In this document: positions 1 through 64,000 of the stretch, in pieces
Position numbering within the stretch: position 1 is the first letter of the stretch
Layout of the letters: each line of letters opens with the position of its first letter
Assembly: GCA_029204225.1 (NCBI GenBank)
Contig: CM055097.1
Location: 2,573,801-2,637,800 of the forward strand
Source of the DNA: Diphasiastrum complanatum
Lineage: Eukaryota; Streptophyta; Lycopodiopsida; Lycopodiales; Lycopodiaceae
Length of the DNA stretch: 64,000 nt
Direction: 5' to 3'
The notes under the pieces: model-generated
What the model saw: only the letters and a program-made list of their open reading frames with translations
The model's database searches: none
What the model was told of the DNA's origin: nothing
Translations under genes and position numbers: made by a program

Positions 1-3000
1 GCAACAATTGGTGATCATATTACAAAGGTCAAGGACCTATTGGATCAGCTTGCTTCAGTTGGAGAGAAAGTAAGTGACAGGAGTATTGTTCCCATAGTCT
101 TGAACAGCTTGTCATTCAACTATCAAGACTATGTGATGTCCCTTTCTGCTAGGGAGAAACTCCCAACCTTTGGGGAGTTATGTGGTCTTCTTTTACAGGA
201 GGAGATGAGAAGGAAGAATCTTTCTGAAAGGGAAGATAATCCAGAGCTTGCATTTGCTTCTAAGAAGAAGCAAAACTTTCAGAAGAAAGTCAAAGGCAAA
301 AAGAAGAACTCAAAGCAAAGCTTGGAGCAGCAGGTGTCCAAGTTACAGGTTGGAGAGGAGTCAAGCACCAATTCCTCATCCACACCCAAGAGGAAGGGCA
401 ACTGCAACTATTGTGGTAAGTATGGGCATTTTGCTTTTGAATGCAGGAAGAAGCAAAGTGATCAGAAGAAGGGAAAGAACCAGCAGAGTCACTTTGTTGA
501 CAAAGTTGCAGAGGAGGAGCAATCTGGTGTGCTTGAGCTATTCACCGCAGCCCTATCATCTGAATCCACATTTGGTGGATGGTACATTGATTCTGGAGCC
601 TCAAAGCACATGACACCTCATAGAGATTGGTTCAGCACCTATGAGGAGACAGAAGATAGCCAGCATGTTTGCCTTGGAGATAATTCTACACGTATGGTGA
701 GGGGCAAAGGTACAGTTGCAATACAGCTATCATCAGGTGAGGTGAAGGAAATTAAAAGTGTGTTGCATGTACCAGGGTTGGCTAAGAACTTGTTATCTGT
801 TGGTGCCATTACCAAACAGAACATGGTGGTAGAGTTTAATGATTCTAAATGTTTGGTAAAAGACAAAGAGAAGAACTTCAAAGTGGTAGCCAAGGGAATG
901 CAAGAAGGAGGTCTTTACAAGCTTTTCACAACCATTCCTAGCCAAGAGGCCTTGTCTGCAAGAGATACTAATCGGGACAAGCTTTGGCATGAGAGATATG
1001 GTCATTTGAGTTACAAAAGTTTGCAAGTTTTGAACAGGCACAAAATGGTAGTAGATCTTCCTAGCATTAAGTCTTCTTCAGATACATGTGAGGCTTGTGC
1101 ATTAGGGAAGCAACAGAGGAAAAAGTTTCCAAAGGAGAAAGCTACCAGGGCCAAGGGCATTCTTGAACTTGTGCATTCAGATTTATGTGGTCCCATGCAG
1201 GTCAAATCAGCAGGGGGGGCATACTATCTCATGACCTTCGTAGATGATTTCTCTCGGAAGGTATGGGTCTATTTTCTGAAACTGAAATCTGAAGCGTTCA
1301 AATACTTCAAACAGTGGAAAGCTACGGTGGAAAACCACACAGGAAAGAGGTTAAAGACTCTCAGGTCAGATAAGGGTGGTGAGTATATTTCTGATGAGTT
1401 CAAAGATCTTTGCAAAGCATGTGGGATAAAGAGACAGTTTACTGCTCCACATACACCGCAGCAAAACGGCATGGCTGAGCGGAAAAACAGGTCTATAGTT
1501 GAGTGTGCGAGGAGCATGCTCAAGGCAAAGGGGTTGCCAAATTCTTTTTGGGCAGAAGCGGTAGCAACTGCTGTTTTTCTATTGAATAGAAGTCCAACCA
1601 AAGCAGTTGAAGGAATCACGCCAGAAGAGGCATATAGTGGCAAGACGCCCAAAGTGGGCAGCCTTCGAGTATTTGGGTGTACAGCATATGCACATATACC
1701 AAAGGACTTGCGGAAGAAACTTGATGCAAAATCCGTAAAGTGTGTCTTTCTTGGGTATAGTGAAGGTGAGAAAGCTTATGTGCTATATGATCTCGAAAAC
1801 AGGAGGAAGATCCTAAGTCGAGATGTCATCTTTGATGAAGAGCATGCACCCAAGATACAGGAGCAGGAGAAGGAAGGAATTACTGAGTTCATACCCTTGA
1901 TTGATTCCACGGATGAGGATCCTAGTCAAGAGTCCTGTAAGCCTCAAGTGCAGGAGCAACAACAGGAAATCGAACCTACTAGTTCGAGACCTCTTTTTGG
2001 CCAAGTACCAGAAGCAGAAGTTGGGGACAAACGGAAGACTAAAACAGTACCATGGGATACGTGGTCACCATCCACATCACCTACTGCTAGGAAGAAGCTA
2101 CCTAGGTGGTATTGGGAAACAATCAAAGAAGGTCAAATGATTGAAGAAGGAGAGAGCAGTGAACAGGGTGTCAGAAGATCTCTTAGGTCTCATGAGAGAC
2201 AAGAGACTAACTTTGCTCTTATGTCCACTATTCTGAATGCAGATGAGCCACAATTCTTTCACGAAGCCGTGAGAGAAAAGGTATGGCAACATGCCATGCA
2301 GGAGGAGTACGACTCCATTGTCAAGAATGACACATGGGAGCTCACTACATTGCCAGAAGGGAAGCAACCAATAGGTTGCAAGTGGGTCTATAAGACCAAG
2401 TTTCATGCCAATGGAACAGTGGACAAGTACAAGGCAAGGTTGGTGGCGAAAGGCTATGCTCAGCAAGAGGGGCTAGACTATGATGAGACATTCGCACCTT
2501 TTGCTAAAATGACATCTATCAGGACCGTTTTGGCTATAGCCTCATATTTTGATTGGGATGTCCATCAAATGGATGTCAAGAGTGCCTTTCTTAATGGGCA
2601 CCTACAGGAGGAGGTTTACATGGAACAACCGCAGGGATTTGAAATAACAGGCAAAGAGAATCTGGTTTGCAGGCTTAGGAAAGCCTTGTATGGGCTCAAA
2701 CAGGCGCCAAGGGCTTGGTATAGCCGAATTGATGAGTACTTTGCAAGGCAAGGGTTTGAGAAGAGTAAGTCTGATTGCAATCTTTATGTCTTCAGGGAAG
2801 GAGAAGACTTTGTGGTTGTTGTGCTCTATGTGGATGATCTACTCATCACGGGAAGCAATAAGAAGCTTATTGCTTGTGTTAAGAAGAATCTTTCTAATGA
2901 GTTTGAAATGAAAGGTTTGGGTTTGCTACACTATTGCCTAGGAGTTGAAGTTTGGAAAGGAAAGCGTTGTCTTTTTATCTCACAGGCAAAGTATGCACAG

Positions 3001-3795
3001 AAATTATTGAAGAAGTTTAACATGCAAGAAAGCAAACCAATCAGCACACCCATGGATGCAAGCAACAAGCCATCAAAAGATGATGGTCCAGCATTTGCAG
3101 ATGAAACGCTCTATCGTCAGTTAGTGGGCAGCCTGATTTACCTTACTACCACCAGGCCAGATATTGCTTATGCGGTTGGAATCGCAAGTCAATACATGTG
3201 TAAGCCTACCGAAGCACATTGGAAGGCAGCCAAGCGGATCCTACGATATGTGAGAGGGACAGTGACTTATGGGATTGGATACACGGATGACGGGAACCTT
3301 CAGCTGGAAGGCTATTCAGATTCTGATTGGGCAGGTGATAGAGACGATCGGAGATCGACGACAGGCTATTGCTTCAGCCTAGGTTCAGGGGCTATATCGT
3401 GGTGCAGTAAGAAGCAGCCTACTATTGCTCTATCGTCTACCGAAGCTGAGTACAGGGCGACCACGAGGTCCGCCTGTGAAGCCATTTGGTTACGCCGTCT
3501 ACTTGAGGACATGCAGATTGCTCAAGTAAGACCTACATTGTTACATTGTGATAACCAAAGCTGCATTCAGCTTGCAAGGAATCCAGTCTATCATGCACGG
3601 ACAAAACATATAGAGGTGGACCAACATTTTATACGAGAGAAAGTGCACAGTGGGGAGATTGAGCTAGTTTATTGCGACACCAACGACCAGACAGCTGATA
3701 TTTTTACTAAACCACTTAGTAAAGATAAATTTGAAAAGTTCAGAACTTTGTTGGGTGTCAGTTTGAATAAAATTGCCATTAAGGGGGGGTGTTGA
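1..3795 (+). CDS. Ty1/copia gag-pol polyprotein, 5' end outside window
   Basis: Retrotransposon polyprotein, open in frame from the first base, so gag begins upstream of the window; the stop is at 3793-3795. Counting codons from base 1, the order is: gag tail; CCHC zinc knuckle CNYCGKYGHFAFEC (about 135-148); protease motif WYIDSGASKHMT (about 195); GAG-pre-integrase with LWHERYGHL; integrase catalytic D394, D457 and E493 (DD35E spacing); reverse transcriptase with LYVDDLLITG (about 941); RNase H with TEAEYRA and CDNQSC; and the terminal ADIFTKPL. Protease-INT-RT-RH order defines Ty1/copia. There are no stops or frameshifts over 1264 codons, which implies a young and possibly competent copy. 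It probably sits in an intron of the downstream RPN9-like gene, in the same orientation, but that is inferred. Confidence 0.96.
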   Translation, partial: ATIGDHITKVKDLLDQLASVGEKVSDRSIVPIVLNSLSFNYQDYVMSLSAREKLPTFGELCGLLLQEEMRRKNLSEREDNPELAFASKKKQNFQKKVKGKKKNSKQSLEQQVSKLQVGEESSTNSSSTPKRKGNCNYCGKYGHFAFECRKKQSDQKKGKNQQSHFVDKVAEEEQSGVLELFTAALSSESTFGGWYIDSGASKHMTPHRDWFSTYEETEDSQHVCLGDNSTRMVRGKGTVAIQLSSGEVKEIKSVLHVPGLAKNLLSVGAITKQNMVVEFNDSKCLVKDKEKNFKVVAKGMQEGGLYKLFTTIPSQEALSARDTNRDKLWHERYGHLSYKSLQVLNRHKMVVDLPSIKSSSDTCEACALGKQQRKKFPKEKATRAKGILELVHSDLCGPMQVKSAGGAYYLMTFVDDFSRKVWVYFLKLKSEAFKYFKQWKATVENHTGKRLKTLRSDKGGEYISDEFKDLCKACGIKRQFTAPHTPQQNGMAERKNRSIVECARSMLKAKGLPNSFWAEAVATAVFLLNRSPTKAVEGITPEEAYSGKTPKVGSLRVFGCTAYAHIPKDLRKKLDAKSVKCVFLGYSEGEKAYVLYDLENRRKILSRDVIFDEEHAPKIQEQEKEGITEFIPLIDSTDEDPSQESCKPQVQEQQQEIEPTSSRPLFGQVPEAEVGDKRKTKTVPWDTWSPSTSPTARKKLPRWYWETIKEGQMIEEGESSEQGVRRSLRSHERQETNFALMSTILNADEPQFFHEAVREKVWQHAMQEEYDSIVKNDTWELTTLPEGKQPIGCKWVYKTKFHANGTVDKYKARLVAKGYAQQEGLDYDETFAPFAKMTSIRTVLAIASYFDWDVHQMDVKSAFLNGHLQEEVYMEQPQGFEITGKENLVCRLRKALYGLKQAPRAWYSRIDEYFARQGFEKSKSDCNLYVFREGEDFVVVVLYVDDLLITGSNKKLIACVKKNLSNEFEMKGLGLLHYCLGVEVWKGKRCLFISQAKYAQKLLKKFNMQESKPISTPMDASNKPSKDDGPAFADETLYRQLVGSLIYLTTTRPDIAYAVGIASQYMCKPTEAHWKAAKRILRYVRGTVTYGIGYTDDGNLQLEGYSDSDWAGDRDDRRSTTGYCFSLGSGAISWCSKKQPTIALSSTEAEYRATTRSACEAIWLRRLLEDMQIAQVRPTLLHCDNQSCIQLARNPVYHARTKHIEVDQHFIREKVHSGEIELVYCDTNDQTADIFTKPLSKDKFEKFRTLLGVSLNKIAIKGGC

Positions 3796-4271
3796 AGAGT
3801 AATGCCTATTTTACCCCTTTTGGCTAAGCATTAGTTAAGTTGTACATAACTCATGGGGCATGTTTTAATTAAATGCATGACCCCCCCTTTTGTTAAGTTA
3901 TGTAAATTAGTGCAAGTGGCCCACTTGGCCAAGTAGCTCACTCCCATGGTTGACACCTAGACTTTCCATGCATGTAAAGGAGGTGCTTGCCTCACAAGGG
4001 ATTTGGAGGACCCACGCCCTCCTCTCTCTTACTAGCAATTCATTTCTTCTTGAGACTTTTGAGTTTGTGAGATGCTCATGCAATTCTCCTTGTGTGTGAT
4101 ATTTCCATAGCCAAGTTTTCTCAAGCTTTCATAGTTGATCTAGCATCTGAGTTAAGATACTCCATAGCTAGGTCTTGTAATTCTTCAGAAGAATGTCTGG
4201 GGGGGTGGTATCCCCTCGTGGTAGGATAGTCTCAAGGCTAGAAAGAATACGATCAATACCAATCTTCGGCA
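3790..4271 (+). repeat. 3' LTR of the copia element (right end uncertain)
   Basis: A polypurine tract (AAGGGGGGG, 3781-3789) is followed directly by TGTTGAAGAG, the expected TG start of an LTR. The polyprotein stop codon lies inside the LTR. The right end cannot be fixed because the 5' LTR is outside the window. I placed it tentatively at a CA after ATCTTCGGCA, which loosely mirrors the start. Confidence 0.55.
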
Positions 4272-7109
4272 TGACATACTCCCCCCCTTAAACAAGTTAT
4301 GTCCTTAGAACTTGAAGTTACGGAAGTTCTTCCTAAGGCTATCCTCCTGCATTTAAGAGTCGCCATCATTGGTATGGCCACTCCATCAAACCAGATGCTT
4401 GATAACTAAATGATTACGTGTAGTTCTTGTATCCAAGATCCAGGTTCAAAACAGGTCACATTGAATGATTCCTCTGACAAATCCAACAAATACCTAGAAG
4501 GAAGATGATTCCCTTCTTGTAGACTCTTTGTAAATCGACTTACTTGAAATATTGGTCGTATTCAAGTTCCTTGCACAAGGTCTAATTGGTAGGCCAAAGA
4601 TTTACCCTTTTTAAGAATTTTTTACGTTTGTCGATACACACTAATTTAGAATCCTTTGGGATTCGGGAACATATTCAGTATCTTTTTGGGAAATCTCAAG
4701 GTGATTTTTTCCTATGAGCATAATGTTTGGCACTTTAGTCATTCTTTAGACATTTTCTCGTGCTAATTGTAGTATTTATGCATATCATGCAAAATATCTG
4801 CTAGTTTATGAAAGTTGATTTTTCGAGTTTCTACAAAAATAGGTGATTTATGTTGATATTCGTACGTAAGCATAAATGACTATAATCGATAGCAGAATGC
4901 TTATTACAAATATAGACAAACTCAATCAAGGTAAATACTTCTCCCAATGAGTTTGCCATTGAGAAACATGCTCATAGTATCTGTTCCATCAACTACGCAC
5001 GTTGCCTTCTCCTAACGATTAAGTGTTAATTTGGAATTATTAATTCATAAAGATTAGAGTCCAAACCAAACTGTGGGGGGACACCCATTTTGTCCCTCAA
5101 TGTTGTGTCACTCGCATTTATTGATTCCTCTTGCATGCCAAGATTCAATCATGCATGTCATGTGTTGCTGTCGATTTAAGCTTCTAGTAGCCTAATATTA
5201 GTTTTCATGTTACATGCATATTGAATTATGGCAAGATTTAATAGATGAAATTTATTATGAATGGCAATTCCAACGAGTTCCCAGTTTCGAAAGCCAGTTC
5301 CACAGATAACACAGGGAATAGATGGTGGATCAAATCAACCCAACCAAATCTAGGTCAATCGGATTTAGCCCCCAAGCTATGGATCACTAGCAAGAGCTCA
5401 CCATAAAGGAGAAATGTCGATCTAGCAACATGTAGCCTGCTCTCCTCTCATCTTGGAGAGGCCTATGAGTATACTTATACCCTCCAAGGCTCCACCCCAA
5501 CTAGGAGTGACCTGAGACACCTCATTGGGACACATCAACAGCCTAACTGGGCCACATCAGCTACTTACCAATGAACCACTGCAAGTTCCATATAGATTCA
5601 CCATCATGGGTTTTGGGCCTCCAAATCATTAATTTGGACTTATTACCATAGGGGCCCCAACCCCTCATAACCAATGTACGGGTTGAGATAGGCCTACTGA
5701 CCTCTTACATGATGTGAATTTGAGATCAAACCAATCTTGGGCATGCTAACCTCGATCTTCAATTATTCGTGGCTCTTTGCTCCGATCTCCTATTATTCTA
5801 TCTTTGTTGTTTGTGCCATATCCTAGCCATGATGGGGAGGCTTTTGTAGAAAGCTCTCTTTGAAGTTTTCAATTTTTGCTCAAAACGATATGACTTGGTT
5901 GGTTATTAAACATTTGCTTCATGTTCTTTTTAGGATGTTGCTGATTGGTGGTTCTATGCCAATTGAAAAACTTGACATGCTTAAAGTAGATATTGGTCGT
6001 AATCCTTATTGTAGAAGAATGTACTTGTGACCAATGATACTACCTTAGTATATTTAGTTTGATAACAAGATACTTATTTGGTGGAGGGTATGGGTAGTAA
6101 GTGCATTAGTAGGATGACTCTATTGTTGAACAATTCTGTTGATGATAATGTTGTCAATATGGGTGTGACTTGTATCCTCTACGCAAGTGAGCATGTCTTT
6201 CCAAGTTAGAGAGATTTAAGATGCAAATATATGTTTCATAAATTGAGTGAAAGCAAGACATGTTGTCACTTTGGTTTATAATGAACTTAGCAAATGAGAA
6301 TTTCATTCTCATAAAGACTAAGACAACACATCTAGTTGACCTTGTGAATGTGTAGATCAGTTGTTCCAATACAAAATTAAGTAGCATCAACATATCTAAT
6401 CAATTGACCTTGTGAATGTGTAGATCAATGTTCCAATGCAAAATTAAGTAGCAATGATTGGGTACTAGTACTTTTAGAGAGATAGTTTGTCCAATAATAT
6501 ATGTTGGTAGGATAAGAGCATAATCTCATTCACACTTCAAAAGTGGGATAAAGATAGAAATTTTTAAATATTATCTGTTCATATGTGCTTAAGTGGAAGT
6601 GAACCTCAAAACTAGATATGAGGTAAAGAGCCCTCATGCTAGAGATCTACACAACTCATGTAGTCAATCAAGATTGGTCGTACCCCACGAGAGTATTGAA
6701 CTACTCTAGGAAGATTTTTGATTGATTCATGTACATGAGTTTTGATAGAGTTCATGCACATGAGCTGTGATTGATAGTTGTGCCTTGTATTTTTTGTCAT
6801 GGAACTTTCGCAAAATGGGGAAACATTGATTACTGTAGAGAGTGGGCTCTAGTTTTTAGGGCCAGCTGATAGATTGTCACAATTTCTCTTATTTTGTTTG
6901 TTTTGAACCTACAAAAGTGGAAAACTGTCAATATGATGGAGACTAATGTTTGTTCTAGTGTATTTGGTTGAACATGTTTGTTATGTAACAAGAAGTTTGC
7001 ATGCAGAAGTCTTCAAAATATTGGGCAATGTATCAGTAGTCAGGGTTGTTATGGAAGGTTTGATGTTATAAGATAGAATGTATACCAATGTGCACAATCA
7101 TTACTGAAA
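4272..7109. other. No gene seen; decayed repeat-like DNA
   Basis: AT-rich sequence with no convincing coding segment or splice-bounded exon. A stretch from about 5069 begins TGTGGGGGGACACCC and resembles the start of a gypsy-type LTR, but no partner or polyprotein accompanies it. A 68-bp tandem duplication (listed separately) lies at about 6330-6453. No N-terminal RPN9 coding sequence was found here. Confidence 0.5.
6330..6453. repeat. 68-bp tandem duplication, second copy partial
   Basis: The segment starting TTGACCTTGTGAATGTG at 6336 recurs at 6404, a period of 68 bp. The copies differ by a few substitutions and a 1-base indel. Confidence 0.8.
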
Positions 7110-7117
7110 GGTAAAAC

Positions 7118-7620
7118 CATAGAACCCACGGTTCCCAGAACCGTGGGTCCTGGGAACTGTGGAAGGAACCGTACCATGGTTCCTTGAACCGTGGTACGGT
7201 TCATCTAAATAAATAAATAATTAATTAATTAATTAATTTCCCCCCCAAAACCCCTTCCCAAATTCGAGAATCCATTTTACATGACTTCTTCGCCTTAGGC
7301 ATTCCATCAGAGGAAGGATTCCGCCCGCTGACTTTCCGCTGAAGGATTCCGCTGCATGACTTCACATGTCTTCCTTCGCCTTATGCATTCCATCAGACTC
7401 CAGAGGAAGGATTCCGCCCGCTGACTTTTCGCTGAATTAATTCCGCGGATTCTGCTGCATGACTTCCCGCTGAATTTCCACACAATAATATATAAAAAAT
7501 AATTAATTAATAACTACACGCGGTTCACCACGGTTCTGGCAAAAAAAAATTGAGAACCGTACGATTCACTGTACGGTTCTCAGAACCGTGGTGAACCGCC
7601 CAGGGTTCATTAATTCTATG
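7118..7620. mobile_element. hAT-like non-autonomous element (MITE) with 8-bp target-site duplication
   Basis: A 503-bp segment starts CATAGAA and ends TTCTATG (inverted ends). It is flanked by perfect 8-bp direct repeats GGTAAAAC at 7110-7117 and 7621-7628. An 8-bp duplication with short inverted ends is typical of the hAT superfamily. Both termini are rich in GAACCGTGG/CCACGGTTC palindromes that can fold into hairpins. There is no coding capacity, so it would need a transposase supplied elsewhere. Superfamily assignment is inference; insertion structure is directly visible. Confidence 0.8.
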
Positions 7621-7628
7621 GGTAAAAC

Positions 7629-8379
7629 TTAGGATGCGGAAAATTTTCACGGAGCATGTTGAAAAGATTGTGCTTGATTGTCTAGTTATTTTAAACCTAA
7701 AAATTTCAATCACATGAGTGCAAGGGAAGGGAGCTAAGGCTTGTCATTAGTGATAGAGAAATCTATGAATGTCAAAAAAAATTTATTATTTGGGTAGGAA
7801 TAGCTCCCTGAAATGTAGCAATTGGCGGGTGGTCCTCTTCCTCTGATGGCAACATTTATTAGTAGAGGCAGTAATGAGCAGCAGGTGTCCAACCATGGCA
7901 ACAGCAGGTTTATTTAAAAAAAAAATGAGAATATCTCCCTCCTAGCGTTGCCAGCCACAGTCAGTCATCGATGGCATCTCCTCATCATTGACAACCAGTG
8001 ATGAAGTGATCCAGCGGTCGCTACTGCTAGCAGCCAAGTTGCAAAGGCAACAATGCCTACGATTGAAGCAGCCTATAGACTGAAATGAGGCAACATATAT
8101 TCAGGCATTGGGCAGCGATTCTAGAGCGGCAGAGACCAGGCAACTCTCACCAGCCTACAGTGGCTTCTCACAACTAGCGATGGATCTGCTTGTATTGATG
8201 GAGACTTAGCGATGGAGCTACTGTTTGTCTAGAAAGAACAAAAAACAGTACGTGGTAGCCAAGAACTCCTAGGAGCAGCTGCAAGCTCGGTGGAGCAACA
8301 GTTCTTCAATTTAAAAATAAAAAAGTACATATGGTAGCCAAGAACTCCTGGCAGCAGCTGCAAGCTCGGTGGGACACTT
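7629..8379. other. No gene seen; contains a 39-bp direct repeat
   Basis: No coding signal. A segment starting GGTAGCCAAGAACTCCT occurs at 8254 and again at 8333 (period 79), followed in both by CAGCTGCAAGCTCGGTGG. It may be the 3' tail of the neighbouring reverse-strand LINE remnant. Confidence 0.55.
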
Positions 8380-9600
8380 GATGGTCAGTGGAACTCATGG
8401 GCAGATCTAAGATTCGCTGCAACCGTGGTGTATTTCTACATCTTGACTCACTAGATACATGTGATAAGTCAAAAGATGGCATCAAGCCGTAGAGGTGAAG
8501 CTGCAAACTCTACTAGAATAACCTGATGTGGGGTGGAGTGCTTAGACCACATTATACGCGATACCTGCAAGCGCAAGATACTGGCCCAATCAGATTTGGT
8601 GAGATCTGTACACCATGCCTCTGTTGCATGTAAGGCTGTGGGGGTAACAATGTTATAAAAAAGTCGATACGTACTCTGGAGTCGGGGCATCCTGAATAAG
8701 CTCTCGGAAACGGAAAATTCCAATTGGACAATGGAAGCATGTCCCTTCCAAAGCCTAGTAGTAGTTGCCTGTCCCATACCAAATATAGGGCCTGCAAAAA
8801 GCACCTTCAAATAAGTGTAAGATGACACAACCTAGTGGTCAAAGGTAAGCTCGTGTGGTTGCGATCTTCTTAAGCTCATCAAAGTACAATCCCAAAAGTG
8901 AGGGAACAACCCTGCTTCACCCCAATGGTGCTCTATATTTGCTTGGAGATACCTCTGTCACTTTGAAAACAACCACCCAAAACTCTCTCATAAAGTGCCA
9001 TAATTGGTAGAACTGTGTTAGTAGAATAACCAAAATCTCAGGCCTTTGGACGAGTAATGCAAAACAAAGTTTAAGGCTTTTTCGAAATCGACAGAACAAC
9101 AGTAAACCGACTCTCTCTAATGTTGAGCCTCCTCAATGATAGAGTAAAGATATGTTGTGTAGTGGAATAATGAGCCTTGAAAATGAGTGCATGTAGTTTC
9201 TTGGGTCCCAGTCTCAGGACTCACCGCTCACTGAAGAGTAGTGCCATAAAACTTAGCAATAACATGTTCAATAATAATGATATGTTAGCTGCTTGGATTT
9301 ATGGGGTCACCTTTTTTTGTGGATGGGATAGATGATATTAGTCCACCAAGATGAAGGGAAACCGATGACAACTGGAGAGTTGAGCAAAGTGGGTAGCATG
9401 GATGAGTCAGCAACATGGATCAGTAACTCAAACTCATGGTCCCCGATGTCTCTGGCATGTGATGCATCTCATTCTCTTAATGGCTTCAAGGACCATGTCA
9501 AAGTTGAACAAAGTGAACTTATATGGACGAGGAGAGATGGAGATGGGTGTGTTAGTGGGTATGGTGTATAGTAGAAGAGCTAAAAAGGAGGTCGACAAGG
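8380..9600 (-). pseudogene. LINE (non-LTR retrotransposon) reverse-transcriptase remnant
   Basis: Reverse-strand translation in shifting frames gives a LINE RT order. First comes SFPSSWWTNIIYPIHKK (about 9340), then a CCSVDFEKALNF block (about 9080), then STIGVKQG-like IEHHWGEAGLFP (about 8930), and finally SSYTYLKVLFAGPIFGM with TALHATEAWCT (8828-8600). The last block closely matches the + strand LINE at 58560-58790, which reads [13 protein letters not shown], so both belong to one family. Several stops and frameshifts make it dead. The catalytic YADD block is missing here. The boundaries are approximate. Confidence 0.8.
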
Positions 9601-9722
9601 CTTTTCCTTTCACATCATTAACCCGCTTTTTATGGAGGAGTGTACTATGGTATGAAGGTGTAGAAGTGTTAAGGTGTGGTTCATATAAGTGTGTGTGGGG
9701 GTAACTTGATGGTGTAGAGCTT

Positions 9723-9906
9723 AGAAGCCCGTTCCGACCAAAATGGGTCGGAAAGTTCCGTTCCGTACGTTCTGGAACAATCCTGGTCGGAATTTTTCAA
9801 GTTATAAAAAAATGCATATTAGCTGCATTTTATATAAATCAAATCCTTTGTAAAAAAACGTATTTTTTTTTGGGGGCATCGTTCCGGAATGGAACGCGTT
9901 CCCTTT
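9723..9906. mobile_element. Short MITE-like element beside an RPN9 exon
   Basis: A 184-bp non-coding segment is flanked by GAGCTT at 9717-9722 and 9907-9912. Its ends carry imperfect inverted sequence (AGAAGCCCGTTCC, and GGAACGCGTTCCCTTT on the other side) and internal GTTCCG/CGGAAC palindromes. It lies about 50 bp upstream of an exon's splice acceptor. The ends are not perfect, so the class is uncertain. Confidence 0.5.
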
Positions 9907-9955
9907 GAGCTTTAAAACTGACAGGGTTTTTGGCTGATATGGTATTTCTTTGCAG

Positions 9956-12706
9956 GTAAAAAGCTTGTTGGGCACAAATGTCGAGTGGTTGTACCATATC
10001 TTACTTGCTTTCAACACTGGCGATTTAGCAAAATATCAAGAACTTTGTCATGTTTACAAAGCTTCCCTTACAGCACAACCAGCTCTTGTTGAAAACGAGA
10101 AGAGGCTATGGGAAAAGATCAACATTCTTTGCTTGATGGAAATCATTTTTAGGTAAGTGTGGAGCTAGAGGCTCAAGGCTGTCAAACTAAATATTGTGAT
10201 ACAAAGCGCTAATATTAGATTTGAGAACAAACAGGATGTAGTAAGTTGTACTGTCGCATAGATGTTTTTTAATACTTTTCTGTGTAAGCTGTCATAACGG
10301 AGGGTTCTATGTAATTTTTGTGCAGCCGTCCATCTGAAGAAAGAACAATACCTTTAAGCCTTATTGCTGAGCGTACCAGGCTTTCATCTGAAGAAGTGGA
10401 ATTTCTACTGATCAAGAGTTTATCTGTATGTATCTGGTCATCAAGAGAATGTTTGCCAGTGTCTCGATTCTTGTCTGATTTACAATTCTTCCATAGGGAT
10501 GTTTTTTTAAATCCTTTGACAGATTTAATTTGCACACTCATAGTCATAGTGCATATTAAGTACACTTTATGATAGGATCTTTGAAGAGGTAAGAACACAG
10601 AAGAAAGAGGCCTGAGCTCTCTTGACTCTGCAGCAGCAGTTTAGTTTCCAGGACAAGGACGAAACGACCTTGAAGAAAAACTCAATGTCTGTTTGATTTT
10701 AGTAATGAGGAGACTTCAGTTTGAGTCCCTTTTCTTGTTACAGGAAGAGCCACCCCCATTGCATGCATACTATCAGCATTTTGTTGATCGTCAACTAACT
10801 TTACTTCAAGATATGAGATAGTTAATACCTGGGATTGTCGTGGAAATCTTCATGCTCCTTTCATTGCTTCATTGTGCCTTCTTGTGTTACAGGAAGAACC
10901 ACCCACAGTGGATGCAGACTCCCAGCATTTGGTCAGTTCTCAGCTAGCTTTAAAGATACGAGATAGCTGGGACTGGCATTGTAATATTAGTGCTCTTATT
11001 GTTTTTTATTGTGCCTTCTCTTGGTTACAGGAAGAGCCACCCACAGTGCATACATGCTCCCAGCTGTCAACTAACTTCAAAGATATGAGATAAGCGATAG
11101 CTTGGACTGGCGCTGAAATCTTAGTGCTCCTTTCATGGTTTCGTATTGTGCCTTCTAACTTTTGGCTGCAAGGGCATTCATTGATACCTGGGAACAATTA
11201 CCAGAGAGAGCGTGTGAATAATGACTTTCATTCATTTCTGTGAATATATCTATTGAGATTGGATAGCATAAGCTTGGTCATGCATCAATTCTCTGGACTG
11301 TGAGATATGCTTGTAAGGGAGACAGTAACACACTCGTAGTTATGGGAAACATTTCCCCATAAGAGAAAGCATTTCCTCATAATAAAAAGCATATCATTTG
11401 TTGAAAGGCCCAATTTCTAGAAGTCTTGTTGACCTCATTTCAGTATACTTTTTCTCCCTTGCAACGTAAATCGCTTTCCCCCTCAAATATTTCCCTCTTC
11501 ATCAACCACTATTGTAATTACCTTAGCACTAGTTTGCTTTTGTGATGGTGTGGTGGGGCTCGTCAATTCCTAGGTGGGAAACGTTTCCCAAAACCTTAGG
11601 GAGTTGAATATTGTAGCCAACCACATGATGCATTCAAAGAAAATTTACAGGCAGATGGAGGAGCTTAAATGATCACATGACAATTTTATCCTTATTTTTT
11701 CTACAAAAATATCAAGCCTACGGCAGCAAATACTAGTGTTGAGAGACGGCATGGACATGGTTTGTTATGCAAGGGCTTGACATTTTTTTACCAGTGAAAT
11801 AATTATGAGGGGGTGTGTTGTGGTTGGTCTGCAATGAACATCTTTGACAAGATGTTTTTAAAGTTTTGAAGTGTACGAAATGCTTGGGTTGACTACAATC
11901 CTCTGAATAATTTGTATGAGATTCTTCGTGCATTGCTTGAGAGAGGCATCGCAAAATGTCTTCTTAACTTTTGGTGTGTGGTTGACAGAAGGGATGCATG
12001 CTCTTTGTTTTTTTTGTCCCATAATTTTTTTAGCAGCCAAGCATTAGAATTTAGCATGTCCTTTCCTTTCCCAATAACAGAAACTCACTTGCTAGTTTCT
12101 CAATAATTAAATCGTTTGGAAGTCCTTTTTTACTGTTGACAGATGTTATTTTCTGGCACTGACTACTTTCTTGGTAATTACATGGTAGGGATTACGCTTT
12201 TATCGATAGTCCTTTTCTTCCGACTTATCATTTGATTTTATAAAAGTCAATTGACCTTTCCTTTTCTCCATGACTGTCCTGTTCTTTTCTATCAATTTCA
12301 TCCTAGTTACAGCTCTTTGAGCATTTGGCTTGATGAAAACTTGCCTTTTTTTATCTTCCTTTTTTATTGTTGTTTCGTTGCTTTAACAAGGCCTCTATGA
12401 GTTTGATGTTTGCCAAGGTAGGGTTTTGAATTTTTTAGGAACTATAAAAATTATCCTAACTTGACTGGTATCTCTTTTGGTTTTTATTGCTACTAAGACT
12501 TAGTTTCCTGGAGTTCACAGGTACACCTGATTGAAGGGATCATTGATCAGGTTGATGGCACGGTTCGTGTGTCTTGGGTTCAGCCAAGGGTACTTGGAAT
12601 ACCACAGATTGCATCTTTACGAGATAGACTCGATTCTTGGCTACAAAAAGTGCACACCACTTTGCTTGCTGTTGAAGCTGAAACTCCAGATCTTATTGCT
12701 TCTTAG
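9956..12706 (+). CDS. RPN9: 26S proteasome lid subunit RPN9 (PSMD13), C-terminal part, three exons
   Basis: Non-ATPase lid subunit of the 26S proteasome, with a C-terminal PCI domain that packs against other lid subunits. Exons: 9956-10152, 10326-10425 and 12521-12706, joined in frame (phase 2, then phase 0), giving 160 residues and a TAG stop. Recognised blocks are SLLGTNVEWLYHILLAFN, YQELCHVY, RPSEERTIPLSLIAERTRLS, the winged-helix part VHLIEGIIDQVDGTVRVSW and the tail HTTLLAVEAETPDLIAS. All splice sites are GT-AG. The family is usually about 380-390 residues, so about 225 N-terminal residues are missing. They are absent from 3.8-9.9 kb, so either the preceding intron exceeds this window or this is a 3' fragment. 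No disabling change is visible. Confidence 0.9.
10724..11166 (+). repeat. Three tandem pseudo-exon-like units in the last RPN9 intron
   Basis: Inside the 2.1-kb intron a unit repeats three times, with periods of about 149 and 138 bp. Each unit has a pyrimidine-rich tract and TTACAG (an acceptor-like site), then GAAGAGCCACCC (GAAGAACCACCC in unit 2), at 10744, 10893 and 11031. In the phase left by exon 10326-10425, units 1 and 3 would read EEPP... and stop soon after DMR. Unit 2 lacks a base and reads on. The trailing ATTGTGCCTTCT recurs at about 11145. Whether any unit is ever spliced in is unknown. Confidence 0.8.
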
Positions 12707-15700
12707 CTGTAAGATGAGCTTCTGTAGTTGCTTCCTCCTCGGAAAGCTAATGATTTCAAAGAAATTTCGAAGGGAAGAGTTCTCATACACAATTTTAGAG
12801 ATTAATGGGCATTCCATGTTTTTCAGTGGGTCATACGTTATCTTAACTTCCTGGGCAATTCAATTTTGGTTGCAGGTTTGTTTGTTGCTCCTTTGGTAAA
12901 GTAATCGGCTCATCTTTTACTATGACACAACCAATCAGTGACATAACGGCCTGCATGCAGTTGACATACATAAGTTGAGTTTACTGCGTGGGCAAAATTT
13001 TGCAGAGCATGATATTTTATTGGCTAACGCATAGTATGCTAGTGAGCAGAAGGTTTCTCTTATGTTTTGATGCATCATGTAGTTCTGGTCAACATCATAA
13101 TGTGACGTTACAAGCAGAATCACAGTCAGCAAGCAGCCAAGGTCATTTTAGTTGAACCGTAACACGGTATAAAGAGCAGGATGTTATGCCTCACATACTT
13201 TTGCCATACATGCCTAGCGTATAAAAGGCCTACGCATGCTTGGACATCATTCCATTCTTTGACGTAAAGTGAATGCATATCTCACATTCTTTTTAGGATT
13301 TGAAATGTAATTTCAGTAGTTATTCAACAAAGAAAGCAAAGTTAGGAAGTTTTTTGCTGAGAAACCTTCATATCGATTTTATACGGTAAATAGTGAAACT
13401 TTGATAATTCAGAATATACTACCCGATTATGTATTTATTTCATCACGCTACTCTTTCAATGCATTTGGCATTTGGCTTGTTGTTGAGAATTTTCGAGCTG
13501 CTGTTTATGTTCACCCTCTTTTACTTTTCAGTTTTTTAAGAAAATTCAACTGCTAATTTAGCCCCTTGATACAGTAGTTTTATGAACTATCTTATGGGCA
13601 GATGTCCATTTTGATGTCATTACATTGGAGGGCCCATTTTATCGCCCATATCTAAGTTGACGAGATTGTTTCTGCTGCTAGTGACTTGTATCTCAAAAGG
13701 AGTTACTATTGAAGCAGGGTAATTTGCTAAGCCGGTGAAGCAAGGTAAATATTGAGGGTATAATTGCACCCTAAAGGACGGAGATTACTGGAAAGAACCT
13801 ATTGTTTCTTGGCTTCTAAGATTGGGAATATTTAGCAAATGGATACATTAAAAAGTGCAACCCTGCCCATTGCACATCTTGGTCTTTCTTATCCAACATC
13901 CATTTCCACGTGTCAAACCGTATAGCCTTATGAGGCTTACTATGTAAGGAAAGTCTCTAATAATGAAATGCTGACTGCTACAAGAATTGAAATGGTTGGT
14001 TATTACTGTCCAATTGGCATCCCTTAAAGTTACAAGGACCATTTATGTTCATGACTTAGTTGTCTTGAATACGAAGAAATGGCTGGAAAATAAATCCAGA
14101 CTAATGTGCTTGTTGTTTTTTTCCGTTTCATTCCACAGAATAATCACATCAGCTCTATCGTGGAACATTTTCTTTAAACTTATTTCCTTCCTAGAATCAT
14201 TCTCAGCATGTCTCAAGTTGACAGTTTTTAAGTTTGTCTTTTTTCCATACTGTTGCTGACAGTCTTCGAGCCATGCTAGATTTGCGGTTGAAAATAATAT
14301 TCTAGTATCAGAAAAGATACAGGTTGAAAATAATCTTGTAGATCTTGTATAAGGAAAAGGTATATGTTGTTTACTATATCAGCAAATGACCCCACATTTG
14401 CAGATTTTGATGTGTGATTGGTGTTGACATAAGTTAGCACAAACCACTGATTTAAGCTTTGATTGGCAAGTGATGAAAATGTCTAGTCCATGGAGCTTGA
14501 TTATTAGAAGTGCCTGTTTGTATGGAAATATATGAAGTTGTATTCGTTGGTTATGCTTGCATGGCTACATTCGTGCTGACAACATGTGTCAATAGGATCG
14601 GGCACAACAGAAAAGCATCATCAGCTATTTATTGCATTAAGAGGGTCCTAGATGTGAGCAATGTTACTGGTTGTGATCGTCTTAAACGCTGAAACTTTGT
14701 CTTTACTTTTTATAACTGGAAGTGCAGTCACATGTGTAGAAAAGACTTCAAGCTTTTATTGTAGAGGAAAGAGTAAAGGCTCTTGTTGAAAAATGCTATG
14801 GTCATCTTGGAGACAAGAAAGATAGATAGATGCCAATATATTTTGATCACAAGAACGATCCTAGTATAGTTGTGAAAGTTAATAGATCCATCTGTCTAGC
14901 TTGAAGCTACTGTATATTTAATGGAGAAGGAAATATCTGAGGTTATGCTCAAGGGTTTGAATGTTGAAATGGGTTGATGATCAATTTTGGAGCACCCAAT
15001 ATTGGATGGGAGAGACATAGCAAAGAAAAAAGCCCAATTTATGGACTTGTTCAATAGTGAACAATTATTTGTGCGTCATTTAAGAAAGAGACCAAGAATG
15101 AGGTTGATTGGAGACTAGTCCGTGGGAGAGAGCATAAGCTAAGAGCTGGCAAGGGGTAGGAGCAACATGACAATAAATGAGACACATTATAGTGTGAAGT
15201 AGAGGGTTGCACAATGGCAATGGCAAACAAGATAGGGAGAAAGGGTTGAGAGTGACATTGTTGCAATCACATGTGGCCAAGTGCAATTTTTAGAAGTGAA
15301 GATGATGGTTGGAGTTAAATCAACCAAGTCATACAATTGTTGCCTGTCCACATTGAGATTGTGAAAGCAATTGATTTTTTTTTTAATTTTGGAAAACCTT
15401 GACATGTCAAGCATTAAAATGAGCAAAGTATTTCATTGTGATTAGGTGCTTGGTAAGAGAGTTGATCTTGTACAATGTATGGTGTTTGGAAATTTATTGC
15501 ACTCTGAAGTAGCACCTTGTTGTTTTGTGAGATGTCATCTACCAATGAAATCAAAGAGATTTGGTAATGTACTAGATAATAGCTTTAATTAGTGAGTCCT
15601 AACACGTAGTAACACGTGATGGCAGCGATCTTTGTCTAAGTAGTATATGATTGTTAAACAACTTTTTTAAAATCTTAAATCTTGTAGATAGTCATCAATT

Positions 15701-18700
15701 TGGTGATTTGTACCACTTTGATGGCTTGGAATGTTAACATATTTTTTGGAGCCAAATCTTTTGGTACAAAATTTTGCAAGAAGAGATTTTCAAGACGCAT
15801 TCATTGATCTTATCAAAGGCGGTGAGTTGGTGTATTGTGTTTGAGTTGGGGAGCTTTCCCCAAGCTTATGTTTAGTTCTTTGTGATCCCATAGATTGATG
15901 ATACCAAGAAGCACTCTAACATCCAAAAAATTCTAACATCCAAAAAAGCTAGTCTTCTTTTGTATGAAACCAAGCTTGACAATATGGATATTGAATAACA
16001 TTCATAGAAGTGCACAAGAGCAGATAAAGAGTTTAAAGTCTATTGCTTGCAACATATGCTTGTTTACTTTCATAAAAGTAACATCCGTATCTTAAAATAA
16101 CTAACTTTCATATGAGGATTATTACAACTTACAAAAAATAGTAGACACACAATTCTCTTCTAATCGATGTGGAATGCTTCTTACATTTGCACACGGGAGG
16201 AAGATATGTTTTCTCTCTTTTTGGCTTGCACATATTAAAATATCGTTTTGAATTGTATCCATCATTTAACACCTCCCATATGAAAGTAGCATAGAATCTA
16301 GTTAATTGCATGTTAGTGTTATATATCTCATTCCATCTTTCTAATCCCATTTCATACACGCATCTTCATTTATCGTCGTTGCACCCTACAATTTTGTATA
16401 AGATTCCATGAAAGTCCCTTTCAAATCATGCATTTGTATAAAACAATCACTTACTCTAGACTTTCAAAGTAAGGGCACAACAATGCTAGGGAGAAATGAT
16501 TACCATTTTAAGTCACAGGATTAATTTTTGTTTGATGGAGTCTCCATTTCAAAGTTGGGCAAATTCCACTCAAGTTGTTCTAATAAAGCCATTTAATGGA
16601 CATGTTCTAGGAGTAATCTTACGAACTTAGATTCCTTTATTAGTATGCTTTTTGCACTAAAAGAAACCCCTATCTACTAATTACAAACATGGATTTAATA
16701 GAAACTTGCCAACTTGGAAGCCATGGTTTATATGACATACCACATTCGATGGTCTATACAAATAGCGAACACATTCACTAACCCTACTTCCTTAACCCTC
16801 TATTTAATGACAATGTGACATTCATAATCAAGGCTTATATTCAAAATTTGAATCCATGACATCTATATTTTGTGAAGCTTCAAAGGCGTTTTGTAAAATT
16901 GGACATTGATTATGAGCAAATTGCAAGCAAGATATGATGTGTCAAACATGTGGAAATACTATTCAAACTTTGATATTTTCTAAGTGAGTGTGTAATACCA
17001 CATATAAGGACTATCTACTATTAAAAAAAATTGCCATACGACCATAGCAACATGCCCATAAAAAAAAATTAATTTGGAGTTCTATTAAAGTAGATATGGG
17101 CATATAAGTGCTGAAATGTATTGTCAAGTTGAAGACATAATTTATAATTAAAAACCATAACAATTTAGTAGAGTTGTATCTATGTAGAAATGAAAAAACA
17201 AAAACAATATAATTTCATTACATGAATTGCATTTACACACAAAATAGTAGGACAAATGAGTCATGTTTGTGCTCTCCACTACTCATAAAAACCTTTCAAG
17301 TTATTAAAAATGGGGTCTTTTCTATGTTGTTTTCTTGTCAATCTGGATAGATTGTTTTTCACCATCTCTAAATTTTATGTATTATTGAATGAGCCGGGCA
17401 AATGACATTTTGCCTAGTAAAGGTCATAGGCAAGGCCCAGAGGGTCGAGATATGCAGTAGAATCTGCTTTTGAAAAATAGAATCAACGCTTCCAAAACTA
17501 AGCTTTTTTCACATGACCATTATGAAGCAAAATTTGCATCTGCAAAACTTAATCACCCTTGAAAACGGTGGGTCGCCCATTTTGCTTTTTAAGCAGTTTG
17601 AAATATGGGCAAAAAATGCAGCAAAAAGTCCTTTATGCATAAGCAAGTCTACTTTCACATCAAATTGATAGAACTAAATTTTTACATGTCTATCTCTAGT
17701 TATTTCCTAAAATGTGAGCATGGGTTCGATGCACACTTTTGTGTGTGTGCTAAAAACAACTCTAGTGTTAACCTTCCACATACTCAATGCATCAGAAAGG
17801 ATCATTCTTAGGTCCAAGGACATTAGCCACTACCCATCATTGGACTCCTTTTCTAGCTTTTGTGCATATCCCCTCTTTCATAGTTTTTGCCATTTCTGAA
17901 TACCATTGATATTTTATATTTGCGATCCAAAAATTCTCCACTTTTCAGGCAAAGTGTTATGATCCAAATATGAGAATTTTAATATTTTAACTAGTTAGTT
18001 TCTCGGTCTATTTATCATTATTTGGCGCCACCTTTTTTTTTTAGTTTTTATCAAAAACACTAGTAAAACGGCTCATTTCACCCTCTAGCATAAAGGTTCA
18101 TTTGTCTAGCATGTAGATATTTTATGTTTTCTAGAAAGGTAATACCCTAAGAATTTAAAATTTTTGCAATGGCTTTGTATGGGGTGCCGCTGTCCACCAC
18201 AACCCAAATAGAATCATTTTGGCATTGGGTCCTTGGAAGTTCAACCACAAAATCCATAGATATACTTTTCCATCATTTTTGAGAGATATCTAGGGGATGT
18301 AGCAACCCTCCAGTCTTTAAGCATTCAGCTTTGGCTAACTGGCAAGGTCTACCCATTTATGGTCCAAAAACCCCAATTTTTGGTCCAAAATCACTATCTA
18401 ATCAATCTTTTGACTTTTCAACCAACATGCAATCATTAAATTCTATAATTAATGACTGTAAAACAGTAAGTACAATCTAAAAAACGTACTACACCAGATC
18501 CTATAATCAATTCCTTGCAAAAACCATCAATTCTAGGTGAAAAATTCACTAAATTCATCAAAAATCCTATGATTTCCATCAAAATTCATGGAACAAATCC
18601 ACAATTATGATCTTTAGGCTGAAAGTACACCAAGGATTTGAGAATCCACCTACTTGAAATTGAATTCCAACACCTGGAAGAAGAAGCAAAGAGCTACACC

Positions 18701-19300
18701 AAAAGAACTGCAAAATCCAAGATCCTCAAGCTCCACCTCTTGGTAGATGTGATCCAAGCTCTTATACCACTTAAGAACCACCAAGTGAAGATCTATAGGA
18801 TTCCAATCACATGCAAACCAAAAGGACACATGTGGAGCATGAACCATCCAACCAATATGGAGAGGCTAGTCAATACCCTAACCAATCCACCCCCAAGCCA
18901 CAGTGAAAAACACAACAGAGGAGAGGAAGAACTGGCTCAAGAATCACAATTCACAATAGGAGGATGGGCAAGTTTCCACTAGACTTATTCTTCTCAAGAG
19001 AGAGAGAATATTTCCTTTAGGATCCCCATGCAACCTAAATTGAGCTATTGATCTCCTATTCTTGCATTAAAGTAGTCTTCACCATGCATGTGCCCCTATG
19101 TCCAATTATAGGTCTGGGCCCTTATATGATTATTAGTTATTTAATACGACCACATCCGGAATGACGTAACATAACTAATAACCACATACAACTGGAGTGA
19201 CAGACTATCCACGTCAGGAATAATTCTGATTCCCTTGTACAGGAGGACATGGACATAACACTATTGCTACCAAAGGTCTTTTATACTAAATCTCTACGTT
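12707..19300. other. Long intergenic stretch, no gene supported
   Basis: It holds the RPN9 3' UTR at its left end, then AT-rich DNA. Reading frames here are short, lack known motifs and have no exon-like borders. A small inverted repeat (ATTAGTTAT ... ATAACTAAT) lies at about 19126-19176. The piece at 18300-18980 looks like leader or LTR sequence of a decayed retroelement, but I could not show it. Confidence 0.5.
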
Positions 19301-19959
19301 TTATTTTAAAATCAACCAAATAGGTACTATTTAGACTTCTCGTGACCACATTTTTCTATATTTTTTTGTGTTCGCAGCTCGCATACAATCCTTTGTGGTC
19401 TTTTTGGTGCTATTCTAGTGTTTTTTACCAATTGGTGGAATCTAAGCTTTAGGTACTACCAATTTCACAAAATATGTACTATTTTTGTAATGTTTATATG
19501 TTTCTGAGACTTTAGACTACTAAAAATGTACTTTCTACTGCTCTCGTACTTTGTTGTTATAAGAAGCTTTTAAATAGCTCTTCGACCTGCTATGAGGGGG
19601 TTTGAAATCACTTATGTTGTACACAAAAAGACTTCTTGAATATAGATCAGTGGTAACAAAAGTAATTCTCCACTTTGAAGATGTTCACAATGACTTTAAT
19701 GCAGAAGGAATTTTTAAGAAGTTTTGAGTGAACCAACACTGTATTGAGCTGTAATACTTAGACATATTATTATGTTCTTTTAGTAAGCTATAAGGCTTGC
19801 ACATGTTCCATCTGCTGCAAAATTTAGGAATCGGATATTTGCAAAGCGAACCAATATGTTTGCCCCAACAATATGTGGGAATCGCTTTTATGTGCAAAGC
19901 CTCCTAATTCACAATACCATGCAAAAAAATGCTTGTTCAGGGACCGCAATAAATGTGTC

Positions 19960-20763
19960 ATTTGCACATTACCATTATGTCCCTCTGAGACATCAAGCTC
20001 CATGACATCTTATTCGTACAACACTGTCTACTACTACATGACGCTTGGTTGAAAGAGAACGGGTGTAATCTGAGGGGTCATTGGGTGTGGTCAGACGACG
20101 CAGCGTCCCAATTTAAAGCTCAAAGCCTTTCTTCTTCATGGCCAGGTATATTTGTTGGGGGTTCTCACTATCTCTTTATGATTACTCTGTATTTTTCAGG
20201 TTTGTTACTTCAGATAGTACCAAGATTGGTACTGAACTATAAGACTTTAACTACATAGTCCATCTCGTAGTACCAAACTACACTGTTCTGGAGTACCAGT
20301 TTTGGTACTATTTTCCTTATAGATATAGTACCAAACTGGAACTATACGGAATACCCGAATATAGTACCAAGTTGGTAGTAGACATGACACCAGGTTCGTA
20401 ACCACGGGTACTATTCGCAAGCACTATGTATCGCAACCAACATAAAGATAAAAAAATCTAACAATTTGTTATGTTTTTGGCCAGATCTTATCACTTGGTA
20501 GGTCTGCAAATGATGCATAGTTTTTCTCCCTCACGCCATGGAAAAGGCAAGCATGACGGAGCGGGCGCGGTCATCAAGAGAACTCTCACTCACAAGGAGT
20601 TGAAACCAGACGGTTGGCCCTTGAAATGTGCAGTAGATGTGGTCGCATATCTGAAAGAAAGATTTAGGCCAAAAGGAGAAGGTCACAACTGCAGTACAAG
20701 AAGAGTTTTCTGGCTGGTCAACAAGGATGTACCAATTTTGGTACTGGATGCAGCTGGTTAAGA
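19960..20763 (+). pseudogene. Transposase-like fragment (SDD..SQFK and HGKG.HDGAG motifs)
   Basis: Two coding blocks are visible. Block 1 (about 19990-20146) reads DILFVQHC, WLKENGCNL, then VWSDDAASQFKAQ. Block 2 (about 20485-20760) reads RHGKGKHDGAGAVIKR, then WPLKCAVDVVAYLKERF and RRVFWLVN. From memory this motif pair (SDG..SQFK followed by HGKG..DG.G...K) belongs to uncharacterised proteins encoded by mobile elements in plants and animals, and the acidic residues suggest an RNase H-like fold; neither point was checked. The blocks are separated by about 340 bp bounded by TGGCCAG on both sides, either an intron-like gap or an insertion, and the frame shifts across it. Confidence 0.6.
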
Positions 20764-20774
20764 TATATCTTAAC

Positions 20775-20915
20775 ATTTTTTTTGTATTCCAGCCTGAACA
20801 CCATCAGCCACTTATTGTCTGGCAGATCAATGTCTAGCAGGTCTTTTGCCAACTTGCCATCTAGGCTCAAGCCATACTCTTCATGAAGCTCCTCGGCTGA
20901 GTAGCAAAACTTTCA
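20775..20915 (-). pseudogene. Coding-like fragment on the opposite strand, unknown family
   Basis: Reverse-strand translation gives an uninterrupted, coding-like stretch including AEELHEEYGLSLDGKLAKD and DIDLPDNKWLMVF. I do not recognise the family. It lies just downstream of, and opposed to, the transposase-like block, inside the same repeat-bounded element. It could be a second element gene or a captured host exon. Confidence 0.4.
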
Positions 20916-21660
20916 CAAGATTGGATACAAGTCCATTTTGTTTTTTCCTACACAACACATTGTTAATTTTAACACAAACTGTTCACTGTAAATCCTCACA
21001 TAGAAGTACCAAATAACCAAATAAAGTACCAAAAGAAGCTACCATAAGCAATTTTTTTAAACTAAAAGCTATGTAGAAGAATCTGCTAAAGTACAAAAGC
21101 AGCTAAAGTTCCAAAAGTACTAAATTAAAGACCAAAATTTGCTGATTACTACCAAAGTACCAGCTAAATACAAAAGTACCAAAAGCATGAAAAGTACCAA
21201 AGTACCAAATTCACTATAAGTACCAAAATAACTACTACTTAAGTACCAAATGCAGCTAAAGAAATAATTAAGTACTAAATTAAGGACCAAAATTTGTTGA
21301 TTACTACCAAAGTACCAGCTAAGTACAAAAGTACCAAAAGCATAAAAAGTACCAAAGTACCAAAATCAATAAAAGTACCAAGATTAGTACTAAAGTACCA
21401 TATGCAGCTAAAGATATATTTAAGCACCAAAAGCAAATAAAGTACCTAGCTAAGTAAGCACCAAAATAAGGTAAAGTACCAAAGTTCAAATCTAAGTACC
21501 AAAAGCAGCAAAGTTCTACTTAAGTACCATAAGCAACTAAAGTACCACCCTAACCCTAAACCCTCAAAGAAATTACAGTACCAGGGTAAATAACTACCAA
21601 AATCAAAAGCAGCTGATTACTACTAGAACTACCAATTCAAGTACCAAATCTCCTTGTAGG

Positions 21661-22509
21661 AGTATGTTTTCAAAGCTGTGAAAGGCTATGAATGGGCGGC
21701 CTGGTAGCCCGATTCTGCGGTAGGAAGGTCGCGACTGGCCGTGGAGGAGGAAGGCAGCTAGTGCGATTAATGAGGAGCTGCCATAGCCCGTGAAGGAGTG
21801 AGAAAACTCCATCGCAGGTAGAGAGAGAAGGAGGAGAGGTCGCGGGAGCTGTCGCGCGCTCAGTTGTGATCACCAGCTAGCGACCCGAAGTGTTCAGTAC
21901 TTCGAGGGCCTTTAATCAACGCACAAATGTGTTGACAGCCGTCTGATCTTGATTCATACAGATCAACGATGGTCATTTCACAATGGGTGGGTCGTTGGAT
22001 CCGTTGGATTGAAGTGAAAGAGTCTGAAGGGGTCTGAAGTGCAAAGTGCATTGCAACTTCATTAAAAATCTTCAAACTGAAAAAATTGTTGGGTCCCAAG
22101 TCTTTGAAGGGTGAAGTTTCTTCACATTGAAGAAACAGTTCAAAAACCCTAATTGCCCTTATTTTCACCTCCTTTAGCCTATTTTGACCAAACGAAAGGC
22201 TATAGCCTCCAAACGAAGGGCACCCTGACTGTACTTGCAAGTACGGTACACCAAAACAGAGTGATTGCCGTGGAGAAAGTGTTCAAAGTGCGCCAGAAGT
22301 GATTTCACCATTCTACTGGGCAGGAAGCTGGGAGTTGGTGACGTGAAGCAATTTGGAAAATGACGCCAGTTTGGCTTTCAATTTGGCGAAAGAGCGGCGG
22401 GTGGCCTTGTAAGCTAAAAATTGCAGGTCATTATTATCAATTTCTGACATCACGGTTGGCTCTAGCATACACTTTATAGCCTACAGGGGAAGTTTTAAGC
22501 AGTTCGGAA
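21661..22509. other. GC-richer stretch ahead of the copia gag, no gene seen
   Basis: It includes a purine-rich GGAGGAGG/GAGAGAGAAGG segment (about 21740-21840) and simple inverted motifs. It is probably the right flank of the decayed DNA transposon and the leader of the next copia element. No tRNA-iMet-type primer-binding site was found before the gag start at 22510. Confidence 0.4.
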
Positions 22510-23937
22510 ATGGCAAACATCAATGAGGCAATTTTGGGCGATGCAAGCAAACTTGATGGGGCTTCTAACTACAACATCTGGAAATTCAAAATGAAGAGCA
22601 TTTTGATGGAAAAAGAGTTGTGGGAAATCGTGGCAGGTATTGAAGTCCGACCAAATACCACTCTAGGTGACATAAGGGCCTTTGATAAAAAGGCACAGAG
22701 AGCATTATCCTTGATCAATCTTTCAGTGAAAGACCATGTCATCACTCGCATAAGTGATGCCACGACGGCTAGGGGAGCTTGGGAAGCTCTTAGAATGCAA
22801 TTTCAAACTTGCAATCCAGCTCGAGCCATGTTCTTGAAGTCGAGATTGAACACAGTAAGGATGGAAGAAAATGAATCAATGGGATCCTTCTTCACCAGGA
22901 TAAAGGAGTTGAGAGATCAACTTGTGGTAATTGGAAAACCAATCAGAGATATTGAATTGGTACATACCACAATGAGCGATGTCTCGGAAGGGCTACAGAT
23001 GTTTGTGAGCGGCATTGCTTCAAGGGAGAGGTTGCCTACTTTTGAAGACTTCCATGGAATCATGTTGCAAGAAGAGCAGCGTCACGAAGTGGTGAAGTCA
23101 AGACAAACTCCACAGGAGGATCAAGCCTTGCTTGCTAAAGGCAAGTAGAAAGGATGGAAAAGGATTCCTAAGAAATCCAAGGATGATGGTGACGAAGGAA
23201 AATCGTCTTCAAAAGGGAAAAAGAAGACGAAAGGAAAATGTTACTATTGCCACAAACCAGGCCATTGGGCACGCGAGTGTTATAAGAAGAAAGCAGACAT
23301 AAAAGTGAGAAAAGTGACTCAACAAGGAAACATTGCCGAAGATGATGGAGAAGATGACGGGACAAGTGTTTTCTCATCGGCATTGGCATCCCAAGTTGAT
23401 GATGGTGCCAGATGGTTCATAGATTCAGGCGCCACAAGGCATATGACCGGAAAACATGATTGGTTTGAAAAATTCTCACCAATCCATGATGGGGATAAGG
23501 TCACTCAAGCCAATGGAGAGGAATGCCAGATACAAGGTGTGGGCAATGCACCTGTGCAATTTCCTGATGGCAAAATTAAAAATATCCCTAATGTACTTTA
23601 TGTTCCCGGACTGAAAAAAAGTTTGCTTTCTGTTGGTGTAATGGCAAATCAACATCTTAAAGTTGAATTTGTCAAGGATGGATGCCTTATGAAGGATACG
23701 AACCATAACCACAAAGTGGTGGCAAAGGGTTATAGAGATAGTAACTGTGGCCTTTATAAATTGGATGCTGCAAAACCAGGTGAATATGGTTTGGGCATCT
23801 CAACAACATCTCAATCCGAGTTATGGCACAAAAGACTTGGTCATTTGAACTATGGGAGCTTGAGATTGATGGAGAAGCTGAAAGTAATATACTACAAAAC
23901 AAATTCAACCAAGCACAAAAAAATATTAGATATATAA
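22510..23937 (+). pseudogene. Truncated Ty1/copia gag-protease with one in-frame stop
   Basis: Starts MANINEAILGDASKLDG, a typical copia gag, with NYNIWKFKMKSIL. The frame stays open to a TAG at 23146-23148, then continues in the same frame through a CCHC knuckle (CYYCHKPGHWAREC), protease motif (WFIDSGATRHMT) and GAG-pre-integrase (LWHKRLGHLNYGS). Homology stops near 23885, and an unrelated AT-rich tail supplies the final stop. Integrase, RT and RNase H are absent. The lone amber codon just before the knuckle is most simply a mutation; a readthrough gag stop is the alternative. Confidence 0.88.
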
Positions 23938-24718
23938 TTTAATACATGTACAATTTCTCTCATATAGATGTATTAGGGAAATAAGTCAATTTCTTCAAAT
24001 TATTTCCTTGATAAAGTCACATTTAAAACTAACAAAGTTGCTTTTTTGCTATAAATCTAGTTGAATGTGATCTTAGTAGTGACTTCTTCACAAAAACTTG
24101 AAATTAGACCAATAATCCAAAAACTCAATATTGCAATTACACGTAGTTTCTTCACAAAAGCTAGATGGCTAGTTCTTTTGCACTAACAGATTGAAATTGT
24201 TGTACATTTCTCAATAATGTTTTAGAATTAGATTATTGAAACATGGCTTCCACGCGAAAAGATGACTTGAAATCCATGCACACAATTCCCGCAAGTTGAG
24301 AGAGCTTCAAGGCTACCAGCCTACCTCGACAAGGTACTTCAACAGGCTATGTGCTCCACAACCAATAGGCAACCAACGACAGCCTATCTTCTTGAAGAGA
24401 TGCAGAATTATAAAGTTTCAAAAGGGAATTCAAATTAGTCACTCTTGGGTAGGGTTCCTCTTTCCATAATTGATACTATAGTAACAACAATTTGCTTATT
24501 TAAATGACATGCCTTCTTAGTTGACTGAAATCAGCATTGTGACACACATTGTGACTTTGACTATTAGAAGTTTGCATTTGGGTTTGCTTCATGCATTGTT
24601 GGTTAATCAAGATATTTTTAAACCAAGACCTAGTGAGAAAATCTTCCATAAAGCACTAGTGTTCGACAAGCTTCACTTTGGGCTTCTGTCCCACCTTACA
24701 TGATTGTCGACATATCTT
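23938..24718. other. AT-rich intergenic DNA, no gene seen
   Basis: This follows the break in the copia remnant. No coding or RNA signal is visible before the SINE. Confidence 0.5.
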
Positions 24719-24730
24719 CACATTGTAATG

Positions 24731-24811
24731 CTTCTTGGTTTCCAAGGGGAGGCTCGAACCTGGGACCAAAGGGATGCCAAGCTAACCAGTTGAGCCAACC
24801 CCGTTGGGGTA
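24731..24811 (-). mobile_element. tRNA-derived short SINE, copy 1
   Basis: On the reverse strand, a pol III A-box-like TGGCTCAACTGGTTAGC is followed by a B box GGTTCGAGCC, as in a tRNA. The body is only about 81 bp and is flanked by a 12-bp direct repeat CACATTGTAATG at 24719-24730 and 24812-24823. The same body occurs at 56918 with different flanks, which shows retroposition. The tRNA-like fold is incomplete, so it is not called a tRNA gene. Confidence 0.85.
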
Positions 24812-24823
24812 CACATTGTAATG

Positions 24824-25185
24824 ACAAAATGTAACCTTCAAGCATTTAAGATTCAAGCTTGCTATTCAAACATAAGCTTTTTGGAAAAAATTTAGAACCT
24901 GCTTGTGTCACTCTTCCACATACAAACAAAGAGAAAGATTACCAAATAGTTGTTTAAATTAGAAAATTTCCATTTGACCAGTCATAAAAGTGAGATATCT
25001 GCTGAACGATGCTATGCACATATCCACAAATACAATGTACAATATTCATATATAATAGAAAAGAAGAATCCAGGTAACAGCACGATCACGACTTTTAGTC
25101 TTTATCAGGACACAGTCTTTTACCATTTGGCATATTAGAGCGCATTAGCAGGCAGTGGATCACGGGATAATTAGCTACAGGGCTC
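24824..25185. other. Upstream region of the dioxygenase gene
   Basis: AT-rich; no clear TATA box could be singled out. It ends at the 44-bp duplication that surrounds the start codon. Confidence 0.4.
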
Positions 25186-25273
25186 TGGGGCAATATATTA
25201 TAAAAATTTGGGAAGAATTGATCACTCAATGGGGCAATATATTATGAAAATTGGGGAAGAATTGATCACTCAA
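25186..25273 (+). repeat. 44-bp tandem duplication at the dioxygenase start codon
   Basis: Two 44-bp units (25186-25229 and 25230-25273) differ at two positions. The ATG at 25229-25231 spans the unit junction, and the A-to-G change in unit 2 gives another in-frame ATG at 25244. Confidence 0.9.
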
Positions 25274-27255
25274 GATGCACACACCAACACTTCGAAGCCA
25301 AATTTGATGGAGAGCAGCATCACCCAGGTTGCTGTAGATGAGCACCCCACAACAGCAGAAGCAGAAGCAGAAGCAGAAGAAGAAGAAAAACACCATCGTT
25401 GTATTGGGGATGAGATCGAGATTCCAGTGATAGACCTGGAGGGTCTGGATGGTGAAGGGCGCGCTCAATTAGTGAAGTCCATAGGCGAAGCGTGTGAGGA
25501 CTGGGGGTTTTTCCAGGTATTTGTTTGTTGCTTGAGCTATTAGTAGCTTCTTCATTCTGCAGATTCCTATCTGATGATGGGCTGCTTCCAATTTTGAAAA
25601 ATAGTGGATGTATGGGTGGATGATGGCTGATCAAATGACGCGATCTTGAAAAAAAATCCAACGATCTGATCAATTGGCCTCAAGTATCGGGTTACCCCTA
25701 AGTACATCAGGAGTCGTATAAATGCTAGTGGGGGAGATGCATCTAGAGATCTCAGCAACCAGCTGTGACCATTATATGTGTAGTAGCAGGCAAATATTCA
25801 GCTGCGGAAAATTTTATTTGTTTTTTCTCTTGACTGAGAAACATTTTGATTACCGATTGATTGCAGGTGATCAATCACGGAATACCAACATCCGTCACGC
25901 AAAGTATGATGCAAGTTTGCCAGGAATTTTTCGACATTCCCACGGAAGAAAACGTGAAACAATACCCAGATGATAACCTGAAGCCTGTGCGATTTGGAAC
26001 CAGCCGGACTCTCTCAAAGGATACGCTTCTTGAATGGAGGGATTACTTAAGATGCCCGTGTCGCCCTCTGTCAGATTTCATTGATCTGTGGCCTGCCAAG
26101 CCGTCTACTTTCCGGTAGTAGTCCTATTAGCTTGACTACATACCAATGTTGATAGTTGTCTGCTTTTGCTGCATTCAGATTGCAAAATTATCCCTTTACT
26201 TTTCCGAAAAACATCCTATGGTTCAGATATTTATTTCAGCACGCAAAAATGAAAGTTTTCGAAGGTAGATTGTGATGACTAGAATAGGTAAATAACATTT
26301 GTAAGACCAATTTGGGGAAATCTTACATGTTTGTTTGTTGACTGAAGGCAATTCTACAGTTATGTCCTTATTGCCCTTGTACAATTCACCTCCGTAATGC
26401 AAGCTCATGATTCTCGTATGTCATGTCAGAGAAGTTACGATGGAATATTCCAAGGAGCTTGCAGTGCTGGCCAAGCGACTGTGCTCTGCTATATCAGAAA
26501 GTCTGGGTGTAGAGTCTGAATGTCTCCATGAACTCATTGGCAAGCACCAGCAAATCATAATGCCAACTTACTATCCTCCTTGTCCCAATCCAGAACTCAC
26601 GATTGGCCTATGTGCTCATACTGATCCAGGCGGCATCACAATTCTCCTGCAAGATGAAGTTGAGGGATTGGAAGTGTTCAAGAAAGGACGATGGATTGGA
26701 GTCAAACCCTTGCCTGATGTTTTTGTCGTTAATTTGGCTGATCAGATTCAGGTATTGCCAAACAACAAAGCAAAATTTTTAAAATAATAGCAACTCAAGA
26801 AGGGAAATTATGATGCACAGGAATGCCTGTGTTCATCCAGCAGCCGAAGCTTTTATTCAGGATTCCTAGCAACCCACTCATTCAACCATTGAAAGCCCAT
26901 GCTCCAGATAGTTTGAATGTACGCCAAGTGCAAATTTTTCAAGAGTTCTGAAGGGTATTAATGGCAGCTTTGTAGGGTCTGATTCTGCATCTACTTGGCA
27001 CTGTTTGTGCAGATCCTCACAAATGGAAGATATAAAGGTGCGGAGCATCGAGCAATCGTGAATGCAGAGAGGGCACGGATTTCAATCCCCACGTTTTTCC
27101 ACCCTTTAGATGATGCAAAGATTGCTCCAATTCCAGAGCTTCTTGGTGGGCAGCTGCCCATGTACAGAGACAGCATATTCAGAGATTACCTCCGAGAATT
27201 TTTCACAAACAAATCCACTGGGAAGGGTACAGTGGATTCTCTGAAACTAGATTGA
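25229..27255 (+). CDS. 2-oxoglutarate/Fe(II)-dependent dioxygenase, four exons
   Basis: Soluble oxygenase of the plant DOXC type (the group with flavonoid, hormone and DMR6-like enzymes), which couples 2-oxoglutarate decarboxylation to substrate oxidation. Exons: 25229-25516, 25867-26114, 26430-26751 and 27013-27255, with GT-AG introns and phases 0, 2 and 0, giving 366 residues. The DIOX_N part has IEIPVIDLEGLDG and DWGFFQ/VINHGIP. The core has YYPPCPNPELTIGL, HTDPGG (H242, D244), NLADQIQ, and EHRAIVN with H298 and RIS (R308, S310): the full iron triad and the 2-oxoglutarate-binding R-x-S. A downstream ATG at 25307 would give 340 residues, nearer the usual length. The leader also contains a Glu/Ala repeat. 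The substrate cannot be told from sequence. Confidence 0.93.
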
Positions 27256-28669
27256 TCCATAAGGAATGCACCATAATAATAAGCTGACCCAAGGTTTTTT
27301 GTTACCCTAAAACACCATAGCTGATAAGATCCAAATCATTAGTTTGCTTTCATCATGAATATGGAAATTGTCCCCATTAGTATGTCCATGGTATGTTATA
27401 TTTCTTAACTTGAATCATTTAATAGTTCTTTACCACATCCCATCTTTATAAGTTGAGTTAGCCTTTCACTAGATTATGCATACGCTTTAAAAGCTCCGTG
27501 CCCATCTGAAGGTGGAGGTTAAGTGAGACACTAGCACATGGCATTTAGAGCCTATGCTTAATTAATCCTCATGAGTTGAGTTGGGACAACTAACATTCTA
27601 ATATACTCCTGAACCATATTTAATAACATTCACAAGAGATACCTAGATACCCAAAACAAAATCACTTCAAAGGCTAACTTTTGTACCTCAACTATTTTAT
27701 TAAAACATTGCAATCAAGTACGATTGCTCTAGGACAATTAATCTCCATCTAGAAATCACAAATCATTTTAAACAACATACTCTTGTATGTAGTATCTAAG
27801 GCAAAGAAATTTTGCTTCTTTCTCTATCTTTGGTTTGCATACGAGAAAGTTTTGTATGCACAATCTATTGTTCAACTTTTGTTACTTGATTTTTTTTCAC
27901 TCTCAATATTCTTATTGTGATTTTGAACTAAACTAGAAGCAAGAAGGCTTTGGAAGATCCTTGTGTAAGTATAGTGAGGTGTAGAAAGGAATCGGTCCAA
28001 TGAGAAAAGCACGGCCGAATAATGAAGCTCAATCAACACTAAAAAGAGTGGAAATGAGTGTCACGGCTCATTCCATCATGACGGTTGCCCATGTCATCTT
28101 GAAAGATAGATCATCGCTAATGATTTAACCATGATATACATGTTTGGATTTTTTTGGAGGGTTTAGTATCCATTGATTGCACTTTCACCTTTTCTTTTTT
28201 GTCATTCTCTCTAAATGTTGTGGCTCCATAGCTTGCTTGCATGAAAATAAAATTTAATATAGCTAAGTACAAAGATTAATGTCGTCTCCATGACACAACT
28301 AATGCCAAAGGAATGAGAAATAAAGTGCTTAGAGAGAGAGGGAAATTGCTTTAAGCCAAGATGTGGCCCTACTATTTCAACCACCTTCAAACCATTGTTT
28401 TAACCATTTGTCAAATGAATCAAAATGACGAGCATGGGTCTTCCATCTATATAGATACCAAAGCTGCGTGTTACATGTCATCTAACAAGTAGAAAGGAAA
28501 AGAAAAACATCCATAGCCAAGCTCATGTACACTTTTCTCCACACATTCATCATTTTATTGATATCAAAAGAGACTGCATCATATTTACCATGTCAAATTG
28601 CATGAAGTAATAAGCAAGACAAAAAGGAGATTAATGATCAAAGAGATTTCAACTTATAGTTGGTCAGAT
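27256..28669. other. Downstream intergenic DNA, no gene seen
   Basis: AT-rich sequence after the dioxygenase stop. It contains no motif-bearing frame; the right part probably includes the decayed 3' end or LTR of the reverse-strand copia remnant. Confidence 0.45.
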
Positions 28670-31125
28670 CTCCTAAAATTTTAAATCTTGGAGTAATATT
28701 ATGTGCCATATAATATCCTTTACTGCAGAGGTGGCTATAACATATTCGGACTCGGTAGAGGACAAAGAAATGCATTTATGTTTTTGACTATTCCATGAAA
28801 TGGGTCCTCCTACAAGCAAGAGCTGGATTTCTTTGATATCCATGTCTCCAGGCCAATCTGAGTCGAAATAGGCTTTGAGAATTAATGCATCCTCTATATT
28901 TTCATCATAGCACAAAACATAGTGCTTTGTGGCTTGTAAGTACCTCAATGCTCTTTGATGAGCTTTCCAATGTAGTAGGCCTGAATTCGACATGTATTGC
29001 GACAATGTGTTGACTGTGTATGTAAGATCAGGTCGAGTGCATATTATGGCATACATGATCGGTCCAATTATTGACATATATATTTGCACATCTCTTTCTG
29101 CTCTTCTTCAGTCTTCGGGCACATGTTCTTCGATAGCTTGAATCCTAGATCCATGTGTGAGTCTATCAACTTGTAGTCTTACGTGCCATACATTTGGAGT
29201 ACATTGCTTAGATACCTTTGCTAGCTTATGGCAATTCTTCTGCTTGTTTTGTCTCTCGTGATCTCCATGCCGAGTGGGTAGTGTATTGGGCCCGAATCAA
29301 TTATTTCAAATTTCTTCGAAAGTAGAGCTTTCGTCTCATGCAATAGCTCAAAGTGTCGATGATCAATGAGTCATCAACATATAATGCTATTATAGCCTAG
29401 CTTGAGCCTCTGTATTGGAGATACATGTTCGAATCGACAAAACTAGAAGTAAATTGGTGCTGCAACAATAATCACTTTATTCTATCAGACCAGGCCCTTG
29501 GAGCTTGCTTTAGCCCGTAGAGATCTTTCTACAACTTGCATACTTTATGTTCTTGACCTTGAAGGACGTAACCTTCCGATTGATAGATATAGATGTCTTC
29601 TTGTATGTATCCATTAAGGAATGTTGTATGAACATCCATATGGTGAATATCCAAATCTTCTATAGCTGCGATAGTCAGTAGTGTTCAAACATATTGATGC
29701 TTTACCACTGGATTGAAGGTCTCAATGTAATCTATTCCATTTTTTTTTTGTAGCCTTTCACCACTAGTCAAGCTTTCCATTTGGATTAAGCTTCAACTTG
29801 AAAATCCACTTGGTGTCAATGATCTTGGCATTTGGAAGAGGGTCGACAAAGCTTTTGCAACTAATGCAAGTTCATCGTGATTGACGAATGGTTGAGGGAT
29901 ATATCGATCAGTCTCTCCTTTCGGCTACTCCATTCTGCTGTGGGGTGTAGTTGGTGGTGAAGTGATGATGAATGCCCCACGAAGATAAATAGTCCAACAT
30001 TTTGTCTGACATATATTCTCCCCCACAATTGGTGCATAAGGTCTTGATCTTTCGACCAGTCCATGTCTCAACAAACTTGCTTAAATTCTTTGAAGCAATT
30101 TTATGCCTCATACTTGTTCTTGATGAACATTGTCTTGGTAAATCTAGAATTATCATCGATAAAAGTGATAAAATACAATGTTGAACCCAAAGAAGGTATG
30201 CTCATAGGCCACACAAATCACTATTTATCAATTCTAGAATGGACTTAGCTCTAGTGGCTTGCCTTTTAAAAAATCTTGCTCTAGGTTGTTTTCCTAGTAA
30301 GCACATCTCACAGAGAATTCAATTGTATATGGAGGTATCATTTATGCTCATATCCCTGACCATACTATTATGATGCATGTACAAGATAGCTCTCATATTC
30401 AAGTGTCCTAGTCATTATTGATGCCATAATTGGGCATTAGAATTGCTCACGTTTGTTGTAAGTGCATAATCATGACTCAAGATATACAAATTTCTTTCTC
30501 TATTTGCAAAGATGATTTCATTAGATTGTTCGTCTAAGATCTCCATCATGCTACTATATCTTCTTCTTCACTTCATTATGCTTGAGAATTAGACAATCTT
30601 TGATGTTGTGATTGGTTTTCTTGTAGTGCTTGCAGAAGAGTTTTTGTTACTATCGATCATGTTGTTGGTTTGAATCAGTTTGATCAACTTTGTCTTCTTG
30701 TCTTTTTTGGATTCCTCTTCCTCTAGGACTGTTGCTTATTTGAATACAAGGCAACTGTCTTGTTATTCGATGATGATAAGCCTTTCTTCTTACTTATTCC
30801 TGAGATAAACTTGTTGTTAGCTTATGGAGAGACAAGTCATGAGTATTACTCGAGAGCAATACTTGTCGTAAGAGGGAGGAAGACTGGATAAAAGCGACAT
30901 GTTCATATCTTCATCTGATACTAGCGAACCTACTGTAGCTAGCTGATTAAGTAGCTATTTGAATTCAATCAGATGATTACTAACTTCAGTTCCCTCACTC
31001 ATCTTGAGAGATAAGAATCTATTTCTCATAAAGAAATGAGTCATGACATCTATTGTTTCATATAAACCATTCAATATGTCCCAAGCTTCTTTGGAAGTGG
31101 AACAGTTAGCTACACGAGCTATTTA
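28670..31125 (-). pseudogene. Reverse-strand Ty1/copia gag-pol remnant (element A)
   Basis: Reading leftwards: gag (TSKEAWDILNGLYE, MSEGTEVSNHLIEF; 31110-30950); a defective knuckle FCKHYKKTNHNIKDC whose second Cys is Tyr (about 30620); integrase (CGGEYMSDK, TPQQNGVAERRD; 30156-29908); RT ([11 protein letters not shown] about 29510, LYVDDSLII about 29380); and RNase H (YAIICTRPDLTY, AYFDSDWPGD, SLSSTESEY; 29089-28673). Many stops and frameshifts make it dead. The gag is cut at 31125 by the LTR of element B, so A is the older insertion. Confidence 0.85.
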
Positions 31126-31778
31126 TGAAGAAAATCAGATCACAAAGACCTAATTATGCCCTTTGGTCTTTGGCTTAGTAGGAGAGCACATCTATCATCA
31201 TTACAAATGTAGAAATCAAGCATCTACTACACATAGAAGATGTAAATTCAACAAGAACTTGTCAAAATCACTTATGTATGATAATTTATTGCTCATTTCC
31301 GTACAATGGCCGTACTACAACAATACTCACATGTGGGAACTCATACATATAAGGAAAAGAATTTACTATATCACCACCAAGATATAAAAAATGGATGTAG
31401 AACCCGAAGAGATATTATCCATAAGAATGAATGAGAGAAGGAGAGAGATGAGTTTCTACCACACTTGTATGCCTATTTATAACATCCTCTTTTTCTATTT
31501 AAATGCTCTTACACAAGCTTATCAACTTCCGGAAGTTTCTAGATCTCTTCCAAAACTTAGATCTAACATGACTAGATTCAATGCATCTCTAATAACCAAT
31601 TAAAGGAGGTCCAAATTTGAACTTATCAACTTGCTAGTTATCAAAAATAGTAAATCCACTATTCTTAGGTCTTATTAACTTTATAAAGTCTATTTCCAAG
31701 TTAAAAATGCACAATGGCCCCAAAATTGCCAAATAACCTCAACTTGAAATATCTTAAACTAGGTGACAATTTCTCACA
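31126..31778 (-). repeat. 3' LTR of element B
   Basis: On the reverse strand it begins TGTGAGAAATTG after the polypurine tract and ends ATTTTCTTCA (TG...CA). The left end inserts directly into the gag of element A. Confidence 0.75.
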
Positions 31779-33166
31779 CTCCCTCTTTGTTGGAAAGAGG
31801 TGTGTGAAAGATAGGTCAAACTCGAAAAGAAATAAATTCGAATAAAAATAATTCGAACGACAAGAAAAAAAACTTATCGTGCGCAGCAGAATAAACTATT
31901 TTCCTCTTTCTTTATGCATGACTACGCCTATCAATTTCAAACAGAACCATAGTGATAGAAATCACGTTCGATCTTATAGTAAATAACTTTGAAATCATTA
32001 GTACTATAGTGATTACGTAGCCAAACATTAAGCATCGAAACATCAAACAATTAATTTGTCAGGAAACATTAGACAAATAATTAGTCGTGAAACATCAGAC
32101 AAATAATTAGTCGCGAAGAACTACAGAAATGCATACATTCTGAGACGAGGTTGGACACAATAAGAAGATAGTATTGATTCAGTATGGAAGCGAAACAAAT
32201 GTTAATGAGTACAACAAGTTGCGGATTAGAGCCGCGTACTCTAAGCTATCTCTGAATGGCTAGAATGTAAGTCTGAATTAGGCACATCTAATCAACTCTA
32301 AAGAACTGAGCTAGATTGCTCAAGAGTGTACAAGCTCGCAGGCTTGAGAGAGAGAGAGCGCTAACTATTCGATACTTGATCATCTTCTTGATCATAAGAT
32401 GTTGAAATATGAATAGCTATTTATACTAAGCAATTAGGTCGTCAAAAACATCATGTGCTGGCATCCATCCAGTTAGGACTTCTCAGAAACTACTTGTTGA
32501 TGGATTAATGCAAGTCGGTGGCTTTGGTTGTAAACAATTTGTCTATAGAAATGAACGTAAACTGTCACTGTGAGTCGTTTCGAGTAGTTATGCAGATTGT
32601 GTAAAACACGAAGAAAATTGCAGGTTTGGATAAAAGTTGGATGAAGATTAAAATGTCGATTAGTCAATTAGTGAGAGAATAATCCAATACTCTTCAACTA
32701 GTTTTACCACACAACTTTGATCTAACTTTATAATGATCTCCATCCTAAGTATAAACCTTCTTTCTATGGTTTAATAGTAACTTTCATAATTGATATAGGT
32801 AATGGTGTCCATATTGGATTCTTCACTATTTCTTACATCAATTTTACATATCAAGATGAAAAACCAACATATAATCATAATGAATGAATTTCTCCATGCT
32901 TCCACCTTCGATATCTCTTGAAAATAACAACAAACAAGAAATAAATGCGAGTAAACAACCAGTGCTTGCATGTGTCCTCCATCTTTGCATGTGCTTGCAT
33001 GTGTCCTCCATCTTTGTCCTTTTTTTATATGTCTCCACTATGAAAATCCATGAATGAGCCTCCATCTCCATCTTGCCATAAGATATCATCAACCCTTGGA
33101 AATCTACGAATAAAAGAGTCTTTCCTCTTGCCAACAAAAGTAGAAGCCTCATATTGATCTTGCCCT

Positions 33167-33454
33167 TTAGACCACTGCCTTTGCTCTCGCCCTTAAACAA
33201 CTTGAGAACATAGCCTCCTCCTCTCCAACTTGAGAATTGGAAGTAGATCCTCCTCTTGATAGAAGCCCAAACTCCTCATTCACCAAGATTTCTTGCAAGT
33301 CCTCCATACTTGGCAATTTCTTTTGAGTAGAAAAACTTTGAACAAGATTAGCATGATCATCTACCAAGCCATTAAGAACTACTTGAAAAAGTTCTATCTC
33401 CTTAATGCTTTCATCAATGCATGCTAACTCATCATTGAATGCTTTAACCCTCAA
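33167..33454 (-). pseudogene. Copia gag fragment of element B
   Basis: Reverse-strand reading contains FQVVLNGLVDDHANLVQ, KLPSMEDLQEILVNEE and a Gly/Ser stretch, typical of the C-terminal half of the UBN2-type copia gag. Codons upstream of 33454 also look gag-derived but are frameshifted. No pol follows. Confidence 0.75.
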
Positions 33455-33909
33455 AACAAAAGCATGAGCACTTTCATACTTCTTTTGTAAGATTTGAAAG
33501 ATTTTCCTCTATTCCAATGTGCTAAGTACTCTCTTGAAAGTCAACAAATGAATCCAAGAAGAAATCACAAATATATGGAATCTCTCAAATCTCTTTCTTG
33601 CACAAAAACTAGCAAAATCAACATATAGAATTAATGACACTTGATCAACCTACAGTATTATGAACTTTTGCACTTTCTAAGATTGAAACACGCTATTGAA
33701 AAGTCCAGAAACTTCAAACACAAGAGATCCAATCAATTTTAGGGTTTCCACAAAAGTACACAAATTGAATCATTCACATTCATACACTTGAAAATACTTT
33801 ATTTTGACAAGGAATCACTCCATCACTCTAGAATTGGTGATACCTCCAAATCACTCACTAGAATTGGATGCTCCTCCAAAATAGCCTGCAAAAAAGCTCT
33901 GATACCATA

Positions 33910-34047
33910 TGAAGAAAATCAGATAACAAAGACTTAATTATGCCCTTTGATCTTTGGCTTAGCAGGAGAGCACATCTAGCATCGCTACAAATGTAGAAAT
34001 CAAGCATCTACTACACAAGATGTAAACTCAACAAGAACTTGTCAAAC
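33910..34047 (-). repeat. Partial 5' LTR of element B
   Basis: It is nearly identical to 31126-31268 (both begin TGAAGAAAATCAGAT on the + strand). Similarity stops after CTTGTCAAA, where unrelated sequence begins. Confidence 0.8.
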
Positions 34048-37000
34048 GACACTCTGTGTATTTTTTTTTTGGCAGACTAGAAAATGGGCAACACATATGC
34101 CATGGTTTTTAAAAAACTTGAGATAATTTCCAAGGCCATTGTGCTTTTGAAATTTTCTCGAGTATGTTTAGAAGCCACCTATTTGAGTGCAAATTCACAC
34201 ATATTTTCAGAAGGACCTCCTAAAAATATGAAAATAAAATGTTAGTTCTTATGACGAGTATAATCACTACACAAGTCAACTGATTGCATTTAAAATTAGA
34301 TACTCACACATCCAACAATATCTGCTTCAATCAATTCGGGGTGGCCAATCTTATGAACATTTTTTCGAGCTTAACGCTATTTGTTGATATATTTTACAAG
34401 GCCCAAAGCCAAGCAACTGGGTCTGAAAAGCAATGAACTCATCATCTAAGGACATTTTTTTTTATGCTTACGGATCTTAGCCAAAGACTATTGCAAGCAT
34501 TCTTTTGGACAAAGTGTATCATTATTAATGCATCATCTACTCCAAGACCAATCTCATCATACTCAAAATCGAGAATGTCAGAGAACTCCCCTATTTTTTT
34601 GGACAAAATACATAAAATTTCATCTTTACAATAGTAAAAACAATCGCACAAGTCGAGCATAGTCAGATAAATATTGTCATATTTTATATCAATTTCCTGA
34701 AGAAACTTGAGAGCTTAAATTTTTCATAAAGTTTTGCATATAATCAATCCAATCTATTTTTTCGAATGACTTTTGTCTGCGAGGACAATATCACAAAACT
34801 TCTAAATATCTTGTAATGCTTATAAATAACGTTTGATGAGCTCTAGAAAAAATATAAAAAAATAGAAGACAAAACAACGATATGAAAAACTCTCTATCTT
34901 TAGTGATATTAAAATTGTTGAGAAATGATGATAGTACGATATTCGGATTAGACCTACAAGAAGCTAAACCCATATTGTAGGAAAGGAATTAAAAAAGAAA
35001 CAACAAGATCAAATGTATTTATCACATCCTTGCACAATGATGAAAAGTAGTATAGTAATTCGAGTAGCTGCGCACAAGAACAATATGTATAGGTAAGTAT
35101 GCACATAATGAGATATATTGCAAATATAAGTAGAAGTGTTATGTTCTCCTTGGATGTGTATTTATACACAATCTGATTTTATCTCCATTGTACACATGTC
35201 ACTAGCACATATCAAAGAAATAAATGCACCACAGAATACTAGAATATTCTTGTCATGTTGTAGCTTTAAAGTTGTTAATATTTAATGAAATACAATATTC
35301 GCTTTCACACAATATATTTGATTGAGAATATTTTCATAGAATATTCAATTTTTTAAAAAAATGCATCAGAAGTCAATATTGGATTTGTGTGCGTAAATGA
35401 TTGGGCAGCATCCGTATATCTAATTGTTCACACATATCCAATATGGTAATGCTTTGGGCTACAATAAGCAAGCTTGAGTATGTCTACACTAAAAAGTATA
35501 TAAAAAAAGATTTAGTTCATTTTTCACTTGCACTAGTAAATGAGAGAATACTTTGCTCAATTTATAACATTTTTATTTCTAAATTCAAGTGTTTTTGAAT
35601 GCTTAAGCAAGTGCATGTAGTGTGATTTTAAGAGATTCACATGTCAAAGGTTGTTAGATGCACTAAATCCTTTTTTGCCTCGATATTAGTTAGTCTTTGT
35701 GGTTTTTTTTATCAGTTTAGCAATCTCATTATATGGATAGAAATAAATATATAGCTAGAACTAACCAAACAACAAGGGATCCCCTTGTGAGGATCAGAGT
35801 GACAACTGTAGAGAATGAGAAAGAACGAAGCCTTGCACACTAGGCGCAAGGTAGCTATAATTGTGGAGAGTCCTCAGAGCACATCAAGAATTCCAACCCT
35901 TAGACACAACAATATCTAGAGCTTCATTGCATTGAAGGTCCAAGCTTCGAGACTTGTGTCTATGTATGTGAAAAGTACATTTGCTAACAATACTCGATAG
36001 AATGCCGACATTAGGCAAGAAACATGGGCTTATTCTACTGATGTTGTAGTTATTGTTGCTGATGTTATTGCTCCTGATGCTATTGATGTTGCTACTGCAT
36101 CTAATTATCTTGGTGTTGTTGATGCTCATGCTGTCGTTGAGGGATCCGTTGGACAGACAAGCGAATGGACATGTGAGGCCTCAAACACATGAAACACTTT
36201 TTGTATGTGTGTCCCGTTTATCCCCCCCCCCCCCCCCACTTTCTAACCCCTCCCCCCTTTATTAATCGTCTGATTCTACCACACCCCTCCATGTTGTTAT
36301 CTTCGTCCTTTGAACTTTTTTCCCCCCTACACGACTCTTTGCTCATGCAACCTATTTAATCACCACAAGACTCCTTGACCCGCCTATTATTGTTATTATT
36401 TTGCTAGAAAATAATCAAAAAAATTAACCGTACAAAAAGAATAATAATAAAGTATCTTAAATCAATGCTCAATGATTTTAAATTCTTATTGAGCATATTG
36501 TCCCTCACTTAGAATTTGCTTTGAACAAGAACACAGATCATCCTACACAGTAACACAGACAGAAAGCACTCTCCACACCAAGCTCATGTAGCAACTGTAT
36601 TTCTCAAAACCAAAATACATTGTACATATAGTTCTTCACTATGCCAATCCATGCATGACCCAGGTTGTCATTGATGGGACGCGTGTCTGTTTACGGATTC
36701 TCCTCAGCCTCAGATGCTCTACTATGCAGCCTAGCTTCTGAGCCTAAGAAGAATATAAATACTAACTTCATTTTCCTTTTCAGACATACACAGATCTAAC
36801 GGGTCTGAACCTGCACACAGATTCAGATTTGCATGTCTACGAGCACAAACGATGTAGTATAATCATCCAGCCTGTCAGAGGATGATTGCAGGGTCTCGAC
36901 ACTTTGTTGTTTATGAATAAGTACTTGCCAATGGAACAATTAACTTCGTTACGAGGCAAGCCATGGTGAACAAAGTCAGATTTGCAATGTAGTATAATTG

Positions 37001-38099
37001 CTCAGTTTTCAAGATCCTAAGGCTATAACCAAGTTTAAGGAAGATAATCTACTTGCAAACCAGAAACTACTCTAAATATGATTGAAAAGCATAGTCAAGA
37101 AACAAGAAACCAAACTAAATAGCATTTCAGAGGTCCAAGAATCAAGAAACCAACCAGTCTTTTGATTTTTGGACATCCCAAGAACATCAAGAACTAGAAT
37201 GTTGGAGGATATGCAAGATTTATGTCACATTTCTAGCCTATTTAGTTTACTTGAATGCTGGTTCCTACATTAATCCACAAACAAGAAACAATAAATGACA
37301 TCTAATTCACAACTAAAAAGCAAGAAAACTAATCCATTCTAAATCCACAACCACACACAATATGAATGGAAGGCATGATCATAGGGGCATCACTCAAGAA
37401 AACCATCATGATTAAGGAGCTCATTGGATGCATCTAACTCATGGAGGCTCTTCTCATTTCAGCATGGAGTTGATACAATACACAAAAAGCTCCTCTTCAC
37501 AAAGAGGGAGTCTCTTAAATAAGCAAGAGAGCTTCTTAGGTGGCATCTTAGTGGAATTTCCACATTTCACAAATTACAAGTGGAATGATGCTCTCCACTA
37601 GTGGTCACCATCAAAAGGTGACTCACTCTACTTTTTTCAAGAGGGGTCTACTTGCATTTATTACATTTGCCTAGAAATACTAGTTCCTACATGGTCATTC
37701 CATCTTCTGGGATTCACTGTGAGGCTTACATAGTCCTTGCTTGTCATTACTACTAGTATTCCTCGGCTCTCAGTCTTCGTTAGTCTCGTCTTTTCATAGA
37801 CCTCCTTGGTCTAAGGTGAGAGGTGCTCTTGAATTGCTCTGTCCGAGTATCTTGGGGATTCGTCAGAATCAGCCATCATCATCCCACCCCTAATGTGTTG
37901 CAGGACCCACTACAACTCATATTGGACGATGTCGCGCCGCTTCCGCATTGGCGTCTTTGATCGGCACTTGGAAAAGCGTAGATCCTCGTTCGCTTGCATA
38001 AAAATAAGTGTTTACTGTTGTCAGTCTTTATCAAAAACTATTGTCGCAAATTGTCGCAATTTAACCAGAATGTCTTATTGCTGTAATGGGTTGACATTC
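34048..38099. other. Intergenic DNA with simple repeats, no gene supported
   Basis: AT-rich sequence without conserved coding motifs. It holds an imperfect GTT/GAT trinucleotide-type repeat (about 36030-36130) and a C-rich run (about 36223-36257). A reverse-strand frame at 34660-34442 has no recognisable family. Parts of 37080-37660 look like LTR-derived DNA but could not be paired. Confidence 0.45.
36223..36257. repeat. Poly-C/C-rich tract
   Basis: A run of about 17 C followed by further C-rich sequence, seen directly. Confidence 0.85.
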
Positions 38100-39790
38100 T
38101 CAAAATTTGGAGAGCTCTCAGCAGCTTCACAACTCTGCATACATGAGTGCTTCTCGCATGTCTTCTTTCTTACCACTTGTATCTGCCATTGACGGTTTCA
38201 TCTTTGGTTTCTTGGCAGGTTCTAACTTCCGGGAGGTCTATATCCTCCATTTGCTTAGGGGATGGACTCATCAACAGAAATTTGGTGGTAGGAACAAATT
38301 TGGGTGGATGATTTGGTAATGGTGAGGAAATATGATGAAGGCTTGGTGGCAGGGTGAAGGAACTGATAGTGCTACAGTTGCAGCCTTGGACCCTTGCAAT
38401 GTCGAGCTTTGACCACCACTTGCTGGGTGAGGAGCTCTCTTTATTTGTAGGTTCACGGTTGTCTTCATCTTTCTTTTTTTCTACAGCTCTTTCTTTTGAT
38501 CCATTACTTTTGGATCTCTTTGGGCTTCAGTTGCTCTTGCTTGGACATTGTAGCAGATGACAAAATATCGGTTTCACTTTCTTTCGACAATGACTCATTT
38601 CATATTAGTGTCTTTTGCATTATGAAACTGGTGTATTGTGCGGTAATGTAGAAGTTTGCAAGAAACTTCTTGATTGAGCAGCAGGTTTAACTATTGGTTG
38701 CCATGGTGCTCGTGTTGTTGTCGTGAGGATCCTATCGTGATTCATAACCGACATGACGGGCATGTAGGATCGTAGTTGGTTGTTTCGGACAGTCTTTGAA
38801 ACTGTGTTTTCTAATACAATCGGGACACTCCACATGGTATTTGGTCTTGACTCGACAATCAACCATGAAGTGGCCAGCTTCACCACAGATGAAACATCTG
38901 GTGTGCAATGGCCCTTGTATAGTGGCATAGCCATCTTCTATGGCTAGTGGTTCTAGACTTTCAGGTGGATATTCATGATAAGTCAAGGCATTTCCAGACT
39001 GTGATGGTGGTTCTTCATATTGTTGAACTGTATGTGCTTGGATAGGTCGATATGAAGGACAAGCATCAGCAGGATGCGTAGCCCGACAGTGTGGACACCA
39101 TATTGGTTTTCGTCTAAAAGGTACCTGTGCAGGGTTTTGCTGACCAGGCATATTGCTTTGGATAGACTTCAAGATAGCTTGAAACTCACTGGTGAGTTTC
39201 TCCATCTGTAGCTGGTGTTGCTTATGAAGCAACTCCAACTGGGATTTCCAAAGCTGATCTCGGGTATCCTCGATCGACTTCGACTCATGGACAGGAGCAC
39301 GTGGTGCTCTTCTTTCTTTGGATTTGTCAACATCTGATCCCTCGTCTTCTTCTTTCATGGCATCAGACATAGCTAGCTTTAGGCTCATATATTCATCATT
39401 GGATTCGAGCTTGCATCTAATCCATCTTGGAAGGTTGACTAAGAACCAATGATGAGCATCTGATTGGAGGGCTGTTCTTGTACTTGACTTTTGAGGCGTT
39501 TGAAATGCTCGATATAGTCTTGTACGCATTCATCTTTTGTCATTTTGATGTTACTCAATTTGACAAAAGGGCTCTCGATCAAGTGAAATGGCTTAAAATG
39601 CTTGATAAAGGACTCTTTCAAAATTGACCAGTCTGTGTTCTCTTCATGATCAAGGTTGAAAAGCCAGTCACGTGCTTTAGCGATCATGGTCATTGAAAAT
39701 AGTTGGATCGTAGCATAGGGGGATGTTTCACCATACACATCACATGTATTCTCAAAGATTTGCAAAAATCTTTGAGGGTCCAAACTACCG
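38100..39790 (-). pseudogene. Ty3/gypsy-type gag remnant
   Basis: On the reverse strand, a retrotransposon gag core (FLQIFENTCDVYGE, ARDWLFNLDHEENTDW, FIKHFKPFHLIESPF; 39783-39439) overlaps, in another frame, a downstream part (39529-38732). That part has a coiled Gln/Leu-rich segment and two cysteine motifs: CPHCRATHPADAC and a CCHC knuckle CFICGEAGHFMVDC. A frameshift near 39450 breaks the protein. A charged Lys/Glu tail may extend to about 38100. No protease or polymerase follows. Confidence 0.8.
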
Positions 39791-40031
39791 TCAAACTTTG
39801 GTAGATCTAGCTTGGGTGTACGTCTCTCCTTATGAGCATTGTGGGTAGCAGAAACTCCATTAAGGTTGGTTCTGGCCTATGAAGGTTCAACACCATAAAA
39901 TTGGGGTTGTGCACATGAGGACTCAGTTCTATCAGGTTCTTGTCCCTTGAATGGGTTTGTGGATGGCTCGTGTGTTTGGGCCCGCATTCGGTAGAAGCTA
40001 TGATGTCTGATTTGTTCAGTTGTAGGGGACC

Positions 40032-40388
40032 TTATCTCATATGGATGATCATCTGGATTTGAGGATCTGTATGCTGGTCCATTGGGTACCGTTGTGTCTT
40101 TTTTATGTTGGGTATGAGTTTTTGGTGTTTTTGGAGTTTTTGGATTTTTGGTATTTTTTGGATTTTTTTAGGGTGTTGAAAGAAGTGAAGGAGAGACTCA
40201 ATATGAAAAGGGATTTCTAATGGTATGGGTGTTGGGTCTCGAAGGTGTTGGGAAGATGGTGGTTCAGTCAAAATGGCAATCAGAGGTCTCGTTCGAAAGT
40301 TATGTGTGTTGGTCTGGTAAAAAAATGACCTAATTTCCTCGGTCGAGATCTTATCGAATCCTGTGGTGGAGATCTTATCCAAGACCAT
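40032..40388 (-). pseudogene. N-terminal extension of the gypsy gag reading frame
   Basis: A 118-residue reverse-strand frame begins within the minisatellite (LDKISTTGFDKIS) and continues into Pro/Lys/Gln-rich sequence upstream of the gag core. It is in a place where a gag leader would be expected, but low complexity makes its status doubtful. Confidence 0.4.
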
Positions 40389-41085
40389 CGATCAAGATGC
40401 TAACGGAAGCCGTTGGTCGAGATATGACATGAACGCGTTGGTTGAGATCTGATGCGAGACGTCAATCGAGATCTGATGCGAACGCGTCGGTCGAGATCAA
40501 ATCAAAAACCCGTCGGTTGAGATCTGAACGAAAACTTGTCGGTCGAGATCTGATCGAAAACCCGTCGGTCGAGATCTGATCGAAAATCCATCGGTTGAGA
40601 TTTGAACGAAAACCCATTGGTCGAGATCTGATTGGAAACCTGTCGGTAGAGATCTGATCGGAAATCCATCGGTCGAGATCTGAATGGAAACCCGTCGGTC
40701 AAGATCTAATCAGAAACCCATCAGTCATGATCTGAACAAAAATACGTCAGTCAAGATCTGAACGAAAACCCATCGGTCGAGATTTGACGTGAACGCATCG
40801 GTCGAGATCTGACGCGAACGCGTCGGTCGAGATCTTACGCGAATGCGTCGGTCGAGATCTTAGAGAAAATGGTCGGTTGAGATTTGACGTAGGCCGTCCG
40901 TTAAGATTTGATGCAGGCCGTCGGTTGAGATTTGACGCAGGCTGTCCGTTGAAATTTAATATAGGTCGTCGGTTGAGATTTATCGCAGGCCGTCGGTTGA
41001 GATTTAACGCAGGCCATCGGTTGAGATTTCACACAGGCCGTCGGTTGAGATTTCATGCAGGCCGTCGGTTGAGATTTCAGAGGAG
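40336..41085. repeat. Minisatellite, about 30 units of 24-26 bp
   Basis: The unit core is GTCGGTCGAGATCTGA plus a variable 8-10 bp tail. Three zones are visible: a mixed left part, a middle zone with GATCTGATCGAAAACCC-type tails, and a right zone (from about 40875) with GTCGGTTGAGATTT plus ACGCAGGCC tails and a 24-bp period. Both strands remain open over parts of the array, encoding simple repeats. Confidence 0.93.
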
Positions 41086-41214
41086 CGCCGCTTGCAATGA
41101 ATGTTCATGGTTTCAATGGGTGCATGCAACACATTGGGCATCAGGTTGTAAGCATCACTGGTGTAGATTTTCTTGGTTTGTCTTATAGTGTTTGAATGTA
41201 GAACTTCAGATCCT

Positions 41215-43341
41215 CATAAGGTGTCTTGCCATTCAAGACTTTGGTGATGGATCGATTTTGTAGATAGGCGGCTGTAGCAATAACTTCTGCACAAAATTTC
41301 TTTGAAAGAGAGACATGGGTCGTCATGCTCTTGGCACTTTCGATGAGTGTCTGATTCTTCCGTTCAGCTACACCATTGGACTGAGGTGAGTAGCTCGTTG
41401 TGAATTGTTGATGTATTTTGTTGGCCTTGCAGAAAGCCTTGAACTCGGTGGAGATAAATACTCCTCCTCCATCAGAACGTAGAGTCTTGATTCTCCTCTG
41501 GGTCGAATTTTCTGTCGATGTTTTGAACTTCTTGAAGACCTTGAAGGTATCAGATTTTCCTTTCGAAATTAAGTTGTAGTCCTCCGAGAGAAGTCATCAA
41601 TAAAAGTCAGTAAATAGACAACTCTCCTTGTGGAAATGGTTTATATAGGGCCACAAATGTCCATGTGTACAAGATTTAGCAAATTTCTAGAAGTATAGAT
41701 TGTATCGAAAATGCAAGGACTTCTAGCATGCTTGTTGATTATACAGCTTTCACATGGGATATCAGATTTGCTAATTGTGGGCAAATCTTGTACAAAATTT
41801 TGTTTTGACATTTGTTGAATACAATTGGATTTGAGGTGGCCTAATCTGAAATGCCAAAGCATATCAACTGATTTAGAAGTGGATGTATAAAGAGTTTGAC
41901 AAATAGAAGAATTGTAGTGGCTGATTTTGTAAAGATTGTCACTCCTTCTCCTGAAAGCTAGAGCTTTACGAGATTTATCAAAAATGGTATAATTGTTTGT
42001 GTCAACTTCTACCCTTTGACCCAAATCTGTGATTCTGCTAACTAAGAGCAGACTTTTGGTCAGATTTGGAACATGGTAAACATTGGTCAGCAACTTGACT
42101 TCACCTCTCTGAAATTCGCTCTTGACTGTTCCTTCACCCTCAATAGAATGAGCTGAGTTATCTCCAAGCTGCACAATTTGAGAGTGGGTGTATGATTTAT
42201 ATTCTTTGAACCAGTCCTTGTGGTGAGTCATATGTTGAGTTACTCCCGAGTCTAGGTACCAGAAATCGATATACTGATGTTCTTTGACCTTGGTCATAAA
42301 CGCTGCTTCATCTTCCTCTTGTAGTTTTGTCAAAGAACTGGTTGAGGCAGAATTCAGTTGTTGTTGGAACTGCAACTTCTTCTCATTGTTGAATTTTAAA
42401 GTTTTCTAGTCCTTGATCTCATGTCCAGTTCTCTTGCAGTATCTACATAATAGTTTCTGCTTTGGTTGGAAAGATGAAGTGTTCAAATTCGACCTTGAAC
42501 CATAATTTAACCCAGAGCCAAAATTTGAGCCAAAGTCAAAATTTGATCATGACTGCGTATTGGTCTTTTTTTTGGATCTGAATTTCCAATTTTTGGAATA
42601 TAGAACTTGAGGATCCGACTCTGAGCATGAGGAGGATGTAGATTTTTTTATTTTCGCTTGTGGAAGCAACGAAATTGCTCTTAATAGAGTAATGTGCTCC
42701 TGGGTCAAAATTATCATGATCCAATTTTCATAGGCTTCAAGAAGACTCGATAGTAGAGTCATAATAGCATCAGAATCTTCAATGACTGAGCCAATTGCAA
42801 CCATTTTCTCCATAACTTTTTTTTTAAAGTGTTAATATGACTTGTAACACTTTTTGCTTCAGACATATTCAGGTTGAAGAATTCGTTCTTCAAATGTAAC
42901 TTGGAAGTAACATCCCTGATATCATGCAGGGTTGCTAGGATGTCCCATGCATTCTTGGTTGTTTGAACATTACATATGTGAATTATCTGTGTATCCTTGA
43001 TATTAAGAATAATCATGGCAAATGTCTTGCCGTCTCTCAGTTTCCATTTGGTGGTAATGGTTGCATCACCTTTTGGCTTGACTTTTGTGCCGTCAACAAT
43101 GTCCCACAATTGCTTGGCTAATAGCATGACCTTCATTTTGAACTTCCAGAGATGATAGTTCCCTCCATCGAGTCTCTCGAGTACAGAAGAAGAATCCATT
43201 CTGGCTGAGCGAGATCGTTGGTAGTAATAATGATTTTTGAATGATGTTGGCTGTGCGCTTGCTAGAACAACGTCTTGATAGAAATAAGACTTGATAATCT
43301 GCAATGAAATGCAGATTACTGAACTGCCCATTCTGATACCA
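41215..43341 (-). pseudogene. Ty1/copia gag-protease-integrase remnant (element C)
   Basis: Reading leftwards from 43331: gag (DGGNYHLWKFKMKVML), gag continued in another frame (42813-42547), a zinc knuckle CRYCKRTGHEIKD whose last Cys codon is a stop (about 42410), protease (FWYLDSGVTQHMT), GAG-pre-integrase (LWHFRLGHLKSN), and the start of integrase (LVHMDICGP). A stop follows at about 41641. Frameshifted integrase continues to about 41215 (TLRSDGGG, SPQSNGVAERKN). RT and RNase H are missing. A primer-binding site TGGTATCAGAA (43331-43341) adjoins the LTR. Confidence 0.85.
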
Positions 43342-43970
43342 TGTCAGAAATCAGTACTGGGAATGTGCGAAAGCTGATGAGCGAGTTTGGTGTAGGATCG
43401 GAAACGCCGGAAATACCTGCAGAATGTTGAAATTGAATGATTCAGACAAATGCACAATGAAACGATACAATAGTGGGACTGAAAATTTGCACTCTGATTA
43501 ATATCAAAACAGTGAGTACAATGCTCGAAGTGATAACTTCAGCTTACAATCGTTGAGTGTGATAATACTAGCTACTAGAAATCTCGAATAATCAAAAGTA
43601 ATTTTTTGATGAAGATTCTAGGATTGATATCCTACAAAATATCTACAACTTCCTTTTGTTGCAGTTATTACAACCGTCTCATTACAATTAATGCATGTAC
43701 AAAGTGGGCGGGCTTTTAACACGAATTGGGTCGGATTTTAGACCGACATTATCAAAATTTACAAGCATCAAAAAATTATACAGTGACTCAAAAAATATAC
43801 ACTGACTCAAAAAATATAGAATTTTTCGAGTCGATCCTGTATCAAAAAATTCTAAAAAATTTGACCCTGAATTTTTTGATCCTCTGCTTAGAAATTTGAG
43901 TATGATGTTTCTGGGTTTTTCAAAATGCTCTCTATTGAATGGATTTGAGGCTGAGCATCAAATTCCAACA
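43342..43970 (-). repeat. 5' LTR of copia element C
   Basis: On the reverse strand it begins TGTTGGAATTTG and ends TTTCTGACA, directly before the primer-binding site. Length is 629 bp and the termini are TGT...ACA. No 3' LTR is present because the element is truncated on its left. Confidence 0.8.
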
Positions 43971-44029
43971 ACTTTGACTTTGGCCACTTCGTAGAATTCC
44001 AGGGAATGGTTGCATAAGTTCACCATTTC

Positions 44030-44340
44030 CAACATATTACAAGGGATTAAATAAGTTGACTATTAAGAATAAATATCCATTACCTAGGATGAAAGATTGC
44101 GTAGGTGGGGCTAAATATTTTGCTAAGATTGATCTCATAACATGGTACCACCAAATAAGAATCAACTCCAAATTACTGGATTTCATACCATATTCGGCCA
44201 TTACAAGTCCTTAGTGTTGTCTTTTGAGTTAACGAACGCTCCAATGACATTCTAGCAAATGATGAATGACTTATTTCGTCCATATTTGGAGATATTTGTG
44301 GTAGTGTTTCTAGATAATATTCTTGTCAAAGTACAATACT
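44030..44340 (+). pseudogene. Ty3/gypsy reverse-transcriptase fragment
   Basis: Translation gives [26 protein letters not shown] and YHQIRI, then a frameshifted palm region with VVFLDNILV where YLDD is expected. The catalytic aspartate pair is therefore lost. About 100 residues remain. Confidence 0.8.
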
Positions 44341-44683
44341 TTGGAGCTTACTTGAGTCTATTAATGTCTAATGAGAGGGATTGATTGATTGACCATAAAA
44401 CAAATACAAACCAGACACACAAAATTGAGATCTTGATTGATAATTTTATATGCATCAAGCAAGAGCAATCTAAAATCATTAATCCAAAGTGATGATCACC
44501 CCACACACATAAGTTGATTGAGCTCTCTTGCCCTAGTTTGCTGTTCTAGCCTCATCCTTGAGTCTTGCCATGTAGGTGGCTAGATTGATCAACCTACTCT
44601 GTAAATCTAGGAATTTGGTCCTATAATGTAGGAACCACTACCAAATAAACTTGACCAACTTTTTAGACATGATCCAACCTAAT
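44341..44683. other. No gene seen; probable 3' flank or LTR of element D
   Basis: Non-coding sequence next to the 3' end of the reverse-strand copia fragment. No LTR border could be fixed. Confidence 0.35.
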
Positions 44684-46132
44684 CTAGTGTATATTCCCAT
44701 GTGGCACTATGGCCTCACATGTGTGGGACCCACCAATGTACATATTTTTATGGTTTAACATAGCTAGATTTGTCATTTTAGGCATCTTTTCACACTCCTC
44801 AAATCTAGCTTTGGAAACTATGATACATTTATCAATTACTCTAAGTAAAGATATTAGCTTAACAAATGAATCCTTAGGCAAGGATTTAGTGAACAAATCA
44901 GTTAAGCAACTCGATGAAGACACATGTTGGAGTTTAATATCTTTGGCTTGCACCTTCTCCCTCACAAAATGATGAGCAATTTCGATATGCTTGCTCCTTG
45001 CATGGAATGTAGGATTGGTTGCGAGTGATTGGGCTGATTGGCTATCACAATAGATTGTAGGTACTGACACGAAGTTCCACCAATAGCCTCTTGAGCCATA
45101 AGACCTCCTTGCATGTTGATATCAAGGCCTTATACTCGGATTCGGTTGAAGACAATGGAATAGTATCTTGCTTCTTTGAAAGCCATGATACCACTCCATC
45201 ACACATGAATGCAAAAAATGAACTAGTAGACTTTCGATCCACTTTGTCATTTGCAAAATCCAAGTCACAATAGGATCTTAAGCCAAGATTAGTCCCTTTG
45301 TAGAGTATGCCAAAGTTCCTAGTTGATGAGATATATCTTAGGACTATTTTGGCCACTTTCCAATGTGACACAAGAGGACATTGCATATATTGGCTTAACT
45401 TTCCAACACTATAACTAAGATCGGGTCTAGTTATAGCTAAATAAATCAAGGAGCCTATAAGCCTTCTATAGAGAGTGAGGTCCTCAAAGGATGCTTCATC
45501 ATCACTAATAGATAGTTTTACATTTTGCTCCATTGGAGTCTCAATGCCTTTACAATTCTTCATTCCAAATCTATCTAGGATGGATGTAGCATATTTAGAT
45601 TGACATATGAACTAGAATCCAAGCCTCTTATGACTTCTATTCCTAGAATGAAGTGCAATAGGTCGAGATCAACCATCCTAATTTCTTTAGAAAGAGCAAT
45701 CTTAACATCTCTTATTCCATCTAAATCAATTCCACTTAAAATAATGTCATCAACATACAATGCAAGTAAAATGATCTTTCCATCATGAAATCTTATGTAC
45801 AATGATGGATCATATGAACTCAAAAAAAAATTGATGGAGATAAGGAAAGAGTTTAGCCTAGAGTACCATGCTCTAGGTGCCTGTTTGAGTCTATAGAGAC
45901 TCTTTTCAAAAAAACAAACTTTTTCTTCAAGCTCCTCCTTGATGAAGCCCTCAGGTTGCCTCATGTAGATCTCTTCCTCCAAATAGCCATTGAGGAAGAC
46001 ATTTGTAACATCAAGTTTAAATAGCTTCCAATTAAAAGTAGTAGCAAGACTAGTGATCAATCTTATTGTAACTAGATTAGCCACAAGAGCAAAAGTTTCA
46101 TTGTGATCAATGCACCATCCAAGACATTGCAA
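44684..46132 (-). pseudogene. Ty1/copia RT-RNase H remnant (element D)
   Basis: Reverse strand: RT ([42 protein letters not shown]; 46132-45575), then RNase H in another frame (GSLIYLAITRPDLSYSVG, SLSSTESEYKAL; 45563-45045), then its end (YCDSQSAQSLATNP, HARSKHIE, LTDLFTKSLPKD; from 45070). Three frames and internal stops show decay. Gag, protease and integrase are absent. Confidence 0.88.
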
Positions 46133-47606
46133 CTCTTGTCAGTCTCCATTAGTATGAGAAGAGGCTTGAGGCTCTGTCAAGAGCATCATAAATTGTATCA
46201 ATAGTTAACTTACAAAATTGAAAACAACTATGGGCTTCTCAATGACATTATAGCAGTGTGAAGAGAAAACAAAAAGATTGAGACACAAAATTATAGAGAC
46301 TTGGTGCTTAACCATCCCATCCCCTCTTGGGCAACCTATTCATATCCAACCAATCCCACCCAGCTTGTTTATATTCATTGGCAGCTTGCACTTGTATGGA
46401 TTAAATTTATTATTTATGTGAAATTTGGGCCAATTTTGAAAATGTCAAATTTAAAAACTATTATTTTATTTATAACACATGCGGCCTCATGCGACTTCAA
46501 GAAATTTTTTTATACAACACATGTGCATTATAACAAGGTTAGGGTTTGCTTATACCTTTCTCATTGTTGTTTTCATTTCATTCGTTGGCACCTGTAATGT
46601 AGTGGAGAGTTGTCAACCCTTGCCCACTACATACGAAACGTTGTGCCAACTGGAGGACTTGGGCTTGTTATTTAGAGCCCAATCCCCCATTTAAAGGACG
46701 AAGGGTTATTAGCCCACTATCCTAGTTTAAAAAACATACTTGATTGTTCCAAGCCCCTGGTTTAGCATGTTGTGTGATAAGACAAGATAGACACAAGTTA
46801 AGATGCAATCGTGATTACTCAGAATCATAACAATACAAACAATAGCTGAAAAGCTGCTAAGAAACATACTTTCAATACGAAACTGAAAACATTACTGTCA
46901 TCCACTCACTATCTATGGTTGTTGGACGGGTTTTTGGGTTTGAAGTTTTGGGTGAGAGGTTCTATACAACATGGGAGGGTGTTGATTATATGTGGTTGTT
47001 TGGTGCATCCACTGAGAAATGTTCAAAAAGTAAACAAAATAGTGATATATTTTTTTGTCTCACTTTATGTTTTTTGTTGGAGGCCCCATGACTTGTGATG
47101 ACATTCTCAATCTATCATTCATAGCTATAAAGAGCAAATTGGCAAGCGAAAATTTTGGGCAACCGTAGAGACATGGTGTGTGTGATGTCAAATTATTTTT
47201 GCAATTTTGCCAGGGTTGTGAATGATATCGTAAAGCTGTTTATAGTGGAAGAACCCACCAAATCCATTGTTCAAATTATCAATGTCCAGGTTGGAGTGTA
47301 CATGAATTGCATAGCTTATTGGCTTTAAAATCACTTGGTTATTGTTGCAAGTGGTAGTCACGGTCCCCTTTGATACTTGAGTCAGGTTTCATGTATCTTC
47401 TATATTGCCAACAATGATGATCACTTTCAAGTCATTGCGTATGCCTCGAGCGTTGCATTGTTCTCAACAAAATGACTTTTTTAGTTGCATATGGAGATGG
47501 CATACGATTTACAATGGAAAACTTTTCTTTGAATGGCTTGACATGACAAAAACAATCATAGAGAGGCGGAGCCCACTCAGTCATTAACATGTTGCATGTG
47601 GTTCAA
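46133..47606. other. No gene seen
   Basis: AT-rich DNA without coding motifs between the copia fragment and the 74-bp duplication. Confidence 0.45.
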
Positions 47607-47758
47607 CTTGCATGTGACAGGGACAGGGATGAGGGATGGTGTGCTCCAACTGGGTCCCTCAAGGCCTTGTTCCAATATTTCTTGCATGTGATAGGGACAG
47701 GGATGAGGGATGGTGTGCTCCAACTGGGTCCCTCATGGCCTAGTTCCAATATTTCTTG
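47607..47758. repeat. 74-bp tandem duplication
   Basis: CTTGCATGTGACAGGGACAG at 47607 recurs at 47681 (period 74). The copies differ at only a few positions. Confidence 0.9.
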
Positions 47759-48299
47759 TTAAGTTGTCATCTCGTGTCTCATTGGTGAATTAAAATACTC
47801 CTCCTGCATGGTTTTGCTTCCTTGTTCTGGAATCCACAAACTCTAAAATATGGATCAAATACGTGAAATTGCTCGATACTTGTCCTAAAAGCTTATCTAT
47901 TCGCCTCGAGATGTCGACGCCTTATCTGCGTCGAGATGTTTACGATCCAGACTCCAGTAATACGATGTTATGTTTTAAAACAAGCAAACACACTAACAAA
48001 CTGTGTGTGCGCGCATTCACTGCCGCATGGGATTACTGACAATTCCGTACTGTAATTTGTATGGAGTGGTTAATAAGAAATCTACGAGTTGTCGTGGTTC
48101 CACCATCTCTGGAATCAGTTTCCATTTACCATGAATTTGTCAACATCATTAAGATTAGATGTCAAGAAGGTTTAAAGAGGGTGACGGTTCATGATCTGGA
48201 GTCTGCTTGCAACGGACCAGAACGGGAATGTGGAATACCATTAACCCTCTGTGGTGGAAGGCGGATATCAAGGGCAAGGGGCAGTTGCAGCGAATAGCT

Positions 48300-48540
48300 C
48301 CAATACGTTTTGATTCTGAAGAGAAAGTTTCGGTTTCAAGACTTCAAGATTCAATTCTCACCCTTTTCCTATTCATTTATCTATGATGAAGTTTTTTCCA
48401 TTTTCCGTTATGATTTGTTGAAAAATCAGGAAGTTGGAGGTCTTAAGAGAAAGTATCGGTTTCAAGGCTTCAAGACTCAATACTCACTCTTTTCCTTTCA
48501 TTCCTCTTGGATCTACGATCAAGTTTTTTCCAATACCGTT
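48300..48540 (+). repeat. Imperfect duplication in the leader of the kinase gene
   Basis: Two related segments (about 48313-48395 and 48445-48530) share AGAGAAAGTTTCGGTTTCAAG and a trailing TGAAGTTTTTTCC/TCAAGTTTTTTCC. They lie in an open frame (48310-48666) 5' of the kinase start, possibly a 5' UTR or upstream ORF. GAACAG|GTACGC at about 48653 could be a leader splice donor. Confidence 0.6.
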
Positions 48541-48812
48541 TCAATTGTCGGAGGATCGAGTATAGTTGCCGCGACTTTTCTTCGCTTCACGCTATCTCTG
48601 GCAATTCAGCTAGAACCTCACAAGAATAGGTACTATCCGCCGTTCAGTGAACAGGTACGCCAGTAATTTTTACCAACCAAAACATGAGCATATCACCATT
48701 CAACGTCAAGTATTAATGTCGTGCGCATTTTCTCACATGCTATCTACGAGTTGCAGTAATTAAACACGGAGCTTATACTATGCATCAGCATGCGTAAGCG
48801 CCTGCAATAATT

Positions 48813-51800
48813 ATGGACAACAGGAAGCCGGATGAATTAGAGGTAGTTTGTGATACTGTCAGATCTAACTCTATCCCTCCAACTGGTAGTCGGACATGGA
48901 AGATGTGCAGAGGAGCAGCACTTTTAAGGAATATTTTTACCGGCTGTTTTAATTTCAGCCAAAACGAGGCTTCAGTACATTGTGTTGATAAAGGGGGATT
49001 GAAGCAGGAAACGGGTGTTCAAATGCCTCGTCGGCGAACTTACTACTACAGTGTTTTTGCCGCCCGCCTTGCTCTTATGGTATCACGCTGAAATCATCTA
49101 CATGCTATGTTTTTTCTGGTGTGGCCGATGGCTCTGTTCTTTTTCTCGACCTAAATCTTTGCAACATTTGGTTTTCAAGTTATAATCGAGATATTTTTTG
49201 TTTCTGAACGTGCTACTGTTGCTGAGTATGTTATAGTTGTTTCTTAACTGCGTTCCATTGTAATTCCTTTTGCATTCCTTTTTGTTAGCATTATTTTATA
49301 GCTATCTTGTTTCGTTGTGTCTGTTCCTGCGTACGCGTGGAAGTAAACAAGGTTTCCAGTTCTTTTCTGGCAATTTGACTTAAAAACGTGTCTAATTACA
49401 AAAGTTGTAGAAACAATGAGATATAAAGTATAATAACGTTGAGAGTGTAACCCTTTTGGGACTATCAAGGTTGGGGGGATTTTTAGTCTGGGCAGGGTGG
49501 ATGGTCTGAGCGGGATGGGGTTTCTGCCACCTAATGTGTAAATGCAAGTTTATTTTTGAGTTGACAGAATTTTATGTGGACAGCCAATGAGTGGGTGGCA
49601 TATAGCACATGCACATTCCACTCATTGGTTATGTGCTATGTGGCACCCACTCATTGGCTGTTCACATGAGAGTTATGGTGAAATTTGTCAATGGTTGAAA
49701 AACACATGAAAATTTTGTTTTTGAAATATCACCAAAATATAAAGAGAAAACGAGCACTTGGTGTTAGGTTATCGGAAGTTTCCAATGTTGCAGCAGATTG
49801 CGATCTGCTGCAACATCATTCAGGAACGTTAGTGATCCGCGAACTGGATCGCAATTTATTTATTTATTTTTATTAGTATTTTTTGTGGAAAAAAGACTAA
49901 TGGCCAATTTTTTTTTTTTGATAGTTTAGTTAGTATTAAAGGAACTCGGAAATCATCAATGAATGCATAAGAAGAACAACGTATCGATAAATTGGAAAGA
50001 GGCAAAAATAACATTGCATAGAGGCTAGAGCCATATTGATCCGGTTAATTATAGATAGAGATATTGTTGGCACTGTATAATGTACTCATATTTTGTTGAG
50101 TACGTTGATTTGAGTCACGGTTTTGTCACAAGCTCTGAGATGGGTGCTTATGCTTCATAATTGTTGTCGGTTTGCTGTCATCCAGTACGGTTCCATGTGA
50201 TTTTATTTCACATAATACAGAAATAGAGATATTTGATAGAGAGGCATTGCGCCGGCTATTGATACCAAAATCCAGACTCTAAAGCCCAAGTGAGACAACC
50301 ACCAAGAAAAGTGACAAAAACTCTCGTAGGAGCTTGCTAGTTATGTAGAGTAAGATTCGAAGCATTTTTGGGTCCTTTTTTTCCAACAGAACTAGAATAA
50401 GTGCACTTTCTGTAGGGGCTTTTGGTTTCTGATTTAGTGGTGTCTAGTGCTTGTGCTATCAAGGCCATACCAAGTGGGAAAGTCAAAATTAGGAGTTGAA
50501 GGGTTGCCTTGAAGTGGCTACATACCCTAGTTGTTGGAAGTTTTTTATGTTCTGATTCCTTTCAAGTTAAGCTTCTGTTGGAGCAAATATTTTAGGATGG
50601 CTAGTCTTGGAGAGAGTTTGTTGGGTGAATCAAGAGACTTAATGGCGCTAACTACAGGATGTGGAAGTTCAAGATAGCTAACGTCTTGATGGATAAGAAT
50701 TGTTGGGAGATAGTTATGGGTAGAGAGCTTGTACTGACATCTGAACCTGAATTGAAGCGCTACATTAGCAGGAGACAGAAGGCACATAGGGTGATCAATC
50801 TTTTTGTCAAAGACAACATTATTCCTCACATTTGAATGCAAGGGATGCAATGGAAGCTTGGGGTATTCCTAAGTCTATGTGTGAGACAGGGGATTCAGCT
50901 AGGCTTGCAAAATAGGTTGCTGCATTCTTTGAAGATGGAGGCAGGTGCAACAATCAATGATAACTGATTCCTGGTAGTTCTCCTATATCATTGTATCCAT
51001 ATAGGATGAGTACTACTGAAGAGGATGAGGTGTATAGGCAACTGCAAAATTACCTTAAGATGGGCCATGATAGGCCTAGTAAATCTCCCTGGGGGGCACT
51101 TGTGCTCCTTGTTGATAAAAAAGATGGAGGTACTCGTCTTTGTGTGGACTTTAAAAAGTTGAATAAATTAACGATTAAAAACTGTTATCCTTTGCCGCGA
51201 ATGGATGAACTGGTTGATCGATTGCATGGTGCAAAGTACTTCACCAAAATCGATTTGAGATCAGGGTATCATCAGATTCTCATAAAGACTGAGGATATTG
51301 AAAAAACCGGGTTTAGAACTAGGTACGGCCATTATGAGTTTCTGGTTTTACCTTTTGGCTTGACAAATGCTCCAGCGACTTTCCAGCAGATGATGAACGA
51401 TCTTCTTCGTCCATATCTGAGAAAGTTCGTAATAGTCTACTTAGATGATATTCTCATCTATAGTAAGATCTCGGAGGAGCATGAGGAGCATCTCAGGACT
51501 GTCTTAAAGTTACTTAGACAGGAAAAGCTTTTTGCCAAGGAGTCCAAATGTGTGTTCTTCCAGAAAAGGTTGTTATATCTTGGTCACATTAGTTCGGACC
51601 ATGGGTTGGAAATTGACCCAAATAAAGTCCAACAAGTAAGTCCTTTTTGCGCTTTACGGGGTTTTTTCATAGATTCATCTTGAACTATGCATTAATTGCA
51701 TTGGCCTTGACGAATGTCCTCAGAGGGGCTAAAAGAGTTAGTCGACACAGTAAGTTCAGTACTCCAGTTACTTGGACTGAAGAGTTGAATTAGAGTTTTG

Positions 51801-54800
51801 AGAACCTTAAATACTGTGTAACTACAGCGCCTATTTTACACATAGTGGATCCTAACAAGCCGTATGTACTTGAAACGGATGCCAGTGACTATGCTATAGG
51901 CGCAGTCCTATATCAGGATGGTAGGCCGGTGGCTTTTGAAAGCAAGAAGTTGGACCCTGCTCAAAGGCGGTATTCCACCTATGACAAGGAACTTTTCACT
52001 GTCATTAATGCCCTGAAAGTTTGGAGACATTATTTGTATGGCTCCCAGTTTACTATAGTTACTGACCATCAAGCGTTAAAGTATATTAAAGATGCGGTCG
52101 ACCTTAGGGGTCGTAAGGCCAGATGTTCAGAGATGCTCCAAGAATTTCATTATGACATTGAGTACCGGAAGGGTACTTCTAATAGTGTCGCAGATGCCTT
52201 AAGCCGGATTGGAGAGGTTAATCAGTTAAGCTTTTCTGAGATCCAATCTGAGTTGTATCTGTCCTTAAGAGATTTGTGTAAGACCGATAGGTACTTCGGT
52301 CGTATTTGGCTAGACGTCCTGGCAGGTTCTTCTAGATCTAGTGATGAGCTTGGAATGCAGGATTCCAAGATTTCTCCTCAGGACAAGATACAAAGAGACT
52401 ATTCCATTAGGAATGGGTTGCTTTTCCGGAATGGAAAGGTTTGTGTGCCAGAAAATGATGATATAAGGGCCCAAATCCTGCATGAATGTCATGACAGCCC
52501 GTGTGCAGGGCACCCTGGTGCTCAAAGGACACTTGACTTAGTAAAAAGGAACTTTTACTGGCCAAATTTTAAGAGTCAGGTGGAGGCATATGTTCGCAAG
52601 TATGCGCAATGCCAAGTTAACAAAGCTGAAAGACTTAAGGCAGCTGGTTTGTTAATGCCCTTGGAAATTCCCGAAAGAAAGTGGGAAAGCATTTCCATTG
52701 ACTTTGTGGTTGGGCTACCTTGGAAGGGGAAGCAAAATGATGCCATTTGGGTAATAGTTGACAGTTTAAGTAAAATGGCGCAGTTCATACCAACCAAGCA
52801 AACTGTCAAAGCTTCTGAACTTGCACAACTTTTCGTGGAAAAGTTGTTCAGGTTGTTTGGTTTGCCGAATGACATTGTTAGTGATCGAGATCCAAAGTTC
52901 ACTGGCAAATTCTGGCAGGCGGTCTTTGAGAAATTAGAGACCACCCTAAGTTTGGGGTCATCAGATCATCCTGAATCGGATGGTCACAGACAGAGAGGAA
53001 AAACCAGTCTATGGAAGATATGCTTCGGGCATATGTTTCCAGAAGACAGTTAGATTGGGAAAGGTACCTTCCAATGATTGAGTTTGCGTATAATAGCGCA
53101 AAGCACTCAACGACGGGTTTTAGTCCATTTTCTCTGATGTATGGTTTCCAGCCTAGGGCTCCCATTTTAGTGGGCCTTAAAAGCCTCAAGGTTAAAGCAG
53201 CAGTAGATTTCCTGCATGATATGCAAGAAATGTTGCTTGTTGCTCGCGAAAACGTAAAAACGGCTCAAGATAGAGCCCAATTTTACGCTAATCAAAAGTG
53301 ACAACCTAGGGTCTATGAGGAGGGGGCTTGGGTATATCTTAGAATTCCAAAAGATTCTAAGGTACTAAGGACTGGAAAATGTCCTAAGTTATCACTTCGT
53401 TACGCAGGACCATTCCGTATAGTAAAGAAACTCCATCGGAATGCGTACCAGCTGGAATTTCCTCAAGGCGTTAAGGTTTCCTTCCTTAGATAAGAAATTT
53501 TTTAAGGAAGAGGGAATGTTAGGGACCCAACTCCCTTGGGTCCCAAACCCAGACTTGAGACTGGACGATGACTGGGCCTGTAGACTTGACCGGTGACTCG
53601 TGAACCTGCATCGTTGCCACGTGTCATGATCCAGGAGTGCACATGGCTTGGAGTCTCTCTCCTTGGAGGTATACAAGGGTAGGAGGACTCATTTGCCATC
53701 CATTCTGTCTACCTAGGAGGAGGTGGATGGAGAGCGTGTGCACGGCCAGGATGTATTGCTAGCGTGAGGCAGGAGATGGCTGAGAGCCTAGGCGGTGGTA
53801 TGGGACGCCGTCTGGGATGGAGGTCGGATCCAACTTGAAACGGTCACAGGCCAGGGCACGGTGGGTGGACTCGGATTAGGTCCTATGGCGGGGTGGAACG
53901 TGAATTGTTCAGTCTCTTGTGGTTAACTGGCACCTGGAGGTTTGCAGTAAGTAAGATTGTAACAAGTATGATGTTGCGAGTTCCTTAGGCGTCAAAGACA
54001 ACCATCGTCTGATCAGAAACTGAGGAGTCGTAGACGTCCGTGTTCTGATCAGAGTGAGTAAACAAGCGCGATCAAACAGCGATAGAGTGCATTCAATCAC
54101 AACAAGCATTTATCTACGTTATACACAAATAAAAAGCGTATTGCTGCTATATTACACTGAAACACAACAATGGCAGTCAAAACAGAATGACGACATAATT
54201 GGGAGGCTCAAATAATACGTCTCATGGACGGAGCGTCTCTTGTGATCTGTCCTGGGATGATCTATTCATAGATTGCATCCATCTATTAATTACATTCAAT
54301 GTTTGTCACCTAATTAGGCAAGCCGTTGTACTTGGAAGTATATGGCTTTTGTGAGGAACGTTGACGCGGACGAGGACGTCGCAAATTCTCTCACTTCGCA
54401 AATTTCGAGAAGTGGCTGGGAATGTTCCTCGTTAAAAAATAGACGACCTTCGGCATTTTCTCTCTTTTCGGGATTTTGCGAAAAAGCCGAAGGTGCCCTT
54501 AAAAAGTTGAAGGTGCCGTAAAAAAGGCAAAGATGTCTTTAACAGTTTAACTCTCTCGCACTTTTCGGGGAAATGCGAAGGTGTCTTTTAACAGTCTAAC
54601 CCTTAAAAATAGATGACCTTCTGGAATTTGCTCTCTTTGCATTTTTCGGGAAAATGAGCCGAAGGTGTTGAAAATAGTTAAACTTTTGAACTGTGGACAA
54701 ATTGACTTCTTCAAAATAATTGAATGGAAGAAGTCGAAGGCAAGTGTCATAGTTTTCGGGAAAGTTCAAAAAATGCGAATTGTGCGACACTGTGTGTATT

Positions 54801-57800
54801 TCTGTAGACTGTTGAAAAAGCAATGTAAATCTGCAGACTTGTTCTAAATGCAAGTTTTGTGGAAGTCCTTGAAGATGGACAAGTCTTCAATGACTTCAAG
54901 TTACTAAACTTAACATCTGAACTTGAAATTATGATGGGATTGGTTACCCTTTGCTGGAGATCAGCCGAAAGTCCGTTGTAGATGTCCTTCAAATAAATTG
55001 GCTGTCTAAGTTATGATTCCAAGGAGACAACTGTGGGCTTAATTTCCAACAAGACTCAATCTAGTAGTGACTCTCTAGAGTATTTGACGGGGAAATGTGA
55101 GCATGATGTTTATTTTTGAAAGATTTGGAGAGCAATCAAGTCAAGGGACTTTACAGATGCCCAAACGTGCATGTACAGTTGAGGGAAAGCTACTTCACAC
55201 TAGTTTTTGAGAGTAAAATATCAAAGAGTACATATGATGTTGAGGGTAAGATGTCCAAAATCACATTAGATGATGTTGATGAAAGGGTCTCCTTAATATT
55301 GAAGAATACATTTCTTGTTGGTGGTGAGACGTCCAAAAGTACATGTGGTGGTGTTGAAGACAAGGCGTCCAAAAGTATGCCTGAGAAAGGTGTCGAGATA
55401 CGACGACAAGTAAAGTCCTCCAAGGAAACACCATTGAGGATGAGTACTTCCTCTACAAAGGTAGAGCATGTGACTTGGGAGTTGATGACCAAAGGTACAT
55501 GCCACCAACTTCTTTAGGAGTGTGGTTTAAGTGCTTGACATCTGGGAATCGAAAAGACTTATGTGCTTTTGAAGTGGTAGTTCTCCTAGCTTCACATGAA
55601 AAAGGACGTCCAAATCGTATGTGATCATAAGTGCCAAGTAAATAAGGCAACGCTGGATTGTTCAAGACACAAAGGGGCCACAATTCTATGAGGGTGATCG
55701 TTGACTAATTGACCAGAATGGCTCATTTTTTTCCAACTAAGAAAACTATGGAAGCTTTCAATTTAGCAAGGTTATTTGTGGAGGATCTTTTTAAGCTTTA
55801 GGGGCTGCCAGTTGGTATTTTTAGTGATCGGGACAACAAGTCTGAGTCACTTTTGGAGGGCTTTATTTCATAGGTTGGATGCCAAGTCGAGCATGAGAGA
55901 GCATCCTCAATCGGGATGGCCAAATAGAGAATGTCAACAAAGTCTTCAAAAATATGCTAAGATAACATTGTAGTAAGAAAAAAACCAATTGGGAAGGTTC
56001 AAGTTTGGAGTTTGCATATAGTGGTGCCAAGAATTCCCTTATTGCATATAGCTCGTGGATGTTGATGTATGGTTTTCAGCCAACGTTTCTAGAAATAGTA
56101 GGGTTATAGAAACAAAGGTATATGCATCAAGGGACTTTCTTGAAGACATGAACTGAATGGTAGAATATGTTGGAGAAAGCATAAAGACGAGTTATGATAG
56201 AGCTAATGATTTAAGCATAGATGAAAAGTTGAGTTTGAGGTTAGAGACAAAGTATTTTTGAAGGTGCCTGAACCTTCAGAGACCCTATAGATTGGTAAAT
56301 GTGAAAAGTTGTCTTTGAGATATTGTGATCTGTATGTGATATTGAGAAATGGTGAGATTGCTTATGAGGTAGCTATATTAGAAGGTTGTAAAGCACATCC
56401 CATCTTTCATGTAAGCCGTCTCATATAGCCACCAGTGCTTTTGGATGAACTAGAGGGAATAGTTGATATGAGATAGAGGCATATGCATCATACTTTGTAT
56501 TACAAGTATTTGGTTAGGTTGAAGGATAATGAGCGATAAAAGTAGTAACCTCGGACTTCCAAAGTATGTTTTCTAATAATGTCTCCAAAATTCTCAAGAG
56601 GAAAGCGTTATGGCTCTTGTGTTGGCTTTGCACTTGTAAACTTTTGCATTCATTAGCAAACTTTTGCATATGTTCTGTGACTTTGCTTTTTTGCTCGTGT
56701 GTGTAAATTTTGCTCCTGTTTATTTTGAGTAGTGCTGATTGCTTAGATTGATCAAAAATCTGCTTTAGAAGCAAAATTATTGGTGTGTAGCAATAGCTAA
56801 GGAAGAAAGCTGATTGCTATTATTAGTATCTATCTTGGGATGTGTTTCTAAGTACTAAAAACAAGTCCTATTCTAGTAGTAGTACACCCACCTACATGCA
56901 TGACAAATAAAAAAATGCTTCTTGGTTTCCAAGGGGAGGCTCGAACCTGAGACCAAAGAAACTTTGGATGTCAAGCTAACCAACTGAGCCAACCCCGTTG
57001 GGCTTACAAATAAAAAAATGGCTTACTATAAATAGAAATGCCCCCTATAATAGCATGCAGGCATGGCCAAACTAACATTAAGGGGTACAAAATAAACATT
57101 AATGCCTAACACTCCCCTTTATTGTTTACTTTGTTATCTATTACTCCTAGAAGTTCTTTAAACTTTTGAAACTTTTCTTCAAGAAGTTCATGAGCATACT
57201 TAGATTGAGAAATAAATAGCCCCTGTGCTACTCTCCATACCTCAATCCCAAGAAAATATTGTAGTGAACCAAGATCTTTCATGTCGAACTCTGATGAGAG
57301 ATCTTTCTTGATATCCTATGATCTGATCCTGTGATAACAAGGTCATCCACATACATCACTACAATTAGAATATGACCATCCCTGATCAAAATATAAAGTG
57401 TAGGCTCCGAACTACTCTGAAAGCCAAGTTCCTCAAATTATGTGTCAATCCTCGTGTACCACGCCCTGGGTGCCTGCTTAAGTCCATATAGTGCTTGTCC
57501 AACTTGCAAACCTTGTCTTCATCTCCAGCTACCATGTATCCCTCTGGCTCTTCCATGTAGACTTCCTCCTCTAGAAATCCATTCAGGAATGCACTCTTGA
57601 CATCTATTTGTTGAATATCCCATCCAAACTGAGTTGCCAGTGATAAGACTGTCCTCATAGTAGTTGACTTAGCAACTGGTGCAAAAGTTTCTTCATAGTC
57701 AATCCCTTCTTGTTGAGCATAAACTTTTGCCACCAATCTTGCCTTATGTTTATCTATAGAACCATTTGATTTGTATTTACTTCTATAGACCCACTTGTAT

Positions 57801-60800
57801 CCCAATGGCCTTTTGACCTTTAGGTAATTGAACAAGTCTCCAAGTCATGTTCTTCATGATTGAGTCGTATTCCTCATAGTAGTTGACTTAGCAACTGGTG
57901 CAAAAGTTTCTTCGTAGTCAATCCCTTCTTGTTGAGCATAAACTTTTGCCACCAATCTTGCCTTATGTTTATCTATAGAACCATTTGATTTGTATTTAGT
58001 TCTATAGACCCACTTGCATCCAATGGCCTTTTGACCTATAGGTAATTGAACAAGTCTCGAAGTCATGTTCTTCATGATTGAGTCGTACTCATCCATAGCT
58101 TTCCTTCAAATGTCCTCTTTTTCAGCCTCCCTGAAAATACATGGATCCTTGGTTTCCAATACCGTGGCCATATATGGAAAGTGTACATCCCCATACTCAG
58201 ATCCTCTTGTCGATCTTGATCTTCATGTTGTTTTTCAAGCCTAGCCGATCTCCTAGTCCCTTTTGTACTGGACTCTAATGACACTATCCTTGATAGTTTC
58301 ATAATACCATCTAGGCAATCTTGGCTAGGTTGTAGGCTTGGTGACCATTTGATTGCCATTCTTCCTGTACGCGGATGATGTGGCTCTGCTTTCTACGGCT
58401 AGAGAAGGCTCATAGAGATAGTTAGATAGTCTTCATGATTTTGTACCAGATGGGGTTTGAGGGTTAGCACTATGAAGACCAAGGTTATGGTCTTCAATAC
58501 ATCCAGGTTATTCATGCAGTGACAAGAGCTTATCTTTGATGGACAACCATTGGAGGTTGTATCATCCTACACTTACTTAGGTGTCCTCTTTGCTAGTCCT
58601 GTATTTGCTATGAGATAGGTTGCTACAACTCGACTTGGGAAGGGACATGCTTCCCTTGTACAACTAGAGAGGTTCTGCTTTTGGAGATTTATTCGGGATG
58701 CCCTGAGTAAGTGTCGGCTTTTTGATACTCTTGTTACCCTTACCACGCTATATGCAACAAAGGCATGGTGTACATGTCTCTTCATTTGATTGGGCCAATA
58801 TCTCCTGCTTGCAAATCCTTATGCTGACTTGTGACATATATCCAGAGAGTCAGATTATTCCCATTGGATGAGCAGAGGTATACACAGGTAGCACTTATCT
58901 CATCTCAACATCTTCATAGTCAAGGCTTTTAGCTATCGTGGTTTTCTCAGGCTTCTCGTTTACTTGACACACTTGCATTTCTATCATGGACCTTCCATTG
59001 GGCACCCATGACTACATCAGGCGGTTCCTATATAGAGCATATTTGAGTCAAGTGTGGTAGGGACACCTCGGGGTCAAACTTGACTACTATCGGACTCACT
59101 TTTTGGAGTTGGATACAGTAGGGTTCCCAGTTCTACCACGTTATTTGGATCCAGGATCATCATTGCATGGTCTGAGGTTCATATTGGGTTGTCATTGAGA
59201 CTGGGCATTTTCAGAGTACCCACGGATTTGCCCGATGTTCTCACTATTCGAGATAAGTGTTTGAGGAGCACTTCTTATTCAGATGTCTAGTATACTATGA
59301 GATCAGGCTTGTAGGATCACTGACTCGAGGAGGCACACACTTCACAAACGGCCTCGTAGACGACGTCATCAAACACACATTACCTCTAGCCTACAGTCTC
59401 CATTACATCATTCTTCAGCAAGATTTGATGATTTTAGGATGAGCATATACATGCATACCATCACCACCATCATAGTTACATTTTGTCATTAGCATTTTTT
59501 AGATATTGGTAGCTATTAGATGGTAGCTGTTTTTAGTAGCTACACTTCGTATATGTTCATTATTGTTATCGGAGATGTTTTACACGCTCCTATTTGCACC
59601 ACACACTTGATATGTTATTTTTGTCTTATATGCCTTTTGGCATGGAAAAGACGTTAATAAAGCTTTTTTTTTTTTCTCTCTCTCTCTCTCTCTCAACCCG
59701 GGCTAGGTATAACAGAAGAACTACAAAAAAAGTACCGATGCCCACCACTCGGGCCAGGTGGAGAATATGTACATATCAGCGAAAGTAAGTGTGAACTGTC
59801 TGCTGAGTGCAGTGTACAGTGGGCCCTGATGGAGGCAAATGGTGACTACATCTGGGCTTTTTCACTTCTGCTTTGTTCTGCTTTCATTTGTAGCTGGTTT
59901 ATGGCATTTTACGGCCATGTCCTCCTTTTTTTTTTCTCTCTCTCTTGTTGTTTGTAGTCATGGTCATAACTGATATAGGAAATCTCCCTATTTTACGGAT
60001 GGTTTTAAAGCTATTCAACACAATCTAAAACAGAACACTTGTCCTCATGATTTTAATGGAGGTAAGCTCTCCTATTCGGTTTCTGCAGCAATTTTACAAT
60101 GGCTTTTAACACGGTCTTTGAAGTTTGTTGATTTAATGGTTAAAATCAAATGGAATGTTAATTTTAATCTATCCAATGCTTGACAAGGGATTTCTAGTTT
60201 AGATCTGGAGTTATAGAATGCAATCCCATAAAGACTCCCTTGTACACTATAATATCAGGTCAAATTATTCCATTTGTGGTCGAAGAACTTTGGTTAGAAG
60301 GAATAATTTCCAGGGAATTCGCCAAATTGTATCTGAAAGTTCCTTTTGCTTGACAATTTTGGATATTCCTGAAGTTTGTGGTTTTTCTTACAGGTGGTGT
60401 TGGCCGTTTTGATAGGTTTGGTAACTTTTTTGACATGGCACTTCACAACCCTGTATGCGACCAAATCAATAAAAAGCCTGGCATTCAGCTTGAGGACACA
60501 ACTTTTACAAAGACCAATCTCACGCATGTGGAACTTATTAAATGCAACTACGGATACAACAATGACACAAGTACATTTATCTGGATACATTATCAATCAG
60601 TATTCAGTGGCCAGCGATCCAAATGAGCTTGCTGATGTATGTGATGTATCTTTTTACAAGATTGTGTATCGGTATTCTTGTAATGTCTGTTGGTAGACTT
60701 GAGTAATGCCACATTGACTGGAATAGGTTATATAGAGTGATTGTTTTTATTTTCCTGCTAATTTTCATGCAAAGTGTAAGATTTCCAGTTATCTCATGTT

Positions 60801-62979
60801 AGACCATGGATGCTGGTTTTGCTTAGCTTAAGTTTCCAGTGATTTTATTATACTATTATAGGGTCATGGAAAATTGGTTATTGATATCATTTGTTAAATT
60901 TCAAAATAAGAACATTTGAAGCTACTTTCTTGGCAGTTGAACGCAGCTATGAAAAATGTTACATGGGCAATATTTGCTAACCGACAGACAGTCAGAAGTA
61001 TGAGCATAACATATAAGGATGGACACATTCAAGCATTTGATCGAGGATTCAAGAACAACAATACATATTATGTTTTCTCCCTGCCTTCAAATAGTACTCA
61101 GAATACCATTTCAGGAGCTTTTACCACACCATCAACAGGGTATGGAATAAATTCCACAGAGATTAATGCATCAATATGGTACAAAGAACAAGTTAGTACT
61201 TCTACAGGTGAGCCAATTGGAGCTATCACTCAAATCCCACCATATGATGCAATAGGTAATATCTGGGATGCGTCAGACTTGGATAATGGCGAGGTATTGT
61301 GGCATGTATCAGTAAGCAAAAATGATGACTCGGCACTGCTGTCATCTGGTTCTCCTGTGAGAGACAGGTTAACTGGAACTCTTTTAGCCGTTATTGGCAT
61401 GAGTTCAGAACTGTCCTCTGTCAGTCAGCTTATGAAAGAACTCGCTGCTACAAATGGTGGCTACATATATTTGACCTCAGGTGATGGCTTGCTGCTGGCA
61501 ACCTCCACAGAAAGTTCCCTTGTGAGAAATTCCTCAAGTGGCCCAAAGCTGGTTCCAGCAACTGAGTCAAATGATACATTGATTAGGGCTGGAGCATCAT
61601 GGTTGAGGAATAACTATGGTGACCAACTGCTGCTTCAACAAGATATTCATGCAGAAGATGTGCTCTTGGATGGTGAAAAGTTTTATATCGATTCATTCTT
61701 TTTGAATTTGACGAGACTTCCTTTGGTGAGCCCTAGCGACCACTCATTATCATTGTGCCCTTACAAATCATGCAGTGTTGTGAACCTTATCATAATGTTA
61801 GAGGTTACTAATATGGCAACCCTGGCAAACATTGTTGAGAAAGTCACCAATTTATCCATCCAAAAGCAAGAGATAATGGCGATAATTTTTATGGCTTCTT
61901 ATTTATGCGAATATTTCATTCGGTTGGGACGCAAGGCAACAATAAAATTTCTAGCCTTGGAAATGCTTAAGTAACCACTTACATCTAGACCAGAGAGTAG
62001 GTTTTGTTAGCGTTACACTGCTATGGCAAAGTAGTTCTGACTCTTTTTAAAAAGTTTATTTTTGTCATCATTATGCTGCTTTTGAGGAGTGGCAAGGCAG
62101 GACTACATTGTATTGGCAGGAAGTAGTTGTCAATGCAAGAGGTCCTCATGTTTCTGGCATATATCACTTTTTACCTTTCCTTGTGTAGTCCATGCTAGTT
62201 GTTCAATATAAAAAGTAACCATGTTGGGCAATAAATTTAACCTGTTTCAAAGTTACACTGTATGCTAAAAAGCCTTCAGCATCATTTGATTAAAGGTCAT
62301 TTCAGCCTTGAATATAAATATCTATATTTTCAAGACTTTGAGAACTTGCAAAAGGATTGTTTCTCCTGCTCTGCTCTTACGCTTTATGTGATTACACTTG
62401 TAGATTGGCAGTTGAACAATCCAAATTACTAGGGCTTTCTATAATGATTTTCTTAGCTCATGTGAAGATCTAGTAACATCTGCATGTAATCTTATAGTTT
62501 TTGTTACTTCTCATCACCCTTGAGAGACCTTTATTTTGTTAGAATAAGCTTATCTTGTAGTTTGTAGCCCGCATCTGGACCTGAAGAGCTTTTGGACTGC
62601 ATTTAGGATCCTTCAGGTAGAGTTCTGCTTGCTTTCTTGCATTACGATTGTTTTCCATGGTGTAGATGAGGTGTGATCGTGCATTACTGAATTACTTACC
62701 CAGGAGTCCTCCAAATTTTTTTCACTGACAGGTAGGTGTCATAATATTGCCACGTTCATATGTCATGGGTGAAGTGGATGGTCGTAGCCATATTACTTTG
62801 GCTATACTTGTTTCAGTTGCGATGTGTATTCTTGTTATAGGCTGTCTATTGGTTCTAGTTTTGACAAGTGGAGTTTACATGGAGATGAAACTTCGCGCAG
62901 AAGTTATCAAACATTTAGATGCAAGAAGGCGCGCAGAAGCATCTAGCAGTTACAAAAGTCAGTTTCTCGCTAATATGAG
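48813..62979 (+). CDS. AHK1-like transmembrane hybrid histidine kinase, N-terminal half, four exons (3' partial)
   Basis: Membrane sensor kinase resembling plant AHK1 (osmosensing two-component family). Exons: 48813-49079, 60394-60636, 60937-61725 and 62732-62979; phases 0, 0, 0, then 2. An in-frame stop at 48795 supports the start. The N-terminal 89 residues are cytosolic. TM1 (about 86-110) spans the exon 1/2 junction ([20 protein letters not shown]). [10 protein letters not shown] follows, then an outer domain with about nine N-x-S/T sequons and a Cache-like part ([28 protein letters not shown]). TM2 (about 453-478) precedes [22 protein letters not shown], which should lead into the His box; that exon lies beyond the window. 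Intron 1 is 11.3 kb and full of transposons. No disabling mutation is seen. Confidence 0.87.
49575..49666. repeat. Hairpin-forming inverted repeat, 36-bp arms
   Basis: Arms at 49575-49610 and 49631-49666 are complementary with three mismatches, around a 20-base loop that itself contains ACTCATTGG, a motif of the arm. It may be a foldback MITE or a small-RNA precursor. Confidence 0.85.
49785..49816. repeat. Perfect hairpin, 14-bp arms and 4-base loop
   Basis: ATGTTGCAGCAGAT, loop TGCG, then ATCTGCTGCAACAT: the arms match completely. A further inverted pair, TGCGATC (49799) and GATCGCA (about 49848), lies around it. Confidence 0.9.
50625..50960 (+). pseudogene. Ty1/copia gag fragment
   Basis: Translation gives [27 protein letters not shown] and [16 protein letters not shown], the N-terminal UBN2-type gag of copia elements, then stops and frameshifts. 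It ends where gypsy pol sequence starts. Confidence 0.8.
50965..53512 (+). pseudogene. Ty3/gypsy pol: RT-RNase H-integrase, damaged
   Basis: RT (50991-51640) is intact around the active site ([12 protein letters not shown]) with [18 protein letters not shown] and SGYHQI. A frameshift and stop follow at about 51640-51840. RNase H ([28 protein letters not shown]) and integrase ([31 protein letters not shown]) form one frame to 53053. The zinc region has Tyr for its first Cys (YVRKYAQC), and the catalytic-Glu region is altered ([10 protein letters not shown]). The frame shifts at about 53010 and a TGA splits the C-terminus at about 53299. Gag and protease of its own are missing. Confidence 0.9.
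53517..53964 (+). repeat. 3' LTR of the gypsy element
   Basis: It follows a purine tract (AAGGAAGAGGGAA), begins TGTTAGGGACCC and ends GATTGTAACA, so the termini TGTTA...TAACA are inverted. Length is 448 bp. There is no 5' LTR for comparison. Confidence 0.65.
53965..55100. other. Non-coding DNA with an approximately 170-bp imperfect duplication
   Basis: A segment beginning AAAAATAGACGACCTTC at about 54434 recurs at about 54604 as AAAAATAGATGACCTTC. Both copies end with GCCGAAGGTG. No gene is supported. Confidence 0.55.
55116..55517 (+). CDS. Unrecognised 133-residue frame with internal repeat, doubtful
   Basis: It is Ser/Lys/Glu-rich and internally repetitive, with [16 protein letters not shown] and later [17 protein letters not shown] do not recognise a domain. 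Lying between gypsy fragments in the kinase intron, it is more likely retroelement-derived than a host gene. Confidence 0.25.
   Translation: MKDLESNQVKGLYRCPNVHVQLRESYFTLVFESKISKSTYDVEGKMSKITLDDVDERVSLILKNTFLVGGETSKSTCGGVEDKASKSMPEKGVEIRRQVKSSKETPLRMSTSSTKVEHVTWELMTKGTCHQLL
55710..56560 (+). pseudogene. Second Ty3/gypsy integrase remnant
   Basis: Shifting frames contain [29 protein letters not shown] (the second catalytic Asp), [11 protein letters not shown] and LRYCDLY-like sequence, then a degraded end resembling a C-terminal chromodomain region ([10 protein letters not shown]). Many stops are present. It parallels the integrase of the gypsy element upstream but is more decayed. Confidence 0.7.
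56561..56902. other. Non-coding intron sequence
   Basis: Nothing recognised between the gypsy remnant and the SINE. Confidence 0.4.
56918..57005 (-). mobile_element. tRNA-derived short SINE, copy 2
   Basis: An 88-bp reverse-strand body with A-box-like TGGCTCAGTTGGTTAGC and B box GGTTCGAGCC. It is flanked by perfect 15-bp duplications ACAAATAAAAAAATG (56903-56917 and 57006-57020). It matches copy 1 at 24731 except for a short insertion and point changes. Confidence 0.9.
57180..58358 (-). pseudogene. Ty1/copia RT remnant with internal duplication (element E)
   Basis: Reverse strand from 58358: the linker before RT ([16 protein letters not shown], a frameshifted [13 protein letters not shown]), then RT start ([26 protein letters not shown]), a repeated RT start, [20 protein letters not shown], frameshifted [10 protein letters not shown] (from KQAPRAW) and [12 protein letters not shown] (about 57350). 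Frameshifts and stops show it is dead. The right end abuts a LINE remnant. Confidence 0.87.
57652..58089 (-). repeat. 219-bp tandem duplication inside copia RT
   Basis: TCCTCATAGTAGTTGACTT starts at 57652 and at 57871. The two copies are almost identical and join out of frame in the RT reading frame. Confidence 0.92.
58360..59660 (+). pseudogene. LINE (non-LTR retrotransposon) 3' half remnant
   Basis: It begins inside RT with the catalytic [11 protein letters not shown] (58362). In shifting frames it continues with [36 protein letters not shown] and [10 protein letters not shown], and a C-terminal [14 protein letters not shown] block (59257 onward). Stops are frequent. The 3' end has AATAAAGC before a T/TC run (about 59655). 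It belongs to the family seen reversed at 8380-9600. Confidence 0.82.
59664..59696. repeat. T-run and (TC)n microsatellite
   Basis: A T tract followed by about 12 TC repeats. A shorter T/TC tract lies at 59927-59945. Confidence 0.9.
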
Positions 62980-64000
62980 GTACTAATCATTTTTGCATTT
63001 AATTTTGGAAATGTTACCGAGAGGCCTTTTGTCAAGCTTTTCTTCTTGTTTCTTGTACTGCAAGCTGTTTCAAGAGACTCAGCTATACTGTGCACAATCA
63101 TAGGTGGTCCAGTCCGCAAATGTCAATGACACATCTTTGTATTCACATTGACTTGATGCCAACTGTAATTAATAGCTCTGGAGAGCTTCACATGCTCATA
63201 TGCATGATTACTCTATTTTTCTCTTGATAAGATTGTGATGGAGTTTCTGAAGAAGAAACAGAAACTATTTGATTGCATACCTAGAAAGAACCAAATGAGG
63301 CAATTCTTCATAAGAGGCTGGTATGAAAAATTATTTCTTCACAGAATTTGCTATATACTCATATGCAGAGAATTAAAGATGAGATAATCTGATATGCGCA
63401 GAAACGAAGATGTACATGTTCTTGATTTAGGCTCACGATGTTCAAGCAGTTGGTTTATCTCTAGTGATTTAGTAATAGGTATGATAGCTAAGAGAGAGTT
63501 GGCAGGCAGAATCAGTACTAATTGCAAGTTATTTGTGTCTAGAGGATGAAACCTTTTTGTTAATTGTGAAGTTCCTTGGATGTTTCTCCAGATATTTCTT
63601 AATGTTTTTGGGGCTCATGCGTACTATGTCACTTCTAAATGGCTGATCTTTGTTGCTCAACAAAAAATGTTGCATCATTATTGGAGAATATACTTTTGCA
63701 CATGCAACTATGGTGTCAACAGCCTACAAAATCATGCTGCTAATAATGGAGGCTGGCTCCTATAAATTAGTCGTTTGGTAATCTGCGGCCTTGTTGGAAA
63801 ATATACTGCAGTAATGACCTAGTGGATCTGCTGCTGCTATGGACATACCAACACTATAATGTAAGGCATGCGATTCCATTAATTATCATCATTGACAGCC
63901 ATGTGCTTTTTGGTACCTTCTAGACACTTGCAGGCTACTTCGTTGGATGTTGTAGGGTGTCAGCCCTAATCTGATAGCATCTGGGTAGGTCACCTTAAAG
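62980..64000. other. Intron of the kinase gene running off the window
   Basis: It follows the donor ATGAG|GTACTA. No sequence encoding the expected His box was found, so this intron exceeds 1 kb. No other gene is supported. Confidence 0.6.

Follow-up and report, generated by a model that had tools for sequence, protein, structure and literature searches.

A candidate transposase-like gene copy and an array of GTACCA repeats in a retrotransposon-rich region of Diphasiastrum complanatum

CACTA transposons, among the closest described systems for the locus reported here, have CACTA...TAGTG terminal inverted repeats and a 3-bp target duplication, as given in the part of PMC4158355 cited here. For the soybean CACTA element Tgmt*, the portion of PMC2613891 on which we draw gives four subterminal repeats for the left side (159 bp) and 24 for the right side (732 bp), with the capacity to form palindromes. 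In a wider frame, Repbase comprises 20 DDD/E superfamilies according to the excerpt of PMC9587614 used for this comparison.

In this study, we analyzed a stretch of 64,000 nucleotides of D. complanatum (assembly GCA_029204225.1, contig CM055097.1, positions 2,573,801 to 2,637,800), termed the window at its full length, in which the original prediction had placed a DNA transposon remnant with transposase-like motifs and dense subterminal repeats. The window has 39% G+C. Pfam matches identified Copia-type open reading frames (ORFs) at 1-3792, 22510-23145, and 23149-23850, and Gypsy-type domain content in the ORFs 50964-51680 and 51794-53050. The Copia frame at 1-3792 enters from the left edge of the window and covers gag to reverse transcriptase (Pfam) in 1264 stop-free codons, and at 57652-58032 a 162-bp stretch, reverse-transcriptase-like by eye, repeats at 219-bp spacing with 95% identity. 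A match to DIOX_N lies within 25175-25540 (Pfam, E 2.7e-9) and one to 2OG-FeII_Oxy within 26398-26784 (Pfam, E 2.7e-24); with these two domains, 25175-26784 represents exons of a plant-type 2OG-Fe(II) dioxygenase gene, the first open frame of which contains a 44-bp duplication (25186-25273). Tandem repeats are located at 40339-41077, where adjoining arrays of 26-bp (TCGGTCGAGATCTGAT...) and 24-bp (GTCGGTTGAGATTTGACG...) units that look alike cover ~740 bp in total, and at 47607-47758, where a 74-bp unit forms a tandem pair with 96% identity. A 354-aa open frame at 60910-61971 gave a sub-threshold match to dCache_1 (E 2.2e-6, 27.8 bits vs. a cut-off of 45) and perhaps encodes a sensor domain.

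Both peptide blocks named in the original prediction were confirmed on the plus strand, SDDAASQFK at 20091-20117 in the ORF 19989-20258 and HGKGKHDGAG at 20537-20566 in the ORF 20462-20761, and the frames of the two ORFs differ. Using the ORF list and translations, coding-like block 1 (DIKLHDILFVQHCLLLHDAWLKENGCNLRGHWVWSDDAASQFK...) was delimited to 19989-20146 and coding-like block 2 (...RHGKGKHDGAGAVIKRTLTHKELKPDGWPLKCAVDVVAYLKERF...RRVFWLVNKD) to 20485-20725. They are separated by an intron-like gap of ~340 bp (20147-20484, plus strand), which opens with a donor-like CAG/GTATAT at 20143 and contains 5 GTACC and 3 GGTAC as well as palindromic double sites at 20217-20232 and 20293-20308. In a codon test, neither block 1 nor block 2 was significant, with 21-23% and 7-11% of random segments scoring equally high, respectively, and none of the blocks of the locus reached the 5% level. 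Single or joined, the plus-strand blocks matched no Pfam model, including the transposase models, the joined blocks matched no NCBIfam model, and PDB sequences contained no relative, with a single chance match at E 0.59. Also, block 2 had no relative among the phage records, and pattern scans of genome contigs for the plus-strand blocks gave no match. In viral contigs, an HGKG-pattern match (L001) was rejected as chance, consisting of a 13-residue match around the selecting pattern and two low-scoring bits and, moreover, sitting opposite another long ORF; none of the four further matches of the pattern scan was confirmed. Words from the block peptides did not occur in the literature searched, and the motif words were absent among the matches listed in the literature searches. 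A comparison with transposase HMMs and predicted structures had been proposed as a check. The former was run and gave no Pfam transposase match for the blocks, of which only protein fragments survive. For the latter, models were built from single sequences without an alignment; with a mean pLDDT of 36.7 and 57.4 and a pTM of 0.22 and 0.34, these were poor and uninformative on an RNase H fold with its three acidic residues.

The block order SDG-x-x-SQFK followed by HGKG-x-x-DG-x-G-x-x-x-KR is characteristic of what we take to be an unnamed transposase-like protein family of plants and animals; in these HGKG-motif proteins, the same two blocks would occur in the same order as in the plus-strand gene. 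An animal-like sequence of this family gave only one chance-level match in Pfam (E 0.01). A similar order of a D-bearing and then an H-bearing block is presumably also present in DUF7869 (PF25273), with the layout (S/A)DN-x-x-GQNKN then GHTKF-x-PD. A DUF7869-like peptide matched PF25273 at 8.9e-10 (Pfam), the window blocks did not match this profile, and DUF7869 was absent among the matches listed in the literature search. Since no searched library contained a relative, the transposase-like reading rests on presumed family motifs. On this basis, the coding blocks are most likely the decayed remains of a transposase-like gene, placed in a region rich in transposons. The plus-strand gene is apparently a frame-broken and truncated copy, the frame break resting mostly on the presumed family motifs, and its family assignment is a lead and not a result.

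To the right of the blocks, the plus strand carries an A-rich array of AAGTACCAAA-type repeats (20951-21645) with 26 AGTAC and 3 GTACT, which is T-rich on the minus strand. This array is far beyond chance, and its orientation is one-sided: in 20950-21660, GTACCA was found 20 times in forward orientation and TGGTAC not once, compared to a forward mean of 0.48 and at most 3 in 300 shuffles. For GTACCAAA, the counts were 13 forward and 0 reverse, with a forward mean of 0.09 and at most 2 in 300 shuffles. All 15 forward copies of GTACCAAA in the whole window lie within 20270-21641, and two of the four reverse copies are located at 20301 and 20737. An A precedes GTACCA in all 20 array copies and AA in 19 of them. 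The 'dozens' of copies predicted for the right side are reached with a relaxed motif, the position weight matrix (PWM) giving 30 forward sites of at least 8 bits in 20950-21660. Part of the array stems from the tandem duplication of 155 bp at about 21086-21431, and a telomere-like short run, CCCTAACCCTAAACCCT, is present within the GTACC array at 21548-21564. The matches to the repeat pattern were unrelated, one being a run of 15-bp units AAGTACCAAAACCAG (L002) and the other three TGGTAC 12 bp apart (L003). Literature searched for the repeat letters contained no title about transposons among the matches listed.

The array is not the only place where such sites occur. The palindromic double site GTACCANNNTTGGTAC was found exactly at 20217, 20293, and 20729, the last one being GTACCAATTTTGGTAC at the end of block 2 (20729-20744), and with one mismatch at 21375 in the array. 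Counting both strands, there are eight matches, compared to a shuffle mean of 0.05, and none of 100 shuffles reached eight. The site is thus present in the gap between the blocks, at the end of block 2, and in the array, and therefore ties the array and the blocks together. AGTAC or GTACT cores number 43 across four AT-rich segments totaling 1419 bp (19280-19600, 20147-20484, 20726-20790, and 20951-21645), compared to a single core in four coding-like blocks totaling 725 bp; for this count, the segments were picked after seeing the sequence, and the two segment classes differ in base composition. The AT-rich stretch 19600-19840, which was excluded from the 1419-bp sum, has no GTAC core, so that a filling of non-coding parts by cores is not a general rule. 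The repeats thus seem to characterize several non-coding stretches of the locus and not element ends alone, and binding of the GTAC sites by a transposase is possible as one of several readings.

Our best explanation, to which we give about even credence, is that a multi-exon transposase-like gene is present here as a truncated and apparently frame-broken copy, the non-coding parts of which carry GTAC sites. This copy, sitting among LTR retrotransposons, would belong to an unnamed eukaryotic gene family marked by SD(G/D)-x-x-SQFK ... HGKG-x-x-DG-x-G-x-x-x-KR, and its peptides would derive from a transposase of the DDE/D type (RNase H fold). The array would be part of the same element as the plus-strand blocks. 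GTACCA half-sites would lie in non-coding segments of the gene, some of them alone and some in inverted pairs, with tandem duplication having enlarged the array on the right. While the element was alive, the half-sites may have been bound by a dimeric element-encoded protein. Should the family be confirmed, the locus would open an apparently widespread but unnamed transposase-like group to study at the sequence level, and the common palindromic site would be a candidate binding site of that group; the present evidence is one decayed copy within a retrotransposon-rich region.

Gene-like minus-strand DNA lies on both sides of the array, so that the array may be an intron, not an element end. On one side, a coding-like minus-strand block, KFCYSAEELHEEYGLSLDGKLAKDLLDIDLPDNKWLMVFRL (20790-20912), is preceded by an acceptor-like TTGTGTAG, and there is an in-frame stop directly before the block. 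The codon score of 20790-20950 peaks in a minus frame, the best of six, and was equaled by 6.5-10% of 1500 random segments. On the other side, a possible first exon (21646-21812, minus strand) begins with an ATG at 21812 (MEFSHSFTGYGSSSLIALAAF...) behind a CT-rich leader; here the codon test gave no support, with 25-62% of random segments scoring equally high. The adjacent stretch 21861-22227 (minus strand) is a possible promoter (TTAGGGTTT at 22152-22144) or the right end of a mobile element (GCCYTTCGTTTGG at 22221-22209 and 22200-22188). Searches of Pfam with both minus-strand blocks gave only one chance-level match, and block KFCYSAEELHEEYGLSLDGKLAKDLLDIDLPDNKWLMVFRL matched no PDB sequence.

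Plant introns are T-rich. If the minus-strand gene is real, the array is its intron, and the opposed core orientation follows the two transcription directions. It is possible, albeit on the whole improbable, that the array is a minisatellite-like expansion in an intron of such a separate gene (promoter-like region 22227-21861, possible first exon 21812-21646, intron about 21645-20951, exon 20912-20790), that it binds nothing, and that the plus-strand fragment simply ends against it. The leader with the ATG before the array, the acceptor-like site and block behind it, its T-richness on the minus strand, the 155-bp duplication, and the minus frame of the best codon score are in line with this explanation. 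A private intron expansion does not, however, explain the palindrome that the array shares with the gap of the plus-strand gene and with the end of block 2; furthermore, the codon test backs the exon 20912-20790 weakly and the first exon not at all, the in-frame stop interrupts the reading directly before the block, and Pfam and PDB sequences gave no match.

Other evidence concerns the ends and the left side of the locus. As suggested with the original prediction, we searched for terminal inverted repeats combined with a target duplication. The best end pair scored 14.5, within the range of the 18 control regions (13 to 22) kept after two of 20 drawn were dropped for overlapping the locus. Of the proposed DNA transposon remnant, a likely transposase-like remnant stands; inverted ends or a target duplication above the controls were not obtained. 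A CACTA end, CACTATTGCTACC at 19259, preceded by TAA, was rejected: it has no good inverted partner, the seven TAGTG in 20600-26000 all lack a following TAA, and with 55 CACTA in the window, one nearby is expected. Also rejected was a right-hand terminus at ~22227, where the minus strand reads CAGGGTGCCCTTCGTTTGG and has two copies of GCCYTTCGTTTGG at a distance of 21 bp; this terminus has no left counterpart. The locus has no recognizable ends: this is a truncated copy, or else one with ends that have decayed or are located further out.

On the left side, a T-rich non-coding stretch (19280-19600, plus strand; T 42%, GC 32%) is a weak counterpart of the array with five GTACT and no AGTAC. As many were found in 0.05% of 2000 shuffles, and the GTACT count is the highest among 637 windows of 300 bp. 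At a threshold of 5 bits, the array-derived PWM gave three reverse and no forward sites on this side, a result equaled in 1.2% of the other windows. A single site was obtained between 6 and 8 bits (8 to 18%), and the site at 8 bits is a reverse one (8% of other 350-bp windows). Neither TTTGGTAC nor TGGTAC is present in 19250-19600. Aligned with the reverse complement of the array, the left side reached a best local score of 33 and ranked within the first four of 627 window segments, but equally high scores were obtained for 7% of 200 left-side shuffles; much of the similarity is explained by the T-richness common to both, and the left side was rejected as a reverse complement of the array. The opposed orientation predicted for the left side thus survives in weak form, for the five GTACT cores and not for TTTGGTAC or TGGTAC. 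Likewise, repeats on two sides hold for the array on the right, and the repeats are also located between the coding blocks (5 GTACC, 3 GGTAC).

These data bear on the prediction that the repeats are subterminal transposase-binding sites. As binding sites they are possible, and a poorly described family is a plausible candidate for their origin; as subterminal repeats they lack ends, occur also in the intron-like gap, and form an array that may be intronic. That they belong to one mobile element in a CACTA-like arrangement, with ends just outside 19320 and 21660, appears rather doubtful to us. The asymmetric counts (5 GTACT in 321 bp on the left, 26 AGTAC in 695 bp on the right) resemble those of Tgmt* in the cited portion of PMC2613891, core orientation is opposite on the two sides, and the three weak reverse PWM sites on the left, equaled by 1.2% of other windows, fit as well. 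No terminal inverted repeat or target duplication rose above the controls, however, the CACTA at 19259 is without a right-hand TAGTG partner, sites are present also between the coding blocks, and the full right motif is not matched by the left motifs.

An HGKG-family host gene or pseudogene that has degenerated, is not mobile, and has nothing to do with the repeats would agree with the missing ends and with the lack of a second block copy in the 64-kb window (DNA self-comparison, repeats of at least 60 bp; one window is uninformative on copy number), but is unlikely in view of the apparently frame-broken and truncated gene and of the palindromic sites common to gene and array. Highly speculative, finally, is a DDE-type transposon without a Pfam model that has two convergent genes, the introns of which, and not the ends, would hold palindromic GTACCA-NNN-TTGGTAC sites of an element-encoded dimeric binder; if so, one protein would both mark the element's DNA and regulate how the two genes are transcribed or spliced.

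Compared with Kolobok and the other DDD/E superfamilies in the excerpt of PMC9587614, the transposase-like gene copy preferred here would share the general class, i.e. that of eukaryotic cut-and-paste transposases, and differs from them in lacking inverted ends, a target duplication, and a Pfam transposase match. The locus was assigned to none of the 20 superfamilies. Its distinction from CACTA elements lies in the lack of a CACTA/TAGTG end pair and of a CACTA profile, and in repeats that are also present between the coding blocks. No paired CACTA/TAGTG ends were found at the locus, and the missing Pfam match to a CACTA transposase profile is a weak negative as only protein fragments survive. 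What may correspond to subterminal repeats of CACTA style is a strong right array and a weak left side, with 5 GTACT in 321 bp on the left and 26 AGTAC plus 3 GTACT in 695 bp on the right next to the figures for Tgmt*. As in the part of PMC2613891 describing this element, the repeats are short, dense, mostly on one side, and partly palindrome-forming. In CACTA elements, such repeats are bound by a separate element-encoded protein. On its ends the locus fails as a member of this group, and the protein test is too weak for a decision, but CACTA elements are a fair working analogy for it.
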